Assembly (NCBI GenBank): GCA_903873415.1 | Contig: CAIQOK010000007.1 | Coordinates: 1 to 53,655 of the forward strand | Reading direction: 5' to 3' | From: an uncultured Verrucomicrobiota bacterium | GTDB lineage: Bacteria; Verrucomicrobiota; Verrucomicrobiia; Limisphaerales; CAIQOK01 | Length of the DNA stretch: 53,655 nucleotides | In this document: one piece after another, positions 1 through 53,655 of the stretch | Position numbering within the stretch: the stretch's first letter is position 1 | Layout of the letters: the number at the start of each line of letters is the position of its first letter | Program-made: the position numbers and the translations under genes | Notes under the pieces: generated by a model | Seen by the model: only the letters and a program-made list of their open reading frames with translations | What the model was told of the DNA's origin: nothing | Databases searched by the model: none

Positions 1-388
1 GGTGGGTCATTTTGCGGTTTTGGGTTGGATGTGTTGGTAGCACCCCAATATGAAACCCGAATGGCCCGCCCTCGACCAGATTTTCGCGCGCGGAGCTGCT
101 TCGCCCCTATGGGGCGAAGCAGCAGGGAAAGAAAGCAATTTACAGAAAGAAATTTACACCGGCACAATGGAGCGGCTGATTGAGACGCCTTTCAACAAAT
201 GGGGACGCCAACTCTCAGATAAGATCACAACCTGATTCTCAATAGCGAAAGATGCTCAGCGAGACAACAACTGTCCTAATCTCTGGATCACCAATGCTGC
301 TTTTCGTATCAATCCGTTTCACCCGGTTTCGCGTCCGAAGCGCTGAGCTGGCAGCTCAACCCACTTCTAGAAAGGTGGCAAAAACAAC
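1..388. other. left-edge stretch with no recognised gene
   Basis: No convincing gene is seen. A 61-codon open frame at 50-235 (+) has no recognisable domain and contains a perfect hairpin, so I do not call it a gene. The last bases (371-378) hold an AAAGGTGG ribosome-binding site that serves the glycosyltransferase starting at 389. Confidence 0.5.
95..123. repeat. perfect 13-bp inverted repeat (hairpin)
   Basis: GCTGCTTCGCCCC (95-107) and GGGGCGAAGCAGC (111-123) are exact reverse complements separated by TAT. No T-run follows on either strand, so it is not a typical intrinsic terminator. It could be a REP-like palindromic unit or the end of a decayed element. Confidence 0.6.
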
Positions 389-1375
389 TTGAAACCCAAA
401 CTCCTAGTCGTTGAACTGTGGGGCCTGGGAGACTTGGTCATTGCCACCCCGTTCCTGCGTGCGGCCAGCGAGCGCTTCGAAGTCACTCTACTCTCCAAGC
501 CCTTCGGTCAGGATTTGCGGGATCGGTTCTGGCCTGAGGTGAAGGTGGTTCCGTTTCTGGCGCCCTGGACCTCATTCAAGCACAAATACCGGCTTCTGTC
601 CTGGCCCTGGCGTAAGATTTTAAAATTACAACGGCAACTCGGTGACGTCAGATTCGATCTGGGCATCTCCGCGCGCTGGGATCCACGGGACCATTTTTTA
701 CTGGCCCTCCTCCGGACCCGGCAGCGGATCGGCTATCCACGGGTCCTAAGTGGAATATTTTTGACACGACCACTGACCAGGCCAGCCGTCGAGGCACACC
801 ACTATTCCTACTGGCAAACATTGGGGATGGAACTGGGGTTGGAAATGCCAAACCGGGAGCAGTTATCCTTTACCTCCATCCCGCCCACACGCCACCGGAT
901 CCTCTTTCATACCGGTGCCGGTCAGCCCGTGCGAGTATGGCCTCTGGCCAAGGCATCGCTATTGGTGCAACGGCTCCGTGCAGCCGGTCACAAGGTGCAA
1001 ATCGCCTGCGATCCGAACCAGGAATCCGTCTGGCACTCCCTAGGCGAGCGGGATGTGGCTGTGCCACGGTCCGTTTCGGAACTGCTGAAATTGATTGATC
1101 GGGCGGCGGCCTTTATTGGAAATGATTCCGGTCCGGGTCATCTTGCAGCACTCGCGGGCGTTCCCACCTTCACCTTCTTCGGCTCGCAATTGCCGGAGTG
1201 GTTCGCCCCGCTGCACCCGGGGGCAGAATGGATCGAGGGGAAATCCTGCCCCTACAAACCCTGCTCGGACTACTGCCGGTTTTCACGGCCGTTTTGCCTC
1301 GAGGATCTCCCGGAAGAAGCTGTGTGGCAACGATTACAACCGTTTCTTCAACGACAATTCGGACTGAAAATATGA
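389..1375 (+). CDS. glycosyltransferase family 9 (heptosyltransferase-like)
   Basis: A 328-residue GT-B glycosyltransferase of family 9, the heptosyltransferase group that adds heptose or a related sugar from an ADP- or GDP-sugar to lipopolysaccharide core on the cytoplasmic face. The N-terminus (LLVVELWGLGDLVIATPFL, residues 5-23) is the family's opening strand and loop. HTGAG (174-178) and GNDSGPGHLAALAGVP (244-259) are the nucleotide-sugar binding motifs. Four cysteines near residues 288-304 resemble the C-terminal cysteine cluster of many family members. The start is a TTG preceded by AAAGGTGG at 371-378. It is the only plus-strand gene in the glycan locus and converges on the next gene. 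The exact sugar cannot be told from sequence. Confidence 0.88.
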   Translation: MKPKLLVVELWGLGDLVIATPFLRAASERFEVTLLSKPFGQDLRDRFWPEVKVVPFLAPWTSFKHKYRLLSWPWRKILKLQRQLGDVRFDLGISARWDPRDHFLLALLRTRQRIGYPRVLSGIFLTRPLTRPAVEAHHYSYWQTLGMELGLEMPNREQLSFTSIPPTRHRILFHTGAGQPVRVWPLAKASLLVQRLRAAGHKVQIACDPNQESVWHSLGERDVAVPRSVSELLKLIDRAAAFIGNDSGPGHLAALAGVPTFTFFGSQLPEWFAPLHPGAEWIEGKSCPYKPCSDYCRFSRPFCLEDLPEEAVWQRLQPFLQRQFGLKI

Positions 1376-1452
1376 GGCTGTCTCCACTTTAGTTTGATAC
1401 CTTGACCCGCCCTTTTCCCTAAACTCACTGTCTTGCCACGGTGCTCCTGATG

Positions 1453-2601
1453 CTAAAAGAGCTCACGTCTGATTTTTATTTGAATCGCCTCGGGGATGGC
1501 CTGCTCGCTGATCATAACCAAGTAGCCCCCCCCACCGGCACCGGATAATTTCCAGCCCAGTGATTTGCCGGAGTATTTCCGGATAGCCGACCGCACCTGT
1601 CGATCGATCATGTTGGGAAACAGGCTGACTTGAGCCTCGAAGGACGCCCTCATCTGACGCCCGAATTCCCGGGCGTCTTTAGACAAGATGGCCTTCCATC
1701 CGGCATCGGCTGCTACCGCCAATGCCCGGACACGGCCGGGGGTGATTCTAGTGACTTTACGCACATTGAAATTGGCTTTACGGGGCCCCAGCGTAACGAG
1801 ATAAATGTGTTTCTCAAGCCAGCACAAAACATCCTCCTTCAATTCGGAAGTGATTGCAGCGGGCCAGTATTCACCCTGGTAGTCCAGACGATTCAAGCCC
1901 GGATAAACAATGCCGATAGAATCCTGGGATCCTGAAAACTGCTTTGTACCGGGGGGATTTTCGTAGGAAAACAAGAGGCGCGCCGTTTTTTCGCGATCGC
2001 CGCCAGGCAGATCCGTCTGCCACAATTCCACCGCACGGCGCCGGGTACTGGAAGCCATACCACTGCGCTCGTTAAACTCCAAAGTTGGCTCCACGGAGAC
2101 GGTCAATACGGGACCGGCGGCATGACGGGAAACAAAAGCCTGATCCAACCATCCTCCGGCCAGATCGAGCCTGTAAGGAATGCGGCATTCGCGACGCAGA
2201 CTGGTCGTGGAGCGCGCCGGGAGATTTCCGTGTGGTATTCGTTTAAGCACCCGGTATTCAATGCCCAAATCGCGACATAGCTTTTCTTTGGCCGGGGTGT
2301 TTCCCTCCTCATTGACCAGAAAAATATCAGGATCCACGTCGCGCAGTTCCGCAAGAAAATCCAAGATGCCGGAGCCGAGATTGACACGGCAACTCTTGAC
2401 ACACTTGAGAGCCTGCAACATGTAACGACGCTCCTCTTGGCTGTTGACCGGGAGACGTCCTTTTAATTCCCGAACCGTCCGGTCAGAACCCAGAGCTACA
2501 TGAACCTCACCGAGCTTGGCCGCCTCGGACAAAAAACAAACGTGACCGCTATGCAGCATGTCAAAACAGCCGCTGACAAATACTTTTTTCAATTTGGCCA
2601 T
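1453..2601 (-). CDS. fused cytidylyltransferase-like / GHMP sugar kinase
   Basis: A 382-residue two-domain protein. Residues 6-130 are a nucleotidyltransferase of the HIGH-like superfamily (GCFDMLHSGH, residues 11-20, matches the GxFDxxHxGH motif of RfaE C-domain and TagD enzymes). Residues 140-382 look like a GHMP kinase: RLDLAGGWLD (144-153), SGSQDSIGI (223-231) and SGAGGGGYLV (353-362), the last being the conserved C-terminal kinase motif. The likely job is phosphorylation and nucleotide activation of a sugar, as in heptose or fucose salvage and activation. The kinase half (about 240 residues) is shorter than stand-alone HddA-type kinases, which weakens the assignment of activity. It lies among glycan genes, 52 bases downstream of the first family 2 glycosyltransferase. 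Substrate unknown. Confidence 0.75.
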   Translation of the reverse strand: MAKLKKVFVSGCFDMLHSGHVCFLSEAAKLGEVHVALGSDRTVRELKGRLPVNSQEERRYMLQALKCVKSCRVNLGSGILDFLAELRDVDPDIFLVNEEGNTPAKEKLCRDLGIEYRVLKRIPHGNLPARSTTSLRRECRIPYRLDLAGGWLDQAFVSRHAAGPVLTVSVEPTLEFNERSGMASSTRRRAVELWQTDLPGGDREKTARLLFSYENPPGTKQFSGSQDSIGIVYPGLNRLDYQGEYWPAAITSELKEDVLCWLEKHIYLVTLGPRKANFNVRKVTRITPGRVRALAVAADAGWKAILSKDAREFGRQMRASFEAQVSLFPNMIDRQVRSAIRKYSGKSLGWKLSGAGGGGYLVMISEQAIPEAIQIKIRRELF

Positions 2602-2653
2602 AAACTGGTAGCCTAGAGCAGTTTAAAACCAACACGCCGACCCACAAGTAAAT

Positions 2654-3502
2654 TCACGATCCCAACCGCCCCCACCAGACTGAGGTGGGCCGTGGAACAT
2701 CAACCACCCCGCGCTGACCGGTACTTCGCCTTGTATAGATCTCGTAACGGGTGGGCTGGAGGGCAAAATGACCCGCCCCAATCCGGCGCATACGATGATT
2801 CAAAATCCAAAAGGGTTTGAGCCACCGCACCCACCGGGGAATGAGGGCTGCCGTTTCCAGTTTTTCACGGATCGCATTGGGCTTTAAATTCATGTTTTCC
2901 CCGGTATCAGCGAAAACGGAGGTGAAAGCATTGGAGACGCCCATGGGAACGCGGTTTTGCATGAGTGCCAAAACCCAATGAAAATCACCCAGATCCCGCC
3001 ACCGGATGTCAAAGGATAGGCCTCGCTCATGGAACACCCTGCGCCGGATGAAGATGGAACTGGTCAAAGCCATGAAACGATACCAGCAACCCTGCGGATG
3101 AGGGATTAATCCATGGCGGTGACAGACATAATCGCCTTGGGCGTCGGTCACAATAGTGCCGGCAAGCAGGACCTCGATGGAGGGATTCCTTTCAAAAAAA
3201 TCCTGCACCGCCGACAGGGCACCGGGCAGATACTGCTCGTCGCAGTTCAGATAAGCCAGAATATCCCCCGAGGCGCGACGATAGCCCCGGTTCACCGCGT
3301 CATACATGCCCTGATCCTTTTCGATGAACGCTTTCACGCGCGGATCCTTCCGCAACCAGTCCTGCGTCCCGTCATCAGAACACGCATCCTGAACCAGATG
3401 CTCGAACTCAACGCCTTGCTGATCGGCAACCGAGGCGATGCACAGCTTAAGCCATTCTGAACTACGGAAACTGGGAGTTATGATGGAAAATTTCAAAGCC
3501 AA
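2654..3502 (-). CDS. glycosyltransferase family 2 (copy A)
   Basis: A 282-residue GT-A glycosyltransferase. The fold shows in KFSIITPSFRSSEWL near the N-terminus, the QDACSDDGTQDWL nucleotide-binding segment, EKDQGMYDAVNRGYRRASGDILAYLNCDE with the metal/donor acidic motif near residue 90, and no membrane spans. It probably adds a sugar from a nucleotide-sugar to a growing surface glycan. It is closely similar along its whole length to the next gene (3582-4418), so the two arose by tandem duplication. Donor and acceptor cannot be inferred. Confidence 0.85.
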   Translation of the reverse strand: MALKFSIITPSFRSSEWLKLCIASVADQQGVEFEHLVQDACSDDGTQDWLRKDPRVKAFIEKDQGMYDAVNRGYRRASGDILAYLNCDEQYLPGALSAVQDFFERNPSIEVLLAGTIVTDAQGDYVCHRHGLIPHPQGCWYRFMALTSSIFIRRRVFHERGLSFDIRWRDLGDFHWVLALMQNRVPMGVSNAFTSVFADTGENMNLKPNAIREKLETAALIPRWVRWLKPFWILNHRMRRIGAGHFALQPTRYEIYTRRSTGQRGVVDVPRPTSVWWGRLGS

Positions 3503-3581
3503 AGTTTTGTCTGAATGTTTTTAAACCTCACCCTTAAACGCTCCCCCAAGAGAGAGTCCGGCCGGGAAAAACAAGACGGGT

Positions 3582-4418
3582 TCAAAGCCTGTTGCGCCAA
3601 ATAGGCGTGGGATGCGAAACATCAAAACACACCCGTTGTTTCGGACTTTTCAGGGTGAAGATAGAATAACTAGTGGGCTTCATGCTGAAATGCCCGGCAG
3701 GAATCCGGCGGAGGCGGTGCATAAGAATCCAGAAAGGTTTCAAGCCCCTGACCCAGAGCGGTATCAGTTTTGCGGTGCGATCAGACTCCCGCTTCGCACT
3801 TGGGCTCAAGGCAAGATTTTCCCCAGTATCAGTGAAAACCGAAGTAAAAAAGTCAATGACTGCCATGGGCACCTTGTCGCGGATCAAGCCCCGAACCCAA
3901 TGCAGATCTCCGAGAACCCGCCAGCTCGTATCAAAAAAGAGCCCCCGATCTTGAATGACTTTACGACGAATAAAAAGGGAGCTGGTCAACACGGGAAACC
4001 TAAACCAGATGTGATTGGGGCTGGGAATCATGGAATGCCGATGACAGATGTAGCCGCCGTCCCCGTCCGTGACAATCGACCCCGCGAGCAGGACCTCGAT
4101 ATCGGGATGCTGCTCAAAAAAACCCTGCACCGCAGCCAGCGCGCCGGGTAAATACTGTTCATCGCAGTTGAGGTAGGCCAGGATGTCACCAGAAGCCCTA
4201 CGATAGCCCCGGTTCACCGCATCATACATCCCCTGATCCTTTTCGAAAAAGGCCTTCACGCGGGAATCCTTCGGCAGCCAGTCCTGGGTACCATCATCGG
4301 AACAGGAATCCTGAACGATATGCTCGAACTCAACCCCCTCCTGGTCGGCAACCGACGCGATACACAGCTTGAGCCATTCGGAACTGCGGAAGCTGGGAGT
4401 AATAATAGAAAACTTCAT
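3582..4418 (-). CDS. glycosyltransferase family 2 (copy B)
   Basis: A 278-residue paralogue of copy A. It has the same opening (MKFSIITPSFRSSEWLKLC), the same QDSCSDDGTQDWL segment and the same acidic motif in AYLNCDEQYLPGAL. The halves after about residue 130 differ more, which suggests the acceptor side has diverged while donor binding was kept. It is separated from copy A by 79 bases and lies downstream of the membrane glycosyltransferase gene. The start chosen is the ATG directly before the first beta strand. Confidence 0.85.
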   Translation of the reverse strand: MKFSIITPSFRSSEWLKLCIASVADQEGVEFEHIVQDSCSDDGTQDWLPKDSRVKAFFEKDQGMYDAVNRGYRRASGDILAYLNCDEQYLPGALAAVQGFFEQHPDIEVLLAGSIVTDGDGGYICHRHSMIPSPNHIWFRFPVLTSSLFIRRKVIQDRGLFFDTSWRVLGDLHWVRGLIRDKVPMAVIDFFTSVFTDTGENLALSPSAKRESDRTAKLIPLWVRGLKPFWILMHRLRRIPAGHFSMKPTSYSIFTLKSPKQRVCFDVSHPTPIWRNRL

Positions 4419-4597
4419 ATCGACTTAATTCATGGCATTCACAATAAAATTCAACGGTTCAAGAAAAAGCGGGCCGCTTAAAGGTTCAAGCTGTAATCCA
4501 TTTCCAATCTTTTTATCGTTCCGCTCGAAAGCGTGGGACTTCGGAAAAATCAACTCCTGGTCTAGCATGGTTTGCAGGGGCATGGTCGAAGGCCTTT

Positions 4598-6103
4598 TCA
4601 CTTTTTAAAAGAGGCTCCTGAGCTGTTCGTCCAGAGTGTGAACGATTTAAAACTGGCAGCCAATTCATAATGGCCTTGGACAATAATTTCCTTAACATGG
4701 CCAAGAGGATCATGAATATAGGGCTTATTATACACAATCAGGTCCGGTGGCGGCAATTTTTCCAACTCCGTTGTTGAGCGAAAGGCCACAAACACCTTTT
4801 TCGGCTCAGGGTTTGAGAAGCTGCAATCCAAGCCATAATAGGAGGCACAATAGCCCCCGGCAAGCCACCAAACAGACCGGTTATCCTCAATCAAAGGCCG
4901 CACAAACCGGGCGGCGGAACGGTAGTCTTCCTTGCTCAGCGACGAGGAAAAGCGAAAATTTAAAGCTGAGAATAAAAGCGCACAGCACAGCAAAACTGGA
5001 AATAACCGCACCCAGCCTCCAGACTGGTCCCGAAGACCGGCAAACGCCAATCCCAGCAGCGTAACGTAGACGGGGAAGACCGCCGCATAGTGCCTAGCCC
5101 AGAACGCCTTGTGCATCAACAGGCTACCGCATAGAAACACCCCGGCTGTCAGCCCGAGGACAATCAGCAATCCGGCCAGAGGCGTGCGGCGGGAGGAATC
5201 AAGTGCGGCACACCGCAAACCAGCGATCAAAATTGTTGTGAGCAAAACGAAACCCAGCAGTGGAAGCACAAGCCGCGGAATGCTCGCCGAAAGATCGACA
5301 AACCAATGGGATGACAGGGCCAAACCTCGGATATCATCAGCGGAGAATCCGAGACCGCCCAACCCCATCAACTCATAAACAACATAGGCAAAAAACTTCA
5401 GATCCACGTGCCAAACCTGTGCCCCCTTGGATCCGCGCAAGAGCGTGGAGAGGTGATAAAGTCCGACCGGTACGCAGGCCATTAGCCCTCCCAATAAAAT
5501 ACGCAAGGCTTTGCGGGACAGTTTCCAACCTCGCCGGCAGGCAATAAACCCGCAGGCCGCGGCGGTGGCAGCGACCGGCAAGGGGGCGAGCAAGGTGCCG
5601 CAAAAAAGAAAGAAAGCGGCCCCCGCAAGCAACCACGCCCAAAGAGTGCCAGCGGCTTGCGCGAAATAAAACTCCAGAAACCCGGCTGCCAGCCACGAGC
5701 CTGCTGCGATTTGAAGTGAATAGGGGCGAGCCTCATTCTGGTAAAACCAAAAATAGGGCTGAACGACCAGCAGCACCGGTAGCCACGGAATTGCCAGCCG
5801 TTTCCCTACCCGATAGATCCCAAATACTGCCAAGGCACCCCAAAGAAGATTGACAGCCCGCATCTGCCATTCCTGAGTGCCCAACAGCCTCCCTCCCATC
5901 CAGGCCGACAGCATCGACAGCGGCATCTGACAATCCGCCTGGCCATCATGACCTAGTCGGTCCCACCAGGAATGGAAATCCGGCTGAATAGCATACATCG
6001 CGGTGTCACCCTCATCCAGCCAAAGGCTGTCATTGGATATCATCCACGGCAGGGCTAGTAGAGCCGCCACCAAACAGAAACGATAGGAGCAAAGCAGCTT
6101 CAT
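4598..6103 (-). CDS. membrane glycosyltransferase of the GT39/ArnT type
   Basis: A 501-residue polytopic membrane protein with about ten hydrophobic segments. SLWLDEGDTA (residues 26-35) places the paired Asp-Glu right after the first membrane span, the arrangement of the catalytic acidic residues in ArnT and protein-mannosyltransferase-like enzymes that take sugars from polyprenyl phosphate in the periplasm. The C-terminal 90 residues are soluble. The neighbouring gene at 6114-6878 encodes a polyprenyl-phosphate glycosyltransferase of the kind that makes such donors, so the two probably act in sequence. The acceptor (lipid A, glycan or protein) is unknown. Confidence 0.75.
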   Translation of the reverse strand: MKLLCSYRFCLVAALLALPWMISNDSLWLDEGDTAMYAIQPDFHSWWDRLGHDGQADCQMPLSMLSAWMGGRLLGTQEWQMRAVNLLWGALAVFGIYRVGKRLAIPWLPVLLVVQPYFWFYQNEARPYSLQIAAGSWLAAGFLEFYFAQAAGTLWAWLLAGAAFFLFCGTLLAPLPVAATAAACGFIACRRGWKLSRKALRILLGGLMACVPVGLYHLSTLLRGSKGAQVWHVDLKFFAYVVYELMGLGGLGFSADDIRGLALSSHWFVDLSASIPRLVLPLLGFVLLTTILIAGLRCAALDSSRRTPLAGLLIVLGLTAGVFLCGSLLMHKAFWARHYAAVFPVYVTLLGLAFAGLRDQSGGWVRLFPVLLCCALLFSALNFRFSSSLSKEDYRSAARFVRPLIEDNRSVWWLAGGYCASYYGLDCSFSNPEPKKVFVAFRSTTELEKLPPPDLIVYNKPYIHDPLGHVKEIIVQGHYELAASFKSFTLWTNSSGASFKK

Positions 6104-6113
6104 CAGTTAAGGC

Positions 6114-6878
6114 TCAGCGCCGCTTATAGTCTCCCCGGCTGAAATACTTTTCCAGCCAGATGTAGGCGCAGATGAAAAAATAGCGGCTGCCCATTTCCTT
6201 AATCTTGAGCTTGGCCACCCCAAAACGGCGATTACGCCAGGTAATAGGCACCACCGTCCACGAAAACCCCCGCACCACCGCCTTGAGCGGAATCTCCACC
6301 GTGAGATTGAAGTGCGGTGCGATGAGGGGTTCGCATCCTTGCACTACCGTCCGGCGATAGGCCTTGAAAGCGTTGGTGGTGTCATTGAGCGGAATCCGGA
6401 ACAGGCAGCGAATAAAAAAATTCGCGAGTCGATTCACCATCAACTTCACGCGGGGATAATCAATCGTTCCGCCCCCTTTGATAAACCGACTTCCAAACAC
6501 GCAATCCCAGCCTTCGTTAAGCAGCTTCCAATACCGCACCGCATCCCGGGCGTCGTCCGACTCGTCCGCCATCATAATAACAACCGCATCCCCCGAAGAA
6601 TGCCTCAGTCCATAAGTAATGGCCCGACCGAAACCGTGATCCCCGGTATTTTGGAGAGGCCTGAGGGATGGGATCTTCTCTTTAAGCTGCAGCAACACCT
6701 CCCATGTCCGGTCCTTGCTTCCATCGTCTACGACCACAATTTCGTGGGGAACCTGATTGAGAGAGAACTCAATATAGAGGTGCTCCAAAGTCGCAGGAAG
6801 AGACTCTTCTTCGTCCCGCGCAGGAATAACCACGGAAAAGAGCTTCAGCCGAGAAGCCGCTGGATTGGGTGCATTCAT
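6114..6878 (-). CDS. polyprenyl-phosphate glycosyltransferase (GT2, DPM1-like)
   Basis: A 254-residue enzyme of the dolichol/undecaprenyl-phosphate mannosyltransferase group. It has FSVVIPARDEEESLPATL near the N-terminus, EIVVVDDGSKDRTWEVL, and a central DESDD acidic motif. No C-terminal membrane pair of the ArnC type is present, so it resembles the soluble DPM1 form. The ATG at 6878 shares its A with the TGA of the upstream epimerase (sequence TGATG), implying coupled translation; longer upstream starts would fall inside that gene. It probably charges the lipid carrier used by the membrane glycosyltransferase at 4598-6103. Confidence 0.85.
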   Translation of the reverse strand: MNAPNPAASRLKLFSVVIPARDEEESLPATLEHLYIEFSLNQVPHEIVVVDDGSKDRTWEVLLQLKEKIPSLRPLQNTGDHGFGRAITYGLRHSSGDAVVIMMADESDDARDAVRYWKLLNEGWDCVFGSRFIKGGGTIDYPRVKLMVNRLANFFIRCLFRIPLNDTTNAFKAYRRTVVQGCEPLIAPHFNLTVEIPLKAVVRGFSWTVVPITWRNRRFGVAKLKIKEMGSRYFFICAYIWLEKYFSRGDYKRR

Positions 6879-7945
6879 CAGGAGCTGGAAATTTCGAGCC
6901 AGTGCGGGTTTGACTCCGTGTGCAGGGCAATCTCCTCCAGCACCTGCGGCAATAAAATCTTCGGTGCCCAATCCCAAGTGCGGCGCGCCAGCGTCGGATC
7001 AAGAACCATCCACGGGATGTCGAACGGCCGCGGCTTGGGGTCACTGGCAACAGCATGGGGGCCAAAGCGGGCATCGCACCAGTCGGTCAACCGGGCGAGC
7101 GAGATGGAATTGGCGGCACCGCCGCTGAAATTCGCGATGCGCGGTTTACCGCCACCGGCTTGCCGCATTTGCATCAACAGCACCGGCACCAGGTCGCGAG
7201 GGTGGAGGCAATCGCGAACCTGATGCCCTACCCCCTCAAAACCAATGTATTTCAGGGGCCGTCGGCGGAGATGGGAATTGATCCAGAAGGAGAAAATGCC
7301 CTGATCCGGTCTCCCGAACTGACCCGCACCAGCCAGCACTCCGCAGCGATTAACCCAAACGGGAAACTGAAACGTTTCGCCGTATTCAAGCGCGACGGCT
7401 TCGCTGGCCAGCTTGCTGGCCCCATAAAGGGAAATGGGCGGAGCGGTTGAAAATGCCTCGCTGACACCTTGCCGGGTAAGGCCTTCTGGAAGCACTGCCG
7501 CTTCCTGCGGCCGAAAGGCGCCCTGATAAACTTCCACAGGCAACGCGGCCAGCGGAGGGACGGAATACACACGACTGGTGCTCAGCAGAATCAAGCCTGC
7601 CCGGTGCCGCTTGCAATATTCGAGCAGATTCACCGTACCCCAGAGATTATGCTCGAGAAGCTGGCGCGAACTCGTCTGCCCATCCACTCCAGCCAGCACG
7701 CTGGGATTGGCCGCGGCATCGATGACATAATCCACTGCGGGCAGGGCGTCGAGATCGGCCGCGCTCCGAATGTCCGAGTGGATAACCTTCACGCCGAGCC
7801 GCGCAAGAGCGACGCGATTCAACTCGCTGCCGGGACGGATGAAATTGTCGAGACCGATGATCTGGACTTTTTCAGCGGACTCCAACAAAGAACGGGCCAA
7901 AGTGCTGCCGACAAAACCGCAGATGCCGGTGAGGAGAATTTTCAT
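6878..7945 (-). CDS. NAD-dependent sugar epimerase/dehydratase (extended SDR), CDP-sugar type
   Basis: A 355-residue extended short-chain dehydrogenase. The Rossmann motif is TGICGFVGS (residues 6-14), and the active site is STSRVY followed by YGASK (the Tyr-xxx-Lys pair). The first domain resembles CDP-paratose/CDP-tyvelose 2-epimerases and related nucleotide-sugar epimerases. It lies immediately before the polyprenyl-phosphate glycosyltransferase, with overlapping stop and start, and beside a second epimerase, so both probably prepare a deoxy- or epimerised sugar for surface glycan. Exact substrate not determinable. Confidence 0.82.
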   Translation of the reverse strand: MKILLTGICGFVGSTLARSLLESAEKVQIIGLDNFIRPGSELNRVALARLGVKVIHSDIRSAADLDALPAVDYVIDAAANPSVLAGVDGQTSSRQLLEHNLWGTVNLLEYCKRHRAGLILLSTSRVYSVPPLAALPVEVYQGAFRPQEAAVLPEGLTRQGVSEAFSTAPPISLYGASKLASEAVALEYGETFQFPVWVNRCGVLAGAGQFGRPDQGIFSFWINSHLRRRPLKYIGFEGVGHQVRDCLHPRDLVPVLLMQMRQAGGGKPRIANFSGGAANSISLARLTDWCDARFGPHAVASDPKPRPFDIPWMVLDPTLARRTWDWAPKILLPQVLEEIALHTESNPHWLEISSS

Positions 7946-7993
7946 TTCACGCAGCGCTCAACACTTATTGAATCCAAACAAACGAAAACTTGT

Positions 7994-9046
7994 TCATTGT
8001 TTCACCGCCGCGTAAATCTCATCCAGTATTTCCTGAAGACCGTAGTGGTATTTCCAAACCGGATAGTGCGCCTGAAACTTCCTCACATCGCTCACCCACC
8101 AGATATGGTCTCCAACGCGATTGTCCTCGACGTAGGTCCAGTCGAGTTTCCGGCTGCTGATCTGCTCGCACAGTGCGACGGCTTCGAGCATGGAACAATT
8201 GGAATGACGGCTGCCGCCCAGATTATAAACCTCGCCGGACCGCGGCTTGAGTGTGAATTGCCAGAAAGCTTCGACGAGGTCATGACTATGAATATTGTCT
8301 CGAACCTGTTTCCCCTTGTAACCGAAGACGCGATAAGGGCGCCCGATAGCGGTGCATTTCATCAGATAGGCCAGAAACCCATGCAGCTCGGTGCCGGCAT
8401 GGGCGGGCCCGGTGAGGCAACCGCCGCGAAAACAGGCGGTGTTCATCCCGAAATAGCGGCCATACTCCTGCACCAAAACATCAGCCGCCACCTTGCTGGC
8501 CCCGAAAAGCGAGTGTTTCGTCTGGTCAATCGACATGGTTTCGTCAATTCCCTCGCGATAGGCATGAGCCGGATCGATTTCCCAGCGGAGATCCAGCTCG
8601 CGCAATGGCAAACGGTTCGGGGTGTCCCCATAAACCTTGTTGGTGCTCGTAAAGATGAAAGTGGCCGCGGGACAATGCTGGCGTGCGGCCTCGAGCAGAT
8701 TCAATGTGCCGACGGCATTCACGCTGAAGTCAGTATGAGGCTCCCGCGCGGCCCAGTCGTGCGATGGTTGGGCTGCGGTATGCACCACCACCTTTACCGC
8801 CGCACCCAGTCGGGCAAACAGCGCGTTGACCGCAGTGTTATCGCGGATATCCACCACCTCATGGCGGTAGTTTTTGAGGGCGGCTTCCAGTTTAGAGCGG
8901 GTGCCGGCGGTGGAAGCCTCAGCCCCGAAGAACCGTGCCCGCATGTCGTTGTCAATACCAACAATATCAAACCCCTCAGCGTGAAAGCGCTTGGCGGTTT
9001 CAGAGCCGATGAGGCCGGCAGATCCGGTAATCAGAGCTATACTCAT
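7994..9046 (-). CDS. NAD-dependent epimerase similar to CDP-paratose 2-epimerase, with Phe at the Tyr position
   Basis: A 350-residue extended [12 protein letters not shown] (7-15) binds [13 protein letters not shown] carries the catalytic Ser/Thr region, and [10 protein letters not shown] follows the active site as in CDP-tyvelose epimerases (RfbE type). The usual YxxxK motif reads FGASK here; the codon is a clear TTT, so the catalytic Tyr is replaced by Phe. The protein is otherwise full length and well conserved, so I do not think it is a pseudogene. It is the first gene of the minus-strand run with the thioesterase at 9074-9538 just upstream. Confidence 0.8.
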
Positions 9047-9073
9047 GACGAGGTTATTTTGTTTTACTGGATC

Positions 9074-9538
9074 CTAGAGGGAATCGGAGGTTTTACAACG
9101 TAATCCTTTGAGCGCTCTGGTCAGATCGGATCGGATAATGGGGTCCAAAACTTGCGCCAACTCCTCCGGCAAACGTCTGGGCTTGCCCTCCAACCCGGTG
9201 CAGACATGACAGGTCTCAGCCTCAAGAATCAACCGGTCATCTCCGGTCAGGATGCGGTGTCCAAACCGCAACCGGACACGATCCACCGCTGAAGGCCACA
9301 CTTCGATGGATAAAACATCGTCGTAGCGCGCCGGGGCACGGAAGCGCATCTGGCATTCGGTAACGGGAAAGATTGCGCCTGCCTGCTGCCACTGCAGAAG
9401 GGATTGGCCGGCGTGACGGAAGAATTCCCCGCGAGCCGCCTCAAGCAGATCCAGGTAGCGGGAATGATAAACGTGGTTGCCGACCGTGCAGTCAGCGTAA
9501 GTGACTCGGTGTTTGTGACAAAAAAGGGGCGCTGGCAT
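9074..9538 (-). CDS. hotdog-fold acyl-CoA thioesterase (YbgC/FadM family)
   Basis: A 154-residue single-domain protein. VTYADCTVGNHVYHSRYLDLLEAAR (about residues 12-36) matches the family motif Y-x-D-x-x-x-G-x-V-x-x-x-x-Y-x-x-x-x-E-x-x-R that holds the active site of 4-hydroxybenzoyl-CoA and YbgC-like thioesterases. It hydrolyses acyl-CoA esters in the cytoplasm; the substrate is unknown. It sits 27 bases upstream of the epimerase gene and may be cotranscribed with the glycan genes by position only. Confidence 0.8.
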   Translation of the reverse strand: MPAPLFCHKHRVTYADCTVGNHVYHSRYLDLLEAARGEFFRHAGQSLLQWQQAGAIFPVTECQMRFRAPARYDDVLSIEVWPSAVDRVRLRFGHRILTGDDRLILEAETCHVCTGLEGKPRRLPEELAQVLDPIIRSDLTRALKGLRCKTSDSL

Positions 9539-9688
9539 GGACGGATTGTATTTCGGTGCCGCTGCGGTTCAAGACCGGATCCTATTTCCCAGTGCTATGG
9601 ACGGCTGCAGATCACAACTTCCTTTCCCATCGCGGGACTGTGATCAGCCGCGAAGGGATGATGACTTTGTAAATGATGGCGTTCAACT

Positions 9689-9764
9689 TGGTGGGCCCAC
9701 TCGGATTTGAACCGAGGACCAAGCGATTATGAGTCGCCTGCTCTAACCACTGAGCTATGGGCCC
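9689..9764 (-). tRNA. ileX: tRNA-Ile2 with CAT anticodon (lysidine-modified)
   Basis: A 76-base cloverleaf on the minus strand including an encoded CCA. The acceptor stem is GGGCCCA/TGGGCCC, the D arm has GCTCAGTGGTTAGAGC, and the anticodon is CAT at 9729-9731 in the loop CTCATAA with stem GGCGA/TCGCT. The D and anticodon arms match those of E. coli tRNA-Ile2 rather than elongator or initiator Met: no initiator-type C1-A72 mismatch or GGG/CCC anticodon stem. It therefore reads AUA after TilS converts C34 to lysidine. Confidence 0.93.
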
Positions 9765-10614
9765 GTCAGGCCAAGTCTGAACCTCTGCCGCTTCCGCAAG
9801 CCGGGAATGGCGTCTCGGAATCCCCCTGCTCAACAGCAGCGTTTCCAAGTCACCCGCAAGGACGGGTCACTAGACCGTCTGGATGCAAGCCATTCTGCGC
9901 GGCCAAAGAAACGCGGCAAGACAATTCGATCCGATCCCGCTTCAAGAGGCCAAGCTCTTTGCGTTGAGTCGGCGAAGCGGACGGGTTTAAGATGCGCCAT
10001 CCCAATGCCCCTCTGAGTCGGCCACTCATCAAACGGGACGAGGGGTTTCTGCGCATCTGACTTCCGTTCGTGGAGAGTTTGTTTCGGGCATCGGGACTTT
10101 CACCGGGCGGCAGGTCGCTCCGCTGGAGCTTCAGAGACAAACCCGAAATCTGAAGGAGCAACGAGCAAAGCTCGGAGATAGTTATGGGTTTGGCGGTAAT
10201 GCCCTGTGGCCGCCGACGTAAGGAGGCGCTCCCGCGGGCGCGAAGAGCAAAGCGTCAAGGGCAAACCCAGCGCCGGAGGCGCGGCCTGTCTGTGGACATA
10301 CGTCCTAAAATAAATCCCCAGCCCTACAGTGCGGCATTAGGGTTGCCTCTACGGAAATACCCTCACCCGGCCTGCGGGCACCCTCCCTATGAACCTCTAA
10401 CCATTGAAACTGGTTGGAATGATTGTGTCGCCTTATTTTGGGCGGACTTGCGTGGCGAGCGGCTTCGGTTTCCAAAATCTTATCAGGGCTAGGGGTTCAA
10501 CGCGGGAATTTTTTCATTGGTGGAATCGGCTCTCCCAAACATTCAACCAGTCTAAAAAACGGGTCAAAAGACTTGCCCAAAGGGTCCGTCTCACTGCTAT
10601 CATTGAGTCTCAAC
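9765..10614. other. 850-base intergenic region without a recognised gene
   Basis: Several open frames exist (for example 9850-10161 on the minus strand) but none has a domain, a good start or coding character that I can defend. The stretch contains short GC-rich palindromic patches, such as GCCGCCGACGTAAGGAGGC near 10212-10230 and CCCTCACCCGGCCTGCGGGC near 10370, that look like dispersed intergenic repeat units. I see no RNase P, tmRNA or SRP signature. Confidence 0.5.
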
Positions 10615-11457
10615 ATGAATCGGACCACATCCGCCAAAACACGCCCGCCAAAACCATCCACGCCGAACGCGTTCAAAACCCTCAGCCGGGTGGGTTTGGT
10701 GCTGTTTACGGCGGCCTGCGGATGGGTGTGTTTCCTCACGCTGGCCAACCCTCCTCTTGCAACAACACTGCAAGGCTGGCCTGAAACAATCCTACTGCTC
10801 ACCGGGGCGCTGACCATACTTCTTTCGCTGGGCGCTCAATTACCCGCCCAAAACGTGATCCTAGCCGCAACGCTCATTGCCGTCATTGGCGGAGGGATCC
10901 ACGCCGTGGGGGCATTGGCCAACCTGCCCTTCGGGCCCTTTATTTATACCAGCGCAGCCGGTCCGGCCTTCTTTGAAACCCTGCCTTGGTGGATTCCTTT
11001 GATATGGATCACATTCATATTGAGTTCCCGCGCGATGGCCCGGTTGATCTTGCGCCCGTGGCGGCGGCTGCGAGCCTATGGATTCTGGCTGATCGGGGTG
11101 ACTCTAATTCTAACGCTCCTGCTTGATCTGGCCTTTGAACCCTTTGCCAGCAAACTTCACCACTATTGGATCTGGAGTCCGACGAAGCTGCCGCTGCTCT
11201 GGTGCCTGACTCCCATGAGCAACTTCCTTGGATTCACCACGACCACCTTGTTGATCCTAATGGTGACAACCCCTTCGCTGATCAACAAGAGCCAGAACAG
11301 GTTTGGGCCGCAGTATGCGCCGGCTTTGGTGTGGCTGCTGCTGAACGCGCTGATGATAAGCAGCGCGGTTCAGAACAAATTCTGGCCGGCCGTGGTGTTG
11401 GTGGGTGCGGGTATTGTCGTGACGAGCATGCTGGCAGTGCGGGGTGCCCGGTGGTAA
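10615..11457 (+). CDS. carotenoid biosynthesis-type membrane protein (CruF/DUF422 family)
   Basis: A 280-residue membrane protein with about seven hydrophobic segments. The pattern GIHAVGALANLPFGPFIYT, then IPLIWI, then LDLAFEPFASKLHHYWIW and LCLTPMSNFLGF-like spacing fits the CruF / bisanhydrobacterioruberin hydratase family, which hydrates the ends of acyclic carotenoids. I start it at the ATG at 10615, before a short basic segment and the first membrane span; an in-frame extension upstream to 10423 lacks coding character. No other carotenoid gene is in the window, so the role rests on family likeness alone. It converges on the CNNM gene 19 bases away. Confidence 0.65.
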   Translation: MNRTTSAKTRPPKPSTPNAFKTLSRVGLVLFTAACGWVCFLTLANPPLATTLQGWPETILLLTGALTILLSLGAQLPAQNVILAATLIAVIGGGIHAVGALANLPFGPFIYTSAAGPAFFETLPWWIPLIWITFILSSRAMARLILRPWRRLRAYGFWLIGVTLILTLLLDLAFEPFASKLHHYWIWSPTKLPLLWCLTPMSNFLGFTTTTLLILMVTTPSLINKSQNRFGPQYAPALVWLLLNALMISSAVQNKFWPAVVLVGAGIVVTSMLAVRGARW

Positions 11458-11476
11458 GGGCTAACCATCCGGGCGT

Positions 11477-12823
11477 TTAACTTTGCAGAGTGGAGCCGGC
11501 AGGGTCTGTGGAAAGCAGGGTGATTTTCAGACGCGCCACCCGCGGCCCATCCATTTGCTCTACCTGCACCTCGCATCGCCCCACCCGGAGAGTGTCCCCT
11601 GCCCGGGGAAATCCGCCCAGCCGCTGCGTCACCCAACCGCTGACTGTGGCCACGCCTTCCTCGCCATGCGCCCCTCCCACCAATTCCTCGAACTCCCGCA
11701 CCGGCAGAGCCCCCGCGGCTTCCCAGGTGTTCTCGCCCAGCCGCACCAGCAGGGGCTTTTCCTGATCGAACTCATCCTGAATCTGGCCCACCAATTCCTC
11801 CAGGATGTTTTCCAGCGTCACCAGTCCCAGAGTGCCGCCATATTCATCCACCACGATGCCGAGGTGCAACTTTCGATCCAGAAAAAGCTGCAATACCTTC
11901 TCCAACCGCGCCGTCTCCGGGATGTAAATCAACTTGCGCGCCGCCGGAAGCAAGTCCGCCCCCGTCCTGGCCAGACGCCGCATCGCATAAAGATCCTTGA
12001 TATGCAGAACCCCGAGGGTCTTGTCCGGATCTCCGTTTTCGCACAGGGGGAAGCGGGAATAACGGGTTTTCTCGGCCACCTCAAGGCATCCGGCGATGGT
12101 GGCAGCGGTGTCGAGCACCGCAATTTCCTGACGCGGCCGCATCACATCCCGGGCCACGCGCCGGCGCAGATCCAGGGCGTTGAGGGCGACATCGCGGCCG
12201 AGGGTCGAGGCACCGGAAATGTTTTGGGCCGAAGAGAGTAAAAACCTCAGTTCATCCGCGGAATGATCGTCTCTGCCTTCGCCGGGAGCCGAAAGGCCCA
12301 GCCCCCTGAGCAACCACTGAGCCGAGCTGTTGAGCAGCCAGATGAACGGATAAGAGATGCGGTAAAAGGCATCCAACGGACCAGCCACCCAGAGGGCCGT
12401 GCTCAGGGTCTTGCGGATCGCCAGAGCTTTGGGGGCAAGCTCCCCGGCCACGATCAACAGATAGCTGTTCACAAAAAAGCCGACAGCGATGGCGGTGGTG
12501 TGTTGGGCCTTGGGAGAGGTGATTTTAAGGCCTCCGAAAAGAGGCTGCAACAAATGCTCGAAGACCGGCTCGACAGCGACCCCCAGCGCCATGCTGGCCA
12601 AGGTGATGCCAAACTGGGTGGCCCCGATGTAGGCATTGATGTTGCGGATGATGTGACGGGCCCGCAAAGCCCGGCGATGCCCCTGAACCACGAGCGGTTC
12701 GAGTTGCGAATCGCGGATGCGGATCAGAGCCAGCTCCGCGGCGACGAAAAACCCATTGAACAAGACCAGGCTAAGAACGCCGGACAGTTTAACCCCTATT
12801 TCAGTGACCACATTCCAGTTCAT
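11477..12823 (-). CDS. CNNM/CBS membrane protein with CorC_HlyC domain (copy 3)
   Basis: A 448-residue protein of the CorB/CorC/HlyC (CNNM) family: DUF21 transmembrane domain (about residues 1-190, with FNGFFVAAELALIRIRDSQLE), a CBS pair (about 210-340) and a C-terminal CorC_HlyC domain with VDEYGGTLGLVTLENILEELVGQIQDEFD before it. Family members are linked to magnesium/cobalt transport, although historically named hemolysins. The ATG at 12823 follows the TGA of copy 2 by one base, so the genes are translationally coupled. Last gene of the long minus-strand run. Confidence 0.88.
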   Translation of the reverse strand: MNWNVVTEIGVKLSGVLSLVLFNGFFVAAELALIRIRDSQLEPLVVQGHRRALRARHIIRNINAYIGATQFGITLASMALGVAVEPVFEHLLQPLFGGLKITSPKAQHTTAIAVGFFVNSYLLIVAGELAPKALAIRKTLSTALWVAGPLDAFYRISYPFIWLLNSSAQWLLRGLGLSAPGEGRDDHSADELRFLLSSAQNISGASTLGRDVALNALDLRRRVARDVMRPRQEIAVLDTAATIAGCLEVAEKTRYSRFPLCENGDPDKTLGVLHIKDLYAMRRLARTGADLLPAARKLIYIPETARLEKVLQLFLDRKLHLGIVVDEYGGTLGLVTLENILEELVGQIQDEFDQEKPLLVRLGENTWEAAGALPVREFEELVGGAHGEEGVATVSGWVTQRLGGFPRAGDTLRVGRCEVQVEQMDGPRVARLKITLLSTDPAGSTLQS

Positions 12824-12824
12824 G

Positions 12825-13814
12825 TCAGAGTCGAGCCTCCCCCAGAACGGCCTTGAGCACGTCCTCCAGGCTGATGATGCCGATCTCGCGCTGATCGCGG
12901 CCCAGCACGATGGCCAACCTTTGGCCGCTGCGCTGCATGCGGCGCAGTGCGTCCTCCAGCCGCTGATCCTCGTCAAGATACAAGGCGGGCCGGACAAACT
13001 CGCCGAGCGGCTTGCTGCCGTCGAGCGCGGGTTGATAGAGCAAGGCGTCCACGCTCACCAATCCCACCACGCGATGGCGGCCTTCGCGCTTCTCCCAAAC
13101 CGGCAACCGCGTGAACTGACGCTCCCGACAGAGAGCCAGAGACTCACTCACGGTCGCTTGGATTTCCACGCTGACGACCTGATCCAAGGGGCGGGCGATC
13201 TGGCGCACGGTGAGGCTGGGCAGGTCCATAACGCGATTGATCATGGCCCGCTCCTCGGTGGAGAAGCTGCGGGCCGACTCCTGCATGACAAAGCGCAACT
13301 CTTCCCGGTTGCCAAAGAGATGACCGGTGAAGGCCTTGCCGCCCGTCCAGTAAAGGAGGGTGGCGGAGATTCTTTCCACCATCCAGACCAAGGGCCACAG
13401 CCCCAGATGCACGTAGCGGAAGGGCCGGGCCAAAGCCAGGCAAAAGCGATTGGGCTGGGCACGGAAGATCATTTTCGGGAGGAGATCGCACAAGGCGTAG
13501 AAGAGGAAAACCACAGCCAAAAAGCAGGCGACAAACCAGAGAGGATGCCCTTGGAGTGTTTCGTATAAAACCGTAATCAGGCTGCCTAGGACGATAAAGT
13601 TCGCCAGAGTGTTGCCCACCAAAATGGTCCACAGGAAGTTTTCGGGGTTTTCGAGATAACCGTGCAAGGTCGCCGCCGAGCGCCGACCGGCGCGCATTTG
13701 CTGACGAATCTGCAAGCGGCTCAAGGCGAAAACCCCCGCCTCCATACCGGAGAGGAGAAAAGACAACGCCAGACAAACCACCAGCGCCACCCAGATCGAT
13801 GTTTCCACTTCCAT
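12825..13814 (-). CDS. CNNM/CBS membrane protein lacking the CorC_HlyC domain (copy 2)
   Basis: A 329-residue member of the same family as its two neighbours. The DUF21 membrane domain shows MEAGVFALSRLQIRQQM and VGNTLANFIVLGSLIT, and the CBS pair ends in REIGIISLEDVLKAVLGEARL, where the protein stops. It therefore lacks the roughly 80-residue CorC_HlyC domain found in copies 1 and 3. The usual acidic DEFGG-type segment of CBS2 reads GRDQREIG here. Its ATG follows the TAA of copy 1 with no gap. It may heterodimerise with a flanking copy (inference). Confidence 0.85.
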   Translation of the reverse strand: MEVETSIWVALVVCLALSFLLSGMEAGVFALSRLQIRQQMRAGRRSAATLHGYLENPENFLWTILVGNTLANFIVLGSLITVLYETLQGHPLWFVACFLAVVFLFYALCDLLPKMIFRAQPNRFCLALARPFRYVHLGLWPLVWMVERISATLLYWTGGKAFTGHLFGNREELRFVMQESARSFSTEERAMINRVMDLPSLTVRQIARPLDQVVSVEIQATVSESLALCRERQFTRLPVWEKREGRHRVVGLVSVDALLYQPALDGSKPLGEFVRPALYLDEDQRLEDALRRMQRSGQRLAIVLGRDQREIGIISLEDVLKAVLGEARL

Positions 13815-15047
13815 TTATTTAACCAGCTCCACCAGCAACTCGCGGATGCGTCTTTCATCCGCCGCCTCGACGGTGAGTTTCAAGCCGCGAAAAGTGATGC
13901 TCTCGCCAGGGGCGGGGACGACTCCCAGCAAACTCATGACCAAGCCGCCGATGGTCTCCACCTCAGGCGCCATGCCCAGCGGTGGATACTCGCGCCGGAA
14001 ATCATCCAGCCGCATGGTGGCGTTGACGCGCCAACGGCCGGGTGCGAGTTTTTCCGCCACAAAGCCCTCCTCCCCGGTTTCACGCCGGATTTTCCCGACA
14101 ATGGCTTCGAAGATATCCTCGCTGGTGACCAACCCGGCCGTGCCGCCGAATTCATCCATCACCACGGCGATACCACGCTGCTGACGCTGCAAACGCTTGA
14201 GCAGTTGCAGCAGGTTCATGGTTTCGGGCACGAAGGAGGGCAGCTCGATGGCCTCGGCCAGATCCACCTTCGGGTCCAGCAGCAGGGCCCGCGTATTGAG
14301 GATCCCGACAATTGTATCCGGAGTTTCATCGAACATCGGCAGGCGCCGGTGTTTGTGGTGGCGGGCCGCGGCGAGCATTTCATCGACGGATAAATCATCC
14401 CGGATGCAAGCCATGCTCGAACGGGGCTGCATCACCTCTTTTACCGTGCGTCGATCCAGATTAATGATCTGAAGAATGATTTCCTTTTCCGACAACGCGA
14501 GGGTGCCCTGTTGGTGGGCCAACTCAAGCAGCTCGCGATACTCCTCATCAGTCAGTGCCGGTTGGAGATTAAGGGGTTCACCCGTGAGCACCGCCAAAAT
14601 GGAGGCGTTGAATTTCTGGGCAACAAGACGCAGCGGAAGAGCAAATCTCTCCAGAAACAGCAATGGCCGGGCCACCCTCAAGGCCCATTGTTCCGGTCGG
14701 CGGACCGCCAAAGTCTTGGGCAACACCTCGCCGCCCAGAAGAATCAATCCGAACAGGGCGGACATGGTAGGCAGGGTTGGCCAGTGGCCTTGGAAAACCA
14801 TCCAGAGAGAGGTGAAGAGCATGGCCGCAGTGGCAAAGGTATTGCCCAACACCATCATCGCCAGCAAATCCTGAGGCTCAGCGAGCAGTTTCTCCACCAT
14901 GCCGCCAAGCAACGGGGAGCGCCCGGACAACTGGCGTATCTGCCATTTACCTAGGGAAAAGAGAGCCGTCTCCGCCAGCGCAAAGAAAAAACCCGCCCCG
15001 GCAGCAATGACGATCACCACCACTGCCACGGTTACAGCTGGCGACAT
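13815..15047 (-). CDS. CNNM/CBS membrane protein with CorC_HlyC domain (copy 1)
   Basis: A 410-residue protein: DUF21 membrane domain (about 1-180, with FALAETALFSLGKWQIRQL and VLGNTFATAAMLF), CBS pair (about 200-320) ending in VMDEFGGTAGLVTSEDIFEAIVGKI, then a CorC_HlyC domain (about 335-410). Likely an inner-membrane divalent-cation transport or regulatory protein. It begins 52 bases after the ftsZ stop and heads a set of three paralogues, so it may be read through from the division cluster. Confidence 0.88.
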   Translation of the reverse strand: MSPAVTVAVVVIVIAAGAGFFFALAETALFSLGKWQIRQLSGRSPLLGGMVEKLLAEPQDLLAMMVLGNTFATAAMLFTSLWMVFQGHWPTLPTMSALFGLILLGGEVLPKTLAVRRPEQWALRVARPLLFLERFALPLRLVAQKFNASILAVLTGEPLNLQPALTDEEYRELLELAHQQGTLALSEKEIILQIINLDRRTVKEVMQPRSSMACIRDDLSVDEMLAAARHHKHRRLPMFDETPDTIVGILNTRALLLDPKVDLAEAIELPSFVPETMNLLQLLKRLQRQQRGIAVVMDEFGGTAGLVTSEDIFEAIVGKIRRETGEEGFVAEKLAPGRWRVNATMRLDDFRREYPPLGMAPEVETIGGLVMSLLGVVPAPGESITFRGLKLTVEAADERRIRELLVELVK

Positions 15048-15099
15048 GCCGGGAGCGTAAGGATAACCGGATCCAAACGCAAAAGAATTGCGCGGCGCT

Positions 15100-16392
15100 T
15101 CAATTCAAAGCCACACCGCGGCGAATATAGGTCGGCACATCCAGGTCCTCGCCCTTGTGGATAGTTGGCTCGCTCTTGTCAAAACGGCCTTTGGAAACAA
15201 TGTCCAACTGCAATTGACCCTGGCGGAGTTTCTCCGCAGCCTTGCGGGGACGTGAGGGCCGGGTGCGCTGGTCAATCTGCACAATTCTCTCGTGAGACAG
15301 TTCGGGAGGCGGCGGCAGAAAGCGCGAGCCGGGCTTGGCCGTGTCGCCCGGAGGCAGCATTTGCAAATTCAAGCCCTCCCCGGTCGCGGCAGGCTCGCTC
15401 TTGGAGGCAACGCGCCGGGCCGCCACCATCATTACTGTCAATCGGTCGCCCAAGGCCGGATCGATCGCGGCCCCCATGACGACTTGGGCCTTGGAACATT
15501 TACTATTGAGCTCCTCCATGACGCGGTTCAACTCACCCATTGCAAGATCAGTGCCGCCTGTCAAACTGATTAGGACCACCTGGGATTCGGCAAGCAAATC
15601 AGCGCCGTCGAACATGGGATGGGCAAACAGTTTGTCCAACACCTCGCGGGAACGGGCGGGGCCGCCCGCCTCGGCCGTGGCAAAGAAACTTTCCCCGGGA
15701 TGCCCCCGCAGCAGCGCGCAGACATCGGCAAGGTGTATTTCCAGCAACCCGGGCCGGGCCAGCAACCGCCACAGGCCCTGCACTCCATCGGCCATCAGCT
15801 CATTGGTCGTGCGAAATGTCTCAACAAGACTGGTGTTCTCGTCGATCAGTTTTGAGATTTTCTGGTTGGGCAGGAAAATGACCGCGTCGGCCGCCTTTCT
15901 CAAGTCATCACCTCCCTGGCGGGCGATGAGCAGACGCCGGTTGCCCTCACAGTTAAAGGGGAGCGTTGCAAAGGCGATCACCAAGGCCCCGGATTCCTTG
16001 GCGGCGCGGGCCAGAACGGGGCTGATGCCCGAGCCGGAGCCGCCACCCAACCCGGTTAGAATGAAGACCACTTGACTGCCGGCACAGGCGGCTTTCAATC
16101 TGTCGAAATATTCCTCCGCCGCCTGACGCCCCCGCTCAGGGTCGCCGCCTGTTCCCAGACCGCGCAGGCGTTTGGTCTCAAGCGAGATTTTTTCCGGCGC
16201 GCAGGAACGCTCCAGAGCGTCCACGTCGGTGCCCACAACCGCCAGAATCGCCTCCGGCAATGAACGTCCGGCCACGTGCTGGAGGAGTTTGAGACCGGCT
16301 CCGCCGACGCCGATGATTTTAGTGGTGACCCGCTTTTGAGGGGGTAGGATTTCCGATTGAGCGGCAAGGGTTAGGTCCATGGCGGATTTCAC
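15100..16392 (-). CDS. ftsZ: cell division protein FtsZ, divergent
   Basis: A 430-residue tubulin homologue that forms the cytokinetic ring. The N-terminal IIGVGGAGLKLL is the T1 loop, and the tubulin signature reads GLGGGSGSGISP instead of GGGTGTG. The T7 synergy loop, normally N-x-D-F-A-D, reads EIHLADV: the Asn is Glu and the first catalytic Asp is His, while the second Asp remains. The C-terminal peptide DLDVPTYIRRGVALN keeps the FtsA/membrane-tether consensus. The GTG at 16392 overlaps the ftsA TGA; an ATG four codons later is an alternative start. Last gene of the division cluster. Identity is secure from fold motifs and position; GTPase kinetics may differ from standard FtsZ. Confidence 0.95.
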   Translation of the reverse strand: MKSAMDLTLAAQSEILPPQKRVTTKIIGVGGAGLKLLQHVAGRSLPEAILAVVGTDVDALERSCAPEKISLETKRLRGLGTGGDPERGRQAAEEYFDRLKAACAGSQVVFILTGLGGGSGSGISPVLARAAKESGALVIAFATLPFNCEGNRRLLIARQGGDDLRKAADAVIFLPNQKISKLIDENTSLVETFRTTNELMADGVQGLWRLLARPGLLEIHLADVCALLRGHPGESFFATAEAGGPARSREVLDKLFAHPMFDGADLLAESQVVLISLTGGTDLAMGELNRVMEELNSKCSKAQVVMGAAIDPALGDRLTVMMVAARRVASKSEPAATGEGLNLQMLPPGDTAKPGSRFLPPPPELSHERIVQIDQRTRPSRPRKAAEKLRQGQLQLDIVSKGRFDKSEPTIHKGEDLDVPTYIRRGVALN

Positions 16393-17618
16393 TTGTTACG
16401 GCCGACGACCTGACTGAAGACCGTCTTTATTTCGTGGAAGAAAGTGGGTTTGTCGACGCGTTTACGCTGCTGAATGGAGCCGAACTTGACCAGGCCAATG
16501 GCGGTGGCGAATTCCGGCTGGTCGAGCGCCGATTTCAAACCGCTGATGGAATTGGTTTTCCCAAGCGTGACGGGCATTTCCAGAATCTGTTCGGCCAAGG
16601 AGGCAATTTGAGGAATGCGGGCGGCGCCACCGCATAAAAACGCCCCGGACCGGAGGTAGTCGGAAAGGCCGGCCTGCTGCAGGTCCTGAACAATGAGATT
16701 GAAGATTTCCTCCAGCCGAAGGGCCATGATACGGCGCAGATTTTCCAGACTGATAATTTTAAGCGGCAGCCCCAGATCGCTAGAAATGGTGACCGTCTGG
16801 CCCTGATCGGTTGAATCCAAGAAAGCAGAGCCCCATTCCAGCTTGAGCTGTTCGGCCCGCCCCAGCGGGACTTTAAGACCGTAAGCCAGATCATTGGAAA
16901 TATGGTCTCCGCCCACCGCCAAAACACCGACGTATTTAATAACCCCATCGGCATAGACCACGTAGTCAGTCGTGCCGCCGCCGATATCAATCACCAGTGA
17001 TCCAAGTTCCTTTTGCTCGCTGTTGAGCAAGGCCAAGGAGGAAGCCAGACCGCTGAAAACAATCTCCTCTACCTCCAACTGAAGTCCTTTGACGGCCCGG
17101 ATGGCGTTTTGCAACCGGTTCAAATGGCCATGAACCACATGCACGTCCACTTCCAAGCGCCCGCCCAGCATTCCCACAGGGTCAATAATCCCATTGTGCC
17201 CATCCACCAGAAAATGCTGGCGCACCGCGTGAATGACCTGATGCTGGGCCGGGAGGTTGATGGTCTTGGCATTCTTGATCACATCCTGCACGTCCTCCGG
17301 CGAAATTTCCCGGTCGGCCGAAACCACCGGATGCACTCCACGATTATTGAATCCGCGAATGTGCGCGCCCGTAACCCCGAGATAAACACTGCGGATTTCC
17401 ACGTCGGCCATCTGCTCGGCCTCCACTATGGCATTGCGGATATCCTCCCCGGTGGCGGTGGCGTCACAAATCTCCCCCTTGCGCACCCCCCGTGATTTCG
17501 ACTGACCCAGGCCGACGATGGTCAACCCGGAAGAATCCGGATTCACTTCACCGACCATGACGCAGACCTTGGAAGTGCCTACTTCCAAACCGACGATGAT
17601 AGAAGAGGAATCAAACAT
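16389..17618 (-). CDS. ftsA: cell division protein FtsA
   Basis: A 409-residue actin-family ATPase that tethers FtsZ to the membrane. It shows VGLEVGTSKVCVMVGEV (phosphate 1), VIDIGGGTTDYVVYADG (phosphate 2) and GAFLCGGAARIP (adenosine motif). It ends in a short basic amphipathic stretch (FHEIKTVFSQVVGRNK) suited to membrane attachment. The ATG at 17618 lies 8 bases inside the end of ftsQ; longer in-frame starts would run far into ftsQ and read as shadow sequence. Stop overlaps the ftsZ start. Confidence 0.96.
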   Translation of the reverse strand: MFDSSSIIVGLEVGTSKVCVMVGEVNPDSSGLTIVGLGQSKSRGVRKGEICDATATGEDIRNAIVEAEQMADVEIRSVYLGVTGAHIRGFNNRGVHPVVSADREISPEDVQDVIKNAKTINLPAQHQVIHAVRQHFLVDGHNGIIDPVGMLGGRLEVDVHVVHGHLNRLQNAIRAVKGLQLEVEEIVFSGLASSLALLNSEQKELGSLVIDIGGGTTDYVVYADGVIKYVGVLAVGGDHISNDLAYGLKVPLGRAEQLKLEWGSAFLDSTDQGQTVTISSDLGLPLKIISLENLRRIMALRLEEIFNLIVQDLQQAGLSDYLRSGAFLCGGAARIPQIASLAEQILEMPVTLGKTNSISGLKSALDQPEFATAIGLVKFGSIQQRKRVDKPTFFHEIKTVFSQVVGRNK

Positions 17619-18576
17619 TTTTTTTGCGGGTTCGGGGCAGTTTGACGTTCTTTGGTATGGACTGGGGCAATAAACCAGCCTCCATGACACGAAGGGGAGG
17701 GTTATCCGCCACGGCCAAATCGAGCATGCCGATGATTTTATTGAGCTTGAGACATTCCTCATGCACCTTCCACCAGCGAAGCAGCTGGCGGTCGAAGTCA
17801 TCCAGCCCAAAGGTGATTTCACTCCCCTGCCCGCTGGTGACCACCAACACGCCCGGTTGGGAAACGTCCACCCGGCGCAACTCCACCGTCCCGGCCAAAG
17901 CCGAGCCGGCAAACGCATTGATCAAGTGCAAGGCACCCTGCACCGGAACAGACTCCACACGCCGGCCAGGCTGTAACTTGCTGGCATCCACACCCAAGAG
18001 CAAAGCAAGATCACTGTCCGGAACGGCCGCGGGAGCGGCACGCTGCCGAGGATCCAGGGGCTGCAGCACATACCCTTCGGCATCCAGCTGATAAACAACC
18101 AGATCCACCCCGCCGCCGGAGCGGGGGCGGGGAATGTTCACCTGTGCCACCGGCTCGCGCTCGGCCACACGCAGCCGAAGGGTGCCGGGCAGGATCCTCT
18201 CCACCGAGGCGGTCCGGATTCTGGGCACCAGTTCCAATGCCCGCTTAACACCCCCCAGATCCAAGGCAAAGAGGTTTTGGCCTAACTTGACTCCGCTCCA
18301 ACCCTTGAGTTGATCGATTGCTATCACTCCGTCAGTCTGGACATCCACGGTCTGAATGGCGAAGGCGGGGTTCTCATAGACAAATCGGTCCAGGGTCCAT
18401 TCTCCAACGCGCCAGAGGGCATAAAGACCGGCGACCGTGCCCAGAGACACGCTCAGAGCCAGAGCCAGCAGGCGGATCCGCGAGGCGCGCAGCTGGCTGG
18501 ATCGCAGTTTGACGTGGAGCACGTTCTGCGTGCGGCCCAGCCGCCGGTTTTTAGATTTTCGTTTGGACCGGAACAC
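17611..18576 (-). CDS. ftsQ: cell division protein FtsQ/DivIB
   Basis: A 321-residue bitopic membrane protein: a basic cytoplasmic tail, one membrane span at about residues 37-55, a POTRA domain (about 68-140, FAIQTVDVQTDGVIAIDQLKGWSG...) and a beta domain to about 290. It scaffolds the divisome with FtsL and FtsB in the periplasm. The start is GTG. It lies 21 bases after ddl and overlaps ftsA, the classical ddl-ftsQ-ftsA-ftsZ order. Confidence 0.92.
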   Translation of the reverse strand: MFRSKRKSKNRRLGRTQNVLHVKLRSSQLRASRIRLLALALSVSLGTVAGLYALWRVGEWTLDRFVYENPAFAIQTVDVQTDGVIAIDQLKGWSGVKLGQNLFALDLGGVKRALELVPRIRTASVERILPGTLRLRVAEREPVAQVNIPRPRSGGGVDLVVYQLDAEGYVLQPLDPRQRAAPAAVPDSDLALLLGVDASKLQPGRRVESVPVQGALHLINAFAGSALAGTVELRRVDVSQPGVLVVTSGQGSEITFGLDDFDRQLLRWWKVHEECLKLNKIIGMLDLAVADNPPLRVMEAGLLPQSIPKNVKLPRTRKKNV

Positions 18577-18597
18577 AAGAATTGAATTGAGCGCCTG

Positions 18598-19512
18598 CTA
18601 TTGATTGAAAGGTTTACGCCCCAACGCCAAGTCGACCATCCGCTGGCAGAGCGTTTCGTAATTGATGCCTGCGGCGGCGGCGGCCAACGGTAGCAAACTC
18701 GTCGGGGTCATGCCCGGCAAGGTGTTCACCTCGAGCACCACGGGCTCACCACTGCTCCGCACCATGACATCCACCCGGGCATAATCACGCCCGCCCACAG
18801 CCCGGAAGGCGCCCAGTGCCGCCTCTTGAATGCGCGCCGTCATGGCCGCATCCATCTGCGCCGGACAGAAATACTCGGTGTTGCCGGGTGTGTATTTGTT
18901 CCGATAATCGAACTGGCCTGATTTGGGCCGCACCTCCACCACGGGCAGGATCGTTCCGTCGAGTATCCCCACCGTGGTTTCGCGCCCGAGAATTCTTTCT
19001 TCCACGAGCAGTTGCGAATCATGCCGGAAGGCTTCCCGCAGCGCCTCAGTCCAATCCGCCACACGATCCACAAACTGGAGCCCGACACTGGAGCCCTGAC
19101 GCACCGGTTTGACGACCACGGGCGGCTGCCAACCCATGGGCCAAGGGGTTGTTTCCGAATCCACCACGGTAAATTTGGCGGTAGGGACACCGGCCAAAAC
19201 ACACTGTTGCTTGGTCAGAACTTTATCGAACGCGAGGCGGCTCGCCGTGGCATCGCTTCCTGTATAGGGAACGCCAATTTTGTCCAACTGCCCTTGCACC
19301 GTCCCGTCTTCGCCGTAGCTGCCGTGCAACGCCAGAAAAACAACATCCGTGGAAACCGGCAGCTCGAAGCAACCCTGCTGCGGATCCAACTCGGTAACTC
19401 CGTGCCCAAGCGATCGCAGTGCAGCCGCCACCCCCGCACCGGAACGCAGCGACACAGCACGCTCCGACCCGGCCCCCCCGAGCATGACCACAATGTTAAC
19501 CGGTTTCGACAT
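18598..19512 (-). CDS. ddl: D-alanine--D-alanine ligase
   Basis: A 304-residue ATP-grasp ligase joining two D-alanines for the peptidoglycan precursor. Motifs: LALHGSYGEDGTVQGQLD (about 59-76), the ATP-binding KPVRQGSSVGL, YARVDVMVRSSGEPVVLEVNTLPGMTPTSL holding the metal-binding acidic residues. A strong GGAGG ribosome-binding site (19517-19521) lies 4 bases before the ATG, the best one in the cluster, which suggests ddl is an independently strong translation point. Length is normal. Confidence 0.96.
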   Translation of the reverse strand: MSKPVNIVVMLGGAGSERAVSLRSGAGVAAALRSLGHGVTELDPQQGCFELPVSTDVVFLALHGSYGEDGTVQGQLDKIGVPYTGSDATASRLAFDKVLTKQQCVLAGVPTAKFTVVDSETTPWPMGWQPPVVVKPVRQGSSVGLQFVDRVADWTEALREAFRHDSQLLVEERILGRETTVGILDGTILPVVEVRPKSGQFDYRNKYTPGNTEYFCPAQMDAAMTARIQEAALGAFRAVGGRDYARVDVMVRSSGEPVVLEVNTLPGMTPTSLLPLAAAAAGINYETLCQRMVDLALGRKPFNQ

Positions 19513-19535
19513 CTTACCTCCACCTTTTCGGATCT

Positions 19536-20486
19536 TCAGGGTTCATCCCCGACAATTTTGACTTCCATCTGCAACTCGACAGCGCGGAGTGTGCGAACAC
19601 GCTCTTTGACCAATTCAATAAGCTGCAGCACATCCCCGGCGGTCGCCCCTCCGTCATTGACGATGAAATTCCCGTGCTCCGCCGAAACCACGGCACCACC
19701 GACCCTCGTGCCCTTGAGTCCGAGTTCATCAATTAATTTGCCGGCGGACATCCCGTCCGGATTTTTGAAAGCGCAACCCGCACTGGGCGCGCTGGGCTGC
19801 GCCGACCAACGTTTTTCGTTGAATGTGCTCATCCGCCGCTCAATCGCCGCGCCCAAGTCAGAGCGTCCGCGCAGCCTGGCGGCCAGCGCAATATGGTTTT
19901 GCAGAGTGGCGCAGGTGCGATAGGTGAAAGTGATTTCACCGGACTTGAGATCGCGCGTGGTTCCGCCAAAGTCCATCACCCGGACTCCTGCAATCAATTC
20001 GGCGATAGCCCCGCCCATGGCGCCGGCATTCATATGGAGTGCTCCTCCCACGCTGCCTGGAATACCCGCCAGAAACTCAAGCCCGGCCACTCCGGCGCGT
20101 CGGGCCGCATTGGCAACATCCTTCAGCCGGGCGCCTGCCCCGCAGATCAGAGTTTCCCCCTCCACCGCAATCCGGCTGAATTCAGGATGCGTCAGGCAAA
20201 TCACTACCCCGCGAAAACCGCCGTCCCGAACGACCAGATTGGAGCCTCGACCGAGCAGGAAAAATTTGAGCCGGGATTCGGCGCAAAATCTCAGAATGAT
20301 GGCAAGATCCAACTCGGAAACCGGCTCGACGTAAATATCCGCCGGCCCGCCCACCCGCAGCGTGGTGCGCTTAGCCATCGGCTCATTGCCGCGAATCAAG
20401 GTGCCGGCGGCCAGACGCCCCGCCAGCGTCGCTAAAAACGGGTGCTCTTTGGGATGCGCTATTTCCAGAAGAGAGCCTGGTGTCAT
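19536..20486 (-). CDS. murB: UDP-N-acetylenolpyruvoylglucosamine reductase
   Basis: A 316-residue FAD enzyme that reduces UDP-GlcNAc-enolpyruvate to UDP-MurNAc in the cytoplasm. LRVGGPADIYVEP and LLGRGSNLVVRDGGFRGVVI bind FAD, and LEFLAGIPGSVGGALHMNAGAMG is the conserved core. The proton donor position, usually Ser in GSxFKNP, is Cys in AGCAFKNP, as in some type II enzymes. The ATG at 20486 overlaps the murG TGA as ATGA. In most dcw clusters murC lies directly before murB; here it is missing. Confidence 0.95.
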   Translation of the reverse strand: MTPGSLLEIAHPKEHPFLATLAGRLAAGTLIRGNEPMAKRTTLRVGGPADIYVEPVSELDLAIILRFCAESRLKFFLLGRGSNLVVRDGGFRGVVICLTHPEFSRIAVEGETLICGAGARLKDVANAARRAGVAGLEFLAGIPGSVGGALHMNAGAMGGAIAELIAGVRVMDFGGTTRDLKSGEITFTYRTCATLQNHIALAARLRGRSDLGAAIERRMSTFNEKRWSAQPSAPSAGCAFKNPDGMSAGKLIDELGLKGTRVGGAVVSAEHGNFIVNDGGATAGDVLQLIELVKERVRTLRAVELQMEVKIVGDEP

Positions 20487-21673
20487 GCCGCCCCCTTTGC
20501 CCCCACCCCATGGCGATGGGCGGAATGGTTGCAACCGCAGGAAGAGCGATGACGGTGACGAGGTTTGGCGGAACCAGACTGCGCCAAAAGCTGCAACATG
20601 CTTTCAGCGATTTGCTCAGCAGCCTTGGGAGAATGCCAGGCATCCAAAGCCGTCTGCATACGTTGACGCAACGAGGAATCCTCAAACAAACCGGGCAAAA
20701 TTTTGGCGAGCATCTCCGGCGCCGCCTTTCCCTGCTCGAGTAATCGCGCCGCGCCGGTTTCAACAAAAACCCGGGCATTAAACTCCTGATGATTGTCCGT
20801 CGCCGCCGGATATGGAACCAGAACAGTCGGAAGGCGCATTGCGGCAATTTCCGCAAGCGACGATGCCCCCGCACGACTCACCGCAACAGTGGCTGCCCCG
20901 AGCGCAATTTCCATTTCGCTTAAGAAAGGATGAACAACAGCTTTCACCCCGGCGGCTTTACAAGCCCGACTTGCCTTTTCGGCGTCGTTGGGGCCGGTAA
21001 GGTGAAGCAATTGCCACCCTTTCCGGGCCAGCAACGGGAGAGTGGCCAGCACCAGTTCGTTGACACCTCCTGCTCCCTGACTTCCTCCCATCACCAATAA
21101 AACCGGACGATCGGAATCAAGTCCCAGCAACTTGCGGCAGCGGACGGGGTCCTGCGATTGAAACTGAGGACGAACCGGAGTGCCGGTGACCACGACCCGA
21201 CGGCTGAAGAGCTGGGAGCCGGCTTGGGGAAACCCGACAAAAGCTTGATCCACCCACCGGGCAAGCCAGCGGTTGGCCTTGCCGGGGATGGTGTTGGATT
21301 CGTGCACAAACGTTTTTGCCCCTATGGACCGGGCGGCACAGAGCGGCGCGGCGCCGGTGAAACCGCCCATGGCGAGAAGCGCCGCAGGTCGGAGCTGCCT
21401 AAAAGCCCGGCGAGCTCCGGCCAACGACTTAAGAAAACTTGCTCCAAAGGCGACATAGTTGCCCCCCTGCAACCCCACAGCAGGAAGTGTGATCACACTC
21501 CATTCTTGCGGAGCGTTTTTCAGGGATTGCTGATCCACCTCTTTTGGGGAGACGATCAGAGCCAGCGTGCAGCCCCGCTTTGCCAACTGCCCGGCCACCG
21601 CCAAGCCCGGAAAGAGGTGCCCCCCGGTGCCCCCACAGGCTATCGCAATCAAAGGTGCCGGCCCCGTCATCAT
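20483..21673 (-). CDS. murG: lipid II synthase (UDP-GlcNAc transferase) MurG with His/Cys-rich tail
   Basis: A 396-residue family 28 GT-B glycosyltransferase adding GlcNAc to lipid I at the inner membrane face. ACGGTGGHLFPGLAVA (12-27) is the lipid-substrate glycine loop and VMGGSQGAGGVNELV the donor-side loop. It is about 30 residues longer than usual at the C-terminus: the last 28 residues contain PRHRHR, SCGCNHSAHRH and no hydrophobic core, a possible metal-binding tail. Two adjacent ATGs (21673 and 21670) overlap the ftsW stop; I chose the first (ATGATGA). Normal length otherwise. Confidence 0.95.
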   Translation of the reverse strand: MMTGPAPLIAIACGGTGGHLFPGLAVAGQLAKRGCTLALIVSPKEVDQQSLKNAPQEWSVITLPAVGLQGGNYVAFGASFLKSLAGARRAFRQLRPAALLAMGGFTGAAPLCAARSIGAKTFVHESNTIPGKANRWLARWVDQAFVGFPQAGSQLFSRRVVVTGTPVRPQFQSQDPVRCRKLLGLDSDRPVLLVMGGSQGAGGVNELVLATLPLLARKGWQLLHLTGPNDAEKASRACKAAGVKAVVHPFLSEMEIALGAATVAVSRAGASSLAEIAAMRLPTVLVPYPAATDNHQEFNARVFVETGAARLLEQGKAAPEMLAKILPGLFEDSSLRQRMQTALDAWHSPKAAEQIAESMLQLLAQSGSAKPRHRHRSSCGCNHSAHRHGVGAKGAA

Positions 21674-22788
21674 ACGGTTTGCAGCCTCCCCATCGAGGTC
21701 TCCGCAGGATAGGATTGGGTGAACCGAGAGCCGGAAGCGATACTGATCAAAACCCCCACACAAGTCAGCATCACGAGAAGATTCGAGCCGCCATAGCTGA
21801 TGAAGGGCAATGGCAACCCCTTGTTGGGCAGGGCACTAGTCACCACGCCGATATTGATAAACGCCTGCATCCCGATCAGGAATGTGATCCCCGAACCGAG
21901 CAACTGGCCAAAAGTATCCGGCGCCTTCATGGAGATGTGAATCCCGCAACAAACAATCGCGATAAAGGAAACAATCACCAAAACCGTGGCTACGAACCCC
22001 AGTTCTTCCCCGATGATAGACAGGATGAAGTCAGTCTGGTGCTCCGGAACAAAACCCATCTTCTGCCGACTGTTACCCAACCCCAACCCAAACCAGCCGC
22101 CAGAGCCCAGTGCGAGCATGGCTTGGTAGGCCTGGTAACCGACTCCGTCTTTGTGTTCCTCGAGATAGAGCCAGCTGAAAATCCGCTTCATCCGCATGGG
22201 ATCGTGGAAAATGGAGACAGCCAACCCGCCAACCGCTAAAAAGCCCGGAAGGGCGAACTTTGTCCACGGCACCCCGGCCACAATCAACATGACGCCACTC
22301 ACCACGGCCAGTAGAATCGTGGTCCCCCGGTCCGGCTCCACATAAATGAGCCCCAAGAGCAGCCCGCCAAAAAGCGCGGGAACCGCGATCCCACGCTTCC
22401 AAGTGGGCATATGCCGTTTGAAACGATCCCCGTACCAAGCCATAGCCACAATCAGGGCAAGTTTGGCGAATTCCGAGGACTGAAAAAGGAAGCCGTGAAA
22501 ACCCACCCATCTGCGGGCGCCATGACTGGCGTGACCAACATGCGGAATGAGCACGGCCAAGAGCAGCAGGATGGCAACGGCGTAAAGTCCGCCGGCTATT
22601 TTTTTGAAGCCCCTATAATCCGTGGAAGCGACTGACACACAGGCAACCACCCCAACCCCGCCCCAAATGAGCTGCCGTAAAAGCAGGCCGCCGCCATTCT
22701 CGTTCATTTTACAGCTGTAAAGCATGACCATGCCCAAAGCCAGCAGGGCTGCCACGAAAAAGACCAGACATGTAACGGCGGTTTTCAT
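21670..22788 (-). CDS. ftsW: septal peptidoglycan glycosyltransferase FtsW
   Basis: A 372-residue SEDS protein with about ten membrane spans that polymerises glycan strands with its partner FtsI. Conserved stretches are FQSSEFAKLALIVAMAWYGDR, VEPDRGTTILLAVV, PEHQTDFILSIIGEELGF and KGLPLPFISYGGSNLLV near the C-terminus. The ATG at 22788 directly precedes the first membrane span (MKTAVTCLVFF). The upstream in-frame ATG at 22842 would translate a perfect hairpin (22804-22830) and is rejected. Confidence 0.95.
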   Translation of the reverse strand: MKTAVTCLVFFVAALLALGMVMLYSCKMNENGGGLLLRQLIWGGVGVVACVSVASTDYRGFKKIAGGLYAVAILLLLAVLIPHVGHASHGARRWVGFHGFLFQSSEFAKLALIVAMAWYGDRFKRHMPTWKRGIAVPALFGGLLLGLIYVEPDRGTTILLAVVSGVMLIVAGVPWTKFALPGFLAVGGLAVSIFHDPMRMKRIFSWLYLEEHKDGVGYQAYQAMLALGSGGWFGLGLGNSRQKMGFVPEHQTDFILSIIGEELGFVATVLVIVSFIAIVCCGIHISMKAPDTFGQLLGSGITFLIGMQAFINIGVVTSALPNKGLPLPFISYGGSNLLVMLTCVGVLISIASGSRFTQSYPAETSMGRLQTV

Positions 22789-22803
22789 CGGATACTCAGG
22801 CCT

Positions 22804-22830
22804 GCTGCCGGACCGGATCGGTCCGGCAGC
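22804..22830 (-). promoter_or_regulatory. 11-bp perfect hairpin in the ftsW leader
   Basis: GCTGCCGGACC (22804-22814) and GGTCCGGCAGC (22820-22830) are exact reverse complements with a five-base loop. The hairpin lies between the LysM gene stop (22846) and the ftsW ATG (22788). No T-run follows, so it may be a transcript-processing or attenuation structure rather than a terminator. Function is inferred from position only. Confidence 0.55.
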
Positions 22831-22845
22831 GCAGCCGAGCATAGG

Positions 22846-23628
22846 TCAAGCCCCCGGGGCCGCCGGAGCAGGTGCCGACGCGGGGATGTTTACCGGTGCC
22901 GGCGCAGACTCAACCGGAGCTGCCACTGACTTGGCAGGGATCTTAAGCTTCTGCCCCACCTTGATTTTGTCGGTGGTGAGACTATTTGCTGAACGCAAGG
23001 CTTTGACCGAAACGCCAAGTGATTTAGCGATCTTACTCAAATTATCACCCGATTTAACCACATAGGGGTCGCCCCCGGCGGCCGCATCGGCCGGCGCAGC
23101 CGTTTTAACGACAGCAGCAGCGGCGGCACCGGCTACTGCGGGAGCTGCAGCCGGAATCTGGATTTTCTGGCCGATCTTCAATTTTTTGGGCTGAACGCTC
23201 GGGTTGGCCTCTTGGATCGCTTTGACTGTCACCCCGAACTTTTTGGACAGGGTGGAAAAAGAATCCCCCTTGGCGATGGCGTATTCTTGGGCTGAAGTAG
23301 GGACGACAGGGGGCTGGGCGACGACCGCAGGCGGGGCGGGGTCGGACACGACTGCCGGCGGCACATTGGTGGTCGTAGCCGCTGCAGTCCCAACAATGTT
23401 GGTGTCCACTGAGGGGGAATTCGTCGTATCCATCGCCGGTTGGAGAGGCTGGGTGGCGTCCTTGTCCGCCTCGGCGGGCTTGCGACAGCCCGGGACCAAG
23501 AGGGCCAAGGCCAAGGGGATGATGTTGATGGCGAGGACGCAGAAAAACGCCTTTTTGAGACGTGTGCGGTTCTGGAGTTTTGCCTCCACCAACGGGTTTT
23601 GGGGTGGCAATGGGTTGGGATTATTCAT
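22846..23628 (-). CDS. membrane-anchored protein with two LysM domains
   Basis: A 260-residue protein. Residues 1-24 are cytoplasmic and basic, residues 25-46 form a single membrane span ending LVPGC (Cys48, an imperfect lipobox), followed by a Pro/Ala/Val/Thr-rich linker. LysM domains lie at about 115-159 (YAIAKGDSFSTLSKKFGVT) and 188-231 (YVVKSGDNLSKIAKSLGVS), separated by an Ala-rich linker; the C-terminus is again Pro/Ala-rich. LysM binds peptidoglycan, so this is probably an envelope protein anchoring the cell wall. It occupies the position where murD is expected between mraY and ftsW. No catalytic domain is present. Confidence 0.85.
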   Translation of the reverse strand: MNNPNPLPPQNPLVEAKLQNRTRLKKAFFCVLAINIIPLALALLVPGCRKPAEADKDATQPLQPAMDTTNSPSVDTNIVGTAAATTTNVPPAVVSDPAPPAVVAQPPVVPTSAQEYAIAKGDSFSTLSKKFGVTVKAIQEANPSVQPKKLKIGQKIQIPAAAPAVAGAAAAAVVKTAAPADAAAGGDPYVVKSGDNLSKIAKSLGVSVKALRSANSLTTDKIKVGQKLKIPAKSVAAPVESAPAPVNIPASAPAPAAPGA

Positions 23629-24032
23629 GGGATTTGGCGACGTGTCGTCCTTTATGTGAGGTGTAGTGGGTGGGTTGAAGCGCGCTGCGGTTTCTCCTCA
23701 AAAAAACGCGGCGAAAAATCTGATTGGGTTGCTTTATGGCTGTGGTGGTTCACTGATCCGCTGATTTCACCGGGCATATTGGGGGTGGCGAAGCGCGCAC
23801 CCCAACTAATTGATTCCATTGAATGGCAATAACTTAAGGCTTTTCGAGTTGTTTCGAATCAGGACATAAGCCGACGAGGCATCGGAAAGCCAACCATACT
23901 CGCCATGAAGCGCTGCAAACAGTGCCGCTTCGGGCATTGGTTCTAGCAATGTTGCCGCAGGGGTGCAAGGAGGAAAGGGATTTCCCGCCAGACTATTTTT
24001 CATATGCCTCAAGTCATGGATTGCATTTGGGT
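23629..24032. other. 404-base gap in the dcw cluster, no recognised gene
   Basis: The gap separates mraY from the LysM gene in a cluster whose other genes mostly touch. A minus-strand open frame to 23806 could start inside mraY or at an ATG near 24003 (about 65 codons); it has no recognised domain and shows no MurD signature. The AT-richer composition near 23800-23880 and a GGGGTG...CACCCC inverted pair near 23784-23805 are the only features. Confidence 0.5.
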
Positions 24033-25217
24033 TTAGCGGATCTTCAAAGTGCTTAGGGCCACCACAGCGCAGAGAAAACAAAGAATGAAAAAGCGCATCA
24101 CCACTTGGGACTCGTGCCAGCCCTTTTTTTCAAAATGATGGTGGATTGGGGCCATCAAAAACATGCGTTGAGGCTTGCCTGTGCGCCGCCGGGTCCACTT
24201 GAAATAGCCTTTTTGTAGAATCACCGAGGCGGCTTCCATCACAAATACACCCCCGGCAATCACCAGCACCAGCGGCTGATGAATTAGGATTGCCACCATC
24301 CCCAAGGCACCACCCAATGCTAACGACCCCGTGTCACCCATGAAAACCTGAGCAGGGTGGCAGTTATACCAGAGAAAACCCAAGCCTGCTCCAATCAGCG
24401 CGGCGCAAAACACCGTCAGCTCCCCAGCCCCGGACACATGAGGGATTTGCAAGTAGGCCGCCGCTTTAATATTGCCCGCCAGATAGGTCAGGATCAGGAA
24501 CACAAACGACACAATCAGGGTGCAACCAATGGCCAGACCATCAAGACCGTCGGTGAGATTCACCGCATTTGAACTGCCCACAATGGTCAACATCGTCACC
24601 ATTAAACCCAGAACGACGCCGATGGACAGGGGATATTTATAAAACGGCACCATCAGGGTGGTGGCGAGGTTGCTGACGAGAACCGTGCGGCTCTCCGGAA
24701 CCCGCAACTCACTATGCATGGGGAGCTTCCAAATATAGAAGGCGACAAAACCGGCAAGCAGGATCTGGACCCATAGTTTCACCTTGGGCGTGGTGCCCTC
24801 TCCGGTCTGACGGGTGATCTTGGCCCAGTCATCATAAAACCCCAATCCGGTGAGGACTAAAACCGAAAAAAGAGTGAGTTGAATCAAGGTGTTCCACTGC
24901 GCCCAGAGCAAGGTCGTCACGTTGAGCGTCATGACGATCAAAACCCCGCCCATTGTAGGGGTTCCTTTTTTGTCCCACCCCCCTGTACCCGACCCGGCGG
25001 TCTGATGGGCGATGTCCACATATTCCTGCCCAAACTTGAGTTTCTTGAGCCAGAGAATGACTTTGGGACCGAGCCACCAGCTCAGAGCCAGAGCGGTAAG
25101 GGCCGCACCAGCACTTCGGACAGTGATGTAACTGAAGAGGCGCAAAGGGGAAAGACGCCGGGCCCACTCAGTCCCCGCCGACCACTTCAACAATTGCTGG
25201 CTCAGGTAGAAAACCAT
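24033..25217 (-). CDS. mraY: phospho-N-acetylmuramoyl-pentapeptide transferase
   Basis: A 394-residue polytopic enzyme (about ten membrane spans) that makes lipid I by moving phospho-MurNAc-pentapeptide to undecaprenyl phosphate. Hallmarks are KKGTPTMGG (83-91), FYDD (127-130), NAVNLTDGLDG (217-227), FMGDTGS (292-298) and APIHHHFEKKG (356-366). The ATG follows the murF TAA with no gap. Length is slightly above average because of a longer N-terminus and periplasmic loop. Confidence 0.97.
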   Translation of the reverse strand: MVFYLSQQLLKWSAGTEWARRLSPLRLFSYITVRSAGAALTALALSWWLGPKVILWLKKLKFGQEYVDIAHQTAGSGTGGWDKKGTPTMGGVLIVMTLNVTTLLWAQWNTLIQLTLFSVLVLTGLGFYDDWAKITRQTGEGTTPKVKLWVQILLAGFVAFYIWKLPMHSELRVPESRTVLVSNLATTLMVPFYKYPLSIGVVLGLMVTMLTIVGSSNAVNLTDGLDGLAIGCTLIVSFVFLILTYLAGNIKAAAYLQIPHVSGAGELTVFCAALIGAGLGFLWYNCHPAQVFMGDTGSLALGGALGMVAILIHQPLVLVIAGGVFVMEAASVILQKGYFKWTRRRTGKPQRMFLMAPIHHHFEKKGWHESQVVMRFFILCFLCAVVALSTLKIR

Positions 25218-26612
25218 TTAGTTTTTCCTCCCCTCGGCAGCCCTGAGAACTTCGGTGATTTGCTCCAGGCGCGTTGCACGGGAAGCCTTGAGCAACAATA
25301 AATCGCCCTCCTTTACGAAACCTTTCACCGCCGCCGCCGCCAGTCCCACTTCTGAAAACTCAAAGACACGGTTGAGTCCCGCCTGGCGGGCTCCGCGCGC
25401 CATCGCCCCGGCCATGCGCCCGACGGCAAACAACTGGCCCATACCCAACTCCGCCGTGCATCGCCCCACCTCCTCGTGGGCGGCCTCGCTCTGCAAGCCC
25501 ACTTCGGCCATGTCCCCCAGCACCACCACCCGGCGGCCCTTGCAGGGCAAATCCTTCATGGTTTGCAGCGCGGCCAACATGGAGTCGCTGTTGGCGTTGT
25601 AGGCATCGTCCAGCACCCGCACCCCCCCGATTTCTGAAAGCTGCAGGCGCATTTTGGCAGGCAGACACGCCGCCAATCCGCGTTCAATTTCCCCGCGATT
25701 CAAACCCAACTCGGCCCCCACAGCGATGGCAAACATAGCGTTGACCACCTGATGCCGCCCCAGCAAATGGATCCGGTAATCCCCCGTCACCAATGCCACC
25801 GGGGCATCGACCCGGAAGGAAACCCCGTGGGTGTCCAATCGCACGTTTCGGACGCGCCAGTCGTTTTTCGCCCCCAACCCGATCCGCACCACCGTCGCAG
25901 CAGTGCGCGCCGCGATCACAGCGGCCCACTCACTGTCCCCGTTGAGGAACAGCTTGCCTGCGGCGGGCAGAGCTTGAGCCAGCGCCCCCTCTTCCCGGGC
26001 CACACCAGCCAGATCTTGAAAAAACTCCAGATGTTCCCGGCCGATACTGGTCACCACCCCCAAGTTTGGCCGGACCATTTCCACCAAAGGAGTCAGTTCT
26101 CCCGGATGATTGGTTCCAGTTTCCAACACAGCAGCCTGATGCCCTTTGTCGAGCCGCAACAAAGTCACCGGCACACCGATCTCATTGTTAAAACTGGCTT
26201 CACTGGAAAGGGTCGCCAATCGCTGCTTGAGTACGGAAGCGATCAGATCTTTTGTGGTCGTTTTGCCATTGGAACCACCCACGGCTATGACCGGCAATGA
26301 AAAATCCTTGCGATAGGCCGCCGCAAATGCGCCTAGGGCGGCCCGCGGGCTGGCCACTGCGACCACCGGACATTTAAGCCCGGTGCCGGAAAGATGTTCC
26401 CGGGCTACGAGCACACCCGCCACGCCCTTTTTCTGTGCATCCTGAAGAAAGTCATGCCCGTCGAAGCGCTCCCCCTTGAGTGCCCAAAACAAATCCCCCG
26501 CCCGCAACTCTCGCGAGTCGGTGCAAACGCGGTCAATCACTGTTTCGGGCGGGCCTTGAACAACGGCCCCTCCGCAAGCAGCCGCAATAAAATTCAAACT
26601 CCGAGATTCCAT
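25218..26612 (-). CDS. murF: UDP-MurNAc-tripeptide--D-Ala-D-Ala ligase
   Basis: A 464-residue Mur ligase adding D-Ala-D-Ala to the UDP-MurNAc-tripeptide. GGSNGKTTTKDLI is the ATP P-loop (about 112-124), followed by LETGTNHPGEL, LLGRHQVVNAMFA and DDAYNANSDSM (substrate and carbamylation/ATP regions). D-Ala-D-Ala-type specificity is read from overall family similarity and from being next to mraY. I chose the ATG at 26612 because MurF proteins start close to this strand; an in-frame TTG at 26642 that overlaps the ftsI stop (TTGA) is the alternative. No murE lies between ftsI and murF. Confidence 0.94.
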   Translation of the reverse strand: MESRSLNFIAAACGGAVVQGPPETVIDRVCTDSRELRAGDLFWALKGERFDGHDFLQDAQKKGVAGVLVAREHLSGTGLKCPVVAVASPRAALGAFAAAYRKDFSLPVIAVGGSNGKTTTKDLIASVLKQRLATLSSEASFNNEIGVPVTLLRLDKGHQAAVLETGTNHPGELTPLVEMVRPNLGVVTSIGREHLEFFQDLAGVAREEGALAQALPAAGKLFLNGDSEWAAVIAARTAATVVRIGLGAKNDWRVRNVRLDTHGVSFRVDAPVALVTGDYRIHLLGRHQVVNAMFAIAVGAELGLNRGEIERGLAACLPAKMRLQLSEIGGVRVLDDAYNANSDSMLAALQTMKDLPCKGRRVVVLGDMAEVGLQSEAAHEEVGRCTAELGMGQLFAVGRMAGAMARGARQAGLNRVFEFSEVGLAAAAVKGFVKEGDLLLLKASRATRLEQITEVLRAAEGRKN

Positions 26613-26638
26613 ACTTTGTAAATTCCGAACCGGTTCGA

Positions 26639-28528
26639 TCAAGGCGCTATGGACGCTTTGGGTCCATGTTCGCCGCCATCCGCCAATCCTCCCGGTTTCC
26701 CCGGGGCGTCAATATCCGAGGGCACGTGCAGATAACTGGCCAGCCGCTCGGCAATCTGAGCAAACGCGGGGGCGGCCACCAAGCCGCCGTAATGCCCGTC
26801 CTTGGGCTCGTCCAACACCACTGAAATGCAGACTTCGGGGTTATCCGCCGGGAAAAAACCAATGAACGAAGAGACGAACTTGCCATGGACATAGACCCCG
26901 CCCTCGGCTTTTTGCGCCGTGCCGGTCTTGCCCGCCACGGTGTAGTGCTTCAAGGCCGCCTTCTCCGCGGTACCCTCGTGCGAAACCACCGTCTTGAGGG
27001 CCTCGACCATCTGCCTGGCGGTCGACTCACTCACCACGCGGGCAACCGGCTGCGGCGAATACTTGACCACGACCTCTCCAGCTCCATCCTCCAGATGATC
27101 AACCAGCATGGGACGCATGCGGACCCCTTTGTTTGCAATGGTGCACATGGCCATGAGCATCTGCAGCCGGGTGACCGCAATGCCCTGCCCCATCGGGATT
27201 TGGGCCACCGAGACCTTGCTCCACTTTTTCACCGGCAAGGAAATCCCGCGCACCTCCCCTGGCAGGGGCAAACCGGTGCGCTCCCCGAATCCGAAGGCGG
27301 AAATGTAATCATAGAGCCTGCCGGCACCCATTTTAATCCCGATTTTTGCCGCGCCAATGTTGGACGATTTGGTGATGATGCTCTTGACCGACTCCCTGCC
27401 GAGGGATTCATGGTCGTGCAACACCTTCCCGGCGTATGAAAAATGGCCGTGCTCACAGTCGAACTGGTCATTAAGATTGACCGTGGCGTCATTCAGCGCC
27501 CCTGAAACCACGACGATCTTGAAGGTCGACCCCGGCTCCACCACGTCGGTGATGACACGGTTTTTTCGCGCCTCCGGAACCGCGCGCCCGGCAATATTCG
27601 GGTCAAAATTAGGCAGGGTGGCCATTGCCAAGATTTCCCCAGTGCGAGGGCGAACGACAATGCCGGTGATACTGACCGGGCTGTGTTTCTGCATCGCCTC
27701 AGCAAGGGCGGTTTCAACAATGTTCTGCACCACAGAATCTATGGTCAGCACCACATTCAATCCATCACGCGACTCCACATCCTGCTGCCGGGCGGAAACC
27801 ATCTCCCGCCCCTCCCGGTCTTTTTCAGTCACCCTCCAGCCGGGCACTCCGCGCAGCTTGGAGTCGAGGGTGAGCTCAATCCCCTCGCGCCCGCAAATGT
27901 CGTTTCGCAAGTGGTTGTCCACCTCGCGCTCCTCGGTTTGCGCAAAGCCCAGCACATGAGCCGCAAGCATATGATTTGGATAAACACGAACCGGATAATC
28001 CTGGGAATAAACCGCTTTCTGCCGAAGATTCCGGAAGAAATTGCGCTCGGACCGACGCAGTTTTTTCTCATCGATACCAAAGGTTAGATTGGTCATGGCC
28101 GCCTGAATCTGCGGCCAGATTTCCGGCGCGACAGGCTGTTTCAACAGCACGTAGGTGTTGGTGACCGTTTCCCCCTTGGAATTAACCCGCACGTGGGCCA
28201 AGCGGCGGACCAGATCGGCCTCCTCCATCTGGAGCAGCGGAGCCAGGACCCGGGCCACCTCTGCCTGTCGATTGACAATCAGGCTGGGGTCCGCACAGAC
28301 GGACTTGGCAAAGAGACTGGTGGCGAGCAGCGATCCCTTCGCATCCAAAATATCGCCCCGCCGCGGCTGGAAATAAGTCTCCCGGCGGGTGTTTTGCCGT
28401 GCCAAGGCGCTGAGTTGCGAGTGGCGCAGGATCTGCAGGTCAAACAATCGATAAGCCAAGCAACCTAGCAGAGCCACCAAAAGCACCGCCGGCAAGACCA
28501 ACCGTTTATGTTGCAGTTTTTCGAACAT
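26639..28528 (-). CDS. ftsI: septal transpeptidase FtsI (penicillin-binding protein 2/3 family)
   Basis: A 629-residue class B penicillin-binding protein. One membrane span lies at residues 11-28, a dimerisation/pedestal domain (RRGDILDAKGSLLATS, 57-72) follows, and the transpeptidase domain has STFK (334-337, catalytic Ser334), SSN (388-390) and KTG (534-536). It crosslinks septal peptidoglycan, partnered with FtsW. There is no C-terminal PASTA domain; the last 30 residues are Gly/Pro-rich and probably disordered. Confidence 0.95.
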   Translation of the reverse strand: MFEKLQHKRLVLPAVLLVALLGCLAYRLFDLQILRHSQLSALARQNTRRETYFQPRRGDILDAKGSLLATSLFAKSVCADPSLIVNRQAEVARVLAPLLQMEEADLVRRLAHVRVNSKGETVTNTYVLLKQPVAPEIWPQIQAAMTNLTFGIDEKKLRRSERNFFRNLRQKAVYSQDYPVRVYPNHMLAAHVLGFAQTEEREVDNHLRNDICGREGIELTLDSKLRGVPGWRVTEKDREGREMVSARQQDVESRDGLNVVLTIDSVVQNIVETALAEAMQKHSPVSITGIVVRPRTGEILAMATLPNFDPNIAGRAVPEARKNRVITDVVEPGSTFKIVVVSGALNDATVNLNDQFDCEHGHFSYAGKVLHDHESLGRESVKSIITKSSNIGAAKIGIKMGAGRLYDYISAFGFGERTGLPLPGEVRGISLPVKKWSKVSVAQIPMGQGIAVTRLQMLMAMCTIANKGVRMRPMLVDHLEDGAGEVVVKYSPQPVARVVSESTARQMVEALKTVVSHEGTAEKAALKHYTVAGKTGTAQKAEGGVYVHGKFVSSFIGFFPADNPEVCISVVLDEPKDGHYGGLVAAPAFAQIAERLASYLHVPSDIDAPGKPGGLADGGEHGPKASIAP

Positions 28529-28696
28529 TCAAAAGGACCAGACGCCAGCGGCGGCCGGCTTCTCTTCCGGGAACATCGCGGACCATGGAAGACCAAGTTT
28601 CATTCGATTCAAGGCTGTAATCCGGTACCTGTATAGCCGTCCCGCCCCCAGACCAAGGTGGGACCGGCACCCAATCCCGCCGGCAGGCCAATGAGT

Positions 28697-29080
28697 TTAG
28701 CGCAAGACCGCCGCCCCAGCCCTCTGCGCATACACCCGTTCGGGTTCGGTGCGGATCACCGGCTCTGCCGTAGGCTCGCTCAACCGCCATACTTGAGAGG
28801 GCTGGGGCGGGATCAGGCCAAGATTGAGTTCCTTGACCCGCGCCTCCAAAAAAGAAGGCGAACTCATCGTGGCAAACTGCCTCTTGAGTTTCTCGTTCTG
28901 CTTTTTCAAATCACCCAGCCGGAGTTCCCGCTGCTTGATCTGCTGGTCGAGCTCCGCGATCTGACTTTTTTGCCAGACATAGCCCACGCCCGATCCGCCA
29001 ATGACAACACACAGAAGAAAGGCCTTGATCGCCGGCCCGAACCGGATCGCCGCCGACTGATGTTTGCGATTTCGCGCCAT
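28697..29080 (-). CDS. FtsL-like small bitopic division protein
   Basis: A 127-residue protein with a short basic N-terminus, a single membrane span at about residues 15-35 and a coiled coil (about 37-75, KSQIAELDQQIKQRELRLGDLKKQNEKLKRQFATMSS), then a Pro-rich tail. FtsL and FtsB have this architecture but little sequence conservation. The position between rsmH and ftsI is the usual FtsL place. The ATG at 29080 starts one base after the rsmH TAA; longer upstream frames are inside rsmH. Confidence 0.8.
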   Translation of the reverse strand: MARNRKHQSAAIRFGPAIKAFLLCVVIGGSGVGYVWQKSQIAELDQQIKQRELRLGDLKKQNEKLKRQFATMSSPSFLEARVKELNLGLIPPQPSQVWRLSEPTAEPVIRTEPERVYAQRAGAAVLR

Positions 29081-29081
29081 A

Positions 29082-30029
29082 TTAAATTTTTTCCAATACC
29101 CGTAACTGCGCGCTGCGACTGCGGGGGTTTTCCGCCAATTCCACCGAGCCGGCCGCCACCGCCTTGCGCTGAACCCAGCGCGCTTGGGGATGGCAGGGCA
29201 CCCGCAACTCCGGCACATCCACCGGCCCGCCGGCCTTATAATCCCGGCTACGCTCACGCCCAAACTCTTTCACCACCCGGTCCTCAAGGGAGTGAAACGT
29301 GATCACCGCCAGACGCCCGCCGGGCTTCAATAAACTCAACGCCCCGTCCAGACCCCGGCGCAGCGAGCCGATCTCGTCGTTGACGGCGATGCGCAAGGCC
29401 TGGAAAACTTTGGTCGCCGGATGCGACTGTTTTCCGTGCCTTGGGGCGAGCCTTTCAATCAACTCCGCCAGCTGCCGCGTTGTCATAAAGCGACGCAGCT
29501 CACGGTCGTGAACAACCGCCTTGGCAAAGCGCCGCGACTCCCGCTCGCCACCCAGCTCCCAAAACATCCCAGCCATCGACTCGGCATCAAGCGTATTTAC
29601 CAATTCCGCCGCAGTGAGCGTCTGCCGCTGATCCATCCGCATGTCCAGAGGACCGTCCTGCTGAAAGCTAAAGCCCCGGACGGCCTCGTCCAACTGCGGC
29701 GAACTCACACCCAGATCCAACAGAACCCCGTCGCAACTTCCGGCAGGAACCCATTCCGCCAAGCCGGAGAAATTTCCGCGGCGTATTTCAAAGCGCCCGG
29801 CATACTGTGCCAGCCTGCGCTCTGCCGCCCCGATCGCAGCCCCGTCTCGATCACAACCAAATAGCCAACCGTTGGGCGAACTAGCCCTCAAGATGGCCTC
29901 GGCGTGCCCGCCACCCCCAAGTGTGCCATCGACATAGCGACCGTTTTTCCGGGGATTCAGCGCGCCCAGCACCTCCGAAAGCAAAACAGGCTTGTGCGCA
30001 AATTCCACGGGTAAAAATCCCTTCCTCAA
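29082..30029 (-). CDS. rsmH: 16S rRNA (cytosine(1402)-N(4))-methyltransferase
   Basis: A 315-residue S-adenosylmethionine-dependent methyltransferase (also called MraW) modifying 16S rRNA C1402. HKPVLLSEVL (12-21), YVDGTLGGGGHAEAIL (32-47, the SAM glycine loop), DGVLLDLGVSSPQLDEAVRGFSF and VITFHSLEDRVVKEF are all typical. The start overlaps the end of the upstream unknown gene (ATGA). Length is normal. Confidence 0.96.
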   Translation of the reverse strand: MRKGFLPVEFAHKPVLLSEVLGALNPRKNGRYVDGTLGGGGHAEAILRASSPNGWLFGCDRDGAAIGAAERRLAQYAGRFEIRRGNFSGLAEWVPAGSCDGVLLDLGVSSPQLDEAVRGFSFQQDGPLDMRMDQRQTLTAAELVNTLDAESMAGMFWELGGERESRRFAKAVVHDRELRRFMTTRQLAELIERLAPRHGKQSHPATKVFQALRIAVNDEIGSLRRGLDGALSLLKPGGRLAVITFHSLEDRVVKEFGRERSRDYKAGGPVDVPELRVPCHPQARWVQRKAVAAGSVELAENPRSRSAQLRVLEKI

Positions 30030-30634
30030 TGAACGAGATCCAATCCGACCGCCCCGGGCGCGGACTCCGCCCCGCCCTTGACCGCCGGAATCCGCACCGG
30101 CACCACTTCCAGATCTGCCTCGCTCAAATCATTTCGCAGGACACGCACCTTGTCCAAGGACAACTCCACCTGCACCGGTGACCGGTTCCCCTTGGACACC
30201 AACGATTTCGCAATGGGTGGCTGCCTCAGTCCACGAACGGATGATTTGAACTTGTCTGCCAAAAACCTCACCCGGCCACAAGCAGACCTGAGGGCAACTG
30301 CCAGTTTGGACAGTCCGCTAACAACCGGGCTAGAATCCCGCGCCGGGGAGTGGTCTTGGGCTTTTCCAACCGAAACTCCAACCGCAAAAATATGAACAGG
30401 TTCAGAAGCACCTGAAGGGACGGGTCCTTGCGGTTTTCGCTGGTAAGGTCTCAGCCCCTCGGGCACAGCCCGAGCGGTGGACCGATTCTGCACCGGACCA
30501 GCGGGCGCGCTGCGGGGATGCCTGGTCGAATTAAATCTAGGCAGCGCGTTTTTAGTGCGCAGCTGGTAGCGACTATTCGAGTCCTGCAGCCCCACAAGAC
30601 TTTTCCCCGCCGTGAGTAATTGCATCATGCTCAT
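30026..30634 (-). CDS. unrecognised protein between mraZ and rsmH
   Basis: A roughly 202-residue protein that I cannot assign to a family. The first 30 residues (MQLLTAGKSLVGLQDSNSRYQL) and a block near the C-terminus (VQVELSLDKVRVLRNDLSEADLEVVPVR) look well ordered, while the middle (about 35-110) is rich in Pro, Arg and Ser and is probably disordered. No membrane span or signal peptide is seen. The gene overlaps the mraZ stop region and ends inside rsmH as ATGA, so it is part of the operon and likely translated. I chose the ATG at 30634, which has GGAG five bases upstream; a GTG at 30640 and ATGs at 30628 and 30625 are alternatives. It may be a lineage-specific division or envelope protein (inference). 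Confidence 0.7.
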   Translation of the reverse strand: MSMMQLLTAGKSLVGLQDSNSRYQLRTKNALPRFNSTRHPRSAPAGPVQNRSTARAVPEGLRPYQRKPQGPVPSGASEPVHIFAVGVSVGKAQDHSPARDSSPVVSGLSKLAVALRSACGRVRFLADKFKSSVRGLRQPPIAKSLVSKGNRSPVQVELSLDKVRVLRNDLSEADLEVVPVRIPAVKGGAESAPGAVGLDLVH

Positions 30635-30636
30635 GA

Positions 30637-31101
30637 TCACTCCATCAACTTGAAGGCTTCCGGCGCCATGACGGCATCCGCCGCACGGACTTTTTCGTAA
30701 CGTTCCGGATTCCAGATTTCAAATAAATCCAACAGTCCCACCAAAACGGCCTCGCCCTCAATCCCGGCGGCTTTGGCCATGCCCTCAGGCACACAAATCC
30801 GCCCCACCTTGTCGAGCGCTACCTGCACCGATTCACTGCCGATAAAGCGCTTTAAAACAACCTTTTGCGGATCGCCATTCGGCATGGCGTCGATGTCACT
30901 ATAGAGCTTGGCCATCTTTTCCGGGGGCAAAGCGCGCAAACAAGGACCCAAATTAGACTTCGGCCAGAGAATCAACGTGAATTCAAAACCACTCCGGGAC
31001 GGCCGCCACTTGGCCGGCACCTGCACACGGCGCTTCTCATCCAAACCATGCTGGTAGGAAGAGTTGTAATACGTCTTTTCGCTGGCCGCACTCAGTTCCA
31101 T
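30637..31101 (-). CDS. mraZ: transcriptional regulator MraZ
   Basis: A 154-residue protein with two SpoVT-AbrB-like halves: HGLDEKRRVQVPAKWRPS (about 19-36) and ALDKVGRICVPEGMAKAAGIE (about 95-115), each holding the DxKxR-type beta-hairpin that binds DNA. MraZ forms rings that bind tandem TGGG-type repeats in its own promoter and controls the dcw operon. The operator is visible just upstream at 31137-31171. First gene of the cluster. Confidence 0.95.
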   Translation of the reverse strand: MELSAASEKTYYNSSYQHGLDEKRRVQVPAKWRPSRSGFEFTLILWPKSNLGPCLRALPPEKMAKLYSDIDAMPNGDPQKVVLKRFIGSESVQVALDKVGRICVPEGMAKAAGIEGEAVLVGLLDLFEIWNPERYEKVRAADAVMAPEAFKLME

Positions 31102-31136
31102 GACTTATTCGCAGCAGAACTCCGTATCCCAAATTG

Positions 31137-31172
31137 CCCCACTGCGCCCCTAATTTACCCACTATCCCCCAC
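31137..31172 (-). promoter_or_regulatory. MraZ operator: four 10-bp-spaced TGGGN repeats
   Basis: On the minus strand TGGGG, TGGGT, AGGGG and TGGGG follow each other with exact 5-base spacers (units start at 31171, 31161, 31151 and 31141), one per DNA turn. MraZ is known to bind direct repeats of TGGGN with 5-base spacers, so this is very probably its operator. The third unit is degenerate (AGGGG). It overlaps the promoter at 31152-31180. Confidence 0.85.
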
Positions 31173-31180
31173 CCCGTCAA
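31152..31180 (-). promoter_or_regulatory. sigma70-type promoter of the dcw operon
   Basis: Minus-strand TTGACG (31180-31175) and TAAATT (31157-31152) are separated by 17 bases. The -10 element matches the consensus at four of six positions. It gives a predicted transcript start near 31145 and a leader of about 44 bases before the mraZ ATG. The MraZ repeats cover the spacer and the -10, so binding would block transcription. Confidence 0.7.
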
Positions 31181-31196
31181 CGTGGATGTGGAGTGC

Positions 31197-31216
31197 TTAT
31201 CCAGAACTTATTCACA
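31197..31216 (+). promoter_or_regulatory. two DnaA-box-like sites
   Basis: TTATCCAGA (31197-31205) and TTATTCACA (31208-31216) lie 11 bases apart. The second fits the TTWTNCACA consensus exactly and the first differs at one base. They lie 17 bases or more upstream of the dcw -35 element, a place where DnaA could act on transcription. A third, weaker copy TTATTCGCA is at 31105-31113. Functional binding is inference. Confidence 0.45.
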
Positions 31217-31338
31217 AGCCACTGTTTATGGGGAAGTTCGATCGTTTTATGGAAATTTGACCATTACCCTCCCTTGCCGTCTCCCGCTTACAATCTGGTC
31301 ATTTCAACTCCGGTTTGGGATGCTGACCGAAGCGGACA

Positions 31339-32409
31339 ATGCAAACAGCTCAATTTGACTACTTTTTACCACCAGAACTGGTCGCTCAAGTTCCAGCAAT
31401 CGAGCGCGATGCCTCCCGCCTGCTGGTACTCAATCGATCCAGTGGACGCTTGGAGCACCGGAAGTTTCGGGACCTCCCCACCTACCTTCAGCCCGGCGAT
31501 GTGCTCGTACTCAACAACTCCCGGGTCGTGCCAACCCGCCTGCATGGTAGCAATCTGACAACCGGAGGCGGCTTTGAGCTACTGCTGGTCAGGGAAAACG
31601 GGCTAAATGACTGGTGGTCCCTCGTCAAACCAGGAAAACGGGCCCGGATTGGAACGGAGATCGGGCTGCTGAACGCCCTGGGAAAACCAGTTAACGTGAG
31701 AGCCAAGGTGCTGGATACCAATGAGGACGGCCATCGCAGACTGCGGTTCTCCGGTGTGGAAAACATCCGGACAAGTCTGGAGGATCTAGGCCAACTTCCG
31801 CTGCCTCCCTACATCCAACGCGACCGCCCGGAACCACAAGACAGACAGCGCTACCAGACCGTATTCGCCGAGCCAGCCGGATCTGTGGCCGCTCCCACGG
31901 CAGGGTTGCATTTCACCCCCGAATTACTCGCTGAAATCCGAGCCCGGGGCATTGAGGTACACTTCATCACGCTGCATGTCGGCCTTGGAACATTCGCCCC
32001 CGTCAAAGCCGAAATACTCACAGAACATCGTATGCATGAAGAGCGCTTCGAACTCAGCGCAACCGCCGCCCAAGCCATAAATCTGGCCAAAAAGGAACAC
32101 CGCCGCGTTATCGCTGTAGGCACCACGACTGTGCGCGTTCTGGAAAGCAGCGCAAGCCCCCAATCGGGCGAACTGATCCATGGTGCTGGGAGCACGAATA
32201 TTTTCATTTATCCACCGCGCAACTTCCGAGTGGTCGATGCCCTACTAACCAATTTCCACCTGCCCCGCTCCACCCTGTTGATGCTGGTCAGCGCCTTTGC
32301 CGCCCCAGGGCAGACGATCGGGCGCGAATTAGTCATGAAAACCTACGCCGAAGCCATACGTGAACGTTACCGTTTTTTTAGCTATGGCGATGCCTTGCTC
32401 GTATTGTGA
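31339..32409 (+). CDS. queA: S-adenosylmethionine:tRNA ribosyltransferase-isomerase
   Basis: A 356-residue enzyme of queuosine synthesis that transfers and isomerises ribose from SAM to 7-aminomethyl-7-deazaguanine at tRNA position 34. FDYFLPPELVAQVPAIERDASRLLVL, VLNNSRVVPTRLHG, PPYIQRDRPEPQDRQRYQTVFAEPAGSVAAPTAGLHFTPELL and TNFHLPRSTLLMLVSAFA are family motifs. Full length. It is divergent from mraZ and overlaps the next gene (GTGA). Confidence 0.96.
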   Translation: MQTAQFDYFLPPELVAQVPAIERDASRLLVLNRSSGRLEHRKFRDLPTYLQPGDVLVLNNSRVVPTRLHGSNLTTGGGFELLLVRENGLNDWWSLVKPGKRARIGTEIGLLNALGKPVNVRAKVLDTNEDGHRRLRFSGVENIRTSLEDLGQLPLPPYIQRDRPEPQDRQRYQTVFAEPAGSVAAPTAGLHFTPELLAEIRARGIEVHFITLHVGLGTFAPVKAEILTEHRMHEERFELSATAAQAINLAKKEHRRVIAVGTTTVRVLESSASPQSGELIHGAGSTNIFIYPPRNFRVVDALLTNFHLPRSTLLMLVSAFAAPGQTIGRELVMKTYAEAIRERYRFFSYGDALLVL

Positions 32410-33152
32410 GCTTCAATTTTGCGGTTAAACCCCAGCCGTCCATGAAAAAAACAAGTCTGCCCTCCCCCTTTGTGCTCATCAACATGGCGATGACGGCCGA
32501 TGGGAAAATCGCCACCGCAAACCGGGCCGTCTCCTCCTTTGGCAGCCGGCGCGACCACGAACACCTGCTCGAACTTCGAGCCACGGCCGATGCCGTGCTG
32601 GCAGGAGCGCGCACCGTGGACGGTGCCAAAATCAACATGGGTCCGGGTGGCATAAAATTCCGCACGCGGCGAATCCGCCGGGGTTTGGAGGAATTTAATT
32701 TGAGGGTTGTCGCCAGCCGCACAGGCACACTCAATCCGGAGGCGGAAATCTTCCGCCACCATTTCTCCCCAATCCTGATCCTAACCACACAATTGGCCAG
32801 CCAAAGCCGGTTGAAAAAGTTGCAGGCCGTGGCCGACGAGGTGAAAATCTGCGGTAATGAAGAGATAGACTTCAATCAGGCTCTGAGATGGCTTGGAAGC
32901 CGCTGGGGAGTGCGCCGACTGCTGTGCGAAGGGGGAGGTGAATTGAACGATGCCCTATTTCGAGCGGGGTTGGTCGATGAATTGCACCTGACGATCTGCC
33001 CGGTGGTGTTTGGCGGCCGCACCTCACCAACCATCGCCGAGGGTGCCGGCGCGGTAACTCTTGAGGCGGCCGCGCAAGGCAAATTGAAATCCCTGCGCCG
33101 CTTTGGCGATGAGCTTTTCCTGACTTACGGATTCTCCCGCGCAAAACCTTGA
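32406..33152 (+). CDS. RibD C-terminal-type reductase
   Basis: A 248-residue protein of the RibD_C / dihydrofolate-reductase-like fold. VLINMAMTADGKIATANRAVSSFGSRRD (near 23-50), ATADAVLAGARTV and LLCEGGGELNDALFRAGLVDELHLTICPVVFGG match the NADPH-dependent 5-amino-6-(5-phosphoribosylamino)uracil reductase domain of riboflavin synthesis. No deaminase domain is present, so it may be the reductase half or a related reductase. A GTG overlapping the queA stop is the start; an ATG 12 codons later is an alternative. Confidence 0.8.
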   Translation: MSFNFAVKPQPSMKKTSLPSPFVLINMAMTADGKIATANRAVSSFGSRRDHEHLLELRATADAVLAGARTVDGAKINMGPGGIKFRTRRIRRGLEEFNLRVVASRTGTLNPEAEIFRHHFSPILILTTQLASQSRLKKLQAVADEVKICGNEEIDFNQALRWLGSRWGVRRLLCEGGGELNDALFRAGLVDELHLTICPVVFGGRTSPTIAEGAGAVTLEAAAQGKLKSLRRFGDELFLTYGFSRAKP

Positions 33153-33210
33153 ACAAAACCCTGGCGAAACGGATCCAATCCAACTCCGCGCCCCATGATG
33201 AGCAGGAACC

Positions 33211-33753
33211 TCAGCCTGAGATCCGGGGCTCGGCCTCCACCCAACGGGCAAAGAGCCAGAGAAGATCAGCCAGACGGTTTAGATAAACCAAAATTTGCGG
33301 GTTGCGCAGGTCGCCAGAGTCCTGAAGCAGACAGACGCGGCGTTCGGCGCGGCGGCAAACCGTGCGGGCCACTTCCAGCGCAGCAGAGGGTTGGCAGGCG
33401 CCGGGAGTGGCCCACCCCTTGAAAGACACCTTAGCCGCTTCGATTTCGCGGACGATTCCTTCCAACCTGGCGGTCATTTCCGGAGTGACTTGGGGATAAC
33501 CGTCTTTTAAGTAACGGGGCATATCCTCCGGCAATGTGGAAAGCTCGCCCATGAGCGAAACCAACTCCTTCTGAATTGAATAAAGCGGGGTGCGGACAAA
33601 ATCATGGCCGGATGCCGCCCGCGCAAAACCCAAAGCCGCGTTGAGTTCATCAACCGCCCCGCACGCCTCAACCCGGGGATGGTATTTGGATACCCGATGA
33701 CCATACATCAACCCGGTTGTGCCCAGATCGCCCGTCTTTGTGACAACGCTCAT
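33211..33753 (-). CDS. PduO-type cob(I)alamin adenosyltransferase
   Basis: A 180-residue protein. TKTGDLGTTGL (5-15) is the N-terminal ATP-binding motif, and VARTVCRRAERRV with YLNRLADLLWLFAR are the C-terminal catalytic helices of PduO-type enzymes, which add the adenosyl group to cob(I)alamin. The neighbouring upstream genes on the same strand include CbiX, so the area has a cobalamin theme. No cobalamin riboswitch is visible upstream. Confidence 0.9.
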   Translation of the reverse strand: MSVVTKTGDLGTTGLMYGHRVSKYHPRVEACGAVDELNAALGFARAASGHDFVRTPLYSIQKELVSLMGELSTLPEDMPRYLKDGYPQVTPEMTARLEGIVREIEAAKVSFKGWATPGACQPSAALEVARTVCRRAERRVCLLQDSGDLRNPQILVYLNRLADLLWLFARWVEAEPRISG

Positions 33754-33872
33754 GACTGCAAGACTAGGTAGCGCCTGAGCAGGTTAAAAGGCCAAACTCC
33801 AAAAAAGAAGCATCGCAACCCTGAGTACATCAGGCAAAATTAAAAAACGACGTGCTTTAAAAAACCAGCCCG

Positions 33873-34907
33873 TCACCCCCGCCCGCCTCTCCGGGCTTGA
33901 TCGAGACAGGCATTGACCACCGTCTGTGTTTTCAAGGCCATCTCCGGCCACAGTTCGTTGAGTTCACCCGAGTGAACCTGTTGGTTGAACGCGCGGAACA
34001 TCCCCACATGCTGCATCTCGGCCGGCGCAATCTGCGGACGAACCTGCTTGATGCCATTCACCTCGAAATCCAGATCACCTTGATCCGCAGGCAAAACAAA
34101 ATCAGGAATCTGCAAGGCCCCTTGAGTGCCGCTGATATCCACCCACTGTCGGAAACCGGTGATGAAGGAGCAATAGAAGCCCACAGAGACACCCCCCTCA
34201 AACCGCAGTTCACCGGCAAATTCCGATGGGACAAGGGCGGCACTCTGCGGACCGGCGAATTCAGAGAGTATCCGTCCACTTACTTCCAGCGGCATCTGCC
34301 AATTCATAAGCCAAAGGGCGAATCGAACGCAATACCATCCAAGATCTCCCACACACCCCAGGGGTTCCAGCGCGTGATCGGCCCGAATATTCGAGTCGAG
34401 AAACCCCTCACTGGCAAGAAAGCTGAATTGGGTAGTCATCCGGCGCAGTTGCCCCAAGCCCTTGGGATCTTGCAACGCTACCCGCAAGCGTTCCAGTCGC
34501 GTGCTATGCATGAACATTACGCCGTCCATGAACTGAACGCGATGCCGGCGACAAGCTGCGGTCATTTCCTGAAGATCGGCAAGACTGGATGCGCAGGGTT
34601 TTTCACACAAAACATGTTTCCCAGCTTGGGCGGCGCGCACGACCCACTCTTTGCGCAACCCCGTCGGCAGCGGGATATAGACTGCATCCACCTCAGGCGA
34701 GGCCAACAACTCCTCGTATCCGCCATACGCGCCGGGGGCGGTTTGATAAGGATCAGCCTCCTGGCATTCACTGATGAATTTCCGGGTCCGCTGGATATCC
34801 CGGCTGGCGACGGCCGTAAGCACACCGTTGCCGGAATCACGGATGGCTTTCCAGTTTTTCCGCGCTATACCGGCCGCACCCAAAATCCCCCAACGCAATT
34901 TAGTCAT
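33873..34907 (-). CDS. Gfo/Idh/MocA family oxidoreductase
   Basis: A 344-residue NAD(P)-dependent oxidoreductase: WGILGAAGIARKNW (Rossmann GxGxxG-type, near residues 5-18), EVDAVYIPLPTGLRKEW, and HVLCEKPCASSLADL with the EKP motif. The C-terminal half is the beta-sheet substrate domain. Substrates are usually sugars or cyclitols and cannot be predicted. The ATG at 34907 overlaps the cbiX stop (ATGA). Confidence 0.88.
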   Translation of the reverse strand: MTKLRWGILGAAGIARKNWKAIRDSGNGVLTAVASRDIQRTRKFISECQEADPYQTAPGAYGGYEELLASPEVDAVYIPLPTGLRKEWVVRAAQAGKHVLCEKPCASSLADLQEMTAACRRHRVQFMDGVMFMHSTRLERLRVALQDPKGLGQLRRMTTQFSFLASEGFLDSNIRADHALEPLGCVGDLGWYCVRFALWLMNWQMPLEVSGRILSEFAGPQSAALVPSEFAGELRFEGGVSVGFYCSFITGFRQWVDISGTQGALQIPDFVLPADQGDLDFEVNGIKQVRPQIAPAEMQHVGMFRAFNQQVHSGELNELWPEMALKTQTVVNACLDQARRGGRG

Positions 34908-35743
34908 GATTGATTCCTCGCCACAGATTCCAACACGCGGTCCAAAATCACATCCGCCATTTCCGGGGCGGTGCCGACAGCCGGGGCATACCACAAAAGT
35001 TTGTCATGGCGCTCTGTTGGATTATGCCAGGTTGGCTGACCGGCCGCCAGCCGCTCGCGCACCAAGCGCTCGGGCTCACCCAGCAACACCGGGATATCCT
35101 CTTGGGCATGCAAACCGTCACTGATGAAAAAAGGCACCACCACAATGTTTCGGGTATGCGCCAGCTCATAGCACTGGGCGATGCGCGGAGGTTCCTCCAT
35201 AAAAACGGCATGGACTGCGGCAAACTCTTTCAGCGCCCGAATCAGGCCGACTTGCCGTTCGATGGCCTTGCGCGAATTCTCATTCAGCCCGGTTCCATGT
35301 CCGGCAATGTAAAGAGTTGTCTCCGCCGGCTTCGGGGCGCGCGGAAAAGGAAACCGTGCCACCACCCCGCGCGCCCGCGCCACCAGCACCGCGGTCATCC
35401 GGTCATGCGTTCCAACCGGTTGGCAGTAGGTTACTGCCGGGCCTTGACCCGCCCTCACGGTTTCACCGGGAACCAACCCCAGTTCGCGGGGGATGATTTC
35501 GGTGCTGAAATAACCTTCACTGATAAACAACGGCAGAATAAAAATGCGGGGGGTGGTCAATTCCGGCAGGACTTTCTTGATGTGCGGTTCCTGTTTCCAA
35601 AAGGCCTCCCGCACGTCCCTGAAAATTTGACGCCGCCGCAACCCGGCAGCATGCTGGAAAGCCGGAGCGGCGGAATCGGCATTCTGCGTCGAACCATGGC
35701 CAAGCAACACCAGCGTCGCATCGGATAAATCACAATTTCGCAC
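34904..35743 (-). CDS. CbiX-type cobaltochelatase / sirohydrochlorin chelatase
   Basis: A 279-residue protein with two tandem CbiX-like halves. ATLVLLGHGSTQNADSAAP (9-27) carries the first-domain metal-binding His, and TLYIAGHGTGLNENSRKAI begins the second half. Such chelatases insert Co or Fe into sirohydrochlorin in the cobalamin or siroheme pathway. The length fits fused double-domain forms. It is followed by overlap with an oxidoreductase gene and then the adenosyltransferase; the rest of the cobalamin pathway is absent. Confidence 0.82.
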   Translation of the reverse strand: MRNCDLSDATLVLLGHGSTQNADSAAPAFQHAAGLRRRQIFRDVREAFWKQEPHIKKVLPELTTPRIFILPLFISEGYFSTEIIPRELGLVPGETVRAGQGPAVTYCQPVGTHDRMTAVLVARARGVVARFPFPRAPKPAETTLYIAGHGTGLNENSRKAIERQVGLIRALKEFAAVHAVFMEEPPRIAQCYELAHTRNIVVVPFFISDGLHAQEDIPVLLGEPERLVRERLAAGQPTWHNPTERHDKLLWYAPAVGTAPEMADVILDRVLESVARNQS

Positions 35744-35865
35744 AAGTCATACTAAAGAAACCAATCGGCAAACCGCAAGCTGTCCTCTTGTCCACTACAA
35801 CACAGACCCGCTTCGCCAATGAGACTGAGAGAGTCCAAAACTCAGGCTATGCATTAAAGACGAGT

Positions 35866-36320
35866 ATGAAAAGACACTCGACCAGTTATGGATCAAGGAG
35901 CCGTTTGGTCTGGATTCCGGTCATGATTTTGGCCCTGATGTGCTGCGTTCATTCCAAAAACGGCCCGTCGGGTAACCCGCCCCCCCACGGACGACTTTGC
36001 CACCGGTGAAGCCTTCCTCAAGAAAGTATCGGGAAGAGACGGGCCTCGCCTCGTTTTATGCCAGCCGCTATGACGGCCGTCCCACCGCCAGCGGGGAGAC
36101 CTTCCACAATCATTTACTCACAGCTGCCCATCCATATTTGGTCTTCGGCACCCGGGTGCGGGTAACTAACCTGCAAAACCACCACTCCGTTGTAGTCCGG
36201 ATCAATGACCGTGGCCCCTTCGCCAAGGGACGGGTGATCGACTTGTCACAGGCGGCGGCCCGTCGTATTGAAATGATCCCGCTGGGGTTGGCCCAGGTAA
36301 AACTTGAAATCCTTGAATGA
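35866..36320 (+). pseudogene. rlpA: RlpA-like protein split by a frameshift at a poly-C tract
   Basis: The ATG at 35866 encodes a basic N-terminus and a hydrophobic signal (VWIPVMILALMCC, possible lipobox cysteine) continuing to about 35985. A second frame from 35997 encodes the double-psi beta-barrel of Rlp[31 protein letters not shown] and [20 protein letters not shown]. The two frames are offset by one base at a run of six C (35981-35986); inserting one C would join them. RlpA is a septal-ring lytic transglycosylase. Either the gene is broken, is phase-variable, or the assembly lost a base. The second frame can also be read from a TTG at 35997, but it would then lack a signal. Confidence 0.75.
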
Positions 36321-36554
36321 TGCAGGCGCCTTTGACTCGAACCGGTTCTGACATAAACGTGCGGCACGATTTTTCGCACGAAAACCTGCCGAGCCGGCCG
36401 ATTGGGGTGGGATCGGACTTTTCCAAGTCCTGTTCTCCGGTCGCCACGCAGAAGAACAGCCGTAAATCATCAATTTTACCTCTCAACCATAACCAGCCCC
36501 GCAACTGCAATTTCCAACTTCCATCCGCACTCCCGGACCCGCTATGCTCTCCCG

Positions 36555-37439
36555 GTGCGTTTCAAGAAAATCACCCTCGTCGGGATCGGCCTGCTTGGCG
36601 GTTCGCTTGGCCTGGCGGTGAGGCAGCGGCGGCTCGCCGGTGAGATTGCCGGCTATGTGCGCCGCCCTGAGGGCATTGCGCAATGCGAGCAGTTCGCCGC
36701 CGCAGACTACGCAACCACCGACCTGCTTGCGGCCGTTTCCGGCGCCGACCTCGTAATTCTCTGCACTCCTCTGGCCCAAATGACCATCCTGACACGACAA
36801 TTCCTTCCGGCACTGAAACGCGGGGCCATAGTCACCGACGTAGGCAGTGTAAAAGGAGGCATCGTGCGGGAACTGCAAACTCTGGTGCGCCGAAGGGGCG
36901 CACACTTCATCGGCAGCCATCCGATGGCGGGCGGGGAAAAAACAGGAGTTGCGGCGGCCCGTGCCGATCTTTTCGAGCATGCCGTATGTGTCGTGACCCC
37001 CACAAAAAAAACCGAAGCTTCGGCGCTGCGAAAGGTGGAAGGTTTTTGGAAATCACTAGGCGCCGACGTCATGCGAATGCCACCTGAATCGCATGACACC
37101 TTGGTCAGCCGGTCAAGCCATCTGCCCCACCTCGCTGCCGCCGCCCTTGCCCATCTCGTGCTCAACCCGCGGCACCCCCGATCTCAGGCCGCACTCTGTG
37201 CCAACGGCTTTCGCGACACCACCCGCATCGCCTCAGGCTCACCGGAAATGTGGCGCGATATCACCCTGGCCAATCGAAAACCCCTCTCCCGATCGCTTGC
37301 CCAGTTCATCCGGGATCTGCAGAAATTCCAGCACTCAATCCAAACCGCCAACTCCTCCGGAATCATGCGTTTTTTTGAAACCGCCAAACACAGACGCGAT
37401 CTGTGGATCTCCCGATCCGCCTCCATTTCTCCCGAATAA
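36555..37439 (+). CDS. tyrA: prephenate/arogenate dehydrogenase
   Basis: A 294-residue NAD(P)-dependent dehydrogenase of tyrosine synthesis. ITLVGIGLLGGSLGLAV (5-21) is the Rossmann motif, VSGADLVILCTPLAQ follows, and IGSHPMAGGEKTGVAAARADLFEHAVCVVTP contains the catalytic His/substrate loop. I chose the GTG at 36555, just before the Rossmann strand; an upstream in-frame extension from 36402 is low complexity. It heads a tyrA-aroA-cmk-plsC group. Confidence 0.92.
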   Translation: MRFKKITLVGIGLLGGSLGLAVRQRRLAGEIAGYVRRPEGIAQCEQFAAADYATTDLLAAVSGADLVILCTPLAQMTILTRQFLPALKRGAIVTDVGSVKGGIVRELQTLVRRRGAHFIGSHPMAGGEKTGVAAARADLFEHAVCVVTPTKKTEASALRKVEGFWKSLGADVMRMPPESHDTLVSRSSHLPHLAAAALAHLVLNPRHPRSQAALCANGFRDTTRIASGSPEMWRDITLANRKPLSRSLAQFIRDLQKFQHSIQTANSSGIMRFFETAKHRRDLWISRSASISPE

Positions 37440-37581
37440 ACACCTTAGCGCCCCATGAATCCGGCTAATTTCCTCCTTCAAACCATCCGTCCTGACAGGG
37501 ATTCGGCGCTTCTGCAGAATCACAGCGCAATGCTTGCCCGCAACCAGACGCCCGCCCCCGCCCAAAGCCTCCGAGCTTAAA

Positions 37582-38970
37582 ATGTCTTTACCTGATCTCA
37601 TCGAACTGGTGCCGCTCAAATCTCCCGTCCGCGCGGAAATCACCGTCCCGGGCTCCAAGAGCATCACCAATCGCGCCCTGATCCTCGCCGCCTTGAGCAC
37701 CGGGAAAGTCAGCCTAAAAGGCGCGTTATGGAGCGAGGACACCCAGATCATGACCGAGTGCTTACAGCAACTCGGATTCCGTGTGGACGTAAGGCCCGAT
37801 CCGGACGAAGTCTGCAATCGCAGCATCACTGTGGACGGCCAGGGCGGGAGGGTTCCCGCAGGCGGGACAGATGGCCGGCCCTTGGAATTATTTGTGGGCA
37901 ATGCGGGCACGGCGGCGCGTTTTCTGGCCGCTTTTCTGTGTCTGGGCCGGGGAGTCTATCGGCTCTCCGGTGTGCCCCGGATGCACGAACGCCCGCAGGA
38001 AGCACTGTTACAGGCATTGGGTGAACTGGGCTACCGGGTTGAGTCGGAAAACGGCAACAACAAACTGCCGGTGAAAATTTCCGGCGGCGGACCAATCGAT
38101 CAAGATCAAACTGGAAAAGTGGAAACAGGAAACCAAGCCCTCCCCTTCGCACCGGGCCTCCTGAGCACGGCTGCCGCCACTTCAAAGCACTGCACCGTCA
38201 GCATCGAAAAAAGTTCCCAGTTCGCCTCCGCGCTGCTGCTCTGCTCTAAAACAGGCGGCTGGCAGGTCGGAATCAGCGGGGAAAACGCCGAAGAGTCGCC
38301 TTATGTGGCAATGACATCTCGCATGATGGAGTCTTTTCCCTGGCGCGGAGGAAATTTCCACGTGGAACCCGATTCATCCAGTGGAAGCTACTTCGTCGCG
38401 GCCGGGGAGCTTTTCCCCTCGCTAGGATACCCCGCCGTCTCGATTGTGGACTGGCCCGCATCCGCCTGGCAGGTGGATTCCAATTTCGTCCGCGCCCTGC
38501 CCCTGCCGCCGGTCTTGTCTCGCGGAGGCCGAACCGAGCCGGGCATCATCCAGCTCGGGGACAGCATCATGACAGCCATTGCGGTTGCTGCTTTTTCGGC
38601 CGGGCCTTGCCGGTTTGAGAATTTAGGCCGCCTTCGCCTTCAGGAATGCGAACGGGTCGCCGCCTTGCGGACGGAATTGACCAAGTGCGGCGGCAATGTG
38701 CTTGAAGAGGGCGACACTCTGCTGGTCAGCCCTTCCAACCTGCACGGGGCGGAAATCGAAACCTACAACGACCATCGGATGGCGATGTGCTTTGCTATTC
38801 TGGGATTGAAAGTTGCGGGAATAAAAATTAAGAATCCCGCTTGCGTGAAAAAAACGTTCCCGAATTTTTTCCAGAAACTCGCCGCTCCACAACCGCGGGG
38901 ACTCGGAGCACTTATTCTGGACGGCCGAACCGGCCACCCCCTCGCCTCGGAGGAATTGTTCGCGGACTAA
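37582..38970 (+). CDS. aroA: 3-phosphoshikimate 1-carboxyvinyltransferase (EPSP synthase)
   Basis: A 462-residue enzyme of the shikimate pathway. TVPGSKSITNRALILAAL (21-38) binds phosphate, FVGNAGTAARFLAAFL is the PEP-binding loop, RMHERP and YNDHRMAMCFAILGL are further hallmarks. The start ATG at 37582 lies just before the first conserved segment. Together with tyrA it makes aromatic amino acid precursors. The length is above the usual 430, partly from inserts near residues 200 and 320. Confidence 0.95.
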   Translation: MSLPDLIELVPLKSPVRAEITVPGSKSITNRALILAALSTGKVSLKGALWSEDTQIMTECLQQLGFRVDVRPDPDEVCNRSITVDGQGGRVPAGGTDGRPLELFVGNAGTAARFLAAFLCLGRGVYRLSGVPRMHERPQEALLQALGELGYRVESENGNNKLPVKISGGGPIDQDQTGKVETGNQALPFAPGLLSTAAATSKHCTVSIEKSSQFASALLLCSKTGGWQVGISGENAEESPYVAMTSRMMESFPWRGGNFHVEPDSSSGSYFVAAGELFPSLGYPAVSIVDWPASAWQVDSNFVRALPLPPVLSRGGRTEPGIIQLGDSIMTAIAVAAFSAGPCRFENLGRLRLQECERVAALRTELTKCGGNVLEEGDTLLVSPSNLHGAEIETYNDHRMAMCFAILGLKVAGIKIKNPACVKKTFPNFFQKLAAPQPRGLGALILDGRTGHPLASEELFAD

Positions 38971-39046
38971 ACACCTCCGCAGCTGCGGCGGGAACCCGGC
39001 CCCATGCCTTTGCGGCACACCGTCGGGATGCAGCCGAAAAATCGAA

Positions 39047-39709
39047 TTGAAAAATCCAATTGTCATCGCCCTTGACGGCACCAGTGCCAGCGGCAAAAGT
39101 ACTAACGCCAAACTTGTCGCAAAAACACTCAGCTTCGTCTACGTCGACACAGGAGCCATGTACCGCACGCTGGCTTGGCATTGCCTGCAGAAAAACGTGG
39201 ACATCTATGATGAAAAAGCGGTGGCCGCGGCCTGTCGCAAATGGAAAACCTCCCTTAAATGCTTGGAAAAGGACAAACTTCGGGCGGTGTATCTGTCCGT
39301 AGACGGTTACTTTCCCGAAAAGGAAATCCGCACGCCCGAGACGGCTGCCGCCGTCGCCCACGTGGCAGCTGTGCCAAAGGTCCGCGAATGGATGAAACGG
39401 ACCCAGCGTGACTGCATCCAATTTGGCAACCTCGTGATGGAAGGCCGGGACATCGGCACCAATGTTTTCCCTGAAACAGATTATAAATTCTATCTGGACG
39501 CCGCCCTGTCCGAGCGCTCGGCCCGCCGCGCAGCCGACGGGGTGCAGGAAAATCTCGCCGCCCGCGACCAGCGCGACAGCCAGCGGGCCGTCGCACCGTT
39601 GATGATCGCCCTCGGGGCCAAAGTCATAAACAATTCCTCAATGACAGCTGAACAGACCAGCGGAATCATTCTCGAGGATCTGCGCAAGCGCCTGCCCGCC
39701 CCGCATTGA
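39047..39709 (+). CDS. cmk: cytidylate kinase
   Basis: A 220-residue P-loop kinase converting CMP and dCMP to diphosphates. GTSASGKST (11-19) is the P-loop, VDTGAMYRTLAW the substrate motif, and LVMEGRDIGTNVFP the conserved core of Cmk. The start is TTG, as with a few other genes here. It follows aroA and precedes plsC, a common order. Confidence 0.95.
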   Translation: MKNPIVIALDGTSASGKSTNAKLVAKTLSFVYVDTGAMYRTLAWHCLQKNVDIYDEKAVAAACRKWKTSLKCLEKDKLRAVYLSVDGYFPEKEIRTPETAAAVAHVAAVPKVREWMKRTQRDCIQFGNLVMEGRDIGTNVFPETDYKFYLDAALSERSARRAADGVQENLAARDQRDSQRAVAPLMIALGAKVINNSSMTAEQTSGIILEDLRKRLPAPH

Positions 39710-39722
39710 CCTGCGGCACTGC

Positions 39723-40376
39723 ATGAGCCCTGTTTATTTTATTGGCTGGGTGCTCTTCCGCTTTATCTACGCGGTCTGCTTTCGCTGGCGCGTCTTCAAC
39801 CCCGAACGCGTCCCACTCAAAGGCCCGGTCATCCTCGCTTCAAATCACGGCAGCTTTTTAGACCCTCCCCTGGTCGGGGCCGGGTTGAAGAGGGATATCA
39901 ATTACCTCGCCCGCGACACCCTCTTCCGTTTCCCGGGCATCGGTTGGCTTCTGCGCAAGTGGAATGCCGTGCCGGTGGACCGCGACGGCGGCGGGGCCAG
40001 GGGGTTGAAGGCTATCTTGGATCGATTACTGGCCGGAGGGGCCGTCATTTTGTTTCCAGAAGGCACCCGCACCCGCAACGGCCTCCTGCACCCAGCCCGC
40101 TCCGGCATCGGCCTGATTGTCATCAAGTCCCCGGCAGTGGTTATTCCGGTGCGGGTTTTTGGAACTTATGATGCCTATGGTCGGCATCACACCTTTCCCA
40201 GACCACGGCAGGTGGCTGTCAAATACGGCCCCCCTCTGCACTTTGAAAAACTGCGCGCGGAGGCCCTCATCTGCCCCAAACCCAGACTCAAGGAAATCTA
40301 CCAGCAGGTGGCCGATGAAATCATGAACGCCATCGCCGAACTGGAACCCTGCTCGGACCGGCAGACCTTTCCTTAA
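39723..40376 (+). CDS. plsC: 1-acylglycerol-3-phosphate acyltransferase
   Basis: A 217-residue PlsC-family acyltransferase making phosphatidic acid at the membrane. NHGSFLD (41-47) is the catalytic NHxxxxD motif and LFPEGTRTRNG (110-120) the lysophosphatidate-binding motif. A hydrophobic N-terminal segment anchors it. It starts 13 bases after the cmk stop. Confidence 0.92.
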   Translation: MSPVYFIGWVLFRFIYAVCFRWRVFNPERVPLKGPVILASNHGSFLDPPLVGAGLKRDINYLARDTLFRFPGIGWLLRKWNAVPVDRDGGGARGLKAILDRLLAGGAVILFPEGTRTRNGLLHPARSGIGLIVIKSPAVVIPVRVFGTYDAYGRHHTFPRPRQVAVKYGPPLHFEKLRAEALICPKPRLKEIYQQVADEIMNAIAELEPCSDRQTFP

Positions 40377-40443
40377 AGAAAACTCCGCCCAGCGCAGGCC
40401 AACCTCCCTTCTTCAGAGCCCTATACCCTCAATGTGAGCTGGA

Positions 40444-40776
40444 TCAAATTCCCAAATTCGACAGGGTGCTGGTAATGGCGTTGACAATCTGCACCAGGCG
40501 GGGATGGGATTGCTCAAAGCCCTCAACGGATGTGGAAAGTCCTTTAAGGGATAGAGCGAGCAACTCGGGGTTCTGGTTCAGCCGGGTAGCCTCATGAGCC
40601 GAAATCTCAGTGAAGCCGGCGATGCTTTGCGCATGGTCCTGATGGGTCTCGGACAGTTTAAGCACCTCGCATTTCAGGGTGCCCAGCAGTTGAAGCAGTT
40701 CGCGCTTTTTCTCGCCATCAATGGCGTCAGCCACCTGGATTTTCTCCTCAATTTTTCGGACGGTGTCTTTGATCAT
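40444..40776 (-). CDS. small DUF4404-like protein
   Basis: A 110-residue protein predicted to be mostly helical: IEEKIQVADAIDGEKKRELLQLLGTLKCEVLKLSETH, then FTEISAHEATRLNQNPELLALSLKGLSTSVEGFEQSHPRLVQIVNAI. It resembles the DUF4404 family of unknown function. No signal or membrane span. The ATG at 40776 precedes the first helix; an upstream extension overlaps the end of tmk. Function unknown. Confidence 0.7.
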   Translation of the reverse strand: MIKDTVRKIEEKIQVADAIDGEKKRELLQLLGTLKCEVLKLSETHQDHAQSIAGFTEISAHEATRLNQNPELLALSLKGLSTSVEGFEQSHPRLVQIVNAITSTLSNLGI

Positions 40777-40817
40777 AATTAGCTCCAAGCCCCACCGTAG
40801 CACAAATGCTCGCGACG

Positions 40818-41459
40818 TCACGCCTGCAAAAACGGCGCCACCCGCCTCCAAACCCATTCCCCCACCGCCTCAATGCTGCCGCACGCATCCACCGCCCTGA
40901 CCCGTCCTGGGTCGTCGGCGGCAATGGCCTGATAGCCGAGATCCACCCGATCGAAAAAACTCCGCTCTGCCTCCTCAAACCTGTCACGCGCAAACGGCAG
41001 CGTCGACTGCCGCTGGCGCATCCGCTCCGCGCTCACCACGGTCGGCACCAGCAAGAGCAGCGTCAAATCCGGCCGGGTTTCCCCAACCGCCACATCAACA
41101 ATCGCCCGGACCAGATCCAGATTGAGCTGCCGGCCATAGCCCTGATACGCAATGGTGGAATCGTAAAACCGGTCGCACACCACCACCTCCCCAGCCTCCA
41201 GTGCCGGCCGGATAACCTCACGGACCAATTGCGCACGGCTGGCATTAATCAAGAGCAACTCCGCCTCCGGTGTCATGGCCGCATTGGCGGAACTGTGTTT
41301 GAGTGTATGACGGATTTCCTCGCCGATGGGCGTGCCGCCGGGTTCGCGCAAGAGCCTCACCTCACGACCCGCAGCCCGCAGGCGCTCGGCCAAACGTGAA
41401 ATCTGGGTCGATTTTCCGCAGCCTTCCGTACCCTCAAACGTGATGAATAACCCCTTCAT
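40818..41459 (-). CDS. tmk: thymidylate kinase
   Basis: A 213-residue P-loop kinase that phosphorylates dTMP. FEGTEGCGKSTQ (8-19) is the P-loop, LREPGGTPIGEEIR the DRX-like/Lid-adjacent motif, and CDRFYDSTIAYQGYGR the substrate-binding segment. Full length. It is downstream of cysS on the same strand with 25 bases between. Confidence 0.96.
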   Translation of the reverse strand: MKGLFITFEGTEGCGKSTQISRLAERLRAAGREVRLLREPGGTPIGEEIRHTLKHSSANAAMTPEAELLLINASRAQLVREVIRPALEAGEVVVCDRFYDSTIAYQGYGRQLNLDLVRAIVDVAVGETRPDLTLLLLVPTVVSAERMRQRQSTLPFARDRFEEAERSFFDRVDLGYQAIAADDPGRVRAVDACGSIEAVGEWVWRRVAPFLQA

Positions 41460-41484
41460 TTCCAGATAAAAACCAATATCCGCG

Positions 41485-42888
41485 CTAAATCTTTTTCAAC
41501 TTAAGCCCCTTCGGGGAGTCTTCAATCACCCAGCCCATCGACTTCAAGCGATCCCGGATCGCGTCGGCGCGCTGGAAATCCCGGGCTTTTTTGGCCTCCG
41601 TGCGTTCGGCTGCCAGAGCGGCGATTTCCGCGGGCACCGGGGCCTCCGATTTGCAACCGATGCCCAGCACCGAGTCCACCCGCTCCCAAGCGGCCAAAGC
41701 CCCTGCAGCAGCAAGCGGAGGGAGGGAATTTTCCGCGATGCGTTTGTTGGTTTCACGGACCCAGTCGAAAACAGCAGCCCAAGCCGCCGAGATATTCAGA
41801 TCGTCCTCCAGCGCTGATGCAAAAGGTTCCAACAGCGCCGGCTCCGGGACCGCGGCGGCAGATCTGGTAATTTCACGCAATTTGCCGACACACTCATCAA
41901 TGCGGGCCAAGGCCGATTTGGCCCCCTGTAATCCGTCGAGGGTGAAGTTGAAGGTTTCGCGATAATGCGCGCTCAACAGGAGATGCCTCACCTCGCGACC
42001 GGTGAAACCCTTGGCTAGCAGATCCCTCAAGGTGAAAAAGTTTCCGAGCGACTTGCTCATTTTCTTACCTTCTACCAATAGATGGGCGCCGTGGAGCCAA
42101 TGGCGGACAAATGGTTTGCCGGTGGCACCCTCGCTTTGGGCGATTTCATCCTCATGATGCGGAAATTTCAGATCCTCACCACCCAGATGCAGATCAAAAC
42201 TTTCCCCCAACACCTTCATGCTCATCGCTGAACACTCAATGTGCCAACCCGGACGTCCTTCCCCGAAGGGACTACCCCAAAACACCTCGCCATCCTCCGC
42301 AACCCGGGCTTTCCAGAGCGCGAAGTCCGCCACCGACTCCTTCTCATATTCATCCGCGGAGACGCGCTCGCCGACCCGGAGTCCGTCGAAATTAAGTTTC
42401 AACAGCTGTCCATAGTTGCAGCCGCAACCCCGGTATTTTTCAATGGAGAAATAGACCGAACCGTCGGCGGCCTGATAGGCGATGCCGCGATGAATCAATC
42501 TGCCAATCAAGTCGATGATTTCCGCGATGTAATCTGTGGCGCGGGGCATGTGGTGGGGCAGCCGGCAATGCAATGCCTGAAGATCCTCTAAAAACGCAGC
42601 CTCGAAACGACCCGTGAATGCGCGCAACGTGGTCTTGTTATCGCGAACCTTGCGGATGATTTTGTCCTCCACGTCCGTGATGTTCATGACATGGTTCACA
42701 TCATAACCGGAAAATTCCAGGGCGCGGCGCACCAGGTCGGCGAACACAAACGTCCGCCAATTGCCGATATGGGCAAAGTCATAGACCGTCGGGCCGCAGC
42801 AATACATCCCCACCCGCTTCTGCCAGGGATCCATGGGGGTGAATGGCTGCACGGAACGCTCAAGGGTGTTAAATAATTTTAGGGCCAT
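41485..42888 (-). CDS. cysS: cysteinyl-tRNA synthetase
   Basis: A 467-residue class I synthetase charging tRNA-Cys. [19 protein letters not shown] (29-47) includes the HIGN signature used by many CysRS, and [14 protein letters not shown] the KMSKS loop. CysRS zinc ligands (for example the Cys in WHIECSAMS) are present, and the C-terminal alpha bundle and GKP-like end are complete. Confidence 0.97.
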
Positions 42889-43042
42889 TTAAAATGTTTG
42901 AAAATCATAAGGATTCTGCCCCGAGAGCAAAAGAGTAAAACAAGCCCCCCCGCCGCCGGCCGCAAGCGCAGCGCCGTTTTCCCCATGAGGCAAAACCTTG
43001 CACCGGTCCGGCATGACCTTGCGATTAAACCTCCAAATCAAT

Positions 43043-43080
43043 TTGACACCCGATTCCAGCTTACCTACCGTTCGGTAGGT
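43043..43080 (+). promoter_or_regulatory. efflux operon promoter overlapped by a TetR palindrome
   Basis: TTGACA at 43043-43048 is a perfect -35 element; a weak -10 (TACCGT, 43066-43071) follows at 17 bases. ACCTACCG-TT-CGGTAGGT at 43063-43080 is an exact palindrome with 8-base arms, covering the -10 and the probable start, the usual arrangement for TetR self-repression. The ATG is only three bases beyond it, so the transcript would be nearly leaderless. Confidence 0.8.
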
Positions 43081-43082
43081 TC

Positions 43083-43733
43083 ATGGCTTCCACCGTCACC
43101 CACACCGAAACCGAAACCCGCCGCCAGATTCTGCGCGCGGCGGTCAAGCGCTTTGCCCACAGCGGATATGCGGCCGCGTCGGTCCAGCAAATCGTGGATG
43201 ACGCCCAAGTGTCCAAGCCCGCCCTCTACTACTACTTCCAAGACAAAGCCGGGTTATTCCAAGCGCTGGTCAATGAATCCCACGATCAGAAACTGGAGTT
43301 GATGCAATCCGCGGCGCGGCGCGGAGAGACCTTGCCGGACAAGCTCGTGGAGATTCTGGCCGCGCTTTTCGACTATTTCAGCCAGAATCGCGAACTGGTC
43401 AGCATCTCCCTGGCCACCGCATTCGCCGCCCCCGGCGAGGTGCCTGAAGGACTTTGCTACCAGGAAAAATGCGAACGGAACTTCGAATTCATCCACGCCC
43501 TGATGAAAGAGGGGCTCAAACAGGGCGAACTGGATTCCCGCTTCGGAAGCCGGGAACTGGCTTTCGGTTTCTACGGCCAAGCCAACTCCTATCTCATGAG
43601 CCAGCTCCTCGCCGCCCCTTATCCGCTGGATCGCCCCTTGGCGGAGCTTATCGTCGGTCTGTTCCTGGGCGGGGCCGCCGCAAAAAACCCTTTAAAAACC
43701 AACCCAAATCCCCATAAGCGGGCAACAGCATGA
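43083..43733 (+). CDS. TetR/AcrR family repressor
   Basis: A 216-residue regulator. The N-terminal helix-turn-helix (TRRQILRAAVKRFAHSGYAAASVQQIVDDAQVSKPALYYYFQDKAGLFQALV, roughly 12-62) is typical of TetR/AcrR proteins; the C-terminal ligand domain is full length. It precedes an RND efflux pair with an ATGA overlap and its own palindromic operator lies just upstream, so it probably represses this operon until a ligand binds. Ligand unknown. Confidence 0.92.
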   Translation: MASTVTHTETETRRQILRAAVKRFAHSGYAAASVQQIVDDAQVSKPALYYYFQDKAGLFQALVNESHDQKLELMQSAARRGETLPDKLVEILAALFDYFSQNRELVSISLATAFAAPGEVPEGLCYQEKCERNFEFIHALMKEGLKQGELDSRFGSRELAFGFYGQANSYLMSQLLAAPYPLDRPLAELIVGLFLGGAAAKNPLKTNPNPHKRATA

Positions 43734-44851
43734 AAAAACTAATCACACTGGCCATATTCATTATCCTGCTCGCCCTTGGCGGGTTGGGCGGAGTCAAGGT
43801 CCTGCAGATCCGCACTCTCATGGCGGCCGGCAAAGCCTACTCGCCCCCGCCCGAAACCGTCTCCATCTGCACCGCCAATCAGGAGAAATGGCCCAGCACC
43901 CTTACATCCATCGGCTCCGTGACCGCCGTTCAAGGCGTGACCATCACGCCCGAGATCGCCGGCACAGTGCGGGAGATCGCCTTTGAGTCCGGAGCCGTGG
44001 TCGCCAAAGGCGACCTGTTGGTGCGCCTGAACACCTCCTCAGAGGAGGCGCAGCTCAAGGCCATCGAAGCGCAAACCGAGTTGGCCCAGATCAACACCCG
44101 TCGCGCCCGTTCACTGCGGGCTGACAACACCGTCTCGCAATCCGAGCTGGATACGGCAGAGGCCATTCTAAAACAGGATCAAGCCAACGCCGAGAGCATC
44201 CGCGCCACTATCGACAAGAAAACCCTGCGCGCCCCGTTCGCCGGACGCTTGGGGATCCGCCAGATCAACGTGGGCGAATATCTGGACACAGGCAAAGCCG
44301 TCGTCTCGCTGCAGGCGCTGGGTTCCGTCCATGCCGATTTTTTCCTGCCGCAGCAGGAACTGGCCCGACTGGCCGCCGGCATGCGCGTGCACCTGACCAC
44401 TGACGCCTTCCCCGGCCGGAAATTCGATGGAGTCCTTACCACCATCAATCCCGGGCTGGATCCGACGACCCGCAATGTGGGACTGCAAGCCACCTTTGAG
44501 AACGCTGAGCAACTGCTGCGCCCCGGCATGTTCGCCCGGCTCGAAGTTCAACTTCCCGAAGAGCAGACCGTGCTGGTCATTCCAGCCACCGCTGTTTTAA
44601 GCGCCCCCTTTGGCGACTCTGTCTATGTGGTGGAAGCCTCCACCAACTCCGCCAGCGGACTGGCGGCACGGCAGCAATTTATCCGCACCGGCCGGACGCA
44701 GGGGGATTTCGTGACCGTTCAATCAGGCCTAAAACCCGGGGAGAAAGTCATCAGCTCGGGCGTCTTCAAACTTCGCAACGGAATGCCCGTCACCGAAGCC
44801 ACCAACCTTTCACCCAACCCCGCATCGGCCCCGCGCCCGTCGGATAGCTGA
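43730..44851 (+). CDS. RND efflux periplasmic adaptor (membrane fusion protein)
   Basis: A 373-residue MexH/AcrA-like adaptor: N-terminal membrane anchor (about 4-26), a biotinyl-lipoyl barrel (about 65-110), alpha-hairpin, beta-barrel and membrane-proximal domains. VTITPEIAGTVREIAFESGAVVAKGDLLVRL is the lipoyl motif. No lipobox is seen, so it is held by an uncleaved helix or signal peptide. It links the RND pump below to an outer-membrane channel. Confidence 0.92.
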   Translation: MKKLITLAIFIILLALGGLGGVKVLQIRTLMAAGKAYSPPPETVSICTANQEKWPSTLTSIGSVTAVQGVTITPEIAGTVREIAFESGAVVAKGDLLVRLNTSSEEAQLKAIEAQTELAQINTRRARSLRADNTVSQSELDTAEAILKQDQANAESIRATIDKKTLRAPFAGRLGIRQINVGEYLDTGKAVVSLQALGSVHADFFLPQQELARLAAGMRVHLTTDAFPGRKFDGVLTTINPGLDPTTRNVGLQATFENAEQLLRPGMFARLEVQLPEEQTVLVIPATAVLSAPFGDSVYVVEASTNSASGLAARQQFIRTGRTQGDFVTVQSGLKPGEKVISSGVFKLRNGMPVTEATNLSPNPASAPRPSDS

Positions 44852-44863
44852 ACCGCTCCGCCC

Positions 44864-47800
44864 ATGAAGTCTTTTACCGACCTCTTCATCAAACGCCCGG
44901 TCCTTGCGATCGTGGTGAATCTGGTGATTTTAATTGCCGGACTACAGGCGCTGCGCACACTCACCGTCCGCCAGTATCCACGCAGCGAAAACGCCTCCGT
45001 CACCGTCACCACCATTTATGTGGGTGCCAGCGCCGAACTGGTCCGAGGCTTCATCACCACCCCGCTGGAACGAGCCATAGCGGCCGCCGATGGAATCGAA
45101 TACATCGAATCGGCGAGCAAACTCGGCCTGTCCACCATCACAGTGCGCCTGAAGTTGAACTACGATGCCAACAAGGCTCTGGGCCAGATCGCAACCAAAG
45201 TGGATCAGGTCCGCAACGATCTCCCACCGGAAGCCGAAGTGCCGGTGATCAATGTCGAATCGGCCGATTCCAAGTTTGCCGCCGCTTACCTGAGTTTCGC
45301 CTCCGATATTCTCGAGGCCAACCAGATCACCGATTACCTAGTCCGGGTCGTGCAACCCCGACTGTCGGCACTTGAAGGCGTTCAGCGGGCCGACCTGCTT
45401 GGCGGGCGCACCTTCGCCATGCGCATCTGGCTCAAGCCGGAACGATTGGCCGCCCTGAACATCAACCCCAACCTGATCCGCGAAAAACTGGCCTCCAACA
45501 ATTTCCTCTCCGCCGTCGGCCGCACCCGCGGCGCCCTCGTTCAGGTCAACCTCACCGCCAACACCGACCTGCGCTCCATCGAGGAGTTCCGCAACCTGGT
45601 CATCCGCCAGTCCGGCGACCAACTGGTCCGACTGCGCGACGTGGCTGATGTGGCACTGGGCGCAGAGGATTACGACACAGAAGTGCGTTTCAGCGGTGAG
45701 AAGGCCGTCTTCGTGGGCGTCTGGCCTCTGCCCAACGCCAACTCGCTGGAAGTCATCAAGCGCGTCCGGGCCGAGCTGCTCTCCATCCAGAAAGACCTTC
45801 CCACGGGACTTCAGGGCCGCATGGCTTATGACGCCACCAAATACATCGACGACGCCCTGCACGAAGTGACCCATACCCTGATCGAAACCCTTTTCATCGT
45901 GGCAATCGTCATCTTTCTGTTTCTAGGATCACTCCGCTCCGTTCTGATCCCGCTGGTGGCGGTGCCCATTTCGCTTGTTGGATCCGTGTTTCTGATGCAG
46001 CTCTTCGGATTCACCCTCAATCTGCTCACACTCCTGGCCATCGTGCTCTCAGTCGGACTCGTGGTGGATGACGCCATCGTGATCGTCGAAAACGTGGAGC
46101 GCCACATCCGCAATGGACGGAGTCCCTTCCACGCCGCCCTGCTGGGAGCCCGCGAACTGGTCGGCCCCATCATCGCCATGACCCTCACGCTGGCGGCGGT
46201 CTACTGCCCGATTGCTTTTCAAGGCGGCATTACCGGCTCACTCTTTCGCGAGTTCGCGATCACCCTCGCCGGCGCAGTCTTCATCTCGGGAATCGTCGCC
46301 CTGACACTATCCCCCCTCATGTCCGCACGGCTGCTAAATCCAGCCAATGAAGAGCGGGGGCTGACCGGTAAAATCAACCACGGTTTCGACCGCCTGCGCC
46401 GGGCTTATGGACGGGTGCTGGATGCGACCTTGTCCGCACGGCCGGCGGTCTACCTCCTCTGGGTCGGACTGAGCGCGCTGGCCATCATAATGTTTCTCAT
46501 GGCATGGCAGGCGAAGGAACTCGCCCCGGCGGAGGACCAGGGATTCTTTTTCACCATCATCGAAGCGCCGGCCAACGCCACTATCGACCAGACCTCTTTT
46601 TACGCCGACGAAGCCAGCCGGCGGATGATGACCGTGCCGGAGACGGTGCAGACCTTTCAATTGACGACGCCGGCGCAGGGGTTTGGCGGGATGGTGATCA
46701 AGCCGTGGAGCGAGCGTAAGCGCAGTGTGTTCGAAGTGCTCGCCTCGGTTCAAACCAATCTCGCCCGCATCCCCGGGGTCAGAATCTTCTGCGCCGCCCC
46801 CTCCGCCCTACCCGGCGGAGAAAACTTCCCGGTGGGCTTTGTCATCTCCTCCACCGCCGATCCCGAGCGCATCCTGGAATTTGCCCAGCAGATTCAGCAA
46901 ATGGCGGCGACCAACGGGATGTTTGCCTTCCCGCCGCAGATTGACACCAAAGTGGATCAACCCGAGGTGGAGCTGGTTCTGGATCGTGACAAGGTGGCCG
47001 CACTCGGACTGAACATGCAAACCGTGGGATCCGACCTTGCGGCTCTGGTGGGCGGGAATTTTGTCAACCGCTTCAATTTTTCCGGGCGCAGTTACAAGGT
47101 CATTCCGCAAATCAAGCGCCTAGACCGCCTCAATGCCAGCCAGCTCCAAAACACTTATGTCAAAGGCCCAAACGGGCAGCTCGTCCAGTTGAGCACCTTC
47201 GCCACTCTCCTTCAAAAGACCGGACCACGTGCGCTGAACCGCTTCCAGCAATTGAATTCCGTCACCCTGAGCGGCGTGCCCATCCGCCCGCTCGACCAGG
47301 CCTTGCGCTTCCTCGAAACCGAGGCGGGCAAAATCCTACCGCAGGGTTACAAGATCGATTACACCGGTGAATCTCGACAATTGCGCACCGAAGGCAACAA
47401 GTTCCTGCCCATGTTCATCCTTTCGCTGGCGCTGATTTTCCTCGTGTTGGCCGCCCAATTCAACAGCTTCCGCGACCCGTTCATCATCCTGCTCGGGTCC
47501 GTGCCTCTGGCCATGTTCGGGGCGCTGATTTTCTGCTTTCTGAAAATGCCGGGTATGGGAGTGCCCTTCTGGACCAGCGGTTGGACCACTACTCTGAACA
47601 TTTACGCCCAAATCGGCTTGGTCACATTGGTGGGGCTGGTGGCTAAAAACGGCATTCTCATTGTGGAATTTGCCAACGAACTCCAGCGCGGCGGCCTCTC
47701 AAAAATCGCCGCCGTGCGCGAGGCGTCCCTCACCCGGTTGCGCCCCGTCTTAATGACCACCGTGGCCACCGTCTGCGGCCACTTCCCCCTCACCCTCGTC

Positions 47801-47995
47801 TCCGGTCCCGGCGCCGCCGCAAGAAATTCCATCGGCATCGTGGTCGTCTCCGGCATGGCCATCGGCACCATCTTCACCCTCCTGGTCATCCCGGCCATAT
47901 ACATGCTCATTGCCAAACAGCATGCCGGCCCCAAAACCGCCACGGATTCAGCCGACGATGAAAAAGCCCTGCTGGAAACCGCGGCGGTCAACTGA
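44864..47995 (+). CDS. RND multidrug efflux transporter (HAE1 family)
   Basis: A 1043-residue inner-membrane pump with twelve membrane spans and two large periplasmic loops. The proton-relay Asp pair is in GLVVDDAIVIVENVERHI (near residue 400), and the C-terminal half has the matching NGILIVEFANEL segment. The N-terminus FIKRPVLAIVVNLVILIAGL is standard. Sequence resembles MexI-like pumps. It follows the adaptor by 12 bases. No outer-membrane channel gene is next to it. Confidence 0.95.
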   Translation: MKSFTDLFIKRPVLAIVVNLVILIAGLQALRTLTVRQYPRSENASVTVTTIYVGASAELVRGFITTPLERAIAAADGIEYIESASKLGLSTITVRLKLNYDANKALGQIATKVDQVRNDLPPEAEVPVINVESADSKFAAAYLSFASDILEANQITDYLVRVVQPRLSALEGVQRADLLGGRTFAMRIWLKPERLAALNINPNLIREKLASNNFLSAVGRTRGALVQVNLTANTDLRSIEEFRNLVIRQSGDQLVRLRDVADVALGAEDYDTEVRFSGEKAVFVGVWPLPNANSLEVIKRVRAELLSIQKDLPTGLQGRMAYDATKYIDDALHEVTHTLIETLFIVAIVIFLFLGSLRSVLIPLVAVPISLVGSVFLMQLFGFTLNLLTLLAIVLSVGLVVDDAIVIVENVERHIRNGRSPFHAALLGARELVGPIIAMTLTLAAVYCPIAFQGGITGSLFREFAITLAGAVFISGIVALTLSPLMSARLLNPANEERGLTGKINHGFDRLRRAYGRVLDATLSARPAVYLLWVGLSALAIIMFLMAWQAKELAPAEDQGFFFTIIEAPANATIDQTSFYADEASRRMMTVPETVQTFQLTTPAQGFGGMVIKPWSERKRSVFEVLASVQTNLARIPGVRIFCAAPSALPGGENFPVGFVISSTADPERILEFAQQIQQMAATNGMFAFPPQIDTKVDQPEVELVLDRDKVAALGLNMQTVGSDLAALVGGNFVNRFNFSGRSYKVIPQIKRLDRLNASQLQNTYVKGPNGQLVQLSTFATLLQKTGPRALNRFQQLNSVTLSGVPIRPLDQALRFLETEAGKILPQGYKIDYTGESRQLRTEGNKFLPMFILSLALIFLVLAAQFNSFRDPFIILLGSVPLAMFGALIFCFLKMPGMGVPFWTSGWTTTLNIYAQIGLVTLVGLVAKNGILIVEFANELQRGGLSKIAAVREASLTRLRPVLMTTVATVCGHFPLTLVSGPGAAARNSIGIVVVSGMAIGTIFTLLVIPAIYMLIAKQHAGPKTATDSADDEKALLETAAVN

Positions 47996-48178
47996 CCCCC
48001 AGGCCGGCTCAATCAGGGTGGCAACCAATTGAATTCACCCCTCTCACCCAGCCCTTTTCCAGCCTGGTTGGGGGGGGGGCGTAGGGCCCAAGACCGGGAG
48101 AGGAGTCTGGACATTTCAATCAGTAATTAGGACTTCTATTCCAACGAAAAACTTCGCATTGCTCACGCCCTGCTTAGG
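47996..48178. other. intergenic stretch with a ten-G run and short inverted pairs
   Basis: Contains CCCTCTCACCC near 48038 and a complementary GGGAGAGG near 48107, plus a run of ten G at 48070-48079. The pattern looks like a degraded REP-type repeat. No gene seen. Confidence 0.4.
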
Positions 48179-48391
48179 ATGCTGACTCTGGCACCGGCCG
48201 TTGGCTTGCGATTCCTGAACCGGATGCTGATCGGACGTCCGATACGAGATGCAATCCGGCGTATCAACCTGACCAGCGGGCAGACCGCCCAGCAACTGGC
48301 CACCCTTCCCCACCCGGATCCGGCCACCCACTTCGCTGAAGATCCTCAAGACGACGGCCTTTTCGCCGATGAAAGAACTGGCCGCCTTTAA
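48179..48391 (+). pseudogene. chemoreceptor fragment (second membrane span and start of HAMP-like region)
   Basis: RFLNRMLIGRPIRDAIRRI and SGQTAQQLATL match the second membrane span and following segment of methyl-accepting chemotaxis proteins with a DUF3365 sensor. The match extends upstream of the ATG without a start (KLRIAHALLRMLTL). The signalling domain is missing and the frame ends after 70 codons. It lies upstream of the N-terminal fragment, the reverse of the normal order, so this is a rearranged remnant. Assignment is from memory of the family, not from a search. Confidence 0.5.
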
Positions 48392-48456
48392 ACGGGAGAT
48401 GGATTAGTAATCCGCGCAGCATTACCGCGGACCGGCATCCCAATAAAAACACTATA

Positions 48457-48780
48457 AAACTGGGAACCAAAATTCTGACCGCAACCATGGTCGCCAGCAC
48501 CGCCGTCGGGCTGCTCGTTCAATGTCACGCAATCCGCACTCAGGGCATCGAAATGACCCTCGACACGATGCGGACCGTGTTATTAGAGGCCGAAAACACC
48601 CGGACAAGCATCAGTGAACTGAACCAGCGCAAGGCCTTCGATCAAAAACTGCTCTTGGAGGAATATATAAATTCCGGGGATCTAAAGGGATCAACCCTTT
48701 ACTGCACTATCCCGGTGGTTGGCGCATGGAAAGCCATTGAAGAAGCCCCGCAAAAACAGGGGTTCACCTTCCGGATTTGA
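48457..48780 (+). pseudogene. chemoreceptor N-terminal fragment (membrane span plus DUF3365 start)
   Basis: The frame reads KLGTKILTATMVASTAVGLLVQ (membrane span, partly upstream of the ATG at 48487), then GIEMTLDTMRTVLLEAENTRTSISELNQRKAFD and GSTLYCTIPVVGAWKAIEEAPQKQGFTFRI, which matches the beginning of DUF3365 (Tll0287-like) chemoreceptors of Verrucomicrobia. It stops with TGA at 48778, before the expected heme-binding CxxCH segment. Together with the preceding fragment it is a broken chemoreceptor gene. Confidence 0.65.
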
Positions 48781-48781
48781 G

Positions 48782-49081
48782 CGCATCCCGACCCCGCAAA
48801 ATCAGTTCGATGACCTGCCCATCGATTCGCAGCCTGCCCTGACGCGCAAGATCCAAGAGGAATTCCAAGAGATGAGCCAGATGAAGGATGGGCTACAGAT
48901 TGAGAAAACGTGCGCCGCCCTTGAAGGTATGAAAGGCGCAGAAGACCGTATTCGAGGTTTCCGCATCTGCAGGCTGCTTTTCGAACACAAGCACTCCTTA
49001 TTCTATGCTAGCGAGATGTTCCCGGGACTCGATCATAAACTCATGCAAGAGATCGACATCTCAGGCCGCCGCCGCAATTGA
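48782..49081 (+). CDS. unrecognised open frame or fragment
   Basis: An open frame continues from within the chemoreceptor fragment in a different phase. The part from about 48812 encodes LTRKIQEEFQEMSQMKDGLQIEKTC, RGFRICRLLFEHKHSLFYAS and MFPGLDHKLMQEIDISGRRRN, a mostly helical, charged sequence with coding character that I do not recognise. An ATG at 48872 is a possible start. It could be the end of a gene whose front was lost when this region rearranged. No function proposed. Confidence 0.35.
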   Translation, partial: RIPTPQNQFDDLPIDSQPALTRKIQEEFQEMSQMKDGLQIEKTCAALEGMKGAEDRIRGFRICRLLFEHKHSLFYASEMFPGLDHKLMQEIDISGRRRN

Positions 49082-49510
49082 CTGCAGCCACGCCCAGTCA
49101 GAGTATCCCGCCGACCTGTCGCGCAAGTTCCCCGGTAAATCCAAAATGGAAAACTGGCCCTGATCGGATCCTGCGCGGGTGCCGGCAATCTCCAGGGTCA
49201 GAGATTCCAATATTTTTCCGAAAGGCTGCTGGTCACTCATCAAATGCGGGGTTGAGATGCCCGCCGGAAAAAGTGTTCCCGCGGCTCTCCGCGGGAACAC
49301 CCAACTATGAACCTAACTACCAAACAAACCCCTGTCGCAGACCGATGCGCTGCCACCGGCACCTTGTTATCGGCGGCCACGAAAGGAACTTGACTGCTTT
49401 CAAGTGCGTGACGGCCGCACGCCACCTTCCGGCAGAACAGCCTATGCTTGACGCGCCCGCGCCTGTGGCCTTAACTGCCGGCATCATTTGAACTGATAGA
49501 ATCGCATTTT
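49082..49510. other. 429-base gap with a perfect hairpin, no recognised gene
   Basis: No gene is defensible. A 28-codon frame (ATG at 49307) follows the hairpin at 49273-49300 and may be chance. A weak Shine-Dalgarno-like GATAGAA precedes the xylulokinase ATG at 49511. Confidence 0.45.
49273..49300. repeat. perfect 12-bp inverted repeat
   Basis: GTGTTCCCGCGG (49273-49284) and CCGCGGGAACAC (49289-49300) are exact reverse complements around a CTCT loop. It lacks a following T-run. It may be a dispersed hairpin element or a terminator of the decayed region. Confidence 0.6.
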
Positions 49511-51100
49511 ATGGCAAAACTTTTCCTCGGACTGGATTCAAGCACTCAAAGCCTCAGCGCCGTGGTCATCGACCTCGATACACGCAAGGTGGTTTATGAA
49601 CACTCCCTCAACTTCGACCAAGCCCTACCCCACCACAAAACCCTCAACGGCGTCCTGCCCAACCGCAATCCGCTCGTCAAACACAGCTCCCCCCTTATGT
49701 GGGCCGAGGCGCTTGATCTGATGTTTTCAAAAATGAAGAAGGATCGCGTCGCACTCGGAGAAATACTTGCGGTCAGCGGCAGCGGCCAGCAGCACGGCTC
49801 GGTGTATCTCACCGCACGCGCAGCCCAAACCCTCGGAAAACTCAACCCGGCAAAATCCCTCGTCGAAAACCTCAAGGGCTGCCTCTCCCGAAAAAACTCC
49901 CCCATCTGGATGGACTCCTCCACCGCCGCCGAGTGCGGCGAAATCCGCCACAAACTGGGAGGCATCCGCCCCACCGCCAGTGCAACGGGCTCGGACACCT
50001 TCGAGCGTTTCACAGGCCCGCAAATCCGGAAATTCCACAAAACAGAACCGGCCGCATATGCAAAAACCGAACACATAGCACTGGTCAGTTCTTTCATGGC
50101 CTCTCTGCTGGCGGGCAAGATCGCTCCGATCGATTTTGGCGACGGCGCCGGTATGAACCTCATGGATATCGCCAAAAAGATCTGGCACCCGGAGGCGTTG
50201 AAGGCTACCGCCCCAAAACTCAAAACCAAACTCCCCGCTCTGGCCCCTTCCGGCCAAGCGATTGGCAAGGTGAGCCCCTACTTCACCGAAAAATTCGGGC
50301 TCAACCCCGAAGCGCTGGCAACCGTGTGGACGGGCGACAACCCCGCCAGCGTTATCGGACTGGGCCTCATCCAACCCGGACAGGTCGCCATCAGCCTGGG
50401 CACCAGCGACACGCTGTTCGGTTCAATGAAAAAATGCCGCACCGATGGCAAGGGGGAAGGGCATGTGTTCGGCTCGCCCGCCGGCGGCTACATGACTCTC
50501 ATCTGTTTCAAGAACGGATCGCTTGCCCGGGAAAAGATGCGGGAGCTCTACAGCATCAAGAACTGGGATAAATTTGGCGAGGTGTTGAACCAGACGCGGC
50601 CCGGCAACGACGGCAAAATGCTGCTGCCCTGGTTCGAGCCGGAAATCGTGCCCCGCGTCAACCAGCCGGGCATCCACCGCCTCGACCTTGAAGAACAGGA
50701 CGCCGCCGGCAACTGCCGGGCCTTGTTCGAATCCCAGATGATGTCCATGCGCCTCCATTCAGCTTGGATGAAAGTTTCGCCAGAGCGGATTTTAGCCACC
50801 GGCGGAGCATCCAACAACCCGGCACTCCTGCAGGTGCTGGCCAATGTGATGAACTGCCGCGTGCACCGCATCGAAGTTTCCAAAAGCGCCGCACTCGGCG
50901 GTGCCTTGCAGGCCGCCCACGGCTGGCTTACCGCCGCCGGACAGAAACCCAAATGGGAAAACATTGTCGCCGGCTTCAGCGACCCCGTCCCCAACAGCGA
51001 AGTCCGTCCGGATAAAAAGGCGGCCAAAGTTTACGACGGGCTTATCAAGGAATACTCCGCCTGGGAGCGGCAGGTTATCAAAAGCCTTGCAGCTGAATGA
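49511..51100 (+). CDS. xylB: FGGY-family carbohydrate kinase, xylulokinase-like
   Basis: A 529-residue sugar kinase. FLGLDSSTQSLSAVVID (4-20) is phosphate-1, SPIWMDSSTAAEC the sugar-binding segment typical of xylulokinase, SLGTSDTLFGS and ATGGASNNPALLQVLANVMNC the ATP-binding motifs. It likely phosphorylates D-xylulose; related sugars cannot be excluded. Full length, standing alone: no isomerase or transporter is beside it. Confidence 0.88.
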   Translation: MAKLFLGLDSSTQSLSAVVIDLDTRKVVYEHSLNFDQALPHHKTLNGVLPNRNPLVKHSSPLMWAEALDLMFSKMKKDRVALGEILAVSGSGQQHGSVYLTARAAQTLGKLNPAKSLVENLKGCLSRKNSPIWMDSSTAAECGEIRHKLGGIRPTASATGSDTFERFTGPQIRKFHKTEPAAYAKTEHIALVSSFMASLLAGKIAPIDFGDGAGMNLMDIAKKIWHPEALKATAPKLKTKLPALAPSGQAIGKVSPYFTEKFGLNPEALATVWTGDNPASVIGLGLIQPGQVAISLGTSDTLFGSMKKCRTDGKGEGHVFGSPAGGYMTLICFKNGSLAREKMRELYSIKNWDKFGEVLNQTRPGNDGKMLLPWFEPEIVPRVNQPGIHRLDLEEQDAAGNCRALFESQMMSMRLHSAWMKVSPERILATGGASNNPALLQVLANVMNCRVHRIEVSKSAALGGALQAAHGWLTAAGQKPKWENIVAGFSDPVPNSEVRPDKKAAKVYDGLIKEYSAWERQVIKSLAAE

Positions 51101-51107
51101 CTTGTAA

Positions 51108-51135
51108 ATCCGGATGAGGCGCCACCCATCCGGAT
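51108..51135 (+). terminator. possible terminator hairpin after the xylulokinase gene
   Basis: ATCCGGATG (51108-51116) and CATCCGGAT (51127-51135) are exact reverse complements with a 10-base loop, 7 bases after the stop codon. No T-run follows, so it may need Rho or simply mark the transcript end. Confidence 0.45.
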
Positions 51136-51358
51136 CGGGATGGATCTGAAGAGCCCTCCGCCCTGCCTTGCGCGGGGTGGAGGGTGTCGGCAAAGCAGGT
51201 TAGGAGATTTCTTCGCAGGCTTTCAATTGAGAAACAGGCCTCTCCCCTCCCGATTTTTTCCAGATGAACAAAACCCGGGGCGCATTGGAAGAGTTCAATC
51301 GCTTGGAATAATTTGCTGCTTTCAAAGGCCCGTCACTTGGCGGCATCCTGCCTAGAGC

Positions 51359-52339
51359 ATGAATGCAGACAAACTACGCAGCCTGCAGATCCGGCCGGAG
51401 GAGAAGAGACGCCCGCAACGCCCCCTCTGGGTCATCTTGATCCTTGTGGCACTGGCGGTAGCCGCGGCAGTCTACTTTGCCTGGCCAAGGGCCAGCGACC
51501 AACGCCGAATCATCAATACGGGCGCGCATCCGGCCACTAACAACGATGCCGCATCGCCCCGCACAAACCCCTCCGCCCCTCCCTCGCTCGATGTTTCCGG
51601 AACCGGTCCCTCGCTCACTGTGAACGGCTACCTCATCAACCGTGAGCGGATCGAAATCAGCCCTCGCTTCCTCGGCTTGGTCACGTGGATCGGCGTTAAG
51701 AAAGGCGACGTGGTGACCAACGGCCAGGTGGTGGTGCTCCTGGATGAAACGGAATACCGCGCACGCTATGCCCAGGCAGCAGGCCAGCTCGCCAACACCA
51801 AAGCCATCGCAGCAAAGAACGCATTCGCCTACGACCGCATCCACCGCCTCACCCAAACCGGCATCGAATCCAAGCAGGTCGAGGACGACACCCGATTGCT
51901 GGTCGAGGCCGACAAAGCCGCAGTAGAGGCGGCGGAGGGTTCACTGGCACTGGCCAAAACCTATCTGGACTGGTGCACCATTCGCTCCCCGATCAACGGC
52001 GTCGTGCTCGAAAAACTTGTTAATGCGAACGAACTCGTCATGCCTCAAAGCTTCGGCGGCGGACGCGGACCCCGCACCGCGCTCATGGCCGTCGCCGACC
52101 CGATGGATCTGCAGGTGGAGATTGATGTGAACGAAGCCGATCTCTCCAAAATCTCTCCCGGCCAGCCCTGCCGCGTCAGCCCAGAAGCATATCCAGAGCG
52201 GCGTTATGACGGCATTGTTGCAGAAATCGCTCCCGAAGCCGACCGCGCCAAAGGCACTCTCCAGATCAAGGTCCAGATCCTGAAGCCGGACGCATTCCTC
52301 ACACCACAGCTCAGTGCTAAAGTGGAGTTTTTAAAATAA
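51359..52339 (+). CDS. HlyD/MacA-like membrane fusion protein (orphan)
   Basis: A 326-residue adaptor: cytoplasmic basic N-terminus, a membrane span at about residues 24-42, a Pro/Ser/Asn-rich linker, lipoyl segment (EISPRFLGLVTWIGVKKGDVVTNGQVVVLLD), alpha-hairpin (about 130-200) and beta-barrel. It resembles adaptors of ABC or RND exporters. No ABC transporter or pump gene follows before the hsdM remnant, so its partner is absent, lost or unlinked. Confidence 0.85.
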   Translation: MNADKLRSLQIRPEEKRRPQRPLWVILILVALAVAAAVYFAWPRASDQRRIINTGAHPATNNDAASPRTNPSAPPSLDVSGTGPSLTVNGYLINRERIEISPRFLGLVTWIGVKKGDVVTNGQVVVLLDETEYRARYAQAAGQLANTKAIAAKNAFAYDRIHRLTQTGIESKQVEDDTRLLVEADKAAVEAAEGSLALAKTYLDWCTIRSPINGVVLEKLVNANELVMPQSFGGGRGPRTALMAVADPMDLQVEIDVNEADLSKISPGQPCRVSPEAYPERRYDGIVAEIAPEADRAKGTLQIKVQILKPDAFLTPQLSAKVEFLK

Positions 52340-52607
52340 CCAAAATTCCGGACTCGCCGGAAAGCCTCTCCACAAGTCAGCCGGAGATCTTTCCCCAGTG
52401 CCATCGCGGATGGAAAGCAACTCTTTGAACCTCAAAGAAAATAATCTCTCCATTCCAATTCACGCCCACACCCGGAAAATCCCCGGTAAACCCTTGAGTT
52501 TCTCAGACAGATTTGATTTGAAACGTCTTCCGGCATAAACCACCCGCCTTCATTGCTCATTTCCCTTTCAGCTTGAAACGATTTGAAATAGTCTGGAGGA
52601 CAAGGCA

Positions 52608-52987
52608 TTGGGGAACTACAAATTTGTGCACTGGATCGCCCCATCCCAAAAGGACCACGACAACGCCGCGCTCGAAAAACGCCTCTGGGACGCCGCCGAC
52701 CAGTTCCGCGCCAGCTCCGGCCTCAAGTCCCAGGAATACTCAGCGCCCGTCCTCGGCCTCATCTTCCTGCGCTTCGCCGAAGTGCGCTTCGCCGAAGTGC
52801 GCTTCGCCGAAGTGCGCTTCGCAGCCCAGCGCGCCAGGCTGGAGAAAGCCAGCGCCTCCGCCCGACGCGGCTCACGCGTGGATGAGCCCGCCGCCTATCA
52901 CACCGAAGGTATCCTGTATCTACCGCCGAGGCACGGTTCGATTACCTGTTGAACCGTCCCGAAGCCGAGAACACCGAAGCGGGATGA
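52608..52987 (+). pseudogene. truncated hsdM (type I restriction-modification methylase N-terminus)
   Basis: A TTG start with GGAGGA upstream (52595-52600) opens the HsdM_N helical domain: NAALEKRLWDAADQFRASSGLKSQEYSAPVLGLIFLRFAEV. A 15-base unit coding RFAEV is repeated three times at 52770-52814 plus a partial copy. After GILYLPP the frame breaks at 52928/52929: adding one G restores EARFDYLLNRPEAENTEAG, then a stop at 52985-52987. The SAM-binding methylase core is missing entirely. The whole is a remnant, not a functional methylase. Confidence 0.85.
52770..52822 (+). repeat. 15-bp in-frame tandem repeat in the hsdM remnant
   Basis: Three perfect copies of CGCTTCGCCGAAGTG (52770-52784, 52785-52799, 52800-52814) followed by a partial copy to 52822. 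Each copy can nearly fold on itself. It adds RFAEV residues in phase, typical of replication slippage. Confidence 0.85.
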
Positions 52988-53655
52988 ATCATCGAAGGGC
53001 AGTCGGAACGACAAACGGGAGAAATAAAACATGAATTGCAGCAGACCCTGAAGCTATGAAAGGTTTTACGGAGTGCGCCAGGGGACAGGCGCACTCCATC
53101 ACTTTGCCGGGAGGCAAAACCGCTGACATGCACGTCGTGGGAAAATAGGAACGACATTTCGATCATTAGAGCTATTTCCGGATGGGGGGGATGACATTCT
53201 ATCTTGTCCTTGGTCGAGACATGCTTCCAGTTGAATGAGGCTATTCCGGTTGTCCTCGATTTTTAGCAACGCCTGCTGTTCCGAACGCAGTTCCGCCGGA
53301 AGTGCGACGGCCAGCCGGAAGATTAAGAACTGGATCAACCCCGGTTCATCGCGATGCGGCAGATACCCGTTTCCAAGCCAGCCCAGAAAGCCGCCCGATG
53401 ACAGCGTCCACTCCCTCTAGCCCGCCACCAGAGAGCGCACGCCGCGAATATGAGGTGGGCTTTGGTGTTTTAGGAATAACCTTTAACCCCGGAGGAAACT
53501 GTCTCCCAATTTCAGCATTTGTTTGGTCCCGCTCCGCTGAAGGTTCCAGGATGAAGCTGCCCCGCCGTTTCTGAGTTCGTGACCTCAAAGCCGGGAATCA
53601 ATACGCTACAAGACTGAGGGGGCATGGTGGAGGGAGCCCGTAGGGCGACCGGAAC
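52988..53655. other. right-edge stretch with no recognised gene
   Basis: Open frames of up to 90 codons exist on both strands (for example 53099-53338 minus, 53346-53588 minus) without recognisable domains or good starts. The only clear feature is the hairpin at 53070-53097. Confidence 0.5.
53070..53097. repeat. perfect 10-bp inverted repeat
   Basis: GGAGTGCGCC (53070-53079) and GGCGCACTCC (53088-53097) are exact reverse complements with an 8-base loop. No T-run follows. It may be a dispersed hairpin element. Confidence 0.6.

Follow-up and report, generated by a model that had tools for sequence, protein, structure and literature searches.

We suggest that the promoter of the dcw cluster in this bacterium is subject to two controls: it is likely limited by MraZ, the product of its own first gene, and coupled through DnaA to the initiation of replication. 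An array of MraZ-type repeats runs across the core promoter, and a tandem pair of DnaA boxes lies upstream of its -35 hexamer. The array, the promoter match, their register, their conservation, the boxes and the tandem form shared with a site upstream of dnaA are all read directly in the DNA. Binding by the two proteins, repression by MraZ and any effect of DnaA, with its sign, are what we infer from them.

The window, that is the whole 53.7-kb stretch of DNA analysed here, is part of contig C7 of a 3.8-Mb genome in 189 contigs. The close relatives of this genome in the named genome collection are Limisphaerales (Verrucomicrobia subdivision 3), such as Pedosphaera and Limisphaera. The genes that matter for the argument are the following.

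30637-31101, minus strand: mraZ, the first dcw gene (PF02381, E=1.4e-12).
15100-30029, minus strand: the remaining dcw cluster, from scans of the ORFs (mraW, ftsL-like, ftsI, murF, mraY, LysM protein, ftsW, murG, murB, ddl, ftsQ, ftsA, ftsZ).
31339-32409, plus strand: queA, the divergent neighbour of mraZ (PF02547, E=2.9e-129).

The first-pass annotation of this DNA had placed an MraZ operator just upstream of mraZ, and the position holds, since the gene at 30637-31101 is confirmed, by family match and structural alignment, as mraZ at the head of the dcw cluster. PF02381 on its own scored just the C-terminal half of the protein, and the NCBIfam MraZ matches are under their equivalog cut-offs. 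The solved MraZ 1N0E aligns with the window MraZ over residues 16-140, with both halves covered, and the D and R of the D...R motif in each half (D21, R25 and D97, R101) are invariant across 29 sequences including that of E. coli. Two relatives carry paired mraZ-like genes in tandem (G013:C257:7269-8307 and G047:C71:28349-29399). Further along the cluster, the FtsZ of the window (15100-16392, minus strand) is divergent, with 235.6 bits for TIGR00065 against a cut-off of 295.2, and reads GGGSGSG where the usual FtsZ motif is GGGTGTG. A LysM protein (22846-23628) sits between mraY and ftsW, and no murE, murD or murC was recognised among the scanned dcw genes from ftsI to ftsZ (15100-28528, minus strand). 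Elsewhere in the window, two similar glycosyltransferase-like ORFs adjoin each other on the minus strand (2654-3502 and 3582-4418), as after tandem duplication.

Just upstream of mraZ there are five tandem direct units at exact 10-bp steps, each composed of a 5-nt unit and a 5-nt spacer. On the mraZ strand the region reads TTGACGGGG TGGGGGATAG TGGGTAAATT AGGGGCGCAG TGGGGCAATT TGGGATACGG, with the elements placed as follows.

31175-31180, minus strand: -35 hexamer TTGACG, from the sigma-70-like search.
31167-31171, minus strand: MraZ unit U1, TGGGG, inside the -35/-10 spacer.
31157-31161, minus strand: MraZ unit U2, TGGGT, whose final T also opens the -10.
31152-31157, minus strand: -10 hexamer TAAATT, from the sigma-70-like search.
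31147-31151, minus strand: MraZ unit U3, AGGGG, at the predicted start; the degenerate unit of the first-pass annotation.
31137-31141, minus strand: MraZ unit U4, TGGGG, within the predicted leader.
31127-31131, minus strand: MraZ unit U5, TGGGA, in register, within the predicted leader; overlooked before.

The promoter proposed earlier, TTGACG-17-TAAATT, was found again at 31180-31152 of the minus strand as the sole sigma-70-like match in the intergenic region, where shuffled sequences give 0.2. With 7 nt counted from the -10, the predicted start falls at about 31145. The array spans the spacer (U1), the predicted -10 (U2), the predicted start (U3) and the leader (U4-U5). The four TGGGN-type units described before are all present and their 10-bp spacing is exact, but the count is five, as U5 had been missed.

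TGGG is exact in four of the five units, with 19 of 20 letters matching. None of 200 shuffles reaches the score of the array, the alternative periods of 8, 9, 11 and 12 score far below the 10-bp period, and within the window the array upstream of mraZ is the best of its type. Chance origin is ruled out by the shuffles, by the other periods and by the relatives described below. In the whole genome, the four-unit pattern occurs with one mismatch only at mraZ and at C7:5809-5842, inside a coding frame. Its 21 matches in total, vs 24 for the reversed pattern, are at background, and a wider MraZ regulon in this genome was rejected on these counts.

The mraZ upstream regions of relatives were gathered by a genome search and a scan of the named genomes, giving 116 distinct regions. 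TTGAC lies 8-12 bp before U1 in 108/116 relatives, which gives the register. In 108 Limisphaerales regions exact TGGG is found at U1 in 72%, at U2 in 31%, at U3 in 64% and at U4 in 70%, these four values being somewhat inflated because the register was picked by best fit to the core consensus. Beyond the core the frequency falls to 16% at U5 and 6% at U6, and it is 0% at the half-step positions. At a match of at least three letters of four, U2 is present in 75% and U5 in 41% of the 108 relatives, while 49 cases have four such units as their longest run and 19 have five. By this alignment, U1-U4 are a conserved core whose register with TTGAC is fixed, and U5 is an optional extra. The first-pass annotation had asked whether unit spacing and number are kept in related genomes. 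The 10-bp spacing is kept, as the in-register units against empty half-steps demonstrate; the number is kept as far as the four core units go, the fifth being only optional.

The degenerate unit needs a similar correction. AGGGG does stand at U3 of the window, but in the relatives it is U2, overlapping the -10, that is degenerate. Their U2 usually reads TGGTTAAAAG, a compromise between the unit and the -10, and their U3 is usually TGGGGCGTTG, with the consensus TGGGGCG. Judged against these sequences, AGGGG in the window is a local change. Outside Limisphaerales the layout of TTGAC and array recurs in many loci, with the units drifting. In four more distant phylum members with AT-rich mraZ upstream regions (L265, L283, L284 and L292) there are 10-bp arrays of the TAGG type, as if the specificity of MraZ had drifted there.

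Hence, the earlier interpretation as an MraZ operator is supported, and it was incomplete, with both U5 and the DnaA-box pair missed. The operator is real as a sequence element, and the function that we propose for it reads as follows. MraZ would bind the in-phase TGGG array along one face of the DNA. Covering the spacer, the -10, the start and the early leader, it would block RNA polymerase and thereby exert negative feedback on mraZ and on the division and cell-wall genes behind it. One could propose instead that MraZ activates dcw here by remodelling the promoter DNA, with no repression, and activation by MraZ is reported in some bacteria. We regard this as very unlikely, given that the units lie on the -10 and the predicted start, positions at which a bound protein would normally keep RNA polymerase out. 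Repression by MraZ is also what passages of PMC7761207 and PMC8475190 describe for E. coli and M. genitalium.

A second input besides the presumed repression is suggested by three boxes in the same intergenic region.

31208-31216, plus strand: DnaA box TTATTCACA (TGTGAATAA on the mraZ strand), exact consensus.
31197-31205, plus strand: second DnaA-type box TTATCCAGA, 2 bp from the first and one base off consensus.
31105-31113, plus strand: third DnaA-type box TTATTCGCA, one mismatch, just before the mraZ start codon.

The tandem pair TTATTCACA and TTATCCAGA (31197-31216) is located 36 bp before the mraZ -35, outside the coordinates of the first-pass annotation. In the relatives the upstream element is TGTGAATAA-CT-TTTGAATAA, that is two boxes in a single orientation, 2 bp apart; TTTGAATAA (reverse TTATTCAAA) is the consensus of the second box, which is often off the DnaA consensus. 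Exact TTATNCACA occurs 114 times in the 116 mraZ upstream regions vs 1.24 in shuffles. The upstream element has an exact first box in 78/116 relatives and a box with at most one mismatch in 94/116; the exact upstream box is absent from 38/116. Close to the gene, 57/116 relatives have a box with at most one mismatch no more than 40 bp from the start codon (shuffled mean 3.3). Beyond Limisphaerales, a box is present in a minority of the loci examined.

The frequent departure of the second box from consensus might mean that the TGTGAATAA element binds another regulator with a site resembling the DnaA box. We consider this distinctly unlikely, as the 9-mer equals the DnaA-box consensus TTATNCACA (PMC4447404) and in the same genomes dnaA is preceded by the same tandem form. 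In the genome of the window, dnaA is on contig C184 and its upstream region carries TGTGAATAACTGGTGAACAA, the same tandem form as at mraZ. The 900 bp upstream of dnaA in 30 relatives, this genome included, hold 22 exact boxes vs 0.44 in shuffled sequences. All share one orientation, lie roughly 330 to 400 bp before dnaA, and in most cases have a second box at the same 11-bp step as at mraZ. The pair there resembles that at mraZ in the order of the boxes (TGTGAATAA, then the second), in the 11-bp step and in the orientation, and differs in its distance of about 330-400 bp from the gene.

It is the tandem form alone that is special: a single TTATTCACA has 14 sites in the genome vs 10 for the reversed pattern and is thus ordinary. 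A search of the genome with the tandem pattern TGTGRATAANNNNTGRAYAA, allowing up to two mismatches, gave two exact sites, at mraZ and at dnaA, and two others at two mismatches. As TGTGRATAANNNNTGRAYAA was chosen after the mraZ and dnaA sites were known, the exact match at both is partly by construction. This caveat does not touch the lack of any other site under two mismatches in this genome, nor the counts in other genomes. Across 58 Limisphaerales genomes there are 40 exact tandem sites vs 2 for the reversed pattern. Position or the neighbouring ORF assigns at least 12 of the 40 to mraZ and no fewer than 18 to dnaA.

The distance between the boxes and the promoter is also constrained. Measured from the first box to TTGAC, two values dominate, 36 bp with 24 cases and 46 bp with 26; most others fall within 35-40, and the interval 41-44 is empty. 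We make no claim of strict helical phasing for the boxes, as 14/76 cases at 38-40 bp are off the 36/46 phase, and the phasing is suggestive only. Placed on a quick tree of MraZ, the 46-bp state takes several changes to explain; L124, a 36-bp case, is nested in a well supported group whose other members are at 46 bp.

This register bears on two other readings of the boxes. The array may be an ordinary MraZ operator whose upstream 9-mers bind or titrate DnaA, as a sink or a secondary site of replication control, with no part in transcription. Other bacteria do have sites that titrate DnaA, and such a role would suit a genome in which the tandem form occurs just twice, once upstream of dnaA. However, titration would need no register with the promoter, and the element stands at a nearly fixed 36 or 46 bp from the mraZ -35, and there is a further recurrent box at the start codon of mraZ. 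The sink reading is therefore disfavoured, and we hold it to be unlikely.

Alternatively, the upstream boxes might serve the divergent queA promoter and not mraZ, queA being the divergent neighbour in the window and in 65/79 boxed loci. Against it, no divergent queA could be detected upstream in 11 boxed loci, several of which have more than 1.2 kb of upstream sequence, and this already disfavours the boxes as a queA element. The exact box is also absent in 25 loci that do have a divergent queA, the intergenic region yielded no sigma-70-like promoter directed at queA, and the boxes are in register with the -35 of mraZ. We give a role at queA very little credence.

We thus return to DnaA acting on mraZ. 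Through the tandem pair upstream of the -35 and the weaker box at the start codon, DnaA would act on the dcw promoter, so that dcw output would follow replication initiation. The centre of the pair lies about 61.5 bp before the predicted start in the window and about 71.5 bp in the 46-bp relatives. These are the usual sites for activators that touch RNA polymerase from upstream. DnaA is accordingly placed here as a probable upstream activator of dcw, where the sign is a guess from these positions. More generally, we lean, with moderate confidence, toward the view that dcw and dnaA of Limisphaerales share a dedicated tandem DnaA-box module, and that at this two-input promoter DnaA would directly set dcw transcription and MraZ would limit it. 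If true, such a promoter would couple replication initiation to the expression of division genes.

Of the known MraZ operators, that of E. coli is close in form. The E. coli mraZ1p promoter and its MraZ operator are credited to Eraso et al. 2014 in passages of PMC7761207 and PMC8475190. In the genome sequence of E. coli MG1655 we read three like units, TGGGAAATTG TGGGGCAAAG TGGGAATAAG, at 10-bp steps before mraZ. Both operators consist of TGGGN direct repeats with this step upstream of mraZ, and the E. coli unit TGGGGCAAAG is close to U4 of the relatives, TGGGGCAAAA. However, the three E. coli units are all downstream of the -10, whereas the five of the window begin in the spacer and cover the -10. 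The 234 bp that precede mraZ in E. coli contain no exact TTATNCACA. The MraZ site of the Burkholderia cenocepacia promoter PmraBc has four 7-nt repeats with 3-nt spacers, downstream of the -10 and across the start site (PMC7761207). It shares with the window the 10-bp period and the overlap with the start site of the dcw operon, here a predicted one; unlike it, the array of the window also lies over the spacer and the -10 and has a fifth unit. The Mollicutes site, (AAAGTGKN3)3, is attributed to Fisunov 2016 in a passage of PMC5282649. It is likewise made of 10-bp direct repeats, and the unit of the relatives, when read as AAAGTGG, shares its GTG core. Unit sequence and copy number differ, and the DnaA boxes are a feature of the window. 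By its sequence, the operator of the window belongs with those known from E. coli and Burkholderia, as a variant placed across the core promoter. It indicates that an MraZ operator can lie over the core promoter itself, with four units as the conserved core.

For the DnaA input, we found no published description of DnaA boxes at an mraZ promoter in the open-licence papers searched. Boxes alone do not prove regulation, because those upstream of ftsZ in E. coli have no role in ftsZ transcription (review PMC8203912). The shared box pair beside an MraZ-interleaved core promoter would be a concrete and testable coupling point, and a genetic system exists in Verrucomicrobium spinosum, a relative in the phylum outside Limisphaerales (PMC12283558). 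The nearest precedent is in B. subtilis, where, according to a passage of PMC8203912 citing Goranov 2005, DnaA is bound in vivo at the promoter region of ftsL. There ftsL is in one operon with rsmH (mraW) and pbpB (PMC11019786), so DnaA is found at an operon with rsmH, ftsL and pbpB. The B. subtilis case is one of binding in vivo, whereas in the window the putative DnaA input is deduced from the conservation of a box pair and from its near-fixed register relative to a promoter interleaved with MraZ units.
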